Assembly (NCBI GenBank): GCA_027051165.1 | Contig: JALTZZ010000090.1 | Location: 1-46,398, forward strand | Direction of reading: 5' to 3' | Origin: an archaeon | GTDB taxonomy: Archaea; Hydrothermarchaeota; Hydrothermarchaeia; JALTZZ01 | Length of the DNA stretch: 46,398 bases | Shown here: piece after piece, positions 1-46,398 of the stretch | Layout of the letters: each line of letters starts with the position of its first letter | Numbering within the stretch: the stretch's first letter is position 1 | The notes under the pieces: model-generated | Database searches by the model: none | Told to the model about the DNA's origin: nothing | What the model saw: the letters and a program-made list of their open reading frames with translations, nothing else | Program-made: the position numbers and the translations under genes

Positions 1-177
1 GGGCTTGAGAGAATACAGAAGAGTGCATTTATAGGGGAGCTTACGAGTGAGGAAAGAAAAGACCTCAGAACAATTCTTCAAAGCGAAGACCTTGATAAAA
101 ACGACAGGATAGACATATTCCCTATATGTGACAGGGATCTGAAGATGCACGTTGTGATATCATGGGGAGATATCTGA
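1..177 (+). CDS. cas2: CRISPR-associated endoribonuclease Cas2, 3' part only
   Basis: The first 58 codons, read in frame from base 1 to a TGA, encode the C-terminal two thirds of a Cas2 protein; the start lies outside the window. The piece opens with Gly-Leu-Glu-Arg-Ile-Gln-Lys-Ser, the typical Cas2 stretch R-x-Q-x-S. It continues with a charged helix and a strand of the type D-x-I-D-I-F-P-I-C, and ends with a beta strand before the stop. Cas2 forms the core of the Cas1-Cas2 spacer integration complex. The next gene, cas4, starts inside this one with a 16-bp overlap, as expected for a translationally coupled adaptation module. cas1 and the repeat array would lie to the left. The piece is too short for the ferredoxin-fold Asp of Cas2, which would be near the missing N-terminus. 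Confidence 0.85.
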   Translation, partial: GLERIQKSAFIGELTSEERKDLRTILQSEDLDKNDRIDIFPICDRDLKMHVVISWGDI

Positions 178-695
178 TTGTTAGGGAGGTTGAGGAATAT
201 TTTTATTGCCCAGTTGTGTTCTACTTCAGCACGGTTCTTGGGCAAGGTAGATTATTGGGAGCTTGGGCTGATTTGGGAAAGAAAATTCAGGAAAAAGTTA
301 AGGAAAAGCTGAGGAAGAAGCTTGATGTTGCTGCGGAAGAGCTTGATGTTGTAAGCGAGAGACTTAGGGTTAAGGGAAAGGTTGACATTCTTTTAAAAAA
401 TAACGAACCTCTTGAAATAAAGTATAGCTCAAGAATTAAGCCTTGGTGGAGATACAGCACCGTTTTATATGCGGTTATAGTAGAGGACATGTTCAGAAAG
501 CCTGTAAAGAGGGCTTGGATATATCTCACAGAGAAGAAGAAGCTTGTTGAGATAAGGATATATGAAGAGGATAGAAAATTTGTTGAGGAAAGTGTAAGGA
601 AGTGCCACAGAATACTTGATAGGTTTGAGGAGCCGAAGCCGTTTAAATACAGGTGCTCTAACTGCGACTATAGAGATGTGTGCACACACGCTTAA
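162..695 (+). CDS. cas4: CRISPR-associated exonuclease Cas4 (RecB-like, Fe-S)
   Basis: This 177-aa protein has the length and architecture of Cas4, which trims prespacers and selects PAM orientation together with Cas1-Cas2. One cysteine lies near the N-terminus (Cys16 in Tyr-Phe-Tyr-Cys-Pro) and three at the C-terminus (Cys165, Cys168, Cys174), the usual set of iron-sulfur ligands. The RecB nuclease core is visible as Asp75 (Gly-Lys-Val-Asp-Ile) followed by Glu85-x-Lys87. The Gln of the usual Q-x-x-x-Y motif seems to be replaced: Ser-Thr-Val-Leu-Tyr-Ala sits at about 99-104. The ATG overlaps the end of cas2 by 16 bp, so the two are co-translated. aroA follows 26 bp downstream, probably by read-through and not as a Cas function. 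Recognition is by motif only; a solitary RecB-type nuclease is the alternative, made unlikely by cas2. Confidence 0.87.
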   Translation: MGRYLIVREVEEYFYCPVVFYFSTVLGQGRLLGAWADLGKKIQEKVKEKLRKKLDVAAEELDVVSERLRVKGKVDILLKNNEPLEIKYSSRIKPWWRYSTVLYAVIVEDMFRKPVKRAWIYLTEKKKLVEIRIYEEDRKFVEESVRKCHRILDRFEEPKPFKYRCSNCDYRDVCTHA

Positions 696-721
696 AGAGG
701 TTAGCTTTCTTCAATAGGCTT

Positions 722-1993
722 ATGATTGCTGTAATAAAAAAAGCGGAGAGTATAGAGGCAACCGTTAGGGCACCTCCGTCAAAGAGCTACACGCACAGGG
801 CTATAATAATAGCGAGCCTTGCAGACGGCACAAGCGTTATACACAACCCCCTCGACAGCGAGGATACGAGAGCTACGGTAGATGCGGTCAAAGCTCTATG
901 TGCAGATGTAGAGCTTAGAGGGAACAGCATTGCGGTGCGTGGAAACGGCGGAGATGTTAGAGTAAAAAGAAGAGTTATAGATTGTAGGAACTCTGGAACA
1001 ACTTTGAGGTTAATATCCGGTGTAGCAAGCCTCGGCAATGAAGAGGTCGTTCTTACCGGCGATTCCTCCCTCATAGAAAGACCCATAGAGCCTCTTGCAG
1101 AAGCCTTAAGGAGTCTTAATGCACACGTTGAGACGAGAAGCGGAAAACCTCCCGTTAAAATTAGGGGAAGGATAAGAGGTGAGAGTGTAAGCATAGATGG
1201 GAGCATAAGCTCGCAGTTCATCTCCTCTTTACTTATAGTATCGCCGTATGTAGGATTTAAGATTAAAGTTTTAGGTTCTCTTAAGTCAAAGCCATATATA
1301 GACTTAACGATAGATGTTATGGAAGATTTTGGAGTTAAAGTTTATAACAACAACTACAGAGAATTTTATGTAGAAAAGAGAGAATATAAGGCGAGAGAAT
1401 ATAATGTAGAAGGTGATTACAGCTCTGCTTCATACTTCTTTGCTATATCATGCTTAACTGGGAGTAGGATAAAAATAGAAAATCTTAAAAAGGATTCCAT
1501 GCAGGGCGATAGAGAAATCTTAAGGATTGTAAGAGAGATGGGTGCCAAGATTTACGAAAAGGAGAACTGTGTTGTTGTAGAGGGTAGCGAGCTCGAAGGT
1601 ATAGAGGTTGATCTCTCCAATACACCAGATCTGCTACCTACGATAGTTGCTCTCGCATGCAAAGCTAAGGGAAAAACAGTAATAAAAAACGTTGAACATG
1701 CAAGGTTTAAGGAGAGCGATAGAATAGCAAACTGTGCTAAGGAGTTCAGGAAGTTTGGGGTAAAAATAGAGGAGCTGAGAGATGGTCTGATAATAGAGGG
1801 AAGTAGAAGGCTTAGAGGGGCTGTAGTTGACAGCCACGGAGATCATAGGCTTGCAATGAGCCTCGCCACAGTAGCGTTAGCCGCAGAGGGAGTAACGAGG
1901 ATTATAGGGGCTGAATGTGCTAAAGTTTCCTTTCCGGAGTATTTTGAAATTTTATCAAAAATTTTTCCAAAAAATGTTAAATTAGAGCCTTAA
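722..1993 (+). CDS. aroA: 3-phosphoshikimate 1-carboxyvinyltransferase (EPSP synthase)
   Basis: This 423-aa enzyme transfers enolpyruvyl from PEP to shikimate-3-phosphate, the sixth step of the shikimate pathway to aromatic amino acids. The catalytic and substrate-binding signatures are all present: Ser-Lys-Ser-Tyr-Thr-His-Arg near residue 19, Asn-Ser-Gly-Thr-Thr-Leu-Arg, Gly-Asp-Ser-Ser-Leu-x-x-Arg-Pro, Ser-Ser-Gln-Phe, Lys-Glu-Ser-Asp-Arg and Asp-His-Arg-Leu-Ala-Met. The start is placed at the ATG at 722 (Met-Ile-Ala-Val-Ile), which gives the usual short N-terminus before the first beta strand. An in-frame ATG at 680 would add 14 residues overlapping cas4 and is less likely. The 3' end overlaps the end of the convergent mfnB gene by 17 bp. 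Confidence 0.95.
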   Translation: MIAVIKKAESIEATVRAPPSKSYTHRAIIIASLADGTSVIHNPLDSEDTRATVDAVKALCADVELRGNSIAVRGNGGDVRVKRRVIDCRNSGTTLRLISGVASLGNEEVVLTGDSSLIERPIEPLAEALRSLNAHVETRSGKPPVKIRGRIRGESVSIDGSISSQFISSLLIVSPYVGFKIKVLGSLKSKPYIDLTIDVMEDFGVKVYNNNYREFYVEKREYKAREYNVEGDYSSASYFFAISCLTGSRIKIENLKKDSMQGDREILRIVREMGAKIYEKENCVVVEGSELEGIEVDLSNTPDLLPTIVALACKAKGKTVIKNVEHARFKESDRIANCAKEFRKFGVKIEELRDGLIIEGSRRLRGAVVDSHGDHRLAMSLATVALAAEGVTRIIGAECAKVSFPEYFEILSKIFPKNVKLEP

Positions 1994-2669
1994 TTTCTTT
2001 AACAAGTTCTGCAGATATTCTTCCGAGCCTGTTTCCTATGCAGACAGCACCTCTAACTCCAAATACATCTGGTTTTAAATTTTTGAGCTTTAATATCTCA
2101 CTTCTCCCAAGAGAACCGGCTAATGCTGTGATAAGACCTTTTTCTTTAGCTTTTTTAACAAAAGTTGATATTTCATCATATTTCATATAGTCAAGGAGAG
2201 TTTTTCCAGTTTTTTGATACGTATCAATCATAACACCATCCGCATTAACAATATCCGCAACTTCTATAAGCTTAATAGGATTTATCGAATTTATTTCTCT
2301 GTAATCTCCATATCCAGCTAATATTAGCTTTGATTTTCTTTTAGATAGTTTTATTGATTTTTTAATAAATTTAGCAAGCTTAAGGGCTTCATCGAAATCT
2401 TTCATCAGGAAGCCAACCTTTATATAATCCACACCTAAGCTCGATAGTGCGTATGCCGCCAAGGAAAAAACTCCAAAGTTCTTCTTTACATCTCCAAGCG
2501 TTGCACTCGTTTCTCGATCTTTGCACACCTCTTTAATTTCATTCACGATCCAAGGGTAGCTTGCACCCAGAGAACCTTCCTCTGGATTTTTAATGTCAAT
2601 AATATCTGCACCGCCTCTCAGGGCTTCAATAGCTTCGTCCTTATCCTTAGGGCTTATCAGCAGCTTCAT
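1977..2669 (-). CDS. mfnB: (5-formylfuran-3-yl)methyl phosphate synthase (methanofuran biosynthesis)
   Basis: This 230-aa protein of the DUF556/MfnB family makes 4-(hydroxymethyl)-2-furancarboxaldehyde phosphate from two glyceraldehyde-3-phosphates, the first committed step of the furan ring of methanofuran. The family is recognised from the N-terminal Lys-Leu-Leu-Ile-Ser-Pro-x-x-x-x-Glu-Ala, the Ile-Asp-Ile-Lys-Asn-Pro-x-x-Gly-Ser-Leu-Gly-Ala motif carrying the Schiff-base lysine, and the C-terminal Gly-Val-Arg-Gly-Ala-Val-Cys strand of the TIM barrel. The ATG at 2669 lies about 25-30 bp from an AT-rich TATA-like box at about 2692-2699, so the message may be leaderless; no clear ribosome binding site precedes it. 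It diverges from rpa and converges on aroA with a 17-bp overlap. Its presence implies methanofuran-dependent C1 chemistry, consistent with the CODH/ACS operon. Confidence 0.92.
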   Translation of the reverse strand: MKLLISPKDKDEAIEALRGGADIIDIKNPEEGSLGASYPWIVNEIKEVCKDRETSATLGDVKKNFGVFSLAAYALSSLGVDYIKVGFLMKDFDEALKLAKFIKKSIKLSKRKSKLILAGYGDYREINSINPIKLIEVADIVNADGVMIDTYQKTGKTLLDYMKYDEISTFVKKAKEKGLITALAGSLGRSEILKLKNLKPDVFGVRGAVCIGNRLGRISAELVKEIKALI

Positions 2670-2702
2670 AGCTTATAGCTTGTAGGCATGTTTTAAAAAT
2701 AT

Positions 2703-2712
2703 TTTTATATAA
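2703..2712 (+). promoter_or_regulatory. TATA box of the rpa-radA operon
   Basis: TTTTATATAA lies about 30-38 bp upstream of the rpa ATG at 2742, in the 72-bp gap shared with divergent mfnB. Transcription would start near 2733-2738, leaving at most a very short leader; AAGGTG at 2733-2738 may act as a weak ribosome binding site if it is transcribed. Confidence 0.5.
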
Positions 2713-2741
2713 GTCAAGGAATTATAGATTAAGGTGCGAGC

Positions 2742-4007
2742 ATGATTGAGGATTTAATTTCAAAAATATCAGAAATAAGCGGATTAAGTGAAGAAGAAAT
2801 TAGAGAGAGAGTTAAAAAGAAAAAAGAAGAACTTGGTGGACTTATTACTGAAGAAGGAGCTGCATATATCGTTGCAAGTGAAATGGGAATAGATCTCCTT
2901 AGATATGAGATAAAAGATGATAAAATATGCGACATTGTTCCAACTATGACAACAGCAAACATAACTGGCAAGGTTATCTTTACTTTTAAGCCTAAGGAGT
3001 TTGAAAGCAGAGGAATAAAGGGAAAATTCGCAAGCGTTATTGTAGCAGATGAAACAGGTAAAATAAGAGTTGTTTTATGGAATAAGGATGCAGAGCTTGT
3101 ATATCAGATAAAAGAGGGTGATATATTAAGAATAAGGAATGGATTGGTAAAGGAGAACAGATTTGGCGAGCCGGAGATACACGTAACCCAGAACACGAGG
3201 CTTATAATAAATCCTAAGGGTGTTAACATAAATGTTAAAACACCGGAAGAGAGGCTTAGAAAAATTGCAGAGCTTAAAGAGCCGATGCAGAGTGTGGATG
3301 TTCTCTGCAAGGTTGTGAGAATATTTGAGCCTCGCGAATTCGTGCGAGAAGATGGTAGTAAAGGTAAGGTTGTAAATCTGTTTGTTGGAGATGAGACTGG
3401 AATAGCAAGACTCGTATTGTGGAATGAGGATGTAAGCTTGGTTGAAACCGAGAAAATAAAGGAGGGGGATGTTATAAAAGTTGTAAGGGGATACGTTAGG
3501 CTAAGGTTTAATGAGCCGGAGATAAATGTTGGAAGGTTTGGAAAAGTTATTTTTGGATTAAAGGAAGATATAGAGGTAAAATATGAGAAATACGATAGAA
3601 AAAGCATAGAGGAACTTAAAGATGGTGATACTGCGGAAATAAAGGCTGCTGTAGTAGATTTATTTGAGCCAAAAACATTTGAAAAGGATGGAAAAAAGGG
3701 TATAGTTATTAATGCAGTTCTCGATGATGGAAGCGCATGTATAAGAGGAGTTTTTTACAATAAAATGGCTGAAATAATTTTGAATAAGAACATGGAGGAA
3801 ATTGAGGGAATGAGCACTGAGGAGTTTGTAGGTATAAAAAACAATCTCCTTGGAAAGGAAATTGTTGTCGTTGGATTGATCAGAGAAACAGAATTTGGTA
3901 AAGAAATCCTTGTCAACGATTTAAATTTGAATCCAAACGTTAAGGAAGAGATAAGAAAATTGTTGAAGATTGCTAAGACAATCGTCGGTGAGCGTTATGG
4001 AGATTGA
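2742..4007 (+). CDS. Replication factor A (RPA), single-stranded DNA-binding protein
   Basis: This 421-aa cytosolic protein is built of an N-terminal helical segment (about 1-55) and at least three OB-fold repeats (about 65-165, 180-275 and 290-395). The repeats share the pattern Val-x-Val-x-Asp-Glu-Thr-Gly-x-x-Arg-x-Val-Leu-Trp-Asn in OB1 and OB2, with a degenerate version in OB3 (Leu-Asp-Asp-Gly-Ser-Ala-x-Ile-Arg-Gly-Val-Phe-Tyr). This is the euryarchaeal RPA type that coats single-stranded DNA in replication, repair and recombination. No C-terminal zinc finger (CxxC pairs) is present, unlike some euryarchaeal RPA proteins. The radA gene starts inside its last codons with an 11-bp overlap, so RPA and its recombinase partner are co-translated. 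Confidence 0.9.
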
Positions 4008-4926
4008 GGAGCTTCCCGGCATAGGTCCTGCTACCGCGGAAAAGCTTAAGGAAGCTGGATATAGAACCATAGAGTCTATAGCACTTGCTACGGTAGCTGA
4101 GCTTAAAGAAGTTGCTGGAATTGGAGAAGGCACCGCAAAAAAGATAATTGATGCTGCAAGAGAGTCCCTTAAAATGGGCTTCATAACTGGCATAGAGGTT
4201 CTGAAGAAGAGAGAGCAGATGAAGAGGATCACAACTGGGAGCAAAGAGCTTGATCGTCTTCTTGGAGGTGGAATTGAAACGCAGGCTATTACAGAGTTCT
4301 TTGGCGAATTCGGTTCTGGAAAAACACAAATATGTCATCAGCTAAGCGTAAACGTTCAGCTTCCAGAAGAAAAGGGTGGCTTAGGAAAAGGAGCTATATA
4401 TATAGATACCGAAAACACTTTTAGACCGGAGAGAATAATTCAGATGGCGAAAGCTCTTGAACTTGATCCGAATGAGGTTCTGGAGAATATTATTGTCGCG
4501 AGAGCATACAACAGCGATCATCAGATGCTTCTTGCCGAGAAGGCTGAAGAAATAATAAAAGATAAGAATATTGGTCTTATTGTTGTTGACTCCTTAACCT
4601 CGCACTTCAGAAGCGACTATAGCGGCAGAGGGACTCTTGCTGAAAGGCAGCAGAAGCTGAACAGGCACATGCACTTTTTGCAAAAGCTTGCGGACATATA
4701 CAATTTAGCTGTGGTTGTGACGAATCAGGTTATGGCAAGACCGGACATGTTCTTTGGAGACCCCACTGCTCCTATAGGCGGACACATAGTTGGGCATACT
4801 TCGACGTTCAGAATATATCTGAGAAAATCTAAGGGTGGAAAGAGGGTTGCAAGGCTTGTAGACTCTCCAAACTTGCCAGAGGGTGAAGTAATATTCATGG
4901 TTACCGAAGAAGGAATTAGGGATTAG
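3997..4926 (+). CDS. radA: DNA repair and recombination recombinase RadA
   Basis: This 309-aa archaeal RecA/Rad51-family ATPase forms filaments on single-stranded DNA and drives strand exchange. An N-terminal helix-hairpin-helix domain spans about 1-60 (two Gly-Ile-Gly turns). A linker follows, with Phe-Ile-Thr-Gly at 62-65 where the polymerisation motif F-x-x-A is usually found. Walker A is Gly-Glu-Phe-Gly-Ser-Gly-Lys-Thr at 103-110 and Walker B is Leu-Ile-Val-Val-Asp-Ser-Leu at 194-200. Arg-Ser-Asp-Tyr-Ser-Gly-Arg-Gly at 205-212 is conserved, and the L2 region contains the Asn-Gln-Val-Met motif at 243-246. The ATG at 3997 overlaps the end of rpa by 11 bp; an upstream in-frame TTG at 3970 would add nine residues and is not needed. 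No intein is present. Confidence 0.97.
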
Positions 4927-4937
4927 CCAAGCTGAAA

Positions 4938-5429
4938 ATGAGACTCGCATGCATAGCTGATACTCACGTTCCAGACAGAGCAAGGAGCATTGATAAAAGA
5001 GCTATTAAAATATTAAAAAAGAGCAATATAGAAGCAATACTTCATGCAGGAGATCTAACATCTATCAAAGTTTTGGACGTTTTAGAGGACATAGCACCGG
5101 TATTTGCAGTGCAAGGAAATATGGATTACTTCTATGGAACTGATCTTCCAAAAGAGAAGGTAATAGATGCGGGAAAATTCAAGATACTTCTCTTCCATGG
5201 AGCTGGGATATTTCCAAGAGGAGATACGCAGCAGCTGAGGTATAAAGCTTTGGAAAGGGGGTGCAACGTGATAGTAACTGGGCACACTCACACACCATTT
5301 TTTGGTGAAATTGGGGGAGTAACGATCATAAATCCGGGTAGCTTGGGAGATCCGAGGTATGGGAGCAGGAAAAGCTTTATGATCTTGGATATAAACGATA
5401 GGATAAAGTATAAGCTTGTCGAACTTTAG
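4938..5429 (+). CDS. MJ0936/YfcE-type metallophosphodiesterase
   Basis: This 163-aa calcineurin-like phosphoesterase resembles the small archaeal enzyme MJ0936 and bacterial YfcE, which hydrolyse phosphodiesters with bound metals. The dimetal motifs occur in order: Asp-Thr-His near residue 8, Gly-Asp-Leu at about 38, Gly-Asn-Met-Asp at about 58, His-Gly at about 82, and Gly-His-Thr-His-Thr-Pro at about 112-117. The first motif is Asp-x-His, as in the family. It lies 11 bp after radA and 12 bp before apgM, so it probably belongs to one transcription unit with both. The physiological substrate cannot be read from the sequence. Confidence 0.88.
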   Translation: MRLACIADTHVPDRARSIDKRAIKILKKSNIEAILHAGDLTSIKVLDVLEDIAPVFAVQGNMDYFYGTDLPKEKVIDAGKFKILLFHGAGIFPRGDTQQLRYKALERGCNVIVTGHTHTPFFGEIGGVTIINPGSLGDPRYGSRKSFMILDINDRIKYKLVEL

Positions 5430-5441
5430 AAGGGTGATTTA

Positions 5442-6641
5442 ATGAAAATAGTTTTTATAGTTTTTGATGGGTTAGCTGATAGACCAATAAAGGAGCTTGG
5501 AAATAAGACTCCGCTCGAAGTTGCAGACAAGCCAAACTTGGATAAGCTTGCTAAAAGGGGAATAAATGGCTTGCTTGACATAATATCACCCGGCAAAAGA
5601 ATAGGCTCCGATGTTGCACACCTCTCAATACTTGGCTACGACCCATACAAATACTACACTGGTAGGGGACCCTTAGAGGCAAGCGGAATAGGACTTGAGC
5701 TCAACAGCGATGATGTTGCATTTAGAGCAAACTTTGCAACAGTAAGCGAGGATTTTACAGTAATAGACAGGCGCGCCGGCAGGATAAGCGAGGGAACAGA
5801 GGAGCTTGAGAAGGCTATAAATGAGATTGATATTGGGGTGGATTTCATATTTAAAGCAAGTGTTGCACACAGAGGAGTCCTTGTTTTGAGGGGCAAAGGG
5901 CTAAGCGACAAGGTGAGCGATACGGATCCGCATGAGGTTGGAGTTAAGGTTATGGAAGCAAAACCTCTCGAAAATACGGCTGAAGCAAAGAGAACAGCAG
6001 AGATAATAAACGAATTTACAAGAAAGGTATACGAGGTTCTTAACAACCACAGAGTAAACGTTGAAAGAGTAAGGAAGGGAAAATTGAAGGCAAACATGAT
6101 ACTTCTCAGAGGAGCTGGAAGGACTCCGTGTTTTGAGCCATTTAAAGAGAGGTATGGAATAAATGGCGCATGCATCGCAAAGACTGCAATAATAAAGGGA
6201 ATTGCAAGGCTACTTGGCATGGAAGTTATAGACTCGAGAGAAGATTTTATGGAGAGAGGAAAACAGGTTTTTGAAGCTCTTGAAAGAAACGATTTTGTTC
6301 TTTTGAATATAAAAGAGCCAGATGAAGCTGGACACGATGGGAACTACGAAAGGAAAATAAAAATAATAGAGGAAGCTGACAAAATGATAGGCATGTTCTT
6401 GGACTACGTCGAGGAAAATTATCTTGTTGTGCTCAGCGACCATACCACGCCGGTAAGCTTCCGCGACCATACAGGCGACGAGGTTCCGATATTAATAGCT
6501 GGACCTGAGGTTAGGAGCGACGACGTAACCACGTTCAGTGAAAGAAGTGTTTATAAGGGTTATTTAAACAGAATAAGAGCACTTGATCTAATGACATACA
6601 TGCTAAACCTAACAAACAGATTGGAGAAGTATGGAGCTTAA
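5442..6641 (+). CDS. apgM: 2,3-bisphosphoglycerate-independent phosphoglycerate mutase, archaeal type
   Basis: This 399-aa alkaline-phosphatase-superfamily enzyme interconverts 3- and 2-phosphoglycerate in glycolysis and gluconeogenesis. The N-terminal Phe-Asp-Gly-Leu-Ala-Asp-Arg-Pro metal motif, the Gly-Arg-Gly-Pro-Leu-Glu-Ala stretch at about 78-84, and the C-terminal Ser-Asp-His-Thr-Thr-Pro and Asp-His-Thr-Gly-Asp-Glu-Val-Pro motifs match the archaeal ApgM subfamily. The length is as expected. The start is supported by GGGTGAT seven to eight bases upstream of the ATG. It is probably the last gene of the rpa-radA-phosphodiesterase transcription unit, since a long non-coding region follows. 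It pairs functionally with pgk at 25326. Confidence 0.95.
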   Translation: MKIVFIVFDGLADRPIKELGNKTPLEVADKPNLDKLAKRGINGLLDIISPGKRIGSDVAHLSILGYDPYKYYTGRGPLEASGIGLELNSDDVAFRANFATVSEDFTVIDRRAGRISEGTEELEKAINEIDIGVDFIFKASVAHRGVLVLRGKGLSDKVSDTDPHEVGVKVMEAKPLENTAEAKRTAEIINEFTRKVYEVLNNHRVNVERVRKGKLKANMILLRGAGRTPCFEPFKERYGINGACIAKTAIIKGIARLLGMEVIDSREDFMERGKQVFEALERNDFVLLNIKEPDEAGHDGNYERKIKIIEEADKMIGMFLDYVEENYLVVLSDHTTPVSFRDHTGDEVPILIAGPEVRSDDVTTFSERSVYKGYLNRIRALDLMTYMLNLTNRLEKYGA

Positions 6642-7105
6642 TTTTATTTTTTATGCTTCAATGTCTTATATTGTCTTTTTCAGTCTTGCAATGCTTTTCT
6701 GAGCTCTTAGCAATGCTTTATGCATGAATTATCCTACAACGTAAACAATTTCATTCTAAGATGTAATATCTAAGATGTAATCAAATTTTAAGTCAATTTA
6801 ACAACATGTAAATTTTAATTTCCAAGTATATATTTCAAATTTTTAATTTTTAATAATTATATTGCTATATGATATCTATTATCTATAATTTCATTATTCG
6901 TCTCAATAATTTTTATGATTTTTATGGAACATAATTATGCCTATTATTATAAGGAAAAATGCGACTGTTAAAAGAAAAATATCCTCCCAGCAGTATTGAA
7001 CAACACCGTTTGAGTATTCCATATCTCTTTATAAAACTTATTAACACAATACTCTTTTTTTGTAAACGCTTTTTAAATTTTTAGTATATTTGGTGTTACG
7101 CGAAT

Positions 7106-7135
7106 TCTATTAATAGATTATTAATTTTAATAATC
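7106..7135. promoter_or_regulatory. Two overlapping palindromes upstream of the heme lipoprotein gene
   Basis: TCTATTAATAGA at 7106-7117 is a perfect 12-bp palindrome. GATTATTAATTTTAATAATC at 7116-7135 is a perfect inverted repeat of two 9-base arms around TT. They share bases 7116-7117. They lie about 95-120 bp before the ATG at 7228, where an archaeal regulator could bind upstream of the promoter. An alternative is chance palindromicity in AT-rich DNA. Confidence 0.4.
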
Positions 7136-7149
7136 AAAAAGTTTTGTAA

Positions 7150-7171
7150 TTTAGAAAATAAATTTTCTAAA
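7150..7171. promoter_or_regulatory. 22-bp inverted repeat in the promoter region of the heme lipoprotein gene
   Basis: TTTAGAAAA (7150-7158) and TTTTCTAAA (7163-7171) are perfect 9-base arms separated by TAAA. The site lies 57-78 bp upstream of the start codon, close to where the core promoter should be, which fits an operator. The strong ribosome binding site GAGGTGGGGGT lies just before the ATG at 7228. Confidence 0.45.
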
Positions 7172-7227
7172 AAAGTTTTAATAGTTAAAAAAGAAAAATG
7201 TTATGAAAATAAACGAGAGGTGGGGGT

Positions 7228-8493
7228 ATGAAAAGGGCTTTACTGGTGTTATTACTGATAGGAATGTTTTTGGCTGTGGTGGGGTGTGCAAAACCACAAG
7301 AAAAGCCGCCAGCCGAAAAGCCTGCCGAAAAACCAGCACCCGAGAAACCTGCTGAAAAACCAGCTCCTTCTCTGAAGGAAGTATATAAGGGAACAGTTTA
7401 TGTTGCAGGAATGGGCGGACACTTTGCTGTTGCAGATATAATTATAGACCCAAGCGATACTAACCTGCCAATAAAAGTTACAAGCTTAGGTAGGATAGCT
7501 CTTGGTCCAGGAAAGCAGTATGGAACCCACGACCCAAGGATTGATTGGAACACAAACCTAATGTTCTGGTCAACGTATGTAAACGACAGCGGATACTACC
7601 ACGTTGGATACGTTGACCTTGCAACTGGCGAAGTTAAGGTTGACAAGAAGGTTCCAATACCAAAAGAAGTTAAGAAAAAGCCTTTTGGATGCGGTTCTGG
7701 TCAGACAAGAGATTACTATCTACCGGTCTTCATGACATATCCAGGATATATAGATATATACGATAAGAAAACAATGGAACTTGTTAAAAGAGTTTGGATA
7801 AAAGGAGACCCATTCCCAGAAACATACTGTTGGTATCATGGAACTAATTCCCCAGACGAAAAGGAGTTTGCTCTTATAGTAACTGAGTGTACCGAACCAA
7901 ATAACTTTAAGACATCTACCGGTAAAGTGTATCTATACATACTTGACCTTCCAGCACTTTTAAACGGTGAACTTAAAGTTTTAAGACAGATGACATTAAC
8001 CGGAGAACCCGGAAAAACTGCTGTATTTAGGCAGTTCTATACAAATGATGGCAAATACTTGCTGCAAAGTGGCAGGGATAGATTCTGGGTCATAGATGTT
8101 CAGAACATGAAGGTTGTTGATGAAAAAATTCTAACAGCAGTAGGATTCCCCGAAGGAACGGAAAACCATGATGCCATGCCAACACCAGACGACAAATACG
8201 CAATCCTAACGCTTAGATTACCGATACAAGAAAACGGTAAGACAGTCAAAGACGGAGTAATAGTCCTGTACGACATGCAGAAGAAGGAGATTGTAGGAAA
8301 GCCTGTATCAACATGTAAAGCATGCCACGGAAAAGCTATTGGATACGGTAAGAGTGCTATACTCTGCGGTATAGAAGGTTTCAAGACGCTTAAGAAGACG
8401 AAGATTGAGGAAACTGCAGTAACTGGCGGTGCAACACAGGCACCGACACCAGCTCAGCCAGCTGAAGAAGAGGTTCAGCTTGGCTGCGGATAA
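7228..8493 (+). CDS. Beta-propeller-like lipoprotein with one heme c motif and a C-terminal Cys-Gly
   Basis: This 421-aa exported protein has a lipoprotein signal (Ala-Val-Val-Gly-Cys, lipidated Cys20) followed by a Pro/Ala/Lys/Glu spacer of Glu-Lys-Pro-Ala repeats (about 25-47). Residues 50-360 show WD40/YVTN-like strand repeats (Val-Tyr-Leu-Tyr-Ile-Leu-Asp, Phe-Trp-Val-Ile-Asp-Val, Val-Ile-Val-Leu-Tyr-Asp). One heme c site, Cys-Lys-Ala-Cys-His, lies at 363-367. A Thr/Pro/Ala-rich linker then leads to the final residues Gln-Leu-Gly-Cys-Gly, with Cys420 second from the end. Further cysteines are at 155, 201, 221 and 380. The fold assignment is inference from pattern. Downstream dsr/tus genes suggest a role in sulfur compound conversion or electron transfer on the outer face. 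The C-terminus recalls the SoxY carrier arm (Gly-Gly-Cys-Gly-Gly), but no homology is shown. Confidence 0.7.
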   Translation: MKRALLVLLLIGMFLAVVGCAKPQEKPPAEKPAEKPAPEKPAEKPAPSLKEVYKGTVYVAGMGGHFAVADIIIDPSDTNLPIKVTSLGRIALGPGKQYGTHDPRIDWNTNLMFWSTYVNDSGYYHVGYVDLATGEVKVDKKVPIPKEVKKKPFGCGSGQTRDYYLPVFMTYPGYIDIYDKKTMELVKRVWIKGDPFPETYCWYHGTNSPDEKEFALIVTECTEPNNFKTSTGKVYLYILDLPALLNGELKVLRQMTLTGEPGKTAVFRQFYTNDGKYLLQSGRDRFWVIDVQNMKVVDEKILTAVGFPEGTENHDAMPTPDDKYAILTLRLPIQENGKTVKDGVIVLYDMQKKEIVGKPVSTCKACHGKAIGYGKSAILCGIEGFKTLKKTKIEETAVTGGATQAPTPAQPAEEEVQLGCG

Positions 8494-8513
8494 ACCCTCT
8501 TTGATGTTCCCAA

Positions 8514-8529
8514 TTTTTTTGTCTTTTTT
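8514..8529 (+). terminator. Poly-T transcription terminator
   Basis: Two T tracts, seven and six long and separated by GTC, follow the lipoprotein stop by 20 bp. This is the usual archaeal terminator form. It may be leaky and would lower expression of the downstream dsr-like genes relative to the lipoprotein. Confidence 0.5.
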
Positions 8530-8556
8530 GATTTAAGCTGAGTGGGGGTGCAATAT

Positions 8557-8841
8557 ATGGGGTTTGCGGTGTTTGTCAATAGCATAAACTGTGTGGATGT
8601 TTCAACGCTTGAAAGGCTGAATGTAGATGATCTTAGCATAGTGCTCGTTCAAGATGGTGTCTACCACGTTTTCATAAAGGATTCTCCAGTAAAGAAAAAA
8701 AATGCAAAGATATATGTTTTAAAGGAAGACCTTGAGTCAAGAGGGTTATCAGCGGAGAACGTTAGCGATGCAGAGGTGGTTGACTACTCAAAGCTTGTTG
8801 ATCTCATGATGGGAGAGTTTGAAAAGATGGTATGGCTTTAG
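8557..8841 (+). CDS. DsrH/TusB-like sulfur relay protein
   Basis: This 94-aa cytosolic protein fits DsrH/TusB, the small subunit of the DsrEFH (TusBCD) sulfur-transfer hexamer. Diagnostic features are Ile-Val-Leu-Val-Gln-Asp-Gly-Val-Tyr-His near residue 30, the alternating strand-helix layout, and the C-terminal Met-Val-Trp-Leu, since family members typically end around a Trp. A single Cys lies at residue 12. The start is placed at the ATG at 8557, because GGGGGTG lies seven bases upstream; a GTG at 8542 has no such signal. It is followed closely by the DsrE and DsrF partners, each preceded by its own ribosome binding site. It may bind and balance the DsrE active-site subunit without transferring sulfur itself. 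Confidence 0.78.
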   Translation: MGFAVFVNSINCVDVSTLERLNVDDLSIVLVQDGVYHVFIKDSPVKKKNAKIYVLKEDLESRGLSAENVSDAEVVDYSKLVDLMMGEFEKMVWL

Positions 8842-8858
8842 CTTTGGGGGTGTTTTTC

Positions 8859-9218
8859 ATGGGAACTCTGGTTATAGGAATTCTTACGAGACCTTACGGT
8901 TCAACAAACTGGGCTTTTGTTCTAAATCTTGCAAAAGCTGCACTTGAAAAGGGTCATAAAGTAAAGATATGGTGCTCTGGTGATGCAAACTTCATTTTAA
9001 AGAAAAATCAGAAGCCATTTGCAAAGAAGTTCAACTATGAGTCCCAGATAAAGGAGCTGATTGAGAAGGGTCTCGAAATAGTTGGCTGTGAGTCTTGCCA
9101 TCTAATGCGAGGAATTCACGAAGAAGAATTCATTGAAGGCGTTCCATCAAGAACAATGACATGGTTCTTTGAGAACATTGCAACAGCTGATAGAGTATTG
9201 TTTATAGGTGAGGAGTGA
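8859..9218 (+). CDS. DsrE/TusD-like sulfurtransferase subunit
   Basis: This 119-aa protein has the DsrE fold: an N-terminal strand Leu-Val-Ile-Gly-Ile-Leu-Thr-Arg-Pro-Tyr, a helix rich in Ala and Gly-His, and the active-site motif Cys-x-x-Cys-x-x-x-Arg-Gly (Cys-Glu-Ser-Cys-His-Leu-Met-Arg-Gly) at about 78-86. In DsrE/TusD a cysteine in this motif carries persulfide sulfur. The Cys-Glu-Ser-Cys-His sequence looks like a heme site, but the protein has no signal peptide, so heme attachment is unlikely. The ATG at 8859 is chosen because GGGGGTG lies seven bases upstream; upstream in-frame codons overlap dsrH. It overlaps the next gene by one base (TGATG). Confidence 0.85.
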   Translation: MGTLVIGILTRPYGSTNWAFVLNLAKAALEKGHKVKIWCSGDANFILKKNQKPFAKKFNYESQIKELIEKGLEIVGCESCHLMRGIHEEEFIEGVPSRTMTWFFENIATADRVLFIGEE

Positions 9219-9616
9219 TGGCGACGAAGAAGGTTCTTATCTTGGTTAGAAGCAACATGAAGGAAGAGGTTCCAAATCTTGGTATTGATCATGCAATGGG
9301 TGCAATGGCTGTTTTCTTAGAGGATGTTGAGTTTCAGGCAACAGTAGCATTTATAAACAGCGGTGTTCTCAACTGCATGAAGGGACAGAAGTTCTTAGAT
9401 GTCTACGGAGTTGAGGGTGTAGAAAACGTTATAAAGCTTGCACTTGCGAGTGATGTTAGGATAGTAGCATGCAAGGAAGACTTGGAGAAGTATGGAATAT
9501 CAGAGGAAATGCTCACGGATGCAAAGGAGCTTGGTGTAGAGACCGGAATAGAGGTTCTTCCTTGGGAAAAGATAAACGAGGAGATAAAAGAAGCAGATTA
9601 CGTCCTCTTCTTCTGA
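9218..9616 (+). CDS. DsrF/TusC-like sulfur relay protein (DsrE superfamily)
   Basis: This 132-aa DsrE-superfamily protein completes a DsrH-DsrE-DsrF set. It opens with Lys-Lys-Val-Leu-Ile-Leu-Val-Arg-Ser-Asn. It contains the Ala-Met-Gly-Ala-Met-Ala helix, a Cys in Leu-Asn-Cys-Met, and Val-Ala-Cys-Lys-Glu-Asp-Leu-Glu-Lys-Tyr-Gly-Ile at about 87-98, matching the active-site region of DsrE/DsrF paralogues. Cys89 is the likely counterpart of the sulfur-carrying residue. Translation begins at the ATG sharing one base with the dsrE stop, so the two subunits are coupled. Assignment to DsrF specifically, as opposed to a second DsrE, rests on gene order and is less certain. Confidence 0.75.
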   Translation: MATKKVLILVRSNMKEEVPNLGIDHAMGAMAVFLEDVEFQATVAFINSGVLNCMKGQKFLDVYGVEGVENVIKLALASDVRIVACKEDLEKYGISEEMLTDAKELGVETGIEVLPWEKINEEIKEADYVLFF

Positions 9617-9645
9617 AGTTTTTAAATTTTTTCAAGAGCTCTGCA

Positions 9646-11346
9646 ATGACTTTTTATAATTTTGTTTTGATTTTTTTAATTTTAATAAATCTGCTTTTTT
9701 CTGCAAGCTTATATGAGAGCTGCGATTACTGTCATTCAAACGGAACTTTAATGAAGAACTATTCATTTTACGTTTTCTCTGTAGAAGAGGTTTGGAACGA
9801 GAGTAGGATGTTTAGAGAGGGATTAGGCGGTCCACTATGCAGCGACTGCCACCTTGGAAATGCAACCTCTTTTGATGAAAAAACTGCGCACAGCAAAATT
9901 CTAACCCTGATAGTTGTAGGGAAGGATAAGCTCCTCCCAATTGACAGAAGCTTCTATTTAGAGATAAAGAACTACAGCAATAAGACCTATATTTATCTCC
10001 TAAATGGAACGGAATATATAAAAACTGTTCTGTATCACGACAGAAACAGAACTACATACGGTTTCGATATAAATATTGCAAATAAAACATGCGGAAAATG
10101 CCACTCAAAGATCGTAGATGAATTTTCGAGAAGCATAATGGGTAGTGTAAGGTTTCAATCGCTATACGTAAACTTCTCATATCCGGCACCTCACGACTGC
10201 GGATACTGGTTAAAAAACTTTTCCCTAATAAAAAATGAGCTCTCAGTAAGCTATACAAAGGAGCAGGCTGAGCTGAACAGAAGGGTCTGCAACCAGTGCC
10301 ACGTATCCTGCTTGGACTGCCACTACAAGCCGCAGATCGGTAAGCATGCCTTCAGAAGATTTGTTGAGCCTTCTACGTGCTATTACGGAAACGGCAGAGG
10401 TATATGCCACTCTGGAGCGGAAGAGTTCAGGAGAGGTGGAAGCTACTTTAAAGGTTATTTTACAAATAAATCCGACATTCATGCTGATATTGGGCTTTCC
10501 TGTCTTGACTGCCATATTTTTATGAACCACAACATCGAAAGAAAAGCTTACTGCAAGGACTGCCACAAAAACGTTGAGAAGAAGATAAAAAGAAGTGTTC
10601 ACAGAAATCTCAGCTGCGAGGCATGCCACATCTCAACGGAGCTCGGCGGCTATCAGATAGTTGTCTGGGGACCGGGACTATACTGGAACATGTCAACCCC
10701 TCTAACAAAGCATAAGTATTTCGGCAAAATGAACACAACTCTCTTAATAAAAAACATGGAGGGAACATGGATACCAGTAAAACCGATACCTCATTTTGTT
10801 TTGAATATAAAAGAAAAAATAGAAAAAACCGGTCTTAAATTTAGGATTGTTGAGGGGAGGAACTTTTCAAACGATGCATACATTGTTTTCGGAACGTTTA
10901 GAATAGGGAATACAAGTGTGGTAGCATGGCTCCACATGGATAAGGTTTCTCACGGCATGGGCAAGGGTAAAAACTGCACCTCTTGCCATGCAGACGGTAG
11001 CCAACTAATACTTTCTAAATGGTGGTTTAAGGATGAAGGTTTTCTTATGAAAGGAAGAACAGTGATAGTTGCGAATTCTACTGGAATATACGTGAGTATA
11101 TTGGGTAACGCTTCCCCTGAGAGTTTATACAGCTATGCTCCATGGATGGAGATTCAGAACCTGAGCAGCATGGGGAGCTATGCGCTTCCGAAGATTTCAG
11201 AAGAGTGCGAAGAATATTGCTTAAAGTGTCATGCATCGCACCACGATACCATTTTACCAAAGTATATGACTGTAGATCCTTATTTTTATGCTCTTTTAAT
11301 AATTTTTTTAATACTTTTTATTCTTATTATAGTTATCAGAAGATGA
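9646..11346 (+). CDS. Membrane-anchored decaheme c-type cytochrome
   Basis: This 566-aa protein has an N-terminal signal or anchor (about 4-20, Phe-Val-Leu-Ile-Phe-Leu-Ile-Leu) and a C-terminal transmembrane helix (about 547-564) ending Arg-Arg. The body therefore lies outside the membrane. Ten CxxCH heme motifs start at residues 26, 65, 149, 215, 222, 286, 303, 324, 444 and 525. An eleventh possible site is C-x8-CH at 245-255 (Cys-Tyr-Tyr-Gly-Asn-Gly-Arg-Gly-Ile-Cys-His). Many N-glycosylation sequons (N-x-S/T) are present. The start is the ATG at 9646, which begins exactly at the signal sequence; a longer in-frame reading overlaps dsrF. It follows dsrF by 29 bp. A role as an electron conduit or terminal reductase for a sulfur compound or metal is inference. 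No known multiheme family was identified with certainty. Confidence 0.88.
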   Translation: MTFYNFVLIFLILINLLFSASLYESCDYCHSNGTLMKNYSFYVFSVEEVWNESRMFREGLGGPLCSDCHLGNATSFDEKTAHSKILTLIVVGKDKLLPIDRSFYLEIKNYSNKTYIYLLNGTEYIKTVLYHDRNRTTYGFDINIANKTCGKCHSKIVDEFSRSIMGSVRFQSLYVNFSYPAPHDCGYWLKNFSLIKNELSVSYTKEQAELNRRVCNQCHVSCLDCHYKPQIGKHAFRRFVEPSTCYYGNGRGICHSGAEEFRRGGSYFKGYFTNKSDIHADIGLSCLDCHIFMNHNIERKAYCKDCHKNVEKKIKRSVHRNLSCEACHISTELGGYQIVVWGPGLYWNMSTPLTKHKYFGKMNTTLLIKNMEGTWIPVKPIPHFVLNIKEKIEKTGLKFRIVEGRNFSNDAYIVFGTFRIGNTSVVAWLHMDKVSHGMGKGKNCTSCHADGSQLILSKWWFKDEGFLMKGRTVIVANSTGIYVSILGNASPESLYSYAPWMEIQNLSSMGSYALPKISEECEEYCLKCHASHHDTILPKYMTVDPYFYALLIIFLILFILIIVIRR

Positions 11347-11454
11347 GAATAAAGTATATGATTAATAATTAAGAATATATCAATACTTGAGAAATCGTAG
11401 CGAATATTGTAAAAATCTTTCGTGCAAATTTATTATAAAAAATAATGGTTAATT

Positions 11455-11464
11455 TTTTATATGA
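11455..11464 (+). promoter_or_regulatory. TATA box before tusA
   Basis: TTTTTATATG lies 46-55 bp upstream of the tusA ATG at 11510, in the 163-bp gap after the decaheme gene. It would give a leader of about 25 bases carrying the GGGGGT ribosome binding site at 11497-11502. It suggests that tusA and the two transporter genes form a separate transcription unit. Confidence 0.45.
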
Positions 11465-11509
11465 AGGTTGTTCTAAGTAATTCCAAACCGATAAGCGGGG
11501 GTATGGGTG

Positions 11510-11770
11510 ATGGCTGTTGTAAATCTACCAGATATAGGAGAGGTTGAAGTACATAAGCAGGTGAACTGTTCTGGAATGGTTTGTCCGAGACCGCAACTTG
11601 AGGTAAAGAAGGCTATACAATCAATGAACTCTGGAGAGGTGGCAGAGGTTATTATAACGAACCCGCCATCTGTTGAGACTGTTAGCGAGCTTATAAAAAA
11701 GATGAAGTGCGAGCTTTTAGCCAAAGTTAAGGAGGGAAACGTCTTCAAGATATACTTCAAGAAACCCTGA
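11510..11770 (+). CDS. tusA: TusA family sulfur carrier protein
   Basis: This 86-aa protein has the TusA fold signature Cys-Pro-x-Pro (Val-Cys-Pro-Arg-Pro-Gln-Leu-Glu-Val-Lys-Lys-Ala) at about 23-34, where Cys24 carries persulfide sulfur. A second cysteine lies four residues before it (Cys19), and another is in the last helix region. TusA proteins deliver sulfur to DsrEFH/TusBCD in bacteria and archaea, and both sets are encoded here. GGGGGT lies seven bases upstream of the ATG at 11510; the GTG three bases earlier is an unlikely alternative. It precedes two YeeE/YedE-type membrane proteins, a pairing also seen in bacterial thiosulfate uptake loci. Confidence 0.92.
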   Translation: MAVVNLPDIGEVEVHKQVNCSGMVCPRPQLEVKKAIQSMNSGEVAEVIITNPPSVETVSELIKKMKCELLAKVKEGNVFKIYFKKP

Positions 11771-11785
11771 GTGGAGTTGTAGCTT

Positions 11786-12292
11786 ATGGGTGAGGAGAAG
11801 AAATCCATCTTCGAAACAGAGCTTGACTATAAGAAAGGCGGAGTTATATTAGGTATAATGCTCGTTCTCCTCGTCATACCAGCTTTAGGCTACGGAAGGG
11901 CATGGGCGTTTGCTGGCGGCTTAAGGTGGATAGATAAAACCATCATTGGAGCAATATCTCCCGATACTATAGCTGGTAATCCCTTCTGGAGGATCCTCAA
12001 GGCAAATCCAGAGGTAGCATTGATGTTAGCGTTCTTTGTGCTCGGAAGCTTTGTTGCAGCAGTTCTATCTAAGGAGTTCGTTATCGGCATGGATAAGCAG
12101 TTTCTCCTTGAATCAATAGTGGGCGGATTCCTCATGGGGGTTGGCATAGTTCTCATAACAACATGCAACGTTGGCTGCTTCCTAAACGGCTTGCCGCAGC
12201 TCAACCTCGGTGCAATGATAGCTGGCGTAGGGCTTATAATAGGGACCTACATCGGCGGAAAATACTACGAAAAGAAGGTTATGAGCCTATGA
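11786..12292 (+). CDS. YeeE/YedE-type sulfur compound transporter, half 1
   Basis: This 168-aa membrane protein has about four hydrophobic segments (about 18-35, 76-95, 107-130 and 142-160). The family signature Gly-x-x-Met-Gly-x-Gly-Ile-x-Leu-x-x-x-Cys-Asn-x-Gly-Cys-Phe-Leu-Asn-Gly lies near residues 114-136. In the characterised family member TsuA, such cysteines guide thiosulfate through the membrane. Here the usual Gly-Cys-Thr is Thr-Cys-Asn, with a second Cys three residues on. Full-length family members are about 350 aa with two such halves; this gene and the next together make up that length. It starts 15 bp after tusA and ends one base before the GAGGTG that precedes the second half. 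The transported compound is not known. Confidence 0.82.
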   Translation: MGEEKKSIFETELDYKKGGVILGIMLVLLVIPALGYGRAWAFAGGLRWIDKTIIGAISPDTIAGNPFWRILKANPEVALMLAFFVLGSFVAAVLSKEFVIGMDKQFLLESIVGGFLMGVGIVLITTCNVGCFLNGLPQLNLGAMIAGVGLIIGTYIGGKYYEKKVMSL

Positions 12293-12302
12293 GGTGTCTA
12301 AA

Positions 12303-12851
12303 ATGGTTGAACCTGTCTACATATCAGCGGCAGTTTTTGGATTTATACTTGGTTTTCTCGTTCAAAGGTCAAGGTTCTGCATGACAAGTGCTATAAGAGA
12401 TTTTCTACTGTTTAAGGTTACAAGGAACCTAAAGATGGCTCTTATAATACTTGTGATAACAACGTTCTTCTACACACTCTTCCTAACGTTCAACGTTTTC
12501 AAGCCTACGCCAATACCAGCTGGCTGGTTCAGCTTTGTAGGCGGTATATTGTTCGGCATCGGCATGGCTATCGCTGGTGGTTGCGTTATATCAACGTTTT
12601 CAAGGATAGGGCAGGGGAACATAAACTACGTCATAGTAGCGATCTTCATGCTGATAGGGATATACGTTGGAAGCTATCTGTTCAAGCTGATACCAAATGC
12701 GTTGCCACCAAAAACACAGCTGTTCGGGTATAAGGCAGGTCTTGTCTGGCTACACAAACTGTTCAACGTCCCACCAATAGTTTTGGGAATAATATTTACA
12801 GTGATCTTTGCACTCGCCTACATATACTTGGAGAGAAAAGAATCTTTGTAA
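12303..12851 (+). CDS. YeeE/YedE-type sulfur compound transporter, half 2
   Basis: This 182-aa membrane protein has about five hydrophobic segments. It carries the N-terminal family motif Gly-Phe-x-x-Gly-Phe-x-x-Gln-Arg-Ser-Arg-Phe-Cys-Met-x-x-Ala-Ile-Arg-Asp at about 13-33. The second signature Gly-x-Gly-Met-Ala-x-Ala-Gly-Gly-Cys-Val-Ile-Ser-Thr lies at about 86-99. The cysteines in Phe-Cys-Met and Gly-Gly-Cys match the conserved thiol positions of the family. The start is placed at the ATG at 12303, six bases after GAGGTG; a GTG at 12294 would add three residues. It probably pairs with the preceding half to form one channel and hands sulfur to TusA. A T-rich terminator follows. Confidence 0.85.
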   Translation: MVEPVYISAAVFGFILGFLVQRSRFCMTSAIRDFLLFKVTRNLKMALIILVITTFFYTLFLTFNVFKPTPIPAGWFSFVGGILFGIGMAIAGGCVISTFSRIGQGNINYVIVAIFMLIGIYVGSYLFKLIPNALPPKTQLFGYKAGLVWLHKLFNVPPIVLGIIFTVIFALAYIYLERKESL

Positions 12852-12856
12852 AAGAA

Positions 12857-12870
12857 TTTTTTATTTTTTT
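12857..12870 (+). terminator. Poly-T terminator after the transporter genes
   Basis: TTTTTTATTTTTTT lies six bases after the transporter stop codon and ends the tusA-transporter unit. A 330-bp region without a gene follows. Confidence 0.5.
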
Positions 12871-13197
12871 AGCTTCCTTAATTTAAGTTTGTTATAAAAT
12901 ATATACGATATATACGGAAGTGTAGCTTAGCGCAAAACTTTTTAGCGTATTAATCTTCATCAAAAAGCTTTGATCATTTATATAAAAAATTCTTAATTAT
13001 TTGTTAATTATTGTTTATTTAAATTTTAAAATTTCATTAATGTAAGTAATTATCTAAAAATCTTTGTTAATATTAAAAATAACTAAATACTTATATGTAA
13101 TTATGAATAGACGCACTATAAAATATTTGACGTTGTAAAATATTTTACATGGGTGTAATAAGAGTGTTAGAAAAAATGTCCGGTGGAGGTTCTTCGC
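12871..13197 (+). promoter_or_regulatory. Long upstream region of the surface protein gene, with TATA box and 16-bp palindrome
   Basis: No gene is visible in this AT-rich stretch. It holds a clear TATA box, TATAAAAT at 13117-13124. A perfect 16-bp palindrome, TGTAAAATATTTTACA at 13134-13149, covers the predicted start of transcription near 13145. A weaker inverted repeat, ATCAAA-AAGC-TTTGAT, lies at 12959-12974. GGTGGAGGT at 13182-13190 is a strong ribosome binding site for the ATG at 13198. The leader would be about 50 bases. The arrangement looks like a strong promoter under operator control. Confidence 0.6.
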
Positions 13198-15051
13198 ATG
13201 AAAAGATATAAATATTTCGTAGGTTTAATGTTTGTCTTTCTTGTTTTGGGAGTAGTTTCGGTATATGCAGCACCGCTGGACATTGAAATTATTGAGGTTT
13301 TTAATGTTATGGCAGAGATGAATGAGAGCTACGAAACAGAGTATACAATGAACATTACTGGATTTATAAATATAACAAACAGCGGTAGCGATGATTTAAG
13401 CGATATATGGCTTGCAGTTGATCTCGTAAACAATGCAAGCGGTCTTGTTCTATACCACAACGGAAGCTCATCTAACGTTTACATATACACCGATCCTGCG
13501 GTTGCTGAAGCTGCTACGGACAACGTTCTAAATACGACAAACGCAGATTACTTCGTGCATATACCGAGGCTCAACGTTGGCGAGACTGTAAGCCTATGGT
13601 TTGACGTTAACGATACCCTCTTCGAGGTTCCAATACTCGTTAAAGAGAGCTACAACCTTTCCAAGGTTCCGGCAAAGAAAATTGTAAGCTGGAGGGCGTA
13701 TATAAACGTAAGCAGAAATGAGAATGCTCTAAGTAGCGATGCGTGGGTATGGGTAAACGTAACCAAATATCTGAGCAACGACACGGCGAACTTTGGTTCA
13801 AGCAACTGGAGTTTCCTAAATCTAAGCGATCCTGTAAACGAGAGCGGAGATCCTCTTGAGTTCGTAATATGGGATGCACCTTACACGAGCGGAGCATATG
13901 ATGCTCTAAACGTTACGAACAGCACAAAAGGAATACCACTAACGCCAAGTGATCCGAATATGAACTTCAGCTTTGCAGTCTCTGCAAGAAGCGAGGTAGA
14001 AGCGAGAAGCAGCCTTGAGCCGTTTGGATTTGCGGTTGTATTCTTCGAGATAAATAAGAGCTTCAGCGGAACGAACGTTGTTGACGTCTTTGCAACTGGT
14101 CCTGCAGCGGTGCAGGCTATAAAAGAGGGACCAAACGAAACTCTCTGGTGGAACATGAGCGCAAACGTCAGCAACACTGCTATAGGTTTGGCATACGTGG
14201 TAACGAACCTAACGCTCTTCGCAGTAAACACTACTGCTGGTTTTCCGAACATGAACGAGGTTATTAAGTATGTTGACGAGTATCCAAACGTCGTGCTAAA
14301 TCCCGGACAGTATTATAATACAGGCAAATATTCCTTCCGCTCACCGATAGTTCCAGCGGTATGGGCTAACATGACGTTTAGACTTATAGAAGATCCGACT
14401 CTCGGCTGGCAGGTTGTGAACTACAGCGTGCACGAATACGATACAAGCTATGGAAGCAAGTATATTGTAGTAGAGAAGATACTCGTAATAGGGACATACA
14501 TAGTTAAGGTAACTAAGCATGTTGTTCCGCAGAGCGGGAACAACTACAGCGTATACCTTGTGGTTGAGAACATAGGTGGAGATACCTCGCCGGACCTCTG
14601 GGTATACGACATGCTGCCAAGGAACTTCACCGAGCTAAACTGGGACAACGATTGGACAGACGTTGGTGCTGACGGAAACTGGGTAAACAGGAGCGACATG
14701 TTTATAGAGAACATAACCACGAGCATAACCTTCGGGGACTACTACAAGGGATTTGCGTGGCACTTAAGACCGCTTGCAGCCGGTAGCAATGGAGACGGAA
14801 ACTATACAGACTACAGCGAGATAGCAAGTAATAAGAGCGTTGTAATATACTACGAGATAAGCGGAACTGGTGATTACAAGCTGAGCGAGGCGTTCATAGT
14901 AGGTATAGATCCAACTTTCTCAATGAACGTCCAGACGTCTCCGAAGATCACAATAGTAAGTGGTTCAGCAGCAAGAAGTTACGAAAGCTTGTTTGCAGCG
15001 CTTGCAGTAGCCATGCTTCTTGGTGCAGTTGTAGCGAGGAGCAGAAGGTAA
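13198..15051 (+). CDS. Exported cell-surface glycoprotein, possible S-layer protein
   Basis: This 617-aa protein has a cleavable-type signal peptide (about 1-24, ending Val-Tyr-Ala) and a Ser/Thr/Asn-rich ectodomain with very many N-x-S/T sequons. A C-terminal transmembrane helix (about 593-612) is followed by Arg-Ser-Arg-Arg. This is the common layout of archaeal surface-layer and membrane-anchored surface proteins. The ectodomain seems to be beta-rich and contains no cysteine that I can see, which fits a hot habitat but not disulfide stabilisation. The strong ribosome binding site and promoter suggest high expression, which together with sequons is the reason for proposing an S-layer role. 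No named family is recognised, so the function is inference. The ATG at 13198 is chosen because GGAGGT lies seven bases upstream. Confidence 0.65.
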   Translation: MKRYKYFVGLMFVFLVLGVVSVYAAPLDIEIIEVFNVMAEMNESYETEYTMNITGFINITNSGSDDLSDIWLAVDLVNNASGLVLYHNGSSSNVYIYTDPAVAEAATDNVLNTTNADYFVHIPRLNVGETVSLWFDVNDTLFEVPILVKESYNLSKVPAKKIVSWRAYINVSRNENALSSDAWVWVNVTKYLSNDTANFGSSNWSFLNLSDPVNESGDPLEFVIWDAPYTSGAYDALNVTNSTKGIPLTPSDPNMNFSFAVSARSEVEARSSLEPFGFAVVFFEINKSFSGTNVVDVFATGPAAVQAIKEGPNETLWWNMSANVSNTAIGLAYVVTNLTLFAVNTTAGFPNMNEVIKYVDEYPNVVLNPGQYYNTGKYSFRSPIVPAVWANMTFRLIEDPTLGWQVVNYSVHEYDTSYGSKYIVVEKILVIGTYIVKVTKHVVPQSGNNYSVYLVVENIGGDTSPDLWVYDMLPRNFTELNWDNDWTDVGADGNWVNRSDMFIENITTSITFGDYYKGFAWHLRPLAAGSNGDGNYTDYSEIASNKSVVIYYEISGTGDYKLSEAFIVGIDPTFSMNVQTSPKITIVSGSAARSYESLFAALAVAMLLGAVVARSRR

Positions 15052-15065
15052 CATTTATCTATAAC

Positions 15066-15079
15066 TTTTTTTAATTTTT
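15066..15079 (+). terminator. T-rich terminator after the surface glycoprotein gene
   Basis: TTTTTTTAATTTTT lies 15 bp after the stop codon and seven bases before the next ATG. It probably ends most transcription of the abundant upstream gene; the next operon may depend on read-through or a weak promoter here. Confidence 0.4.
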
Positions 15080-15085
15080 ACTAAC

Positions 15086-15790
15086 ATGAACACAGTGCTT
15101 GCAGCGATACTGGCAGTGTTGCTACTTGCCTTGGGAACTGCGAATGCACAGATAATAAAGGTTGAGGAAATATCGAATTTTGCCGTTGAAATCAGCATGA
15201 AGGGTGACGAGGTTCATGCAAAAAATGTTATAACAATAAAGAACCTTATAGACAAGCCCCTTGTTCCCGGTATAGGTGAAATAAGGCTGCAGAAGAAAGC
15301 CCCAAAGAAGCTTCTTGTTTTTCAGATACCATTTACAGAGGAGGTTTCTCCAGTAAAGATCAACAACTTAAGAGTATATACAGAAAATGGAAAGAAGATA
15401 AGTGCAAAAGTTGTGGAAAGAAAAGAATATACTGCCATAATATATGAAATATGGTATCCCATAGAGCCGAAGGGCGAGCTCACGTTTATAGTAGAATACT
15501 CATCCCCGGATCTCGTTGAGAGCGGGATATTCTTCAAGGAGATCTCAATTCCTATAGGAACAGATACAGATATAAGAAAGATTGATGTAAAGATCTCCAC
15601 AGACTTAAATACAGTATACAAAGATTTTCCGGAAACAGCAATACCAGCTGGCTCTCTTATATTCTACAACGCCGAGCTCTCTCCGATACCCCTACCAAAC
15701 ATAGGCGTTAGGTGGGCGAACATATTCTGGAGCATTCTGCTTTTGATCACAGCACTCGTATCTATTGCCATTGTTAAAAGAAAAAAATGA
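15086..15790 (+). CDS. Exported membrane-anchored protein of unknown function
   Basis: This 234-aa protein has a signal peptide (about 1-21, ending Ala-Asn-Ala), a beta-strand-rich ectodomain of about 185 residues, and a C-terminal transmembrane helix (about 211-229) followed by Lys-Arg-Lys-Lys. I recognise no family. The layout matches the neighbouring surface proteins. Phe-Ala-Val-Glu-Ile and Val-Ile-Thr-Ile-Lys-Asn-Leu near the N-terminus suggest an immunoglobulin-like or CARDB-like sandwich, but this is only a pattern. No cysteine is seen. There is no clear ribosome binding site before the ATG. Nine bases separate it from the 1779-aa gene, so it heads an operon of three surface proteins and a ParA ATPase. 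Confidence 0.65.
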   Translation: MNTVLAAILAVLLLALGTANAQIIKVEEISNFAVEISMKGDEVHAKNVITIKNLIDKPLVPGIGEIRLQKKAPKKLLVFQIPFTEEVSPVKINNLRVYTENGKKISAKVVERKEYTAIIYEIWYPIEPKGELTFIVEYSSPDLVESGIFFKEISIPIGTDTDIRKIDVKISTDLNTVYKDFPETAIPAGSLIFYNAELSPIPLPNIGVRWANIFWSILLLITALVSIAIVKRKK

Positions 15791-15799
15791 GGTTCTTTT

Positions 15800-18700
15800 A
15801 TGAACAGAATTTTCATACTATTAATGATATTAGCTTTATATCAATCTGACTTGGAGATGGAGAAGGATGTTTTCTTTCCCGGCGAGGATGTTGTGCTTAA
15901 AGCAGACTTTAAACCCAACGCATCGTATTTAAAAACGCCTATAGGAATTCTGCCTCTAAAATTTGAAGAAGCAAATGGAAGCTATATAGCGAGATATCCT
16001 TTAAAAAAAGATGTAGTTCTTGGGAAATACTACATAGTTGCTGATAGCATTAAAAAAGAATTCTTTGTTGACATGTATTCCGTTAACGTAAAAAGAAGGG
16101 GCAACGTTCTATACGGAGAGATAAAATTCTATGCAATCCAACCTAAAAAGATAGAATATGTTCTTATTCCGGAAAATATCTCCGGTTATGTGGATGTATA
16201 TAATAAAACATTTAAAATCAATGTAACTGATAAAACAGAGAAAATTTTGATAAAAATTTACAACAGATCGTGGGAGTTTAATGTTAAAACGATCAAAAAA
16301 GAAAAAATAAAGATTAGAAAAGTTTACTTCCCGGGAGAAGCTATAAGTATATCTCTCGGCTTTAAGCCCAAGAAATCCTTTATAGTAGATCCCCTAAACA
16401 ACAAGCACGAACTCTCTTTTGAAAGAAAGGATGATAAATACTTGGCGACATTTAATCTAAGTAAGGATATTGTTCTCGGAGAATACAAGCTAATCGTTGA
16501 TAATATAATAAAGAAGTTTTATGTTGATTTCTATGAGATAAATGCAAGTTATATAAATGGCAGAATAGTTGGAAATGTAGAGTATTACTTCAAAGAGCCA
16601 GAAAAAATATACTACGAAATAAATGGAAAAAAAGGATATGCGAAAATTGAAAATGGAAGATTCGAAATACCTATAAAGCTGAAGGCTGGAAACTATACAG
16701 CTGTATTAAAATGCGGAAACGCCGTGCAAACTCTGAAAATTTACCTTGAAAAATTCTCGGTAGACATAGCTATTAAGGGATTTAAAGCTGAAGTTTTAGC
16801 AAAACTCAACGAAAAACCGGTTAACGCAACAATTACAGTTTATTTAAATGGAAAAAGAATAAATAAAACAATTTTTCCTCTTGAAATTGAAGACAAAATA
16901 GAAATACATGCTATAGCTAAGTATAAAGATTATTTAGCCGAGAAAAAGAAAATTGTTAAGCTGAACGAACTTTTTAAAAACCTAAAAGAGGGCTTGCACA
17001 AGATTGATGGAGTGGATGTGTATAAGGGCGTTTACTTAGCCGTTGTCAACAGAAGCGTGCTCGCAGTATACGATAAAGATTTTATGCTGATAGAATACAA
17101 ACCTCCGCACTCAAAATATTTTAATGATTACTCAGCAGTTTTTACCTTTAAGGTTAATAAAACAAAGGAGAAAATTAAAATAAAAGCCAAATATAAGCTA
17201 AAGACGGAAAACGGATACATATATGGATATTTAAAAGGAAGGAAGATCTTTAGAATGAAAGTATATTTTGCCGATAGCTACGGTTTTGAAATAAAAACAA
17301 ATCTTAGTTTAAACAAAAGCACAATTTTAGCAGAAGCAGAGAAAAAACCAAAATATTTAATTATAAAATATGAAACATCGAGCTTCATAGAAAAGAAAAA
17401 GAAAATAAAGACAAAAATTTTAAAGAGTGATAGGGAAATTAAAATAGGGAAATTAAAGCTTTCTTTAGTCAACGGGATATTTAAAGATGTTCGTGTGGAA
17501 AAGTTTGGAGAATACGTTTTTATAAAGTTCAACATAACAAACGTAACGAGAGGGGCAGCTACAATACTCATAAATGCTGAAAACGTGAAATACGTCAAGT
17601 TTGATAACGGCTTTCCATACGTTTACAGCGAAACATACTCAGATAGCGGCATAACTGCTGTATATTTGCAAGATGGCGGTATTGGGGATGAGGACGGTGT
17701 TAAAAACGGTGTAATTGTTGATCCAGCTTTTATAATAGCTGGCAGAGTATACGAGGATGTTGAGCCCCTTGAATACAACTTTGGTGAAGACGTTCCCAAA
17801 GCTGGAGCTAAAGTGAGGCTTTTTAAAGATGATGGAAACTTGGTTTTAGATGCAAACGACAGCTTAAAGCTTGAAACATATACAAACGCTACTGGAGACT
17901 TTGTGTTTAAAATAGAGGCTAAGGAGTGGTGGAATTCAAGCTGGAGCTTAAGAAGAGCGATCATAATAACAAACACAAACAACAGAACGTTAATAAACTA
18001 TCCCGTGAAGATAATAGTTAACACTCAGGAGCTTATATCTCAAGGCAAGCTCAGAAGCGACTGCGGTGATATAAGGTTTGTTGATGCGAACAACAACCTT
18101 CTGGGCTACTGGATAAAGCCAAATACGTGCAACACAACTGCTACCGAGATATGGGTCAACGTTACAAGGATAGAGAACAACTCGGAAACGACGATATACA
18201 TGTATTACAACAACTCAAATGCAACCTCTTTAAGCGATCCTTGGGATGTATTCTACTTCTATGAGGACTTTGAAAACGGCTTGGGCAACTTCACTCCAGT
18301 AGATGGAAATACCGTAAACAACCTTTGGAGGTGGACGAACTACAGATTCTACGAGGGAAACTACAGTGCAGCGTTCAACGAGCCAGATGCTCCAGAGCCA
18401 GACTACTGTGTTGGAGGAGAGTATGTAGACCCATCTACTGGGCTGAATTACTGTGGATATCAGATCGGGTGGTTTTTCATTCCCACACCAGTTGACGGCT
18501 ACTTGATTTCGAGCAACTTCTATCTTGGAGAGGATGCATTTGTGTTCTGGTATGACTGGACCGAGACAGAGAAAACTGGGTGCACGTTTTATGCTGGAAC
18601 GCCGAGCGATCCTTACGATAACCTATACTTCGAAATATCCACAGATGGAGGAGCTACATGGAGCTTGGTGAAAAGGTGGGAGTGCACAAGTCAAAGTTGG

Positions 18701-21139
18701 GTTTTGAGGATGCTCAACCTCTCAAACTATACCTCACCAAACGCAAGGATAAGGTTTTACTTTGACAGTGTAGATCATATTGAGAACGACTACGAGGGCT
18801 GGTATATAGACAACGTCATAGTAAGGAAATACATACCCCCAGAGCCAACTGCAAGCGTTCAGGGAGAGGAAAGTATAGGTGAGCCCATAAACGGCACATA
18901 CTTTGTAGCTGTAGAGGCTGAGAGCGTTATACCTGAGAGATGGAACGGGTTGAAAGCCAAGCCTGAGCAGACATATGGAAGCAGCTTCCTTGAAAGCCTT
19001 TCTGTATATCCAGAGCTTGGGGGGAAAAATGCTCTTAGGGAAGACAACTGGACTGCTCTGGTTTATGAGCACTACGCAACTGTTAACGAGACGGAGCTGA
19101 GAAATGTAAGCGGCTTAGCCTTTGGATTTGCATTCAACATCGTTGTAAACAACCTCAGCTATGGGCAGGGATCGCTATATCAAGCTATAGAGAACTCAAA
19201 CGCCATAGACAAGCCAGTAAACATAACCTTTCTAATGCTCACAGAAAGAACTATAAACGTAACAAAAGAACTCAGGATAAAAAATCCGAACAGAAACATT
19301 GAAAACTACTCAATAGAGCTTGTAAGCGATCTGAACTACTCGCTTGTAATAATGGAGAGCAACACGAGCATTGCAGGCTTGAACTTCAGCAAGGGAGGAA
19401 TTAAAATAACAAGCTATACTGCGGAGAACGGCTCTCTGCCCCTTGGAGAGCGTTTTGTTAGGAGGATACTGATAAACAACTCTTTAAGCAATGAGCCCTT
19501 GATAGAGTATCAGATAAACTTTACAATAGACACACAGAACTTGATAGCACTTGGTAAGATGAGAAGCGATTGCGGCGATATACGATTCTACGACCCCATA
19601 GCTGAGGAGTGGCTCAGCTACTACATAAGCAATATAAGCACAGAATCGTGCAACACGACAAGCACGAGGATTTGGGTTAAGGTGCCCTACGTGGCTGCAC
19701 ACGGCTACAGAATTATCTACATGTATTACGGGAACCTGAGCTTAACTCCTCAGAGCTCGGGAGAAAGGACTTTTGAGTTTTTCGAGGACTGGGAGAGCGG
19801 ATTTAACACGAGTAAGTGGAGTAGGAGTGGAAGCGATCCAACACTATTCCCATACTGGAATGTGTCTACTGGTGTTGGAGCTGTTTTGCCACAGGAAGGA
19901 AGCTACATGCTTGCGAGCGAAAATTTACCTGAACTTGCTTGGGTAAAGGTGAACACAACCATAGCCTTGAGCACGGGTTCTGAGATTATTTTCTACTGGA
20001 GAAACGAGGGAAGTGGGGGCGGAACTGAACGCTTGGAGTTTATACTCAATGGAGCTGTTAAAGCATATCTAACTGGAAACACATCTTGGCTTCTGCACAA
20101 AGAAACGCTTGCTGCTGGAGAATACAGCTTGGCTTGGAAGAAGTCCACAAACTGGAATGCTTTGGGAACAAACAGAGGATACCTTGATCTTATAATTATA
20201 AGGAAGAAGGCAAGTATTGAACCAATAGTTAACGTGAGCGGTGAGCTTCCAGAGCCTGAGAAGCCGAGAAACATCGTTGTTAAGGATTTGTCTGCAGATG
20301 CAGTATATATTAAGGATGCTGATAAAGTAAGAGTTGAAAATTCTAAAATAAGCAGCATAGAAGTTTTATATTCAAACCTCAGCAGCTTTAAAGTTCTTGA
20401 GGCGGATTCTATTATGTTAAAAAATGTTTACAGCTCAAACTTTTCAAATATAAATACAACCCTGATACGTATAGAAAATTCTTCAGAAAACATGTTTAAC
20501 GAGATACTCTTTCTCTCAAACTATTCAACCCTTGTAAACTTCACTTACAGCGGTAATATAATTCTTAGAGGAGTAGATGCTCCTCCAAGCGATCCTGAGG
20601 GAGCTTTCAACATAGGAAAATACGTAAATATAACAAATACAAGCAGAGCATGGGTATTCATCAACTTTAGCTACGAAGATGGTGCTTTTAATGAAGAAAC
20701 TTTAAGCGTTTGGAAGTTCAACGGCTCTTGGTATAAAAGCGGGTGGAACGGCAGCAGAGTGCTCGATACCGATAGAAATATAGTAGGTGTAAATATAACT
20801 TATCCGGGTGGAATATTTGCACCTCTTGTATCTATTTACAGAAATATAGGTGCAAACATAAAAATTGGTTTCGAAGAGAACTACATAACCGCAATAATAA
20901 CTGTTAAAGCTTACCAAAAAACTAATTACAATGTTAAAATTTTCTGGATAAAACCAGAGAACATAACAATAGTATCGATGCTTGGCGACTACGATTCATA
21001 CTCCTCGCTTGGTAGCATTCATCGCTGGGAGTTTAGTGAGGTTTCGCCCTCGCTACCGAAGCATGTTTATATGAATTTAAGTGCCTCTGGCGAATACTCA
21101 CCGAGAAGAATACTTATTATAGGGGTTGATCCCCAATGA
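15800..21139 (+). CDS. Giant exported multidomain surface protein with two DUF2341 domains
   Basis: This 1779-aa protein starts with a short signal-like segment (about 1-16). Two Ig-like repeats follow, about 24-93 and 175-248, each beginning Phe-Phe/Tyr-Phe-Pro-Gly-Glu and ending Lys-Lys-x-Phe-x-Val-Asp. An SdrD/B-type strand pattern with Asp-Asp-Gly-Asn-Leu-Val-Leu-Asp-Ala-Asn-Asp lies at about 675-690. Two DUF2341 domains lie at about 710-820 and 1218-1330, both with Ser-Asp-Cys-Gly-Asp-Ile-Arg-Phe and Ile-Tyr-Met-Tyr-Tyr. Each is followed by a jelly-roll-like stretch (Phe-Glu-Asp-Trp-Glu-Ser-Gly type). A beta-helix-like region with short Asn/Ser repeats spans about 1490-1590. There is no C-terminal membrane helix, so it may be held by the next gene product. 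DUF2341 is often found in archaeal surface and adhesin proteins. Its stop overlaps the next ATG by four bases. Confidence 0.75.
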   Translation: MNRIFILLMILALYQSDLEMEKDVFFPGEDVVLKADFKPNASYLKTPIGILPLKFEEANGSYIARYPLKKDVVLGKYYIVADSIKKEFFVDMYSVNVKRRGNVLYGEIKFYAIQPKKIEYVLIPENISGYVDVYNKTFKINVTDKTEKILIKIYNRSWEFNVKTIKKEKIKIRKVYFPGEAISISLGFKPKKSFIVDPLNNKHELSFERKDDKYLATFNLSKDIVLGEYKLIVDNIIKKFYVDFYEINASYINGRIVGNVEYYFKEPEKIYYEINGKKGYAKIENGRFEIPIKLKAGNYTAVLKCGNAVQTLKIYLEKFSVDIAIKGFKAEVLAKLNEKPVNATITVYLNGKRINKTIFPLEIEDKIEIHAIAKYKDYLAEKKKIVKLNELFKNLKEGLHKIDGVDVYKGVYLAVVNRSVLAVYDKDFMLIEYKPPHSKYFNDYSAVFTFKVNKTKEKIKIKAKYKLKTENGYIYGYLKGRKIFRMKVYFADSYGFEIKTNLSLNKSTILAEAEKKPKYLIIKYETSSFIEKKKKIKTKILKSDREIKIGKLKLSLVNGIFKDVRVEKFGEYVFIKFNITNVTRGAATILINAENVKYVKFDNGFPYVYSETYSDSGITAVYLQDGGIGDEDGVKNGVIVDPAFIIAGRVYEDVEPLEYNFGEDVPKAGAKVRLFKDDGNLVLDANDSLKLETYTNATGDFVFKIEAKEWWNSSWSLRRAIIITNTNNRTLINYPVKIIVNTQELISQGKLRSDCGDIRFVDANNNLLGYWIKPNTCNTTATEIWVNVTRIENNSETTIYMYYNNSNATSLSDPWDVFYFYEDFENGLGNFTPVDGNTVNNLWRWTNYRFYEGNYSAAFNEPDAPEPDYCVGGEYVDPSTGLNYCGYQIGWFFIPTPVDGYLISSNFYLGEDAFVFWYDWTETEKTGCTFYAGTPSDPYDNLYFEISTDGGATWSLVKRWECTSQSWVLRMLNLSNYTSPNARIRFYFDSVDHIENDYEGWYIDNVIVRKYIPPEPTASVQGEESIGEPINGTYFVAVEAESVIPERWNGLKAKPEQTYGSSFLESLSVYPELGGKNALREDNWTALVYEHYATVNETELRNVSGLAFGFAFNIVVNNLSYGQGSLYQAIENSNAIDKPVNITFLMLTERTINVTKELRIKNPNRNIENYSIELVSDLNYSLVIMESNTSIAGLNFSKGGIKITSYTAENGSLPLGERFVRRILINNSLSNEPLIEYQINFTIDTQNLIALGKMRSDCGDIRFYDPIAEEWLSYYISNISTESCNTTSTRIWVKVPYVAAHGYRIIYMYYGNLSLTPQSSGERTFEFFEDWESGFNTSKWSRSGSDPTLFPYWNVSTGVGAVLPQEGSYMLASENLPELAWVKVNTTIALSTGSEIIFYWRNEGSGGGTERLEFILNGAVKAYLTGNTSWLLHKETLAAGEYSLAWKKSTNWNALGTNRGYLDLIIIRKKASIEPIVNVSGELPEPEKPRNIVVKDLSADAVYIKDADKVRVENSKISSIEVLYSNLSSFKVLEADSIMLKNVYSSNFSNINTTLIRIENSSENMFNEILFLSNYSTLVNFTYSGNIILRGVDAPPSDPEGAFNIGKYVNITNTSRAWVFINFSYEDGAFNEETLSVWKFNGSWYKSGWNGSRVLDTDRNIVGVNITYPGGIFAPLVSIYRNIGANIKIGFEENYITAIITVKAYQKTNYNVKIFWIKPENITIVSMLGDYDSYSSLGSIHRWEFSEVSPSLPKHVYMNLSASGEYSPRRILIIGVDPQ

Positions 21140-23526
21140 TGAGCTCAAGGAATAGCTTCGTGATATTATTCATCATTGCCCTACTGCTTAGCACGGCTTA
21201 TTCATTGAACTTAAGCGAATACAGGGCTGTTGTATTTTATTCCAATGGAACGCAGAAAGTTTATAAGGATGTTTTAATTGTTAACTCGAGCGAAAGCTAT
21301 GGAGCAAACATATCCTACATGAACAGAAGCTTTTATGTTCCTTCAAGCGGAGAATTTTCTTTCATACTTCCTAAGAATCCGTTTAATATAGCAGTTTTTT
21401 TAAAACCTGAAGGAGAAAGAATAGCATTTATAATACAGAACAACTACTCATACTTCCTTAATTTAAGCCTTAGAATGGAGGAAACAGCTGCAGTGCCGAC
21501 ATGCGGAAGCTTCTGCGTAAACGTCACACTGCAAAACAAAAGCATACTTGCAAACTTTTCCATACCTCCAAAATCATCTGGCGTGCTCTTTCTCTCAGAC
21601 GTCCGCACCATTGGCAATTCATACATGAAATTTAAGCTCTATTCGCTTGCAGAAGTAAACAGAACCGTTCCCATAAACGTCGTTGTAGAAAAGAGTGCCT
21701 TAGATAACAGAACCTATCGTGCAAAATTTCGCGTAATCAATATTGACAACGTGGATGCACTTGCGAAGATAAGGGCATGGTTCGTTGTAAACAACACAAA
21801 CCATCTGCTGTATAACGGCACAGCATTTATACCAGCAAAAAGCCACTGGGAAATTGTAAAAACTGTTGAAAGCTCAGAAGTTCCTGTTTTCTATTTATCC
21901 AGCAAGGCTTTTAACTCTTCTTATATAAAGGTTGCGGTTAAGCCCGCTTATCCAGACAACATAACAAATCCAACCGCATATATATATGGGGAAGCTCTCG
22001 TCATGACAAACATAACAGAAATGAAAAGAATAAGCATTATTTCATCTGTAGCAACTCCTAAGACTGTAAGGAGATACGAAACAGTAAACTTTATAATAGA
22101 TGTTAAAAATACTGGCTTTCTCAGCACAGATGTTACTCCAATAATAGAAATATACTTAGATGGCACGTTAATTAGAAAAATAGAACTTTCTTCGAGAATT
22201 CTCTCACCGGGGGAGAATATAACCATAATGACGAACTATATTGCCGACATACCTCCCGGCACGTATAGAGTTGTTTTTAAGATCTTATACGACAACAGAA
22301 CAAAGGCAGTTTATAAAGAGGGAACGCTTACAGTGTTTCCACCAAGAGCTGGGGAGGAGATAGGAAGAATATCTGAATTTGTGATAGAAACGGAGCATAT
22401 AAAATTTCTGATGTTTCCTGCACTGATAGAGGTTAGACCCGGAGAGACGAAGGTTGTTTCTTTTGAAATAGAAAACCCAACAAACGCCTATATAGGGAAC
22501 TTAAGACTAACGCTTGAGGGCTTGCCCGAGGAGTGGGTTACATACGAAAGGGAGAGGATATCGCTTAAACCTAAGGAAAGCTTGGGATTGGACTTAGTTA
22601 TAGAGGTTCCGTTAAGCGCGCTACCGGGAGACTATAAAGCGGTAATGAGATTAAACAATACAAGAGAAGAAGCGAAAGTCTTCTTTATTCTTAGAATAAA
22701 ACCATATCCGCCTAAATTAGAGAAACCAGCAGTTTTAAGGAATGTGTATCTTAGCATGAAGGAGGAAAAATCCATAGTTAGGGTTTTCGTAGAAAATACT
22801 GGGATAAAAGCCGATTTAATAGAGGTTTTGGAGGAGATTCCAAAAGATATAGCTGAAAATATAAAATATGTTACATTTAAGACTCCCGTTGAAATAATAG
22901 AAGAGGATCCGGTAATACTCTGGAGAATTAGAGATGCGGATCCCTTTGATGTTTATGTTCTGGACTACGAGGTTAAAGGTATAGAGGATAGATACGACCC
23001 ATACGTTTATTGGCCTATAAAACAGGTAAACGTTCTCTATGAAAAGTTAAAAGCACTGAAAAAATTAAGATTTAGAGGAATTACGGCTGCATACGCATAC
23101 CCTGGCGAGGAGTTTGAAGTTAAATTTAGGGTTGTCAATCCATCTCTTGAGGCACTAAATCTTACATTCACGATTAATATTCCAGAAAATTGGGAAATTT
23201 CGCCAAAAAGTATTACAAAACTTCTTCTTCCCGGATACACTGAAGAAGTAACATTTAAAATAACTCCAGCAGAAGATGCTGAGCCGGGAAGTTATACCGT
23301 ATCTATAAGAGCTATTCTCGGAAATGAGGAAATATCTCACCCAATGACCGTTGTCATTCTTGAAAAAAGAAACGTATTAAAGAAGCATTATAAGAAAATA
23401 ATACTTATACTTGGGGCATGCTTGGTAGCCTATCTCTCCTTAATTGCATATAGAAGGAGGAGAATTTATCGTAGGGAAATTGTTGATGCTGTGAAAAAAA
23501 TAAGAGAAAAAATGGAGGAAGAATAA
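21136..23526 (+). CDS. Membrane-anchored surface protein with CARDB/NEW3-like Ig domains
   Basis: This 796-aa protein has a signal peptide (about 1-23), a long extracellular part, a transmembrane helix (about 752-770), and a basic and helical cytosolic tail of about 25 residues (Arg-Arg-Arg-Arg-Ile-Tyr-Arg-Arg, then a Lys/Glu helix). A CARDB-like segment lies at about 305-405 (Val-Asn-Phe-Ile-Ile-Asp-Val-Lys-Asn-Thr-Gly). Two NEW3-like repeats lie at about 430-520 and 650-740, each with Pro-Gly-Glu and the ending Pro-Gly-x-Tyr. Gene overlap with the giant protein (ATGA) suggests the two are made together and may bind each other. The cytosolic tail faces the ParA encoded 26 bp downstream. The domain names are inference from pattern. 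Confidence 0.7.
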   Translation: MMSSRNSFVILFIIALLLSTAYSLNLSEYRAVVFYSNGTQKVYKDVLIVNSSESYGANISYMNRSFYVPSSGEFSFILPKNPFNIAVFLKPEGERIAFIIQNNYSYFLNLSLRMEETAAVPTCGSFCVNVTLQNKSILANFSIPPKSSGVLFLSDVRTIGNSYMKFKLYSLAEVNRTVPINVVVEKSALDNRTYRAKFRVINIDNVDALAKIRAWFVVNNTNHLLYNGTAFIPAKSHWEIVKTVESSEVPVFYLSSKAFNSSYIKVAVKPAYPDNITNPTAYIYGEALVMTNITEMKRISIISSVATPKTVRRYETVNFIIDVKNTGFLSTDVTPIIEIYLDGTLIRKIELSSRILSPGENITIMTNYIADIPPGTYRVVFKILYDNRTKAVYKEGTLTVFPPRAGEEIGRISEFVIETEHIKFLMFPALIEVRPGETKVVSFEIENPTNAYIGNLRLTLEGLPEEWVTYERERISLKPKESLGLDLVIEVPLSALPGDYKAVMRLNNTREEAKVFFILRIKPYPPKLEKPAVLRNVYLSMKEEKSIVRVFVENTGIKADLIEVLEEIPKDIAENIKYVTFKTPVEIIEEDPVILWRIRDADPFDVYVLDYEVKGIEDRYDPYVYWPIKQVNVLYEKLKALKKLRFRGITAAYAYPGEEFEVKFRVVNPSLEALNLTFTINIPENWEISPKSITKLLLPGYTEEVTFKITPAEDAEPGSYTVSIRAILGNEEISHPMTVVILEKRNVLKKHYKKIILILGACLVAYLSLIAYRRRRIYRREIVDAVKKIREKMEEE

Positions 23527-23552
23527 AAAGATGTAAAAAAGAGGCGTGACAG

Positions 23553-24266
23553 ATGGGTAAAGGAAAAGTTATAAGTGTAGTTTCTGCAAAGGGGGGTGTC
23601 GGAAAAACAGTTGTTTCCTTAAATCTTGCTTTAAGTTTGCTTAGAGACTATGGGAAGAGAGTATTGGCTATAGATACAAACATGACATCTCCAAACCTGC
23701 ATCTATACTTAGGGATAATAGACATAATACCGTTCGGAATTCATCATGCACTTAAGGAGCCAAAAATAGCTAACGACTGCATATACATACATACATCCTC
23801 AGGATTGCACATGCTCCCAGCACCCCTTACAAAAACCGAGAAAATCGGTCTCGAAAATTTGAAAGATGTTGTAGATGAGCTGCGTGATAGATATGATTTT
23901 ATAATAATTGATACCGCACCGAATATAGAAAAAGATTTGAGAGATATAATACAAGCTTCTGACGAAATACTGCTTGTTGTAAATCCTTGGCTACCGATAA
24001 TAGTCAGCAACTTAAGGGTTGTAAAGGTTGCAGAAGAACATGGAGTTCCTATAAAAGTTGTTGTGAACAAATCTGGTAGAGATAGGGCGGAGATGTCCGA
24101 TGAGGAGATAAGAGATAGCCTCGGCTATAAAGTTTTTGCGAAGATTCCCGTTGATTTGGAAGTTTATCGAGGTGTAGAAAAGAGAAAGCCCCTTATAATA
24201 TGCAACCCCAAAGCTCGTGCAAGCGTAGCAATAAGAAATCTCGCAAAGCTCATCGTAAAAAATTAG
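23553..24266 (+). CDS. ParA/MinD family ATPase at the end of the surface-protein operon
   Basis: This 237-aa P-loop ATPase has the deviant Walker A Ser-Ala-Lys-Gly-Gly-Val-Gly-Lys-Thr at 11-19. A Walker A' Leu-Ala-Ile-Asp-Thr-Asn appears at about 38-43 (Asp-Thr-Asn instead of the more usual Asp-x-Asp), and Walker B is Ile-Ile-Ile-Asp-Thr-Ala-Pro at about 117-123. The family positions proteins or DNA by cycling between dimer and monomer. No clear C-terminal amphipathic membrane helix is present, in contrast to MinD at 26569. It lies 26 bp after the gene for a membrane-anchored surface protein with a cytosolic tail. A role in placing or assembling the surface complex is inference; no ParB partner is seen. 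Confidence 0.82.
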   Translation: MGKGKVISVVSAKGGVGKTVVSLNLALSLLRDYGKRVLAIDTNMTSPNLHLYLGIIDIIPFGIHHALKEPKIANDCIYIHTSSGLHMLPAPLTKTEKIGLENLKDVVDELRDRYDFIIIDTAPNIEKDLRDIIQASDEILLVVNPWLPIIVSNLRVVKVAEEHGVPIKVVVNKSGRDRAEMSDEEIRDSLGYKVFAKIPVDLEVYRGVEKRKPLIICNPKARASVAIRNLAKLIVKN

Positions 24267-24415
24267 TTTTAATAGAAAATTAATAAATAGTGGCAATTTG
24301 TCCATAATTTATAATTTAACAAGCACATATTCTTACAAATTTATAAAAGAAAAATCCTCTCTCGGAAATATCCCAATACGGTCATGTTCCTATATTATAA
24401 CGAAAACTATAAAAA

Positions 24416-24451
24416 TTTAAATATACAAAAACCAATTAACAATGGTTAATT
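24416..24451 (+). promoter_or_regulatory. TATA box and 18-bp operator-like palindrome before the KaiC-like gene
   Basis: TTTAAATATAC at 24416-24426 is a likely TATA box. AATTAAC-AATG-GTTAATT at 24434-24451 is a perfect inverted repeat with 7-base arms, placed over the predicted transcription start. This is the classic position of an archaeal repressor site. The leader to the ATG at 24524 would be about 75 bases. Confidence 0.5.
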
Positions 24452-24523
24452 AAGAGCAGTAGAGTAAGATTCGTTTAAAAAGTGTTGGAGGTCTTGTGGT
24501 CTGTGAACAACGGAGGGAGTAGT

Positions 24524-25225
24524 ATGTTCCCGAAATATTATTCAGTTATTGTTTCTGGACCTCCCGGTGTTGGCAAGCAGGACTTCTGCATAAGGCTTGC
24601 AGACAAGTTTCTTGAAAATGATGATACTGTTATTATGGTAACAACAGAAGTTCCGCCAGAGGACATTTTAGATGAGCTCGGTGAAGATGAGAATCTTTAC
24701 GTTTTTGATATATTTAGCTGGAGCGTTGGGAACATATTCTTTGGGGAGAGGGTTAAAAGGATAAATCCAAACTACTTGGATGAAATTTTGCGAGAGATCG
24801 GGAACATTGTTAAGGAGGTTGGAAAACCGGTTAAAGTTATATTTAGCTCCCTATCAACACTATTTTCACCTCTATTTCAGCATGAGAAAGAGTATTTAAT
24901 AAGGTTTTTCCAGATGCTTACTGTGAATATGAAAAACAGATACGGATTCATACTATATACGCTACACGAAGGTGTCCACGAACCGCACCTGATAAACACG
25001 CTTCTCTCGATGGTTGATGGGTATATTCAAATGCGTTTCTTTGAAACAGAGAAAGAAATAAAAAGACAATTTAGAGTTCATCACCTCAAGGGCGTAAAAG
25101 GGGTATCGCATGAATGGATAGACTTAAAAGCTGTTGATATATTTTTGGAGGTTGAAAATCAAGAAGAAAAGCGTAAAATGCAATTGGAAAGCGAAATGAA
25201 AAATGAAATGAACTTTAAATTTTAA
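24524..25225 (+). CDS. KaiC/RecA-like protein with degenerate nucleotide-binding motifs
   Basis: This 233-aa protein is related to single-domain archaeal KaiC-like proteins (RAD55, FlaH and similar). Gly-Pro-Pro-Gly-Val-Gly-Lys-Gln at 12-19 is a Walker A in which the essential Ser/Thr is Gln19. The strand where Walker B should lie reads Lys-Val-Ile-Phe-Ser-Ser-Leu-Ser, without the usual Asp. Hydrolysis of ATP is therefore unlikely. An N-terminal Thr-Thr-Glu-Val-Pro-Pro-Glu-Asp-Ile (about 40-48) fits the family. The C-terminus ends in a charged, possibly coiled-coil helix. GGAGGG lies six bases upstream of the ATG at 24524; an upstream in-frame GTG at 24482 would add 14 residues. It follows the surface-protein operon but has its own promoter. 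A scaffold or sensory role is inference. Confidence 0.65.
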   Translation: MFPKYYSVIVSGPPGVGKQDFCIRLADKFLENDDTVIMVTTEVPPEDILDELGEDENLYVFDIFSWSVGNIFFGERVKRINPNYLDEILREIGNIVKEVGKPVKVIFSSLSTLFSPLFQHEKEYLIRFFQMLTVNMKNRYGFILYTLHEGVHEPHLINTLLSMVDGYIQMRFFETEKEIKRQFRVHHLKGVKGVSHEWIDLKAVDIFLEVENQEEKRKMQLESEMKNEMNFKF

Positions 25226-25292
25226 CAAAGCTTGCTAAAACTTTGATCGTGTCTTAATTGGCAAAATTTTTTATAATCTTTATGTGGATAAA

Positions 25293-25300
25293 AATATATA
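25293..25300 (+). promoter_or_regulatory. TATA box of pgk, probable leaderless start
   Basis: AATATATA lies 26-33 bp before the pgk ATG at 25326, so transcription should start within a few bases of the codon. No ribosome binding site at normal distance is present, which fits a leaderless message. Confidence 0.5.
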
Positions 25301-25325
25301 TTGCAGAATTGAAAAATAGGTGGAT

Positions 25326-26558
25326 ATGAACGAATTTGCAACAATGCAAGAGTTTGATTTTGATGGCAAAACAGTTTTGATAAGATTAGACATAAACTCT
25401 CCGATGGATCCGAGAACACACAAAATTCTTGACGACACAAGAATAAGAGCTCACATTCCAACGCTTAGGGAGCTGGAAGATGCAAAGGTTGTCGTTCTTG
25501 CACATCAGAGCAGACCGGGGCTTGAGGACTTTACCACCTTAAAACCGCATGCAGATAGGCTCAGCGTTCTTCTCGGAAGGGATGTAGAATATATAGACGA
25601 GGTTTTTAGTTCGAGGGTTAAGAAAAAGATAGATGAGCTTGAAAAAGGAGATGTTTTAGTTCTTGAGAACGTAAGATTCTGCTCAGAAGAGGTTAGTGAA
25701 TATGTTGTAAAAAGAAGAGCTGAAGAACAGATAAACACTCATTTAGTTAAAAAACTTAGTTCTTATGTAGATTTTTATATAAATGATGCATTTGCAGTAA
25801 GTCATAGAAATCAGCCAAGTGTTGTAGCTTTTCCTGTAGTTCTTCCAAGTTGTGCCGGTTTTCTCCTTGAAAAAGAAGTTAAAACCCTTAGTTATGTTTT
25901 GAACTTTAAAGAAAGTCCGAGAGTATATATATTTGGTGGTGCAAAGGTTAAAGATACTTTTAAGGTTATAAAAAACATTCTTGAGAAGAATAGGGCTGAA
26001 TACATACTAACAAGTGGTATTGTCGGAAATCTCTTCCTTTTAGCGAACGGCGTTGATATAGGTAAGGAAAATATAAAGCATATTGAAAAGGAAAGTGCCG
26101 TAAAGCTTGTTGATGAAGCAAAGGAGCTCCTTAAGAAATATAAAGAAAAAATTATTCTCCCAAGAGATTTTGCATACCTAAAAAGTGGAAAAAGAAAAGA
26201 GGCAAGCATAAATCATGTTAACGGAAGGATAATAATGGATATAGGCATGCAGACTATTGCAGAATATACAGATATAATAAAGAAGGCAAAACTCGTTGTA
26301 GCAAATGGTCCAGCGGGGGTTTTTGAAATAGAGGAGTTTTCTCTTGGAACAAAAGAGATATTGAGAAGCATGGCTAAGAGTAATGGTTTCAGCATTATAG
26401 GCGGTGGACATTTAATAGCTCTCGCAAGGAAACTTAAAATAGTAGATAAGCTATCCTTTATGAGCACTGCTGGAAAAGCCATGCTTTTATTCCTTGCAGG
26501 TGAAAAACTTCCTGCTTTAGAAGTTCTTAAGAAATATTCGAGAAGAACTATGGGGTGA
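25326..26558 (+). CDS. pgk: Phosphoglycerate kinase
   Basis: This 410-aa enzyme transfers phosphate between 1,3-bisphosphoglycerate and ADP in glycolysis and gluconeogenesis. The canonical blocks are visible in archaeal form: Leu-Ile-Arg-Leu-Asp-Ile-Asn-Ser-Pro near the N-terminus, Leu-Glu-Asn-Val-Arg-Phe at about 115, Asn-Asp-Ala-Phe-Ala-Val-Ser-His-Arg at about 151, Phe-Gly-Gly-Ala-Lys-Val, Gly-Pro-Ala-Gly-Val-Phe-Glu and Ile-Gly-Gly-Gly-His. The usual phosphate loop Ser-Thr-Gly-Gly-Gly reads Ser-Thr-Ala-Gly-Lys here, a variation to note. A GTG at 25320 is a possible earlier start. minD follows after 10 bp, so pgk heads the pgk-minD-dapL unit. It acts next to ApgM (5442-6641) in the same pathway. 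Confidence 0.93.
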   Translation: MNEFATMQEFDFDGKTVLIRLDINSPMDPRTHKILDDTRIRAHIPTLRELEDAKVVVLAHQSRPGLEDFTTLKPHADRLSVLLGRDVEYIDEVFSSRVKKKIDELEKGDVLVLENVRFCSEEVSEYVVKRRAEEQINTHLVKKLSSYVDFYINDAFAVSHRNQPSVVAFPVVLPSCAGFLLEKEVKTLSYVLNFKESPRVYIFGGAKVKDTFKVIKNILEKNRAEYILTSGIVGNLFLLANGVDIGKENIKHIEKESAVKLVDEAKELLKKYKEKIILPRDFAYLKSGKRKEASINHVNGRIIMDIGMQTIAEYTDIIKKAKLVVANGPAGVFEIEEFSLGTKEILRSMAKSNGFSIIGGGHLIALARKLKIVDKLSFMSTAGKAMLLFLAGEKLPALEVLKKYSRRTMG

Positions 26559-26568
26559 TATAAAAGAT

Positions 26569-27324
26569 ATGGGCAGAGTAATTGTTGTTGCAAGTGGAAA
26601 AGGTGGCGTAGGGAAGACAACTATAGCGGCAAACTTAGCTGTTGCTCTATCATTATACAAGAGGGATGTGGCTGTTCTTGATGCTGATATTGTTATGGCA
26701 AATCTTGAAATAATACTTGGCATTAAATCCCCACCGGTAGCTCTTATAGATGTTTTAAAGGGTGAGGTTGATATAAAAAAAGCTATATATAGAGGACCTG
26801 CTGGAGTAAAGGTAATACCGGCTGGAATTACGTTGGACGGATTCAACGAGGAGAACATGGCGTTTCTGAGAGCGTGCATGCGTGATCTCGTTGAAGAGCT
26901 TGACATACTCGTTGTAGATGCACCAGCTGGAAGAGATGCAGCCATGGTTATGGATGAAAATCAGGAGGTTCTAATCATCACAACACCTCATGTAAGCTCT
27001 ATAAGTGATGCCCTTAAAATGAAGATGCTTGCTGAAAGCATGGGAGCAAGTGTAATAGGGGTTATAGTAAACATGGTTGAAGGTAAAAAAAGAGAGGTAA
27101 GCATACCAGATATAGAAAAAGCCATGGGGGCAAGTGTTATATCTATAATTCCGAAAGATGAAAAAGTTGAAGAAGCCCTCGCTAAGGAGGTTCCCTTTGT
27201 ATTGAAGTATCCGAATTCAAAAGCAAGTAGAGCTGTAATAAATCTTGCTGCAATGCTTATCGGAGAAGAACCTATGTATAAAGAAAGCTTTTTCGAGAAA
27301 ATTCTTAGAATATTTAAGAGGTGA
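26569..27324 (+). CDS. minD: Septum-site type ATPase MinD with a membrane-targeting C-terminus
   Basis: This 251-aa member of the MinD family has deviant Walker A Ser-Gly-Lys-Gly-Gly-Val-Gly-Lys-Thr at 9-17. Walker A' Val-Leu-Asp-Ala-Asp-Ile lies at about 37-42 and Walker B Leu-Val-Val-Asp-Ala-Pro-Ala-Gly-Arg-Asp-Ala at about 112-122. The last 13 residues, Glu-Ser-Phe-Phe-Glu-Lys-Ile-Leu-Arg-Ile-Phe-Lys-Arg, form an amphipathic helix with a hydrophobic Phe/Ile/Leu face and basic residues, like the membrane-targeting sequence of bacterial MinD. No MinE or MinC is seen. In archaea such proteins place surface machinery; which one is served here is not known. It sits between pgk and dapL with 10-bp and 4-bp gaps, so all three are co-transcribed. 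Confidence 0.85.
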   Translation: MGRVIVVASGKGGVGKTTIAANLAVALSLYKRDVAVLDADIVMANLEIILGIKSPPVALIDVLKGEVDIKKAIYRGPAGVKVIPAGITLDGFNEENMAFLRACMRDLVEELDILVVDAPAGRDAAMVMDENQEVLIITTPHVSSISDALKMKMLAESMGASVIGVIVNMVEGKKREVSIPDIEKAMGASVISIIPKDEKVEEALAKEVPFVLKYPNSKASRAVINLAAMLIGEEPMYKESFFEKILRIFKR

Positions 27325-27328
27325 GGGA

Positions 27329-28471
27329 ATGATATCCGAAAATCTAAAAAAGCTGCCACCGTATCTTTTCGATGAGCTTGACAGAAAAGCTGAGGAAAAG
27401 AGAAGAGAGGGTATTGATATAATAGATTTTGGGGTAGGAGATCCAGATATTCCTACGCCTGAGCACATAGTTAAAGCATGCTGTGAAGCGGCAAGAAAAA
27501 AAGAAAATCACAGGTATCCGAGCTATGAAGGGAAGCTTGAGTTTAGGCAAGCTGTAGCTGAAAGGTTTAAGGAAGATTTTGGTGTGGATGTTGATCCTGA
27601 AAGGGAGATAATATCCCTCATAGGATCAAAAGAAGGGATACACAACGTTCACTTTGCATTTTTAAACAGAGGAGATTATGTTCTATATCCAGATCCCGGC
27701 TACCCAGTATATAAAACAGCTCCAATTTTTGCCGGCGGAATTCCATACAAAGTTCCACTTCTTGAAGACAACGGTTTTCTTCCAGATTTGGAAAAAATTC
27801 CCAAAGAAGTTGTTAAAAAAGCTAAGATTATGTGGATAAACTACCCAAACAATCCCACCACGACGGTCGCTGAGGTAGAATTTTACAAAGAAGTTGTTGA
27901 CTTTGCAAGAGAGAATGGGATCATAGTGTGCTCCGACGAAGCATACAGTCATATCGTTTACGATCACAAATACAGAACGATACTTCAAGTTGAAGGTGCT
28001 AAGGATGTGTGCATAGTTTTCAACTCTCTCTCAAAGACATACAACATGACTGGCTGGAGAATAGGCTACGCCATAGGTGGAGAGGAGCTTATAAAAGCCT
28101 TCAGAAAGGTGAAGACAAATGTAGACTCAGGAGTCAGCAATATTATACAAGATGCTGCCATTGTTGCCCTTCGCTCATCTCAGGAATGTGTTAAGAAGAA
28201 CGTTGAAATATACAGAGAGAGAAGGGATGTTTTAGTAGAGGGATTAAAAAAGCTTGGATTTAAGTGTGAAAAGCCGAGAGGAACTTTTTATCTATGGCTT
28301 AAGGTTGAGGGAAGCTCTATCGAATTTGCAAACAGGTTGCTTGACGTAGGAGTTCTCGTAACCCCCGGCATAGGCTTTGGGGAGCACGGCGAAGGCTATG
28401 TGAGATTTGCACTAACGCAGAGTGTTGAAAGGATAAAAGAAGCATTAGAAAGAATGGAGGAGATTTTTTAA
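27329..28471 (+). CDS. dapL: LL-diaminopimelate aminotransferase
   Basis: This 380-aa class I PLP aminotransferase converts tetrahydrodipicolinate directly to LL-diaminopimelate for lysine synthesis. The N-terminal Leu-Pro-Pro-Tyr-Leu-Phe, Phe-Gly-Val-Gly-Asp-Pro-Asp-Ile-Pro-Thr-Pro, and the Ser-Lys-Glu-Gly-Ile-His stretch are typical of DapL. The PLP lysine is Lys236 in Ser-Leu-Ser-Lys-Thr-Tyr-Asn-Met-Thr-Gly-Trp-Arg. The ATG at 27329 has GGTGAG a few bases upstream and lies 4 bp after minD; a longer in-frame reading from 27245 overlaps minD and is rejected. dapA lies 10 kb further on, at 38167. Related aminotransferases of similar sequence act on other amino acids, which is the main alternative. 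Its 3' end overlaps the convergent PHP gene by 27 bp. Confidence 0.85.
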   Translation: MISENLKKLPPYLFDELDRKAEEKRREGIDIIDFGVGDPDIPTPEHIVKACCEAARKKENHRYPSYEGKLEFRQAVAERFKEDFGVDVDPEREIISLIGSKEGIHNVHFAFLNRGDYVLYPDPGYPVYKTAPIFAGGIPYKVPLLEDNGFLPDLEKIPKEVVKKAKIMWINYPNNPTTTVAEVEFYKEVVDFARENGIIVCSDEAYSHIVYDHKYRTILQVEGAKDVCIVFNSLSKTYNMTGWRIGYAIGGEELIKAFRKVKTNVDSGVSNIIQDAAIVALRSSQECVKKNVEIYRERRDVLVEGLKKLGFKCEKPRGTFYLWLKVEGSSIEFANRLLDVGVLVTPGIGFGEHGEGYVRFALTQSVERIKEALERMEEIF

Positions 28472-29284
28472 TTTTTTAGCCTTCCACCTTAGGTATATGT
28501 CGCCGAATATGTTTGCAACGATTGAAAATGGTGTTGTCATAAAAATTAAGCCGCTCAGCATTAACAAGAACTTTTTTCTTGGCTCAACATCCTCTTTAAC
28601 AAGCTTTAATTCCGATTTATAAACTACTTTATAGCTCCAAAGAAAAACATCTATTAATGGGGTTTTTCTACCACCAAAACTTGTCTTTGCTTTTTTTATT
28701 GCATAGTAGAGATCTTCTGCACAGCTTCCCTTAAAAATAGTGTATCCATATCCAACCATTCTTGCACAGTGTGCATCGCTTGCTCCAATTAGGGCTTTGT
28801 TCATTTTAAGAGCTTTCTGCAGAGCTATTGAGTTCGCAATTCCGTCTCTATGATATGCATTGAAGACCTCGATTCCGTCTATATCAAGGGACATTATCCT
28901 ATCTTTTAAGCTGTTTAAGAGAGGACTATAGGGATGCGGAGCTAAAGCTAAGCCTCCCTGATCGTGTATAAGCTCTATGGTTTCTTCTGCCGAAAGACCT
29001 TCTTTTATCTCTTCGTTTAGGAAAATTCCAATTATCTCGCCTTCGTTTGTTCTTATCTCGCTTCCAACAATAACCTCTACACCATATTCTTTTGAAAGTT
29101 TCTTTGCCTCTAAGCCACCTCTTATGGTGTTGTGATCTGTTATAGCTACTATGTCGATCCCTCTCTTTTTTGCATATTTTAGAACATTTTTAGGCTCCTC
29201 GACAGAATCTAAAAAAACAAGATACTTATATTTTGTTAATCCAGAGAATTTTGTATGAACGTGGAGGTCTGCTTTTAAGAACAT
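28445..29284 (-). CDS. PHP-domain metal-dependent phosphoesterase with a C-terminal membrane segment
   Basis: This 279-aa protein has a PHP domain (about 1-215) with Asp-Leu-His-Val-His-Thr near residue 6, Ile-Thr-Asp-His-Asn-Thr at about 48, His-Pro-Tyr-Ser-Pro at about 118 and Ser-Asp-Ala-His-Cys at about 169. These are the metal-binding histidines and aspartates of the PolX/TrpH-like family. Unlike most relatives, it ends with a hydrophobic segment (about 241-262, Leu-Leu-Met-Leu-Ser-Gly-Leu-Ile-Phe-Met) and a basic tail, so it is probably tethered to the inner face of the membrane. Substrates in the family range from nucleotides to histidinol phosphate; none can be chosen here. It follows the small unknown gene by 8 bp and may be the last gene of the CODH operon strand. 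Confidence 0.82.
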   Translation of the reverse strand: MFLKADLHVHTKFSGLTKYKYLVFLDSVEEPKNVLKYAKKRGIDIVAITDHNTIRGGLEAKKLSKEYGVEVIVGSEIRTNEGEIIGIFLNEEIKEGLSAEETIELIHDQGGLALAPHPYSPLLNSLKDRIMSLDIDGIEVFNAYHRDGIANSIALQKALKMNKALIGASDAHCARMVGYGYTIFKGSCAEDLYYAIKKAKTSFGGRKTPLIDVFLWSYKVVYKSELKLVKEDVEPRKKFLLMLSGLIFMTTPFSIVANIFGDIYLRWKAKKLKNLLHSF

Positions 29285-29292
29285 TCAATCAC

Positions 29293-29616
29293 CTAATACT
29301 GCCTTAGTTTTCCCATTTCTCTTGCCCAGTAGAACTCTTTAAGCCCATCGTCCAAAGATTTTGCATGTATTATTTTAACGTTTACATTTCCAAGCTCGCA
29401 GAACGCTGTGTAGTCGAGCACAATTATTTTTTTGCTTTCATCCTCAAAGCTTGCATTTATTTTTACTCTGTGAACTCTGTCAAGAATACTTTCTATTTCG
29501 TCTCTAAATCTTTCAAATGGTTCTATTGGATTTTTATTTAGCATCTCGTATAGTTCTTTAAATGATACATCAGCCTCTATTGAGGTATCGAGTGTATATA
29601 TAAATGCCTTACCCAT
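29293..29616 (-). CDS. Small conserved-looking protein of unknown function (107 aa)
   Basis: I do not recognise a family. The 107-aa protein is soluble, charged and mixed alpha/beta, with Phe-Ile-Tyr-Thr-Leu-Asp at the N-terminus and a central helix rich in Arg, Glu and Asp. A strand-like stretch Val-Lys-Ile-Asn-Ala-Ser-Phe-Glu-Asp and one cysteine (Phe-Cys-Glu-Leu) follow. The start is the ATG at 29616, which has GGTGGG upstream and overlaps the end of the Mut7-C gene by 8 bp; an in-frame start at 29643 is less well supported. It sits tightly between Mut7-C and the PHP protein. Coupling to both suggests a linked function, possibly in nucleic-acid processing, but this is inference. Confidence 0.6.
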   Translation of the reverse strand: MGKAFIYTLDTSIEADVSFKELYEMLNKNPIEPFERFRDEIESILDRVHRVKINASFEDESKKIIVLDYTAFCELGNVNVKIIHAKSLDDGLKEFYWAREMGKLRQY

Positions 29617-30094
29617 AGCTACCCACCGCTTTTCTTTCTGCATTTTCTATAGTTTCTTTTATGCTCTTCCAGTGTCCGCCGTGCCAGTATATCTTTCCAC
29701 ATTTCTTACATATCCAGAATTCATCTATATAGTTATATACCCTTTCTGGAACTCTGCCCTTAACCTTTTCTTTTTCTATTGGTTCAACGTCGCTGTTGCA
29801 TATTGGGCATCTCGCCTCTGCTGGGGTTTTATTGAATTTAAATCCTTTATTTATTAATTCGGCAATCTGATCATCTATTTCTTGTGATTTGACATATATA
29901 GCTTTTATACCCTTATTTATTGCTTTTTCGAACAGTTCTTTATCTCTTGTTATGAGAACTCTTGACAGTCTCTCTGCAGTGCCGAGAATTTCTTCGTCGC
30001 TGCATCTCATATATAGAACATCGTATCCGCTGAGCCTTAGATATCTTACAAGCCTTCCAAGCATGCTGTCTGCAATTATCTTAGGCTTTTCCAT
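29609..30094 (-). CDS. Mut7-C RNase-domain protein with a zinc ribbon
   Basis: This 161-aa protein belongs to the Mut7-C family, a PIN-like RNase fold followed by a zinc ribbon. The PIN-like part starts Ile-Ile-Ala-Asp-Ser-Met-Leu-Gly-Arg-Leu-Val-Arg-Tyr-Leu-Arg-Leu-Ser-Gly-Tyr and continues with Leu-Ile-Thr-Arg-Asp-Lys-Glu-Leu. The ribbon pairs Cys-Pro-Ile-Cys with Cys-Lys-Lys-Cys, then Tyr-Trp-His-Gly-Gly-His-Trp. The ATG at 30094 lies inside the end of cdhE (14-bp overlap); a start at 30115 is possible. The physiological RNA target is unknown. Its placement directly behind cdhE ties its expression to the CODH operon, perhaps only by read-through. Confidence 0.85.
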   Translation of the reverse strand: MEKPKIIADSMLGRLVRYLRLSGYDVLYMRCSDEEILGTAERLSRVLITRDKELFEKAINKGIKAIYVKSQEIDDQIAELINKGFKFNKTPAEARCPICNSDVEPIEKEKVKGRVPERVYNYIDEFWICKKCGKIYWHGGHWKSIKETIENAERKAVGSYG

Positions 30095-31481
30095 TTTTCT
30101 TCCATTTCTCTTCAATAAATTTCGGTATCCTTGAGGAATCTATAGGACCTACTAAAACACGCCAGCCGGTTATATCTTCTATTTCACCACTAAGCCTTGC
30201 TGCCATACCCGGTATTATTATTGTTTTATGATTAACTTTCTCATCAACTTTAAATTTTTCGAGATGCTCTTTAACTAAACTTGCAGTAAACTTAGCTCCA
30301 GCTAAAGCCGGTTCCACAGCTAAACCCTCGGTATCAAGCACTAAAATGTAGGCATCTACCTTTCCAGCCTCAACATCGCTTGCGACTGTATAGTATGTTA
30401 GTGCGAAGTTTGTTGTAACGAGGACTGGAGAGCTTTCATTAGGCTTTCCTATAGCATATAATCCCGGCTCTACTTGGATAGGAACCCTTGGATCTGTGTA
30501 TATGTTCTGTCTTAGCGTTAGCAATGGAAGGATTGCCCAAGTTTCTAATGTATGCATAAATATAATATCGGCATAGTTTAGCATGAGAGATGCAGCAAGA
30601 GAACTTTCGAGATGACTTGCTTTTATCGGATCGCTTTCAACAAGCCATGCTACCGTTGCGTTTCCCAATATAGGTTTTCCAAGAGGTTTGAATCCATCTT
30701 CTATTGCCGCTCTCCTTGCGGATATCATGTTTTCTATCGCTCTTGCAAGAGGTTCTCCTTGCGGATAAGTTCCAAAATCGAGGATTATATCGCTAACACC
30801 ATATTCTTCTATATCTTGAACGAGATCGCTCATTTTTTCGATATCTTCCTCATATACCACCAGAGGACAGTTATAATTTTTCGCAAGTTCGGCAAATTTC
30901 TTCCAATTATTCCTTGTAGCTGCATATATGAGGGGTCTTCTGTTAATAGCTATTCCCAAGCCGACTTCAATTATCTCTGGATTAAAGCTACATAGAGCAA
31001 TAGGCATCTTGGAGTTTTCGACAACTTTAAGCACAACTTCACCGAATCTAACCTCGTCGTTTGTTTTGCATCTGATAGCTATACCATCAAGCTTCAGCTC
31101 CTGACCAACTCGCTCAATTTTAAATTTGTTTATTCTCCTAACACGTTCTTCAATTTCTTCATCGCTCATATCGTCGCTTATATCAATGAAGAGAGCTGTG
31201 GGATTAAAAAACGTGAGCTCATGCCTGTATAAAACTTCCTCTCCTCCGACCTTTAACCCATCACCAATAACAACTTCTTTTATAGGAGGAGTTAAAAGTT
31301 CTATAAGCTTCTCCCTTTTCTCTTTATATTTATCTTCTTCAAATAAAACGGTGCAGTCTTCTACTTTCTTTTTTCTTTCTATCAGCTGACTTGCAAAAGC
31401 CATGCATGTGTCTGCACCACATTTCTTGCAGTTTATTCCTGGCAGCAACTTATATACCTCTAACGGGCTAATCCTTGCCAT
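30081..31481 (-). CDS. cdhE: Acetyl-CoA decarbonylase/synthase gamma subunit (large corrinoid Fe-S subunit)
   Basis: This 466-aa subunit of the corrinoid iron-sulfur protein carries the [4Fe-4S] domain at the N-terminus and a TIM-barrel methyl/cobamide-binding part. The cluster motif is Asn-Cys-Lys-Lys-Cys-Gly-Ala-Asp-Thr-Cys-Met-Ala-Phe-Ala at about 17-30 with the fourth Cys in Val-Glu-Asp-Cys at about 43. It moves the methyl group between tetrahydropterin and the acetyl-CoA synthase CdhC. The C-terminal half contains Gly-Leu-Ala-Val-Glu-Pro-Ala-Leu-Ala-Gly-Ala-Lys-Phe and ends in Gly-Pro-Ile-Asp-Ser-Ser-Arg-Ile-Pro. It is the last enzyme gene of the operon cdhC-cooC-cdhD-Fe-S protein-cdhE. 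The domain resembles the next upstream protein's N-terminus. Confidence 0.95.
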   Translation of the reverse strand: MARISPLEVYKLLPGINCKKCGADTCMAFASQLIERKKKVEDCTVLFEEDKYKEKREKLIELLTPPIKEVVIGDGLKVGGEEVLYRHELTFFNPTALFIDISDDMSDEEIEERVRRINKFKIERVGQELKLDGIAIRCKTNDEVRFGEVVLKVVENSKMPIALCSFNPEIIEVGLGIAINRRPLIYAATRNNWKKFAELAKNYNCPLVVYEEDIEKMSDLVQDIEEYGVSDIILDFGTYPQGEPLARAIENMISARRAAIEDGFKPLGKPILGNATVAWLVESDPIKASHLESSLAASLMLNYADIIFMHTLETWAILPLLTLRQNIYTDPRVPIQVEPGLYAIGKPNESSPVLVTTNFALTYYTVASDVEAGKVDAYILVLDTEGLAVEPALAGAKFTASLVKEHLEKFKVDEKVNHKTIIIPGMAARLSGEIEDITGWRVLVGPIDSSRIPKFIEEKWKKNGKA

Positions 31482-31496
31482 GTTATCACCCTGTTG

Positions 31497-31961
31497 CTAA
31501 AGAAATTCTATAGCTTTTGTCGGACACGAATCAACACAAACGGTGCAGGGTCTTGTTTCTATATCTCCTTCAAACCTTCTACAGAGCTTTAAGTTGGCTG
31601 GCTTAACTACACCATCTTTAACAACAAGAACGGTAACGTCTTCCCTCGGACCTTTACCCCCACTTGCTTCTAAACTAACGGAAACGTTTGGAGGACATGC
31701 AATGACACAGCTTCCGCATCCCATACATTTTTCTTCGTGAACAACGAGTTTTGTTTCAGTAGCTTTCAAATATTGGCTTGCTATCTCCTTTAATTTAAGT
31801 TTTTGCTTTAGATACTTTGCAGTATTTAATTCTGGACAGTCTTCTATACCTACTTTACGCTCAATAAATCTAACGGCAAATGCCATACAGCTTGGGAGTC
31901 CACACTTTTTACAGTTTGTTTTTGGGAGTAGTTTATATATATCCATTGGCTTCAGCTTCAT
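31497..31961 (-). CDS. Iron-sulfur protein fusing a CdhE-like cluster domain to a ferredoxin
   Basis: This 154-aa protein has an N-terminal cluster domain nearly identical in layout to CdhE (Thr-Asn-Cys-Lys-Lys-Cys-Gly-Leu-Pro-Ser-Cys-Met-Ala-Phe-Ala, then Glu-Asp-Cys-Pro). It is followed by a two-cluster ferredoxin. The first ferredoxin site is a canonical C-x2-C-x2-C-x3-CP (Cys-Met-Gly-Cys-Gly-Ser-Cys-Val-Ile-Ala-Cys-Pro). The second is irregular: the first Cys lies 12 residues before Cys-Thr-Val-Cys-Val-Asp-Ser-Cys-Pro. It sits between cdhD and cdhE. It may deliver low-potential electrons to reactivate the corrinoid protein; this is inference. The start is placed at the ATG at 31961, after AAAGTGAT; a GTG at 31970 is possible. 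Confidence 0.85.
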   Translation of the reverse strand: MKLKPMDIYKLLPKTNCKKCGLPSCMAFAVRFIERKVGIEDCPELNTAKYLKQKLKLKEIASQYLKATETKLVVHEEKCMGCGSCVIACPPNVSVSLEASGGKGPREDVTVLVVKDGVVKPANLKLCRRFEGDIETRPCTVCVDSCPTKAIEFL

Positions 31962-31971
31962 TTTTATCACT

Positions 31972-33135
31972 TTAAATTTTTATCCAATCTTCATATTTTA
32001 CTTCTCTGCTCGGGTTAACCTTTTCAAATATTGATGTTATTACCATTTTAACGGTCTTAACGGCTAATGGATGAAGCATCATCATTATATCTGCTCCAGC
32101 GAAAAGCACGGCTAAGGCATTTACGGTTTCCCAGAGCGGACCTCTGTATTCTCGTGCACCCCATTCTGGGGTTTTCATCCAAGATTCCCTTGCACCCCAA
32201 GCGTTTGTAACACCGCATGATATCGGGTTTTGAAGTTCGCTATCGCCCTTGAGGGCGTTCTGCTTTATTCTCTGAATAATAGAATATGTATATTCTAATC
32301 CGTATCCAAGGGCTGCAGTCGTTGGGTCCTGAACGAGCCTGTTCCTTGGTAGCCCTTCCTCAAAGAGGAGCTTGTTTAAGCTCTTTTGATCGTTTATATC
32401 TAAGCTTGTCCATGAAAGGACGTTGTGTTTATATTTTATGGCAACTTGAGCTACCTTTTTGTAATCTAAATCAAAGTTTGCACTTGCTATTAGGCAGAGC
32501 TCTCCTTCAGCAACCTCAGCAACCTTTTCGAAAACCTTAGGATCTTTTTCTGGATTTCCACTACCTCCGATTATTATCGGTGCTTTTATTTGCTGCAGCA
32601 GCTCTTCAACGGTTTTAGCTGCTTCTCTTGGGGAAGTATCCTTTATGTGAGGATCTGTTGATACGAGATGTATTGTTATAAGGTCGGCTCCATATTCAAG
32701 AGCCTTCTCTGCCCACGCTACAGGGTCGTGCCATACCTCGCTCCATATTTCCCTTAAAACCTTTGGAAATTGTGGTTGAGGTATGTCAAAGACGTCGAAG
32801 CTCACAACCGGTCTGTTTTTGTATCCTCCTTCATAGGGATATAGAGTTGTCTGCCCACCTATCTTTATAACATAATCTCTCGTCCCACCTTCTTTTCTCG
32901 TAGCACCTATCTGAACTTCCTGTATAGAGCCTGTATATTCCCTTATTTTTCTCTCATATTTTAGCTTTTCCTTCTTCTTTTCAACTTTCTCTTTCTTTGC
33001 ATGTTTAGCTACTGGTATATAAGCTAAACCCTGTTTAAGCTCCATTATAAGCTCCTGAGCTTCTATAGATACACCTTCAAGCTCTATTTCATCCACCTCA
33101 GACAGAATTCTTATTATATCATCGAGGTTCAGCAT
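31972..33135 (-). CDS. cdhD: Acetyl-CoA decarbonylase/synthase delta subunit (small corrinoid subunit)
   Basis: This 387-aa TIM-barrel protein partners CdhE in the corrinoid iron-sulfur complex. Recognisable blocks are Arg-Lys-Glu-Gly-Gly-Thr-Arg near residue 80, Gly-Gly-Gln-Thr-Thr-Leu-Tyr-Pro-Tyr-Glu-Gly near 93-103, Gly-Gly-Ser-Gly-Asn-Pro-Glu-Lys-Asp-Pro, and Gln-Asp-Pro-Thr-Thr-Ala-Ala-Leu-Gly-Tyr-Gly. An N-terminal extension of about 65 residues is charged and helical. The start codon shares one base with the cooC stop (TAATG arrangement), so the two genes are coupled. Confidence 0.95.
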   Translation of the reverse strand: MLNLDDIIRILSEVDEIELEGVSIEAQELIMELKQGLAYIPVAKHAKKEKVEKKKEKLKYERKIREYTGSIQEVQIGATRKEGGTRDYVIKIGGQTTLYPYEGGYKNRPVVSFDVFDIPQPQFPKVLREIWSEVWHDPVAWAEKALEYGADLITIHLVSTDPHIKDTSPREAAKTVEELLQQIKAPIIIGGSGNPEKDPKVFEKVAEVAEGELCLIASANFDLDYKKVAQVAIKYKHNVLSWTSLDINDQKSLNKLLFEEGLPRNRLVQDPTTAALGYGLEYTYSIIQRIKQNALKGDSELQNPISCGVTNAWGARESWMKTPEWGAREYRGPLWETVNALAVLFAGADIMMMLHPLAVKTVKMVITSIFEKVNPSREVKYEDWIKI

Positions 33136-33986
33136 TAGATCACCCTTCTATGTGCAAAGCCGTGAACGTGTGCATGCGTTACATGTGAGCGTTGTCCTGC
33201 ATAGAGCATTAAATCCTCTTCTTCTTCAATTTTTTTCTCAAGATCAAGCTTTTTGTATATCTCCTCTACCGCTTTAAGAGCTTTTGAATCTTTGGGTAAC
33301 TCTATTAATGGTTTACCTTCAAGGTCATACTGTGCCACTATTTCGTCTTCTGGAATTATGCCGATAACCTCTAACCCAATGCTTTTCGCATATTCTTTAA
33401 TCTTCTCAACAAGACCTTCTTTTGCTCTGTTTATAACAATATAAACTTCTTTAAATTTAATATCGAGCTCTTCACTGAGCTCCTTTATTCTCTTCGCAGT
33501 GTTGATGCCACGCTTTGAGCAGTCGGTAACTATGAGCATTATGTCAACATCCTGCGTTGTTCTTCTTGAAAGATGCTCCAAGCCAGCTTCCGTATCTATA
33601 ACAACGACATCGTAGTTCTTCGCAAATGTATCTATTATCTCTCTAAGAACATGGTTTACCGCACAGTAGCAGCCTGGTCCCTCTGGTCTTCCCATAGCTA
33701 TTAGGTCGAATCTATCTCCTTCAACGAGGGCTTTCATTGCCTCATATTCAAGTGCGCTCCTCCAGCTTTGCCCAGGAGAAAGCTCTTCTCTTATTTCCCC
33801 AAGCTTCTCTCTAATATCACCTATCGTTGTCTTAACTTCCATTCCAAGGGCTTCTGGCAGATTGGAGTCCGGATCAGCATCTATGGCTAATATATCAAAC
33901 TGCGTTTTTTCGGCTAAAATTTTAATTAAAAGAGAGCTTACTAATGTTTTTCCTACACCACCCTTACCGCTTACGGCTATTATCAT
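33135..33986 (-). CDS. cooC: CooC-type nickel insertion ATPase with a histidine-rich tail
   Basis: This 283-aa MinD-superfamily ATPase has deviant Walker A Ser-Gly-Lys-Gly-Gly-Val-Gly-Lys-Thr at 6-14 and Asp-Ala-Asp-Pro-Asp-Ser-Asn at about 36-42. A Cys-x-Cys motif (Gly-Cys-Tyr-Cys-Ala, Cys106 and Cys108) is known in CooC/AcsF to bind nickel at the dimer interface. The last 16 residues carry five histidines (His268, 271, 273, 275 and 279), an added likely metal-binding tail. It lies between cdhC and cdhD and overlaps both (4 bp and 1 bp), which points to maturation of the CdhC nickel site. Its target could also be the CODH subunit CdhA, which is not in the window. Confidence 0.9.
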   Translation of the reverse strand: MIIAVSGKGGVGKTLVSSLLIKILAEKTQFDILAIDADPDSNLPEALGMEVKTTIGDIREKLGEIREELSPGQSWRSALEYEAMKALVEGDRFDLIAMGRPEGPGCYCAVNHVLREIIDTFAKNYDVVVIDTEAGLEHLSRRTTQDVDIMLIVTDCSKRGINTAKRIKELSEELDIKFKEVYIVINRAKEGLVEKIKEYAKSIGLEVIGIIPEDEIVAQYDLEGKPLIELPKDSKALKAVEEIYKKLDLEKKIEEEEDLMLYAGQRSHVTHAHVHGFAHRRVI

Positions 33987-35362
33987 TTGCTACCCCTTTT
34001 TATGATTATCTTCTCTGCATATATTTTCGCATTCTTGAAAACTATTGTTATGTTGCCTACTCCGGGAGCAAAGGCTTTTGCTTCTACAGTAGGCATTTCT
34101 ACATACTCTTCCTCTGGCTTTTCTTCTGCTTCCTCTTTCTTTTCTTCCTCCTTTGCCCAGCGTTCTACTACTGGGTGATTCTTTTCCTCTAAGAACTTCT
34201 TCAGGCTCTCTAAGTCTGTTGCATCCTCTTCAGTGGCTATTTTATCTCTGAGCTCTTCTGGAATTGCGTTCAGGACCCTTTCTTTTAAGGCTTTTGGCAT
34301 CCACACTATTCTCTTCCAACCACCATCTGCTTGCAAGAACTTGCTCGAACGCATATACTCTACACCTATGCCGACAAAGCCGTCTGTCTGCACGCCGCCG
34401 CCTACTTGTCCAGCCATCGTTGAGAACGGTATTCCAAAAGGCGTTACTCCTCTGAAGTCTCTGTGAACTATTCCTATGCCGTCAACCTCTGGTATGTAGA
34501 ACGCTATGGCTTCAAAGCATCCACAGCTCGTATGTGGATGCTCAAACACGCTATGTAGAAAGACTCTCGTAACAGTTCCACCGCTCTTCTCTGCAAAAAC
34601 CTTATTTATTCCAGAGTATTCTCCCTTAACCGGATCGAGAAGTTCCCCCTTTGGTATCTCAAAAATAGGACCCTTTGGATCAACCTTAACAGCAGCTCTA
34701 CCTTCAAACCACGTTATTGCACCGCATGAGCTTGGTCTGCTTGGCGTTATTGCACAAACATGCGTAGGTGCAAAGCTCTGGCAGAGAACACAGCCGTAGA
34801 AGACGTCAACCTCCTCGTCTTTAAGACCTCTTGCTCTTGAATCTCTCTTTTCATAAACCTCTCTTGCCATTTCAATAAATTCCTTAGCCTTCTCTGGCTC
34901 TGTTATAAAGGTAACCTGAACTTTCTTTATTGCTTCATATTCTTGCTTGAATATTCTTGCAAGAACTTTACCAACGTGATGTAGGCTTAGTCCCTTAGAA
35001 ACAGCATCCTTACTAACTCTGCACCATATTATATCTCTTGAATTGAGATGCATAAACCCCTGAACGTAGTTGCAGAAGTCATGAATTCTTCTTTCAAAAA
35101 CACCTTCTAAATCTTCTTCAAGCTTCTCTCCAGCAACCTCAACATAAATACAGAACGGATAAGCTTTACCTTGTTCCATATCTTTAAAGTCTGGACCTAT
35201 AACAGTTACCTTCTCATCTTCCACCTCATCCATAGGCTTTACTCTAAGCAGTTCAGCACCAAAACTCTTTGGACCCGCAAGATCCGCATACATCTGAGCT
35301 TTTCTAATTCTTTCACCTTCATATATTAAGCCCACATCTACTGGTATGTCCTCGAACGCCAT
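33983..35362 (-). CDS. cdhC: Acetyl-CoA decarbonylase/synthase beta subunit (acetyl-CoA synthase)
   Basis: This 459-aa enzyme joins a methyl group, CO and CoA to acetyl-CoA, or runs the reverse reaction. The A-cluster ligands are clear: Cys191, Cys194, Cys203 and Cys213 for the [4Fe-4S] cluster and Cys280-Gly-Cys282 for the distal nickel. Phe-Tyr-Gly-Cys-Val-Leu-Cys-Gln-Ser-Phe-Ala-Pro and Pro-Phe-Ser/Gly-x-Met-Ala-Gly type motifs match the archaeal enzyme. A Glu/Lys-rich linker (about 388-414) leads to a C-terminal beta strand region, as in other archaeal CdhC. The start is the ATG at 35362, behind GAGGTG; an in-frame upstream start at 35395 would add 11 residues. It is the first gene of the operon and overlaps cooC by four bases. 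Confidence 0.96.
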   Translation of the reverse strand: MAFEDIPVDVGLIYEGERIRKAQMYADLAGPKSFGAELLRVKPMDEVEDEKVTVIGPDFKDMEQGKAYPFCIYVEVAGEKLEEDLEGVFERRIHDFCNYVQGFMHLNSRDIIWCRVSKDAVSKGLSLHHVGKVLARIFKQEYEAIKKVQVTFITEPEKAKEFIEMAREVYEKRDSRARGLKDEEVDVFYGCVLCQSFAPTHVCAITPSRPSSCGAITWFEGRAAVKVDPKGPIFEIPKGELLDPVKGEYSGINKVFAEKSGGTVTRVFLHSVFEHPHTSCGCFEAIAFYIPEVDGIGIVHRDFRGVTPFGIPFSTMAGQVGGGVQTDGFVGIGVEYMRSSKFLQADGGWKRIVWMPKALKERVLNAIPEELRDKIATEEDATDLESLKKFLEEKNHPVVERWAKEEEKKEEAEEKPEEEYVEMPTVEAKAFAPGVGNITIVFKNAKIYAEKIIIKRGSK

Positions 35363-35410
35363 GCTCCAGCACCTCAATCTATCATTATTTATCATTATCT
35401 TTTTGGGCTC

Positions 35411-35454
35411 TTACTAAAAATGCTCTTTAACCAGTTAAATCTTTTTACTAAAAA
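35411..35454. promoter_or_regulatory. Operator-like palindrome flanked by direct repeats upstream of cdhC
   Basis: TTTAAC-CA-GTTAAA at 35426-35439 is a perfect inverted repeat with 6-base arms. The 10-bp direct repeat TTACTAAAAA flanks it at 35411-35420 and 35445-35454. The site lies 50-90 bp upstream of the cdhC ATG (35362), between that gene and the divergent surface-protein gene. It could control the CODH/ACS operon or both directions. Confidence 0.45.
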
Positions 35455-35604
35455 AACTTTTGGTTCTTAAATATTTTGCACAAACGTTCATTAAAAATAA
35501 CTACAATTGTCGAATGTGAAATTCTAAAAATGAAACCACATATATTAATTATTAGACATATATCAAACATAAAACTTATTAAAGAGAAAAATAGAAAGGG
35601 TTTC

Positions 35605-36627
35605 ATGAGTCTGCATCATCTATTTCCAGTTCTTGTTATTTCGCTATTAATGATAACAGCTTTTTATCCAACACATGCTGAGGAAGAATCAATTGATATA
35701 AATTATGCTGTTTCGAAGATGATGTATGAACACGTAAAAGAGCTAAATTTAAAAGCCCCTTGTGGTTTAAAGAAACCGATATACATATTTGAAGATGATA
35801 TAGAAATTGCTGATGTATTTAGAGAATACTGCGGCTATGAGTTCGGCAGAGAGATGTTTAAGTTCAAAAAAATTGATTTTAATAGAAAGGGGACGTATGT
35901 ATATGATATAAGAAGAAGCATCACCATAGGAAAGCCTCTTTTAATAAAAAAAGAATATTTTAACAAAATAAAGGCTGGAGAATTATTTTACGCTGGAGTT
36001 TCAAGACCGTATCCATATCCAAAAGAAAAATTCTACAATAAAACTGAAATTGGAGTGAATAAAAGCTTTTCTAAAATATACTATGAGCTGTGGAGCAGAA
36101 AAACTTTAGACAAGCCTTTTTGGAAGGTATACTATGTTGTAAAAAAGCCGAGAAGAATTGAAAACTTGGACTTCTTAAAAGAAGGTATAGTGATCTTTTT
36201 CTTTGAAAAGAACTCAATAATACGTATTAAAAATAGAACTATTGTTTTAAATCCTTTTAAGCCCAATCCAAGATACATGAAGTTCTCATCTATTATGAAG
36301 GAGAAATGCAGCAACTGCATGCCGTTCTTTATAGAGTTCTACGATGATAAAATAAGAGAAGGCTGGGTATTTGGGATAAACTGCACCGAGAAGTGCTATG
36401 GATACAAAATTATTGTATATGAATATAATAAGAAAAAAAGGAATAAAGAGAAAAAAGAGAGTAAAGAAAAAGAGAAAAGAGAAATAACATTGAGTAAGGA
36501 GGAAAAGGAAGAAGAAACGGTTTATATGAATGCTACCTCAAGAGATGAAGAAGGCTTAAAAAATTTAAGAAGTATTTTGCTTCTGCTGATAATACTGTTT
36601 TTGCTTTTTTATTTGCTAAAAAAATAA
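35605..36627 (+). CDS. Membrane-anchored exported protein of unknown function
   Basis: This 340-aa protein has a signal peptide (about 1-24, ending Thr-His-Ala), an extracytoplasmic domain of about 240 residues, a Lys/Glu-rich stalk (about 272-310) and a C-terminal transmembrane helix (about 320-337). Two pairs of cysteines (Cys-Ser-Asn-Cys and Cys-Thr-Glu-Lys-Cys) and two earlier single cysteines may form disulfides or bind metal. No family is recognised. The start is the ATG at 35605, where the signal sequence begins; a reading from 35476 has no promoter room. TATA-like boxes at about 35538-35547 and 35555-35563 fit this start. It diverges from the CODH operon and converges on hsp20. Confidence 0.65.
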   Translation: MSLHHLFPVLVISLLMITAFYPTHAEEESIDINYAVSKMMYEHVKELNLKAPCGLKKPIYIFEDDIEIADVFREYCGYEFGREMFKFKKIDFNRKGTYVYDIRRSITIGKPLLIKKEYFNKIKAGELFYAGVSRPYPYPKEKFYNKTEIGVNKSFSKIYYELWSRKTLDKPFWKVYYVVKKPRRIENLDFLKEGIVIFFFEKNSIIRIKNRTIVLNPFKPNPRYMKFSSIMKEKCSNCMPFFIEFYDDKIREGWVFGINCTEKCYGYKIIVYEYNKKKRNKEKKESKEKEKREITLSKEEKEEETVYMNATSRDEEGLKNLRSILLLLIILFLLFYLLKK

Positions 36628-36633
36628 AATAAT

Positions 36634-37068
36634 TTACTCTATCTTTATTTCCGTTCTCTCCTTAGCCTCTACTTTTGGAAGTATTATTTCGAGCACACCG
36701 TTTTTATAAGTAGCTTTTGCACCGTTTGGATCAACCTTCGTTGGTAGTGTGAATCTTCTGTAAAATCTTCCGAATTCCCTTTCTCTTCTTATAAATCCTT
36801 CTCTTTCCTCCTTTTCTTCTCTCTTCCTTTCAGCCCTTATCTCAACTTCATCTTCTGTGGCGTTTATTTTTATGTCCTCTTTTCTAACGCCGGGAAGGTC
36901 AACAACTACTTTTATCTCTTTATCTGTTTCAATGATGTCAGCTTCAGGGGTTCTAAATTCCTCTCTAAACGGCATTCTTATTGGTCTTTCTGTAAATTCT
37001 TCAAGAAGTTTTTCCATTCTTCTTTCGAGCCTTCTTATTTCGTTAAATATATCCTCCCACATTGGCAT
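36634..37068 (-). CDS. Small heat shock protein Hsp20, second gene of a tandem pair
   Basis: This 144-aa alpha-crystallin family chaperone binds unfolding proteins at high temperature. The crystallin domain (about 45-140) contains Val-Asp-Leu-Pro-Gly-Val-Arg-Lys-Glu-Asp-Ile-Lys-Ile, the Phe-x-Arg-x-Phe-x-Leu-Pro loop, and Ala-x-Tyr-Lys-Asn-Gly-Val-Leu-Glu-Ile, the classic end motif. The C-terminal Ile-x-Ile/Val is Glu-Ile-Lys-Ile. The N-terminal helix is Met-Trp-Glu-Asp-Ile-Phe-Asn-Glu. GGAGGTGAT precedes the start; the ATG at 37068 gives the best spacing, though 37074 is possible. The upstream hsp20 shares an identical 13-residue core, so the pair arose by duplication. Confidence 0.93.
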   Translation of the reverse strand: MPMWEDIFNEIRRLERRMEKLLEEFTERPIRMPFREEFRTPEADIIETDKEIKVVVDLPGVRKEDIKINATEDEVEIRAERKREEKEEREGFIRREREFGRFYRRFTLPTKVDPNGAKATYKNGVLEIILPKVEAKERTEIKIE

Positions 37069-37095
37069 TTTCATCACCTCCAAAAAATTTAAAAA

Positions 37096-37605
37096 TTATT
37101 CAACCTTTATTTCAAATCCTTTCTTAGCTTCTCCTTTCATTCTTAGCTTAAGCTCAAGCACGCCGTTGTTGTATCTTGCCTTGGCACTCTTTGGATCAAT
37201 CTCAACATCAAGTGGAATTCTCTTGTAATACTTTCTGTCACCGCTTTCTGCTCTTATTTCTATCTCATTCTCCGTTGCGTTTATTTTTATATCCTCTTTC
37301 CTAACTCCTGGGAGTTCTGCTGTTACTATTAATTCCGCATTCTTTTCATCCTTTATTACATCAACAAAGGGTTCTCTTACCTCACCTATTTCTCTTATTC
37401 CCACACTCGGCTTAATGTTGCCAAAAGTTCTTATCTCTGGCTCACCCTCTGGTCCTATTCTTATTGAGAATCCATAGTATAGTGGCTCTCTCATCTCCTC
37501 AATAGGCATTCTTTCGAACTCTCTGAATACTCTTTCAAAGAACTCATCAATTTCCTCCAATTCCCTTATTATATCATCAAATATTCTTCTTCTTCTCCAC
37601 CACAT
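37096..37605 (-). CDS. Small heat shock protein Hsp20, first gene of a tandem pair
   Basis: This 169-aa alpha-crystallin family chaperone has a longer N-terminal arm (about 1-75) that begins Met-Trp-Trp-Arg-Arg-Arg-Arg-Ile-Phe. The crystallin domain follows, with Leu-Pro-Gly-Val-Arg-Lys-Glu-Asp-Ile-Lys-Ile-Asn-Ala, identical over 13 residues to the next gene. Ala-Arg-Tyr-Asn-Asn-Gly-Val-Leu-Glu-Leu closes the domain, and the end Glu-Ile-Lys-Val is the I-x-I-type anchor for oligomer assembly. AAGGAGGTGAT lies six to seven bases before the ATG, one of the strongest ribosome binding sites in the window. It is the first of two genes transcribed leftward, 27 bp from the next. Confidence 0.93.
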   Translation of the reverse strand: MWWRRRRIFDDIIRELEEIDEFFERVFREFERMPIEEMREPLYYGFSIRIGPEGEPEIRTFGNIKPSVGIREIGEVREPFVDVIKDEKNAELIVTAELPGVRKEDIKINATENEIEIRAESGDRKYYKRIPLDVEIDPKSAKARYNNGVLELKLRMKGEAKKGFEIKVE

Positions 37606-37620
37606 AAATAATCACCTCCT

Positions 37621-37650
37621 TAACTTGTAAAAGTTATTTCTATATAAAAA
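37621..37650 (-). promoter_or_regulatory. hsp20 promoter: TATA box and inverted repeat
   Basis: Read on the minus strand, TTTTTATATA at 37641-37650 is a TATA box about 36-45 bp before the hsp20 ATG. TAACTT-GTAA-AAGTTA at 37621-37636 is a perfect inverted repeat with 6-base arms between the TATA box and the ribosome binding site, at the likely transcription start. This is a suitable place for a heat-shock repressor. A second repeat, TAACA-TTT-TGTTA, lies at 37681-37693. Confidence 0.5.
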
Positions 37651-37763
37651 CTCATAGATAACAAGCTAAAATATTTTTAGTAACATTTTGTTAATAAAAC
37701 CGCAGATGTGCACAGCACAGCTGGACAAAAAGCTTTTAAGGACAATTGCCAATAATTTCCTTC

Positions 37764-38174
37764 ATGGAGAATTTAAAATATACTGGTCCCATACTTCTCG
37801 ATAAGGTTGAAGAATTCTCTTTAGAGGAGTTCACAAAACAGATTGTAGCTACTGGAATAGATAGAGTTTTCTACTCATACAAAAAGCTTTTCATGATAGA
37901 TTTTGAGAGTATAAATGCTGTTCTTGAAGATGGAAGTGTAGTTATCGTTGATATAATAAACTATGCATCTTACACGAGGGTAGATGGATTTAAGTTCTGG
38001 CTTATATATAACTTTGATACAGACGAAGTTTTTTATACGAACTCCTTAGAAAAGGCTAAGGGGAGCAGTGTTGTTATCCCTGTTATAAGGACAAGAGATA
38101 GATTTATAAAAACTGTAGAAAGAGCTATAAGGAATGGAAAATATAGAAGCTTCGTAGGTGAGGAGCATGTTTAA
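37764..38174 (+). CDS. Small protein of unknown function upstream of dapA (136 aa)
   Basis: No family is recognised. The 136-aa cytosolic protein is mixed alpha/beta with no cysteine and no membrane segment. Alternating hydrophobic strands (Ser-Val-Val-Ile-Val-Asp-Ile-Ile, Phe-Lys-Phe-Trp-Leu-Ile-Tyr) are typical of a small regulatory or binding domain. The ATG at 37764 is about 28 bp from a TATA-like GCTTTTAAGG, so the message may be leaderless. The gene overlaps dapA by 8 bp, which couples their translation and suggests a shared role or simple compaction. Confidence 0.6.
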   Translation: MENLKYTGPILLDKVEEFSLEEFTKQIVATGIDRVFYSYKKLFMIDFESINAVLEDGSVVIVDIINYASYTRVDGFKFWLIYNFDTDEVFYTNSLEKAKGSSVVIPVIRTRDRFIKTVERAIRNGKYRSFVGEEHV

Positions 38175-39054
38175 GGGATGTTTTACAGCAATAGTTACTC
38201 CATTTAAGGGCACGGGAGTTAAAAGCGAGGTGGATTATGAAGCGTATAGAGAGCTTATAGAGTTTCAAGACCAAAATAAGATAGATGGCATAGTAGCCTG
38301 CGGAACCACTGGCGAGAGCCCAGTTTTAAGCCATGAAGAGCATAATAAGGTTATAGAGTTTACAGTGGAGCATGCAAAGAGCATAGTAATCGCTGGAACC
38401 GGATCGAACTGCACATGGGAAGCTCTTGAGATGACGAAGCATGCATTTGACGTAGGGGCACATGCCACGCTTCAGGTAGTTCCCTACTATAACAAGCCAA
38501 ATCAAGAGGGATTATACAGACACTTTGCAACAATAGCGGAGAAAGTGGACATGCCGATTATACTATACAACATACCAGCAAGAAGCTGTGTTTCGCTTGC
38601 ACCAGAAACGATGGCTAAGCTTAAGGAGGAGTTCTCGAACATTATAGGAGTTAAGGAAGCGAGTGGAAACGTTGAGGTTTGGAAAAAAATAAGGGAGCTC
38701 TGCGGGAAAGACTTCTTAATACTCTCAGGCAACGACAGCGATACATACACTCTTATGAAAGATTTCAATGCAAAAGGCGTTATATCAGTGGCTTCAAACA
38801 TAATTCCAAAAAGAATGCATGATTTTGTTGAGCTTGGGCTCAAAGGAGAATTTGAAAAGATGAAGGCTGAGCATGAAGCTTTAAAAGAACTCTTTGAGGT
38901 TCTGTTTATAGATACCAACCCAATACCAGTAAAAGAAGCAATGAACATGCTTGGTTTGAGGGCTGGAGGTTTTAGATATCCTCTTGTTGAAACAAGCGAA
39001 GAAAAGAGGGAGAAAATAAAAAACGTTCTTAAGAATTTAGGGCTTCTAAGCTAA
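38167..39054 (+). CDS. dapA: 4-hydroxy-tetrahydrodipicolinate synthase
   Basis: This 295-aa TIM-barrel lyase condenses pyruvate with aspartate semialdehyde in lysine synthesis. The motifs Gly-Cys-Phe-Thr-Ala-Ile-Val-Thr-Pro-Phe, Gly-Thr-Thr-Gly-Glu-Ser-Pro (Thr-Thr pair), Tyr-Asn-Ile-Pro-Ala-Arg-Ser (catalytic Tyr) and Gly-Val-Lys-Glu-Ala-Ser-Gly (Schiff-base Lys163) are all present. Ser-Gly-Asn-Asp-Ser and Asn-Pro-Ile-Pro-Val-Lys complete the family pattern. The start is the ATG at 38167, behind GTGAGG; the in-frame GTG at 38158 is rejected. Its product feeds, via DapB, the DapL encoded at 27329. The 3' end overlaps the convergent herA by 26 bp. Confidence 0.94.
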   Translation: MFKGCFTAIVTPFKGTGVKSEVDYEAYRELIEFQDQNKIDGIVACGTTGESPVLSHEEHNKVIEFTVEHAKSIVIAGTGSNCTWEALEMTKHAFDVGAHATLQVVPYYNKPNQEGLYRHFATIAEKVDMPIILYNIPARSCVSLAPETMAKLKEEFSNIIGVKEASGNVEVWKKIRELCGKDFLILSGNDSDTYTLMKDFNAKGVISVASNIIPKRMHDFVELGLKGEFEKMKAEHEALKELFEVLFIDTNPIPVKEAMNMLGLRAGGFRYPLVETSEEKREKIKNVLKNLGLLS

Positions 39055-40543
39055 CTTCTTCTTTTTTCTTTCTAAACTTCTCTATCTCTTTAATAACGTC
39101 AATATCCGAGCCACCCTCCATGCTTATTCTTTTCCTTATTTTAACCATTACCGGAGCTTTAACGAGATTTCCAACGATTATAGCCTCGCCTATCTCCAAG
39201 CTCGGCAGATCGTCAAGAAGTTCTTGGCTTAAACGCTCTGAACTGCTGGACACAGCACTTATATCGCTTTGATTTGTCATCCGCATAACAACTTGGCTGT
39301 TGCACTGGCTTAAAATGTCGCTGTTTATCTTGCTCGGTCTCTGCGATATTATCGTTAAAAACACTCCAAATTTTCTGCCTTCCGATGCAATTTTCTTTAT
39401 TATCTCTGTAGTTCTCGTATTAAAGTTGCTTGGTATAAATCTATGAGCTTCATCTATAAAAATGAATATTGGAGGTTTTTTTGTTTTTTCTACTTCTTTT
39501 GTTTTGAAAACTTTCTTTAAAACAACAAAAACTATGCCTCTTGCTAAGTTGTCGTTAAGTCCAGATAGATCGAGTATGGATATCTTCCCCGGCTCAAAAA
39601 TAGAGTTTATATCAATAAACTCGTCGTCGTTTATTATCTTGTTTAAAGAATTAGCCTCAAGCCTTGAAAGTAGCTTTAAAAAACTTTTTTTCTTTTCTTT
39701 ATCTCCAGTGTTAGAAGCTCTCTCTTTAACGTAAAGGTAGAAATCAGCATAGCTTTCTCCAGCAACAAGCAGAGCCTCGCTCATAGCCATAAAAATGTTT
39801 ACGTGATCTTCAGCCCTTATTTTTAAAATCTCTGCAAGCGTGTATTTGTCCAAGTCCCTGAATCTTATTCCCAAGGGCTTTGAATCGCTATCGCATCTGA
39901 ACTTTGGCTTATACACATCTATTCTTTCTTCGTCAACCCATATTTTTCCGTCTTCTGCATATTTAAAGTTTATATAATCTCCATTTGGGTCTATAACCAA
40001 GACGTTTGCATGCTTTTTGTAGAGCTCCTCAAGGAGAACGCCAGCTAAGTAGCTCTTTCCAGCTCCGGTTTGGGCTAATATAGCAACATGTCTTCTGAAG
40101 CCGTTTATGTCAACTTTTATTTTTGTTCTTTCACGGGAGATCAAATTTCCTATATACAAACCATTTTTAAAACTGAAAAATTCCTCTAAATCTTCATCTT
40201 TTGCTAAAAAAATCGGTGTTCCCGGAAGTGGAACCCTTCTTGGCTGTCTTATTCTACCTTTATATAGATAACCTAAAACCCTTAAACCAGCTTCTATAAA
40301 GTAGCTTTCACTCTTTATCCTAAAAAGATCTCTAAATCCAAGAAAAGCATCATCAAGGGCTAAATCCTTTGCAGATATCCTTACGATCTGGCATATAACC
40401 TTTGCATCAATTTCTTTGCCTTCCACAACCTCCTTAACAGTAAAATAAACGTAGTCCCACTTCATCGGTATCTTTTCAACATCAAGTATGGCTCGCAGCT
40501 CCCTTCTACTCTCGCCAATTATAGCACCTATCAAGAGAGCCAC
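39029..40543 (-). CDS. herA: HerA-family DNA helicase/translocase, copy 1
   Basis: This 504-aa hexameric DNA translocase pairs with the nuclease NurA in archaeal end resection. An N-terminal HAS-barrel region covers about 1-135. Walker A is Ala-Gln-Thr-Gly-Ala-Gly-Lys-Ser at 157-164 and Walker B is Ile-Phe-Ile-Phe-Ile-Asp-Glu-Ala-His, near residue 360. A later Ile-Ser-Gln-Arg-Pro-Ser-Lys sensor/arginine stretch and the Ser-Ser-Ser-Glu-Arg-Leu-Ser C-terminal motif fit the HerA/FtsK superfamily. The GTG at 40543 is taken as the start since the N-terminus then begins at the first strand. It overlaps the end of nurA copy 1 by 13 bp. The pair is duplicated just upstream. Confidence 0.9.
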   Translation of the reverse strand: MALLIGAIIGESRRELRAILDVEKIPMKWDYVYFTVKEVVEGKEIDAKVICQIVRISAKDLALDDAFLGFRDLFRIKSESYFIEAGLRVLGYLYKGRIRQPRRVPLPGTPIFLAKDEDLEEFFSFKNGLYIGNLISRERTKIKVDINGFRRHVAILAQTGAGKSYLAGVLLEELYKKHANVLVIDPNGDYINFKYAEDGKIWVDEERIDVYKPKFRCDSDSKPLGIRFRDLDKYTLAEILKIRAEDHVNIFMAMSEALLVAGESYADFYLYVKERASNTGDKEKKKSFLKLLSRLEANSLNKIINDDEFIDINSIFEPGKISILDLSGLNDNLARGIVFVVLKKVFKTKEVEKTKKPPIFIFIDEAHRFIPSNFNTRTTEIIKKIASEGRKFGVFLTIISQRPSKINSDILSQCNSQVVMRMTNQSDISAVSSSSERLSQELLDDLPSLEIGEAIIVGNLVKAPVMVKIRKRISMEGGSDIDVIKEIEKFRKKKEEVSLEALNS

Positions 40544-41772
40544 CTTTTAAACGATCTATCTATAAGATCAAAATCTGCTATTGAGCTAAAGAGTGGTATT
40601 AAAACTTTTTTCATCTGTTTTTTTGTTATTTTAACCCTTTTATCAGCCAAGTATAGCTTGTAGTTGTGTATAATATCGTTTACATAGCAGCTCGCAACAA
40701 AGTCCGCTATCTCGCTTACATCAACGTTTATAGAACTTACCCTTTTAGCTTCGGCAAGTTTTTTATTTATTCCGACTGCAAAAGCTGGGATATCAACTCT
40801 AATTGGTTGACTGCCCAAGTAAACGTAGAATGTTACTATGCTCGGTAGATTCTTTATAAGGCTGTAAGCTCTCATTATTGTTCCTTTATCAATATCTAAG
40901 CTTGGAAATCTTGCAGATATGAAGCTTTCTGGATCTTTTCTCATAAGCTTAAGTTCTTCTCTTTTTTTCTTTGGCATACCAAGCAGCAGCGGTTTTGTGT
41001 ATCCAGTCCCCTTTGCAAAGAACTTTACTATGCTGAAATCTGATGTTTTTCGTTTAAGCTCAAATATAAATGCATCTTCGTAGGAAATTCCTATTCTGCC
41101 TCTCTCTCCCATTAAGACTTTTATTAAGTAACTTTCTATGTTTTTAATTTCCTCTCCGTATATTTCCATAAACTTTTCTTTTTTCTTGGTGAAATACTCA
41201 AACAATAGCAAATCTCTTAAAACAGTTGAAGAAGAAGTTTTTGATATTGCTATTGGAGTTATTTTTTCCTTTTTAAATATGTTCATTAGATGCGCATACA
41301 CCTTTAAATGTCTAAGCATCAAATCCTCGTAGCCATATACATCCTTTTCTTCAAGGACGTGGCACAACCGCCCATAAAAAGAACCATCGAAAACAACGAT
41401 ATCGCTGTATCTTAGGCTGTCTAATGCCACTTCAGCTTCAAGCATCTCCATGTAGTAGTTTAAAAATTCATCAACGTCCTTTCCACTTGCTATATCTATA
41501 TCGTATTTAAACATGTTCTGATTTTTGCTATAAAAAGCGTGTGCAACCACAGCGAAGAATGCCGAGCCTCCTATTAAAGGAACAGACAGAACGCTGCCAT
41601 CTATGGCGGTGTAATTTTCACTGTAGTTCATAGGAAAGTCCCTTTGAATCCAGAATTTTTCAAGCATATCTTCGTATATTTTCGATACTTCTAAGTCTAT
41701 GTAACACTTGCTTAATATAGCACTGCTCTTATCCCTCAGTAACTCGCTGAGCTTGTCTATTACTACGGTCAC
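40531..41772 (-). CDS. nurA: NurA-family 5'-3' nuclease, copy 1
   Basis: This 413-aa protein fits the NurA domain. The metal-binding Asp pattern is Ala-Ile-Asp-Gly-Ser (Asp58) and Ile-Val-Val-Phe-Asp-Gly-Ser (Asp129), followed by Ile-Ser-Lys-Thr-Ser-Ser-Ser-Thr at about 172-180. The C-terminal part contains Val-Asp-Ile-Pro-Ala-Phe-Ala. NurA and HerA together degrade and resect DNA ends. The GTG at 41772 has a TATA box about 27 bp upstream (41793-41805) and no ribosome binding site, so the message is probably leaderless. It overlaps herA copy 1 by 13 bp. It is not closely similar in sequence to copy 2. Confidence 0.88.
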   Translation of the reverse strand: MTVVIDKLSELLRDKSSAILSKCYIDLEVSKIYEDMLEKFWIQRDFPMNYSENYTAIDGSVLSVPLIGGSAFFAVVAHAFYSKNQNMFKYDIDIASGKDVDEFLNYYMEMLEAEVALDSLRYSDIVVFDGSFYGRLCHVLEEKDVYGYEDLMLRHLKVYAHLMNIFKKEKITPIAISKTSSSTVLRDLLLFEYFTKKKEKFMEIYGEEIKNIESYLIKVLMGERGRIGISYEDAFIFELKRKTSDFSIVKFFAKGTGYTKPLLLGMPKKKREELKLMRKDPESFISARFPSLDIDKGTIMRAYSLIKNLPSIVTFYVYLGSQPIRVDIPAFAVGINKKLAEAKRVSSINVDVSEIADFVASCYVNDIIHNYKLYLADKRVKITKKQMKKVLIPLFSSIADFDLIDRSFKRWLS

Positions 41773-41792
41773 GTATAGAATTTATTTTATTA

Positions 41793-41805
41793 TTTTATAT
41801 AAATA
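41793..41805 (-). promoter_or_regulatory. TATA box of the nurA-herA copy 1 operon, leaderless start
   Basis: Read on the minus strand the box is TATTTATATAAAA, centred about 27 bp upstream of the GTG at 41772. Transcription should therefore begin at or next to the start codon. Confidence 0.55.
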
Positions 41806-41891
41806 CTTTTCCTATAGACCAAAGCTGTATTTTTTAATTCATGAAATAAGGTAAGTATTCAAGCACAACTAACCACTACCGCTAAAGTGCA

Positions 41892-43364
41892 TCACCAAGA
41901 GTAGAACTCCTCAACCTCTTCTTTCATCTCTTTTTCAAGTTTTTCTTTTTCTTTTTTCATTTCAATCCATTCTTTCACAACATCTGGATCACTACCACTT
42001 ATTTTTCCTTCAAATTTATCTATTTTAACCAATGCTGGAAATTTTATCATTAAGCCGAGAACTATAGCCTCTCCTACGTTTAAGCTTGGAAGGTGCTGGA
42101 GAAGATCGTCGCTGAGTCTTTCGCTTGCCTGCTGCACGTGCCTCTGATCGCTTGGCTCAACGAGCCTCATTATTATTGCGTTGTTTGCTTGGCTTAGGGA
42201 GTTCGCATCCAAGCTCTTCGGTCTCTGGCTTACTAAGCACAAGCCTATACCGAACTTCCTACCTTCTCTCGCTATTCTATCTATCCAGTATTTTGAGAGC
42301 GTGGTTCTATATGCTGGAGCAAGTATGTGGGCTTCCTCAAGAACGCAGAATGCTGGGGCTATTTCCCTATTTTTTCTTGCATACAAAAGTCTTCTAAGGA
42401 CGTGACTTACTATAACATCTGCATAGTCCTCGTCAACTTGTCCAAGGTCTATTACATTAACAGCACCCTGTTTTAAACTTTTTATGATGTCTGGGGAATG
42501 TTCGTCAAGTATATCCTCATACTTGTCGAGAAAGTCATTTATCTTGCTTATAACACCGGAAACAGCATTTCTTTCGCTTTGGGTTAAGTCTTTTGTATCA
42601 GCGGTTTTCTCTAAATATATAAGCATTTCGTCCATAAGAGAGGCTCCTTTGCTTTTTACGTTTTCCATAGCTTCTTTATAAGCCATTCTTAGAAATCTTT
42701 CCTGTATATAAGCTTTTTCATCAATGTTAAGAAGTTTCTTAAGCTCTTGAAATGAAAGGAAAACAGGATTGAGTTTCGGCTCCAAAACGTTTGTTTCGCT
42801 GGCAAATTTTGCATCAACGTATTCACTGTGCATATCGAAAATTATTGGCATCGCATTTAGCTTTACGAGCTCGTTTACAATAACGCTGACTGTATTTGAC
42901 TTTCCCGAACCAGTTATAGCGAGTATTGCAAGATGCCTTGTTACCATAGTCTTTGCATCTAAGCAAACTTCTACTTCTTCGTTGTTTGCAAGGACACCAA
43001 TCTTTATATCACCGCTTCCAAAAATTTTCTTCAAAATTTTTTTATCAGCTTTATAGACCTTTGTTCCCGGTTTTGGCGGTATCTTCGGAATCTCATACTT
43101 CTCAGTATCTCCGAGAAGCTTTATTTTGCCTCTTATAAATTCCTCGTTCCCACCCTCTATGCTAAGTATCCTATCAACAACTTCTGGATCGTGAATATCC
43201 TTTGGAATGTATGGGTTTATTCTTTTAAGCTCTGTTATCATTCCGAGAACTTTTTTGCCGTCGTATTCGAGAAGCACATACTCACCAAACTTTACTATAT
43301 GCTTAGATATGAAGTAAGCCTCGCTTGGAGAAGCCTCGCCGATGCATGTTCCTACGCATTCCAT
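41892..43364 (-). CDS. herA: HerA-family DNA helicase/translocase, copy 2
   Basis: This 490-aa HerA paralogue has an N-terminal HAS barrel (about 1-80). Walker A is Ala-Ile-Thr-Gly-Ser-Gly-Lys-Ser at 149-156. Walker B reads Phe-Cys-Val-Leu-Glu-Glu-Ala-His (the usual Asp is Glu). Val-Ser-Gln-Arg-Pro-Lys-Ser and the Gln-Ala-Ser-Glu-Arg-Leu-Ser-Asp stretch follow. The C-terminus has a Lys/Glu coiled-coil-like tail. The start is the ATG at 43364, behind GGTGAT; a GTG at 43376 is possible. It lies 5 bp downstream of nurA copy 2. It differs enough from copy 1 that the duplication is old, and the two may serve different pathways. Confidence 0.88.
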   Translation of the reverse strand: MECVGTCIGEASPSEAYFISKHIVKFGEYVLLEYDGKKVLGMITELKRINPYIPKDIHDPEVVDRILSIEGGNEEFIRGKIKLLGDTEKYEIPKIPPKPGTKVYKADKKILKKIFGSGDIKIGVLANNEEVEVCLDAKTMVTRHLAILAITGSGKSNTVSVIVNELVKLNAMPIIFDMHSEYVDAKFASETNVLEPKLNPVFLSFQELKKLLNIDEKAYIQERFLRMAYKEAMENVKSKGASLMDEMLIYLEKTADTKDLTQSERNAVSGVISKINDFLDKYEDILDEHSPDIIKSLKQGAVNVIDLGQVDEDYADVIVSHVLRRLLYARKNREIAPAFCVLEEAHILAPAYRTTLSKYWIDRIAREGRKFGIGLCLVSQRPKSLDANSLSQANNAIIMRLVEPSDQRHVQQASERLSDDLLQHLPSLNVGEAIVLGLMIKFPALVKIDKFEGKISGSDPDVVKEWIEMKKEKEKLEKEMKEEVEEFYSW

Positions 43365-43369
43365 GGCGA

Positions 43370-44380
43370 TCACCATCTCTCAACAACCTCTCTTGCAAGC
43401 TTTGAGTGTATTCCAAGCATGTTGGCAACATTTTCAATGTCGGAGGCTTTTATGACAACCATGTCGTGAGCCCTCTTTAAAAGATAGGGATAATCTGCTA
43501 CGGTTATAAATTTTATTTTCTCAAGTATTTCAACAACGTGCTTCTCACCTACTTCCTTTGGAATTTCGAATAATAGTATCCTTCCCCTCTCGTTGAGCCT
43601 TGAATAAAACACAGTGAACTTCAGCTCCTTGAAATATCTATCGTATTCAAGAGGAAGCTTTCTTTTAAGTTCTTCATCAATTTTCCTCACAATAGGCTCG
43701 GAAAAACCTTGTCTGTTTGAAATTTTTTCAAATATAGCTATATCAGGAATTCCTGATTTAAAATACTTGTTGCTTGTTGAAGTTTTTGAAACAGCCACTA
43801 TCTTATCCCTTCCAACCTCTATAAGCCTTTTTATCGTTTCTAAATATTCGAGATATTCTAAATCAATAACCTTTTCTCCAAGTTCCTCCTGAAACCTCTT
43901 AGAAACGATCTCTAAGTTCTCAACATTTTTCCTTATTTCATCAAAATAGTCGTTAATTTCGCTGTATCCTTCGAACTGGAAGGGTTTTATTATGCTGTTT
44001 ATTAAGGAGCCGTCAATTAAAAAAATTTCAGCTTTTTCTAAGCTCTTAAGAACTATCTTAAATTCAAACATTGCTCTATACAGATTTAATCTGTCTTCTA
44101 TACGCTTATATGGATAGAGAACATCAACATCAGCAATAAAAAAGCTTTTTATCTCACCGTTGTAAATTATTGATGCTGCATTTGCAGCATAGAGTATAAA
44201 ATCAACGTATCTCTTAAAATTCAAGCTTCCATCCTCGGCTCCTATAGCTGACTCCTTGGCATTAAATTCGTATTCTTTCCATTTTTCTCTATATTTACTG
44301 CTTTTTTCAACAATACTATCAATTTTTCTTAGAATTTCATCCCTTTTTCTTGCAACAAGTTCATAAATATTATCTATCAT
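43370..44380 (-). CDS. nurA: NurA-family 5'-3' nuclease, copy 2
   Basis: This 336-aa nuclease has the catalytic Asp pattern Gly-Ala-Glu-Asp-Gly-Ser (Asp50) and Phe-Leu-Ile-Asp-Gly-Ser (Asp123), followed by Val-Ser-Lys-Thr-Ser-Thr-Ser at about 197-203. The C-terminus includes Tyr-Pro-Tyr-Leu-Leu-Lys-Arg-Ala-His, typical of NurA. It is about 75 residues shorter than copy 1. It lies 21 bp after the UPF0146 gene, so archease, UPF0146, nurA and herA seem to form one operon. No rad50 or mre11, the usual partners, lie in the window. Confidence 0.88.
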   Translation of the reverse strand: MIDNIYELVARKRDEILRKIDSIVEKSSKYREKWKEYEFNAKESAIGAEDGSLNFKRYVDFILYAANAASIIYNGEIKSFFIADVDVLYPYKRIEDRLNLYRAMFEFKIVLKSLEKAEIFLIDGSLINSIIKPFQFEGYSEINDYFDEIRKNVENLEIVSKRFQEELGEKVIDLEYLEYLETIKRLIEVGRDKIVAVSKTSTSNKYFKSGIPDIAIFEKISNRQGFSEPIVRKIDEELKRKLPLEYDRYFKELKFTVFYSRLNERGRILLFEIPKEVGEKHVVEILEKIKFITVADYPYLLKRAHDMVVIKASDIENVANMLGIHSKLAREVVERW

Positions 44381-44401
44381 CAGAAATTGAACCTCAGTTA
44401 A

Positions 44402-44785
44402 CTACTTGAATTTTTTCTTAATATAAAATACAGCCTTCTTATAGTTCACAATTTTAAAGCCTTCAAAGAAATCTCCATAAAGCGGTTTTATTAGAACATC
44501 TGCTCCTATTTCTGATGCTATTGACAAAACGCTCGGAACAATCTCTGGAGGAGGTCTTATTAAATATATAAGGTCTGTGCCCCTGTATATCTCAAGCTTT
44601 GGATTAAAAACATCATCTTTTATTACGAATTCCCTCTTTGGATTAACATCAACGGCTAAAACATTAAGTCCGTATTCTTTCAGTTTTTTATATAGATAAA
44701 AAAAAGAACCTATCCCTATCTCGACAATTTTTGAGTTTTTATAATTTTTTGCTATCCATTCAGCGATATCGTCATACTCCCTCAT
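44402..44785 (-). CDS. UPF0146 family protein (methyltransferase-like fold)
   Basis: This 127-aa archaeal protein matches UPF0146, whose fold resembles the nucleotide-binding part of SAM methyltransferases. Lys-Ile-Val-Glu-Ile-Gly-Ile-Gly-Ser-Phe at about 21-30 is the glycine-rich motif I, and Val-Leu-Ala-Val-Asp-Val-Asn-Pro at about 42-49 is motif II. Ile-Arg-Pro-Pro-Pro-Glu (about 76-81) is characteristic. The protein is too short for a complete methyltransferase. The ATG at 44785 overlaps the archease stop by four bases (ATGA); an in-frame ATG at 44812 is the alternative. The function is not known. Confidence 0.75.
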   Translation of the reverse strand: MREYDDIAEWIAKNYKNSKIVEIGIGSFFYLYKKLKEYGLNVLAVDVNPKREFVIKDDVFNPKLEIYRGTDLIYLIRPPPEIVPSVLSIASEIGADVLIKPLYGDFFEGFKIVNYKKAVFYIKKKFK

Positions 44786-45204
44786 ATATCCACGATAAAT
44801 TTCGCCTTCCATGTTGAGTTTTCTTTTTTTATTTCCATTTTGTGGTATGTAATGGCTTTGACTTCAGTTTCGAGTTCATGCTCTTCCTTAGCTTTTTCTC
44901 CATAGGCTTTTGCTTCTATTATATATTTTCCATTCTTATTTTTAATTTCAACTTTAAATTTTCCAAAAAGGAGGTTTTCTATATCTTTAATTGCAAGTAG
45001 CTCCGTTAACCACGTAACAAGGAGATCCTCTATGTTTTCTTCCTCCACCTTTATTTCTCTGACCTCTTTTGGAGAAACCTTTTCAACGTTGCACATTATA
45101 TCAAAAACCGCTAAGGCACAGTTCTCAAAGAGCTCGTTTAGATCTCTACCATAGGCTATAATACCTATATCTGCTGTTGTTTCAAAATACTCATACCTTT
45201 TCAT
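44782..45204 (-). CDS. Archease (RtcB ligase cofactor)
   Basis: This 140-aa protein of the archease/SHS2 family accelerates guanylylation and turnover of the RNA ligase RtcB in tRNA splicing. The N-terminal Tyr-Glu-Tyr-Phe-Glu-Thr-Thr-Ala-Asp-Ile-Gly-Ile-x-Ala is diagnostic, with the metal-binding Asp. A Leu-Leu-Val-x-Trp-Leu-Thr-Glu-Leu-Leu stretch and a C-terminal Lys-Ala-Ile-Thr-Tyr-His motif complete the family pattern. rtcB itself is not in the window. It is the first gene of a leftward unit and diverges from the aconitase-X gene across 53 bp. Confidence 0.92.
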   Translation of the reverse strand: MKRYEYFETTADIGIIAYGRDLNELFENCALAVFDIMCNVEKVSPKEVREIKVEEENIEDLLVTWLTELLAIKDIENLLFGKFKVEIKNKNGKYIIEAKAYGEKAKEEHELETEVKAITYHKMEIKKENSTWKAKFIVDI

Positions 45205-45257
45205 GAAAATAAGCTAATGGAGTAACATTGGCAAAGGTTAATTAAGAAATTCTTTTT

Positions 45258-46394
45258 ATGTTCTTGACGAAGCGTGAGGAAGAGATTCTTGAAGGTGAGC
45301 ATGGCGAGGCATTGGCAAAGCTTATGAAAGTTCTGGTTAAAGTTGGAGAAATAAATGGAGCTGAAAGGCTTATAGAAGTAAAAAGCTGCCAAATTTCAGG
45401 AGTATCGTATAAAACCATTGGAGAAGCTGGTTTGGAATTCCTAAGAGATCTTTCTCAAGAAAATGTTAAAACAAAAGTTTTTACAACACTGAATCCTTGT
45501 GGAGTGGATTTCGAAAATACACTTAAATTTAGTGAGAAATTTTACAGAAAGCAGATGGAAATAATAAGCTATTACAAAAAATTAGGAGTAACAGCTACAT
45601 GCACATGCGTTCCCTATCTTGTTGGAAATTTGCCGAGATTTGGTGAAAATATAGCTTGGGCAGAATCAAGTAGCGTTATATTTGCGAACAGTGTCTTAGG
45701 TGCGAGAACAAATAGGGAGAGTGCGATAACATCTTTAGCTGCATCTTTAATAGGAAAGGTTCCAGAGTATGGATTGCATTTAAGCGATAACAGAGCACCA
45801 GAGGTTAAGATTGTTGTAAAAGCCGAGCTAAAGGAGGAGGCTGACTATTCAGCTTTAGGATATTTTATATCAAAAATCGGAGCTATACCGTATATAACGA
45901 ATATAAATCCGAGTGTTGATGAAATGAAAGCCTTAGGTTCTGCAATAGCTGTAGGAAACATATCAATATTTCATATAGAAGATGTTACACCGGAAAGCTA
46001 TAAATTTTCAAAAGAAAAGCTTGAAAAAATAGAAGTAGATGAAAAAGAGCTGAAAGAGGTTTATGATGAGCTCAGCACATGCGAGAGCTTTGAGGCAGTA
46101 TGCATAGGGTGTCCGCATGCAAGCTTAAGAGAGGTAGAGAAAATAGCAGAGTATATAAAGCATGCAAAAAAGGATGTTTTAGCTTTTGTTCCAAGAATTT
46201 ATAAGGGAATTGTGAATGAGCGTTTTAAAGCCCTAAAAAAAGTAAAGGTGATAAGCGATACATGCATGGTAGTTTCTCCTATTGAAGAAAAATATAACAG
46301 TATTGCCGTAAATTCTGCAAAAGCGGCATTCTACACAAAAAATTTATCAAAAATTGATGTTAAGTTTGGAAGATTATCGGATATTTTTGTTTAA
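45258..46394 (+). CDS. Aconitase X / phosphomevalonate dehydratase large subunit
   Basis: This 378-aa enzyme belongs to the aconitase X (DUF521) catalytic subunit family, identified in archaea as the large subunit of phosphomevalonate 5-dehydratase. That enzyme makes trans-anhydromevalonate phosphate in the archaeal mevalonate pathway to isoprenoid lipids. The N-terminal Leu-Thr-Lys-Arg-Glu-Glu-Glu-Ile-Leu-x-Gly-Glu-x-Gly is typical. Cluster and catalytic residues lie in Thr-Cys-Thr-Cys-Val-Pro-Tyr-Leu at about 114-121, Asn-Ser-Val-Leu-Gly-Ala-Arg-Thr-Asn-Arg-Glu at about 144-154, and Cys-Ile-Gly-Cys-Pro-His-Ala-Ser at about 292-299. The stop is four bases from the window's end. The small subunit is not seen and should be close by or elsewhere. 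Confidence 0.88.
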   Translation: MFLTKREEEILEGEHGEALAKLMKVLVKVGEINGAERLIEVKSCQISGVSYKTIGEAGLEFLRDLSQENVKTKVFTTLNPCGVDFENTLKFSEKFYRKQMEIISYYKKLGVTATCTCVPYLVGNLPRFGENIAWAESSSVIFANSVLGARTNRESAITSLAASLIGKVPEYGLHLSDNRAPEVKIVVKAELKEEADYSALGYFISKIGAIPYITNINPSVDEMKALGSAIAVGNISIFHIEDVTPESYKFSKEKLEKIEVDEKELKEVYDELSTCESFEAVCIGCPHASLREVEKIAEYIKHAKKDVLAFVPRIYKGIVNERFKALKKVKVISDTCMVVSPIEEKYNSIAVNSAKAAFYTKNLSKIDVKFGRLSDIFV

Positions 46395-46398
46395 TTTT

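Follow-up and report, generated by a model that had tools for sequence, protein, structure and literature searches.

The closest described systems are gene clusters for YeeE, TusA and DsrEFH, published as the YTD or DsrEFH type II module (PMC13293266, PMC13047784, PMC12998232), the complete form of which the literature so far describes from Desulfobacterota and Nitrospirota alone (PMC12998232, PMC13293266, PMC13047784). In vitro, type II DsrEFH transfers sulfur in one direction, towards DsrC (PMC13293266), and loss of the DsrH cysteine has been reported for YTD clusters (PMC13047784). How microbes with a reductive-type DsrAB oxidise or disproportionate sulfur is disputed, above all the extracytoplasmic step that feeds YeeE, TusA and DsrEFH (PMC13293266, PMC13047784, PMC12998232).

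The locus described here lies in a stretch of 46,398 nucleotides (the window) from an uncultured, hydrothermal archaeon of the Ca. Pyrohabitans class (Hydrothermarchaeota), which includes Ca. Pyrohabitans sp. JdFR-17. The original prediction, made from the sequence, had implied an Archaeoglobi setting; such an origin was ruled out by kinship, which placed the host in the Hydrothermarchaeota class instead. In the host genome (G000, rated 100% complete), dsrAB was present, with a DsrA match of 472 bits, and two DsrC proteins scored above the cut-off, while no AprA did so.

Eight sulfur and heme genes on one strand

Eight same-strand genes were found at positions 7228-12851, preceded by a long intergenic region:

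6642..7227, + strand: A+T-rich intergenic region upstream of LIP, 586 bp, read from the sequence
7228..8493, + strand: LIP, monoheme lipoprotein with a predicted seven-bladed beta-propeller fold (AF2 model); 421 aa, lipobox Cys20, CxxCH at 363-367, no Pfam family
8557..8841, + strand: DsrH-like protein (TusB family); PF04077 at 1.2e-13, TIGR03011 at 55.9 bits, above the cut-off; the ORF-list start is 8542, homologues begin at 8557
8832..9218, + strand: DsrE-like sulfurtransferase, probably starting at 8859 (MGTL); PF02635 at 7e-16, catalytic Cys86 in CESC
9215..9616, + strand: DsrF-like protein; PF02635 at 1.9e-5, kept with DsrH and DsrE in the order H-E-F
9646..11346, + strand: MHC, decaheme cytochrome c; 10 CxxCH, N-terminal signal segment, C-terminal TM anchor 546-564
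11507..11770, + strand: TusA sulfur carrier; PF01206 at 6.2e-21, CPRP motif
11786..12292, + strand: split YeeE/YedE C-terminal half, PmpA-like; PF04143 profile positions 170-310 at 6.7e-16, Cys127/131, hydrophobic helices
12294..12851, + strand: split YeeE/YedE N-terminal half, PmpB-like; PF04143 profile positions 1-154 at 5.8e-28, Cys29 and Cys97 (GGC), hydrophobic helices

The grouping of sulfur and heme genes on one strand and the length of the 586-bp gap had both been predicted and were confirmed, as were the TusA, DsrEFH and YeeE/YedE families, through matches to PF01206, PF02635, PF04077 and PF04143. The predicted count of seven cytosolic or membrane sulfur genes had to be lowered to six (DsrH, DsrE, DsrF, TusA and the two YeeE/YedE halves). 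From its sequence, the upstream region probably holds the promoter. The gene for the C-half of YeeE precedes that for the N-half, and the MHC and TusA genes stand 160 bp apart, which makes two transcripts or separate regulation possible. The neighbours of the block in the window are housekeeping or surface-protein genes with no relation to it.

Conservation of the block

All eight genes, in identical order, were found on a 17-kb contig of a second family of the same order-rank taxon (G001:C85, carrying L027/L041). Identity to the window was 79% for DsrE, 76% and 81% for the YedE halves, 73% for TusA, 66% for DsrF, 61% for LIP, 59% for MHC and 56% for DsrH, and no other part of the 46-kb window held a conserved position on that contig. 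The conservation of this order at 56-81% identity without a conserved flank indicates a unit under selection. That the genes are unrelated and neighbours by chance is hardly credible: the unrelated character of the flanking genes would suit it, but a second family keeps the order exactly and with sharp borders, which refutes it unless G001 acquired the whole block by recent transfer, which the same range of identities does not favour.

In other relatives, the association was modular. G002, from the genus of G001 and 81% complete, has DsrHEF adjoining a ThiF-like gene, and neither LIP nor MHC was detectable in it, whereas family f3 keeps orthologous DsrHEF next to dsrMK. A LIP paralogue paired with a decaheme protein, without sulfur-transfer genes, was found in at least five relatives (L028-L032), and in G008 such a pair stands with Rieske and cytochrome b. 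In G017 and G007, LIP lies ~2.4 kb from dsrAB, in divergent orientation. The common system of the original prediction thus survives the check that it had set, as the full gene order recurs in G001, but the set is split in G002, in family f3 and in the LIP-paralogue/decaheme pairs.

These arrangements bear on the reading that the block combines two modules: LIP and MHC as a respiratory pair with a metal or some other non-sulfur compound as acceptor, and DsrEFH, TusA and the split YeeE as a relay whose sulfur serves another purpose, e.g., tRNA or cofactor sulfuration. The free-standing paralogue pairs, the DsrHEF genes beside dsrMK in f3 or the ThiF-like gene in G002, and the gap separating MHC from tusA would all fit such a reading, but dsrHEF sits between lip and mhc in an order that is kept entire at 56-81% identity, the orthologous DsrHEF is linked through dsrMK to the dissimilatory pathway, and the LIP family tracks dsrA, as detailed below. 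Two modules are therefore regarded as rather unlikely.

The decaheme cytochrome MHC

The ten CxxCH motifs of MHC were reached by at most 2 of 2000 shuffled sequences. Together with a signal segment and a TM helix at the C-terminus, these motifs agree with the predicted decaheme protein outside the membrane. Homologues of 40-60% identity were found only in this Hydrothermarchaeota class. Against the ExtN/ExtO selenite-tellurite cytochromes, MHC scored 28.4 bits (NCBIfam cut-off 200) over residues 205-335 only, and it showed no whole-length similarity to NrfA nitrite reductases, with a partial match of ~90 residues at E 1e-6. As all matches were partial, MHC was rejected as an Ext, NrfA or other named multiheme protein.

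LIP represents an undescribed protein family

The original prediction of a propeller-like heme lipoprotein is borne out by a VVGC lipobox, a single CxxCH and an AF2 model with core pLDDT above 90, in which a propeller is predicted. At least 107 relatives were found, mainly in Nitrospirota and Desulfobulbales; the family has no curated name and is an undescribed protein family. Seven residues, H65, H101, C155, H204, R268, H314 and C380, were invariant across 75 sequences. According to the DSSP positions of the model, from which the ring geometry was read, the inner strand of each of the seven blades would begin with one of these invariant residues (His, Cys or Arg).

The family was found mostly in microbes carrying the sulfite-reductase pathway, and among 246 Nitrospirota genomes LIP tracked dsrA (30/33 versus 79/213; Fisher p 3e-9, odds ratio 17, a statistic that ignores phylogeny). 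In bacteria, LIP directly adjoins YedE (L066, L071, L078) or TusA (L091), and TusA/YedE were absent within 10 kb at 59 of the 73 bacterial loci. The constant bacterial partner is an FtsX-like ABC permease (62/73 loci), of which none was found in the window. A gene of 90-110 aa upstream of the Nitrospirota LIP was considered as a DsrE homologue and discarded, as profile comparison gave a probability of 6.8% and Pfam gave nothing.

The top fold match of LIP in the PDB was to the propellers of NirN and cytochrome cd1, at 13-14% identity. NirN has a separate N-terminal cytochrome c domain, whereas the heme motif of LIP sits between blades 6 and 7.

Near 28 of the 73 bacterial loci lie NosL, PCu(A)C and FtrD-like genes, and NosL is carried by 34 of 38 bacterial LIP genomes. 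Together with a ring of one residue per blade, these neighbours could suggest that LIP is a copper reductase of the same type as nitrous oxide reductase, in which NosL/PCuAC would load a copper site in the propeller and the sulfur genes would help to build a copper-sulfide centre. The likeness to L-NosZ, the clade III enzyme (NF052460), extends to the predicted propeller, the metal-binding-type residue ring and the NosL genes near bacterial homologues. However, LIP has heme c, and ends after the propeller with no C-terminal cupredoxin (CuA) domain and no Pfam match; its ring has four invariant His against seven in L-NosZ (counted by eye); the L-NosZ model gave 12.6 bits against a cut-off of 700, and profile comparison 57% over 56 columns. 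Moreover, no NosL was found in G000, rated 100% complete, or in G001. LIP was ruled out as L-NosZ or NosZ by its domains, the residues of its ring, the model score and the comparison of profiles, and a role as a copper reductase of this kind is very improbable.

The cytosolic genes have the gene set of a YTD module

Cys86 of DsrE was invariant in 10 homologues; its CESCH sequence was dismissed as a heme site, since the motif holds the catalytic Cys and the protein is cytosolic. Among nine DsrH sequences no conserved Cys was found, and Cys20 of type I is missing. Scored against type I cut-offs, DsrE (21.1/89.25 bits) and DsrF (18.2/94.15) fell below and DsrH (55.9/49.2) above. In a PDB search, DsrE did not match A. 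vinosum DsrE at E<=1, and DsrH matched 2hy5_C at 9e-5. DsrE is 35-45% identical to Nitrospirota DsrE, with no close match in the Desulfobulbales LIP genomes searched. The equivalents of Cys91 and Cys293 of PmpAB, matched by motif, are present as Cys97 in GGC (N-half) and Cys127/131 (C-half).

A yedE-related gene (split), tusA, a dsrE-like gene and two further conserved genes (DsrF, DsrH) thus make up the gene set of a YTD cluster, and the cytosolic part is of a known kind, the yeeE-tusA-dsrEFH module, probably of type II. Its occurrence complete in an archaeon, outside Desulfobacterota and Nitrospirota, is a point of distribution and not a mechanistic feature.

A possible sulfane-sulfur uptake and relay operon

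With roughly even chances of being right, we propose that the block is an operon by which an anaerobic archaeon with dsrAB takes up and relays sulfane sulfur, with redox reactions of LIP and MHC outside and a YeeE-TusA-DsrEFH-DsrC relay. Outside the membrane, LIP would act on sulfide, polysulfide or thiosulfate, compounds of reduced or mixed-valence sulfur, at the propeller centre, where His65, His101, Cys155, His204, Arg268, His314 and Cys380 would stand beside heme c. It would exchange electrons with the membrane-anchored MHC, and MHC with either an extracellular acceptor or a quinone oxidoreductase of the cytochrome b/Rieske type. Sulfane sulfur would be imported by the split YeeE, as a PmpAB-like heterodimer, to TusA, and pass through DsrEFH (Cys86 of DsrE) to DsrC and DsrAB turnover; as AprA is missing, oxidation would end with sulfite as its product. 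We infer the relay from characterised homologues; what LIP and MHC do in redox terms, on which substrate, with which electron partner and in which net direction is read from gene context alone. Conversion of a sulfur compound by the two heme proteins is plausible. In favour of the proposal are the gene order shared by two families, the domain matches, the Cys patterns of DsrE, DsrH and both YeeE halves, the dsr genes of the host, the predicted fold of LIP with its blade residues, the tie of the LIP family to dsrA, its bacterial neighbours YedE and TusA, its place near dsrAB in G017 and G007, and the paralogue pair with Rieske and cytochrome b in G008. Against it speak the LIP and MHC homologues that occur as pairs apart from sulfur-transfer genes, the DsrHEF set of G002, the 59 of 73 bacterial loci with neither TusA nor YedE nearby and with the FtsX-like permease as usual partner, and the gap before tusA.

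Oxidative flow into DsrC appears favoured because type II DsrEFH passes sulfur only towards DsrC in vitro (PMC13293266). This same one-way transfer speaks against the opposite direction, sulfur disproportionation or thiosulfate/sulfite respiration, in which YeeE would import thiosulfate, TusA take the sulfane sulfur, DsrAB reduce the released sulfite, and LIP and MHC deliver electrons. The YTD cluster was up-regulated during thiosulfate disproportionation in Desulfolithobacter (PMC12998232, PMC13293266), StYeeE/YeeD handle thiosulfate according to PMC11073785, as cited in PMC13047784 and PMC11582611, and the gene set of the host, dsrAB and dsrC but no aprA, points to a sulfite-level metabolism, which would fit. 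However, thiosulfate did not persulfidate cable-bacterial TusA, DsrEFH or DsrC, disproportionation is poorly tracked by YTD (PMC13293266), and it has not been observed in archaea (PMC12998232), so that we hold the reductive direction to be unlikely.

More tentatively, the LIP family might constitute a novel oxidoreductase class that acts outside the cytoplasm in the Dsr world: beta-propellers with heme c and an active site of one His, Cys or Arg per blade, which supply sulfane sulfur to YeeE/TusA/DsrEFH. If so, the family would provide the initial, extracytoplasmic step that is missing from sulfur oxidation by bacteria and archaea whose DsrAB is of the reductive type, and the archaeal operon would hold the entire chain as one unit, with a decaheme wire. 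The LIP family, which tracks dsrA across Nitrospirota, is a testable candidate for that step.

Comparison with known systems

The half-size YeeE proteins PmpA and PmpB (PMC11582611) are likewise C- and N-halves of Sulf_transp with conserved Cys motifs; the halves found here are longer (168 and 185 aa versus ~130) and linked to DsrEFH, TusA and cytochromes. The archaeal dsrEFH type II genes next to dsrMK (PMC13293266; here G003, G005, G006 and G017) are orthologous DsrHEF in the order H-E-F, with DsrE 60-63% identical, but dsrM/dsrK-like genes and a thioredoxin-like one (in several, a multiheme gene too) come after them, in place of MHC-tusA-yedE. With the YTD operon of Desulfobacterota and Nitrospirota, the locus shares YeeE/YedE, TusA, three syntenic DsrE/F/H-like genes, the DsrE Cys, and dsrAB and dsrC in the genome; it differs in its archaeal host, which lacks aprA, the split YeeE and two extracytoplasmic heme proteins within the block. 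The system had been predicted as undescribed, which does not hold for YeeE-TusA-DsrEFH, the published YTD module, and does hold for LIP and MHC, as this heme pair is new to the module. The locus thus extends to an archaeon a module whose full form had been reported from bacteria alone, and joins an uncharacterised heme-propeller protein and a decaheme cytochrome to the relay in one conserved unit, in a lineage without a cultivated member.

Organization and conservation of the gene block

Eight neighbouring genes were found on the + strand of the window at 7228-12851, and the domains of six of them were assigned with Pfam and NCBIfam; in gene order, they are:

Gene 1 (LIP), + strand, lipoprotein with a single CxxCH
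DsrH, + strand, PF04077 (1e-13)
DsrE, + strand, PF02635 (7e-16)
DsrF, + strand, PF02635 (2e-5)
Gene 5 (MHC), + strand, cytochrome with ten CxxCH, a signal segment and, at its C terminus, a membrane helix
TusA, + strand, PF01206 (6e-21)
Sulf_transp C-terminal half, + strand, half-length (profile 170-310), preceding the N-terminal half
Sulf_transp N-terminal half, + strand, half-length (profile 1-154), after the C-terminal half

The original prediction had counted seven sulfur genes, but the block holds six (DsrH, DsrE, DsrF, TusA and the two Sulf_transp halves); the 586-base gap it placed upstream agreed with our measurement. The 10 CxxCH motifs of MHC compare with at most two in 2000 shuffles. 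Given intergenic gaps of 63, -10, -4, 29, 160, 15 and 1 bases in block order, the genes could form two transcripts, lip-dsrHEF-mhc and tusA-yedE. Elsewhere in the window, the minus strand carries CODH/ACS subunit genes (30081-35395; CdhC, CdhD, a second CdhD-family subunit and an accessory ATPase), which places Wood-Ljungdahl pathway genes close to the sulfur cluster, and two HerA-NurA pairs in succession (39029-44380).

All eight genes recurred in unchanged order, with 56-81% amino-acid identity, in G001, a genome from another family of the same taxonomic order, the contig of which gave a single weak match (28%, out of position) to the remainder of the 46-kb window. Such sharp borders at this divergence show that the block is real and not a chance association. 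The complete block was present in two genomes, all genomes examined being MAGs. In other relatives its parts are nevertheless modular. In family f3, orthologous DsrHEF adjoins thioredoxin-like and DsrM-/DsrK-like genes (the latter labelled by eye), an arrangement beside DsrM/DsrK described for archaea (PMC13293266), and G002 (81% complete) has DsrHEF with neither LIP nor MHC detectable. A LIP paralogue that is only distantly related, but matched by profile across its full length, is found in G006, G007, G008, G013 and G017; it is in divergent orientation to a neighbouring thioredoxin-like gene and MHC orthologue, and sulfur carriers are absent from these loci. Genes for a Rieske protein and cytochrome b (the latter by eye) come next in G008; together with the divergent LIP paralogue, the thioredoxin-like gene and the decaheme cytochrome they make up a single locus (L032:9261-14235) that looks like a separate quinone-linked respiratory complex.

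In the DsrE tree, the proteins of the window, G001 and G002 grouped together (84/86) among class relatives, and that of a second DsrHEF of the host genome G000 (L172; G000:C39:10924-11993), followed by a thioredoxin-like gene, grouped with Nitrospirota (96/91). The same contig encodes a 690-aa protein with 13 CxxCH (L172:1-2070; G000:C39:3000-5069), its reading frame running beyond the stretch analysed.

The LIP family

Scanning 85,000 genomes yielded at least 107 LIP relatives at protein level, the best 80 of which belong nearly all to Nitrospirota, Desulfobulbales and their kin, Rokubacteria and Hydrothermarchaeota. Residues H65, H101, C155, H204, R268, H314 and C380 and the heme motif were invariant in 75 aligned sequences. 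The AlphaFold model has a propeller core at high confidence (mean pLDDT 87.5); as judged from DSSP rather than coordinates, the seven invariant residues would each start the innermost strand of one of seven blades, with the heme loop between blades 6 and 7. Among PDB folds NirN was best, many WD40 proteins being nearly as good. Since Pfam and NCBIfam hold no model and the open-licence literature searched holds no description, the family appears to be new.

Neighbours were counted within 10 kb in 73 bacterial loci on fragments, giving raw counts uncorrected for genome-wide background. An FtsX-like permease adjoins LIP in 62 loci and an ABC ATPase in 55; YedE or TusA occurs in 14. YedE directly adjoins LIP in L066, L071 and L078, where a Rieske gene is also present, and TusA does so in L091. 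At 28 of the 73 loci there are genes for NosL, PCu(A)C or FtrD-like proteins, and because of these copper chaperones LIP was considered as an enzyme akin to nitrous oxide reductase. This candidate was rejected: NosL is absent from G000 and G001, there is no CuA domain, LIP has four ring histidines versus seven candidates (by eye) in clade III nitrous oxide reductases (L-NosZ, NF052460), and the profile comparison was weak.

In several Nitrospirota, the gene just upstream of LIP encodes a conserved protein of 90-110 aa that belongs to no known family (L043, L064, L073, L077, L089, L091 and L106); in L063 it lies farther away. The Desulfobulbales-type loci L105, L107, L110 and L113-L116 carry a divergent set in which NosL and a TlpA-like protein are joined by a second ABC pair and an ATEARYTRHP protein of ~100 aa, an unnamed module that possibly handles metal.

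LIP was found in 33 of 246 Nitrospirota genomes. Of these 33, 30 carry dsrA, compared with 79 among the remaining 213 (odds ratio 17, p 3e-9, phylogeny ignored). In the archaea G017 and G007, a LIP homologue lies ~2.4 kb from dsrAB, divergently; at these loci (L034, G017:C32; L035, G007:C97) the close homologue adjoins an FtsX-like permease, a hemA-like gene and dsrAB.

Sulfur metabolism of the host

G000 (2.38 Mb, rated 100% complete) belongs to the same class of Hydrothermarchaeota as G017, and not to the Archaeoglobi implied earlier. It encodes DsrA (472 bits) with a DsrB-type match on contig C83 and two DsrC above cut-off, and no AprA above cut-off, so its sulfur metabolism is probably at the sulfite level. 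Likewise, G000, G001, G002, G006, G007, G013 and G017 have dsrA-type or dsrC genes with no aprA found over cut-off, making it improbable that they reduce sulfate via APS; a full-length dsrA match was not found in G013.

Proposed role and comparison with known systems

DsrE, Chp1 and Chp2 of the bacterial yeeE-tusA-dsrEFH (YTD) cluster form DsrEFH type II, a sulfur transferase donating to DsrC (2026; PMC13293266), analysed structurally in PMC13047784. In the block, DsrE Cys86 is invariant and DsrH has no conserved Cys, both in agreement with type II; scores against the type I equivalog cut-offs are mixed, those of DsrE and DsrF falling below and that of DsrH above. A second DsrE-like gene, mostly with a single in-frame TGA that suggests a selenocysteine-containing protein, was seen in Nitrospirota (G101:C2:195492-195833, G102:C4:10504-10848, G104:C2:15986-16336 and ~15 further genomes).

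All conclusions drawn here have sequence as their evidence base. By analogy with characterised homologues, sulfane sulfur would most likely enter through the split YeeE and be handed over by TusA, DsrEFH and DsrC to DsrAB for turnover. Judging from the conservation of the block, the association of LIP with dsrA and its adjacency to YedE/TusA in bacteria, LIP and MHC most likely perform a redox step outside the cell that produces or accompanies the imported sulfur; electrons would be exchanged with quinone or with an external acceptor. Oxidative flow is favoured, since transfer by type II DsrEFH is unidirectional in vitro and Desulfurivibrio alkaliphilus is now known to oxidise sulfide with iron(III) (PMC12545173); LIP homologues occur in Desulfurivibrio (L102, L111 and L117). 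A reductive or disproportionating role of the block is nevertheless conceivable.

The YeeE/YedE, TusA and DsrEFH of the block match those of the YTD cluster, and its two Sulf_transp halves have both Cys motifs of the half-size YeeE proteins PmpA/PmpB, which retain cysteines equivalent to Cys91 and Cys293 (PMC11582611). As the complete YTD cluster has been reported from bacteria only (PMC12998232), the sequence comparison indicates that the window block is an archaeal variant of it.

What the first reader, a model, noticed from the sequence alone, without database searches (positions are those of the whole stretch)
8449..8493. Lipoprotein ends in Leu-Gly-Cys-Gly after a flexible linker, like a SoxY-type carrier arm
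Seen: the last residues are Gln-Leu-Gly-Cys-Gly, following a Thr/Pro/Ala linker and the heme motif. SoxY carries sulfur substrates on the Cys of a C-terminal Gly-Gly-Cys-Gly-Gly arm. A propeller lipoprotein with heme plus such an arm would be a new arrangement. The gene lies at the head of sulfur relay genes.
Basis: partly seen in the sequence, partly recalled or inferred. Interest (0 to 1): 0.72.

Follow-up and report, generated by a model that had tools for sequence, protein, structure and literature searches.

The report
Shared cysteine tail on copper-linked lipoproteins
In an uncultured archaeon, a haem-carrying surface protein ends in a short flexible tail (EEEVQLGCG) that is repeated letter for letter on that organism's copper-chaperone lipoprotein, so the tail more likely handles copper or docks both proteins to a common partner than carries sulfur as SoxY does.

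Summary
In detail: the 421-residue haem-propeller lipoprotein (7228-8493) ends ...PAEEEVQLGCG, and the tail is predicted disordered. As a SoxY-type sulfur arm it is not supported. None of 33 orthologue loci (33-57% identical; Nitrospirota, Rokubacteria, Desulfobacterota, Hydrothermarchaeota) has the tail; the closest relative lacks it yet keeps the same sulfur-relay neighbours. A sister subfamily without such neighbours has it in 5 of 5 members (LGCG/LGCM). In the window's own genome exactly one other gene of real length ends in LGCG: a PCuAC copper-chaperone lipoprotein whose last nine residues, EEEVQLGCG, are identical although six of nine codons differ. It lies beside MacB/LolD-type ABC transporter genes, the usual partners of this propeller in bacteria. 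In two other archaeal genomes, a 50-52-residue membrane peptide ending HKLGCG lies next to a NosL copper-chaperone gene. Related chaperones end in Met- or His-rich tails instead. Most likely the penultimate Cys is a Cu(I) ligand, or a docking thiol, on a flexible tail shared within a copper-assembly/electron-transfer module. Copper binding is inferred, not shown; sulfur transfer is not excluded. It is a new variant of a known kind (copper-chaperone tails), moderately interesting because one tag recurs on unrelated proteins.

The parts
7228..8493 (+). haem-propeller lipoprotein CDS, 421 aa (subfamily A, with C-terminal Cys tail)
   Evidence: ORF; 33 related loci in genome contigs; AlphaFold2 mean pLDDT 86.9
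7228..7287 (+). signal peptide and lipobox-like end; predicted lipidated Cys20 at 7285-7287
   Evidence: sequence MKRALLVLLLIGMFLAVVGC
7369..8394 (+). beta-propeller, residues 48-389; invariant H65, H101, C155, M169, H204, R268, H314, C380
   Evidence: alignment of 34; fold search matches span residues 48-391
8314..8328 (+). c-type haem motif CKACH (C363, C366, H367), invariant in 34 of 34
8365..8367 (+). Cys380 of the LCGI/LCGL motif, invariant; other family members end a few residues after it
8425..8463 (+). Ala/Thr/Pro/Gln linker (GGATQAPTPAQPA), predicted disordered
8464..8493 (+). C-terminal tail EEEVQLGCG plus stop; Cys420 at 8485-8487; identical to the tail of the genome's PCuAC lipoprotein (G000:C5, L096:9712-10182 -)
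8542..8841 (+). DsrH/TusB-like protein
   Evidence: Pfam PF04077 1.6e-13, TIGR03011 4.2e-15
8832..9218 (+). DsrE-family protein
   Evidence: PF02635 7e-16
9215..9616 (+). DsrE-family protein
   Evidence: PF02635 1.9e-5
9469..11346 (+). multihaem c-type cytochrome ORF (the 5' part of the ORF overlaps the previous gene; the real start is probably further in)
   Evidence: many CxxCH motifs; PF14522 1.4e-10
11507..11770 (+). TusA sulfurtransferase
   Evidence: PF01206 6.2e-21
11786..12292 (+). half of a YeeE/TsuA-type sulfur transporter
   Evidence: PF04143 6.7e-16
12294..12851 (+). other half of the YeeE/TsuA-type transporter
   Evidence: PF04143 5.8e-28

Best explanation
The protein is the archaeal member of a widespread but undescribed family of exported haem-c beta-propellers that work with a MacB/LolD-type ABC transporter and copper chaperones (PCuAC, NosL). 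Its extra C-terminal tail is a flexible copper-handling or docking arm. The penultimate Cys420 is most likely an unpaired thiol that binds Cu(I) transiently, so that copper can be passed between, or held by, membrane-anchored partners carrying the same tail: this propeller and the PCuAC lipoprotein. Shown: sequence, distribution of the tail, exact sharing with PCuAC under synonymous change, gene context, predicted disorder. Inferred: Cu(I) binding, direction of transfer, and that the propeller is the copper client.
For: The only other real gene ending in LGCG in the genome is a PCuAC copper chaperone (PF04314 1.1e-18), with nine identical terminal residues and 6 of 9 codons different. It sits next to an ABC ATPase, two MacB-like permeases, a Rieske protein and a cytochrome b. 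In bacteria the propeller gene is followed directly by the MacB-like permease in 24 of 33 loci and by permease plus ATPase in 17; PCuAC-cluster genes occur in 8 and NosL-cluster genes in 8 of the 33 loci. A third LGCG carrier, a 50-52-aa single-TM peptide in two genomes, lies directly beside NosL with a MacB-type ABC and a second NosL nearby. Homologous chaperones carry Met- or His-rich ends instead: NosL ...GMDMGSEGEMKM, PCuAC ...EGMDMGGM, Nitrospirota PCuAC ...HKHMHH and HLMHHH. [quoted passage not shown] Sister subfamily B, with the tail in 5 of 5, lies beside a thioredoxin-like lipoprotein, and thiol reductases are needed to keep copper-ligand Cys reduced in Cox assembly (PMC12860648). Cys census: C155/C380 invariant, C363/C366 haem, C201/C221 only in the window protein and its nearest relative, C420 left without an obvious partner.
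Against: No metal binding has been measured. A single Cys is a weak Cu(I) site on its own. In one structure the PCuAC C-terminal extension did not coordinate copper (PMC12860648). 33 orthologues manage without the tail, so it is not needed for the core function. The window gene's immediate neighbours are sulfur-relay genes, not copper genes; the copper genes are on another contig. The genome has no NosL.
Confidence: 0.45

Rival explanations
1. The tail is a recognition or docking tag. A common partner (the MacB-type periplasmic domain, a protease, or an enzyme that modifies the Cys) binds EEEVQLGCG, so the whole peptide is kept and the Cys may be modified or simply contacted.
For: The identity extends over nine residues, more than a metal ligand needs; the carriers are unrelated in fold but all membrane-anchored and near ABC/NosL/PCuAC genes.
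Against: Subfamily B and the small TM peptide share only LGC[GM], so the conserved core is the Cys with its neighbours rather than the acidic part. No candidate modifying enzyme was identified.
Confidence: 0.25
2. SoxY/DsrC-like sulfur carrier arm: Cys420 carries persulfide or thiosulfonate for the DsrE/DsrH/TusA/YeeE neighbours, or supplies sulfide for a metal-sulfur cluster.
For: Penultimate Cys flanked by Gly resembles the SoxY end (a mutagenesis primer in PMC5336275 implies a V-G-G-[Cys position]-G end in a SoxY); sulfur genes adjoin; Sulf_transp-cluster genes also lie near the propeller in several bacterial loci; the ABC transporter NosDFY is thought to supply sulfide to the CuZ site (PMC6530538).
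Against: Tail and sulfur neighbours are uncoupled: the nearest relative has the genes but no tail, while subfamily B and PCuAC have the tail without the genes. DsrE/DsrH/TusA are normally cytoplasmic, whereas the lipoprotein is exported. No SoxY or SoxB found.
Confidence: 0.18
3. Intermolecular disulfide or electron-transfer clamp: Cys420 pairs with the identical tail Cys of PCuAC or with a second copy, tethering them; the thioredoxin near subfamily B resolves it.
For: Cys420 lacks an obvious intramolecular partner; same tail on both proteins; SoxY arms cross-link in vitro (PMC5336275).
Against: Such disulfides are often artefacts; nothing shows that the two proteins meet.
Confidence: 0.08
4. 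The tail is a neutral lineage-specific extension and the match to PCuAC is coincidence.
For: Absent in all 33 orthologues.
Against: Exact 9-residue identity with synonymous codon change (a rough composition estimate gives about 1e-8 for ~2500 genes) and recurrence of LGC at the end of five sister proteins.
Confidence: 0.04

Closest known systems
SoxY (SoxYZ sulfur carrier)
   Same: Flexible C-terminal end with Cys next to the terminus, flanked by Gly
   Different: Different fold (beta-propeller with haem, lipoprotein), QLGCG rather than GGCGG, no SoxB/SoxY found, tail absent in orthologues, shared with a copper chaperone
PCuAC copper chaperones with Met/His-rich C-terminal extensions (PcuC, PMC12860648)
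   Same: Disordered C-terminal extension ending in a potential copper ligand; the genome's own PCuAC bears the identical tail
   Different: Here one Cys instead of Met/His clusters, and the tail is also on a haem propeller
DsrC C-terminal arm with penultimate Cys (own knowledge)
   Same: Flexible arm ending Gly-Cys-Xaa
   Different: DsrC is a small cytoplasmic protein of the sulfite reductase system; no sequence relation was tested
Nitrous oxide reductase NosZ and its NosL/NosDFY assembly genes; thiocyanate dehydrogenase
   Same: Propeller fold (VIA Z about 20); ABC transporter plus Cu(I) chaperones as neighbours; conserved His at the starts of inner strands
   Different: No nos_propeller Pfam match, no CuA domain, a haem-c motif at the C-terminal edge, mixed His/Cys/Arg conserved positions; Z values of N2OR and of unrelated propellers are tied
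Lactonase-type (clade III) NosZ, He et al. 2025 Nature (paper not held)
   Same: Propeller enzyme class outside clades I and II; weak Pfam Lactonase hits in some members here

Membership tests
SoxY | SoxY domain (Pfam PF13501) | tested here: not met
   No Pfam family at E<=0.001 in the protein
SoxY | C-terminal GGCGG-type arm with the carrier Cys at the terminus | tested here: inconclusive
   Penultimate Cys with Gly on both sides is present, but QLGCG rather than GGCGG, and it is not conserved in 33 orthologues
SoxY | Partner genes soxZ, soxXA, soxB, soxCD | tested here: inconclusive
   No SoxB hit in the genome (control genomes rang, none over the cut-off); no SoxY hit but no control rang; SoxZ, SoxXA and SoxCD not searched; none seen near the gene
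SoxY | Covalent sulfur adducts on the arm Cys | not testable with these tools
   Needs mass spectrometry
Copper-binding C-terminal tail (PCuAC type) | Disordered C-terminal extension with potential Cu(I) ligands (Met/His/Cys) | tested here: met
   pLDDT<50 for 400-421; Cys420; identical tail on the genome's PCuAC
Copper-binding C-terminal tail (PCuAC type) | Binds Cu(I) | not testable with these tools
   Needs titration and spectroscopy
NosZ (N2O reductase) | Seven-bladed propeller | tested here: inconclusive
   N2OR among structural matches, Z about 20, but tied with many unrelated propellers
NosZ (N2O reductase) | nos_propeller domain and C-terminal CuA cupredoxin | tested here: not met
   No Pfam match; the protein ends shortly after the haem motif; the genome has no nos_propeller hit at all
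Lactonase-type NosZ (clade III) | Sequence membership of the He et al. 2025 family | not testable with these tools
   Paper not held; no model available
C-terminal sorting signals (CTERM type) | Motif followed by a transmembrane helix and basic end | tested here: not met
   The tail has no hydrophobic segment and ends at the motif; no NCBIfam match

The most novel reading that the evidence does not exclude
LGC[G/M] at the extreme C-terminus is a transferable tail module used by several unrelated membrane-anchored proteins of one archaeal phylum (haem propellers, a PCuAC chaperone, a mini membrane peptide) as a common Cu(I) or sulfur hand-over arm for assembling a new haem- and copper-containing propeller enzyme.
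Probability: 0.3. Interest if true: 0.75.

Novelty: new variant of a known kind. Interest (0 to 1): 0.5.

Why it matters
It links an undescribed, widespread family of exported haem propellers to copper-assembly genes, and gives a simple handle (a shared nine-residue tail) for finding which proteins work together when their genes are split across the genome. If the Cys passes copper or sulfur, it would be a new kind of shared arm in metalloenzyme assembly; how the sulfur and copper of propeller copper sites are delivered is still an open question.

Tried and rejected
A single-protein scan of genome contigs and of viral contigs, and a tblastn of plasmids, found no relative; a mixed A+B alignment was too divergent to scan. 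phmmer of the single protein against PDB sequences gave nothing. Most LGCG-stop pattern hits in the phylum are short spurious frames. Sigma-70/terminator scans are at chance level and not meant for archaea. Considered and rejected: recent DNA copying of the tail between the two genes (codons differ); assembly artefact (both genes are ordinary open frames with matching tails on separate contigs); disulfide of Cys420 to a propeller Cys (nearest relative keeps all other Cys without Cys420, so no partner is evident, though not excluded).

Full report
Observation. The window carries a 421-residue lipoprotein gene at 7228-8493 (+). It has a signal peptide ending VVGC, a Pro/Glu/Lys-rich spacer, a beta-propeller, a CKACH haem motif at 8314-8328, an invariant LCG motif, and a C-terminal extension ending EEEVQLGCG. 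AlphaFold2 with 34 sequences gives mean pLDDT 86.9 and pTM 0.81, with residues 400-421 below 50, so the arm is probably flexible.

Host. The close relatives are in one small archaeal phylum (23 genomes held). Named matches include Candidatus Pyrohabitans, which NCBI places in Candidatus Hydrothermarchaeota. That the window comes from this phylum is an inference from kinship, not a named record.

Orthologues. A scan with a four-member alignment found 33 loci in Nitrospirota, Rokubacteria, Desulfobacterota, a few other bacteria and three archaea of this phylum. All are colinear with the window protein and end at or shortly after LCG[IL]DxNW. None has the Cys tail; the nearest (L038, 57% identical in the alignment) ends GHGTFKKTTVKE. 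Invariant in 34 of 34: H65, H101, C155, M169, H204, H314, the haem Cys pair and His, and C380; R268 is also invariant.

Sister subfamily. Five proteins in the same phylum, 23-26% identical to the window protein, end AWAEKVSLGCG (four) or TWEKSTTLGCM (one). There LGC is invariant although the proteins have diverged to 67% identity. The tail therefore looks selected in this subfamily.

The decisive find. Searching the genome for [LF]GCG-stop gave five pattern hits, and only two end real genes. The other one encodes a PCuAC copper-chaperone lipoprotein (PF04314, 1.1e-18) ending MMMQEEEVQLGCG. Nine terminal residues are identical to the window protein, yet six of nine codons differ and all seven nucleotide differences are synonymous. 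This argues for selection on the peptide and against a recent copy. That gene lies beside an ABC ATPase, two MacB-like permeases, a Rieske protein and a cytochrome b.

Why this fits. In bacteria the propeller gene is followed by a MacB-like permease in 24 of 33 loci and by permease and LolD-like ATPase in 17, with PCuAC- and NosL-cluster genes in 8 loci each. The archaeon appears to have split this operon: the propeller is in the window, while the ABC genes and PCuAC are on another contig, and the two lipoproteins share a tail. A further LGCG ending is on a 50-52-residue single-TM peptide in two other genomes. It lies directly beside NosL, with a MacB-type ABC and a second NosL close by. Chaperones in the same setting end in Met-rich (NosL GMDMGSEGEMKM; PCuAC EGMDMGGM) or His-rich (HKHMHH, HLMHHH) stretches. 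[quoted passage not shown]

Against a SoxY-type arm. The sulfur-relay neighbours (DsrH-like, two DsrE-like, TusA, split YeeE-type transporter) are also present in the nearest relative, which has no tail. Subfamily B and PCuAC have the tail but no such neighbours in the stretches fetched. No SoxY domain is found in the protein and no SoxY or SoxB in the genome, with the caveat that the SoxY search had no positive control. What remains of the idea is chemistry: a penultimate Cys between glycines can carry sulfur as well as copper, and sulfide supply is thought to be part of CuZ assembly in N2O reductase (PMC6530538). I keep this at 0.18.

What the propeller may be. By fold it is a beta-propeller; matches include N2O reductase, thiocyanate dehydrogenase, YncE and the hydrazine synthase beta subunit, but Z values are tied with unrelated propellers. 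By the predicted strand order, one invariant residue (H65, H101, C155, H204, R268, H314, C380) falls near the start of successive inner strands, which suggests seven blades. That would suit a metal site at the channel mouth, as in N2O reductase. This is an inference from secondary structure; the coordinates could not be examined. The genome has neither a nos_propeller NosZ nor NosL by these searches.

Cys420 partner. Of the mature Cys residues, two bind haem, C155 and C380 are invariant, C201 and C221 occur only in the window protein and its nearest relative, and C420 is alone. A free thiol, a metal ligand or an intermolecular disulfide all fit.

Verdict. A flexible Cys arm is supported, the SoxY analogy is not, and a copper-handling or docking tail shared with the copper chaperone is the best reading at 0.45.

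Noticed in passing
L096:9712-10182 (-), G000:C5: PCuAC lipoprotein ending EEEVQLGCG, next to ABC ATPase, two MacB-like permeases, Rieske protein, cytochrome b and a Tat-type lipoprotein with a C_GCAxxG_C_C domain and a CxxCH motif near its end.
   Followed up: yes
L149 around 8935-9085 (-) (G006:C8) and L150 around 9010-9170 (+) (G017:C90): 50-52-aa single-TM peptide ending TTVPPHKLGCG between a NosL lipoprotein with a Met-rich end and a multihaem cytochrome lipoprotein.
   Followed up: partly
L038-L070: Widespread, apparently unnamed family of exported haem-c propellers followed by MacB-like permease and LolD-like ATPase, often with PCuAC or NosL; no Pfam or NCBIfam family hits the window protein.
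   Followed up: partly
L075-L078, L074: Subfamily B propeller genes stand next to genes on the opposite strand for a thioredoxin-like lipoprotein and a multihaem cytochrome of the same cluster as the window's 9469-11346 ORF.
   Followed up: partly
window 11786-12851: YeeE/TsuA-type transporter split into two adjacent genes whose halves are in swapped order relative to the Pfam profile.
   Followed up: no
L039, L046, L048, L063, L064, L079: Near some propeller genes: a conserved set of a glycosyltransferase, a SPASM radical SAM protein and a B12-binding radical SAM protein.
   Followed up: no
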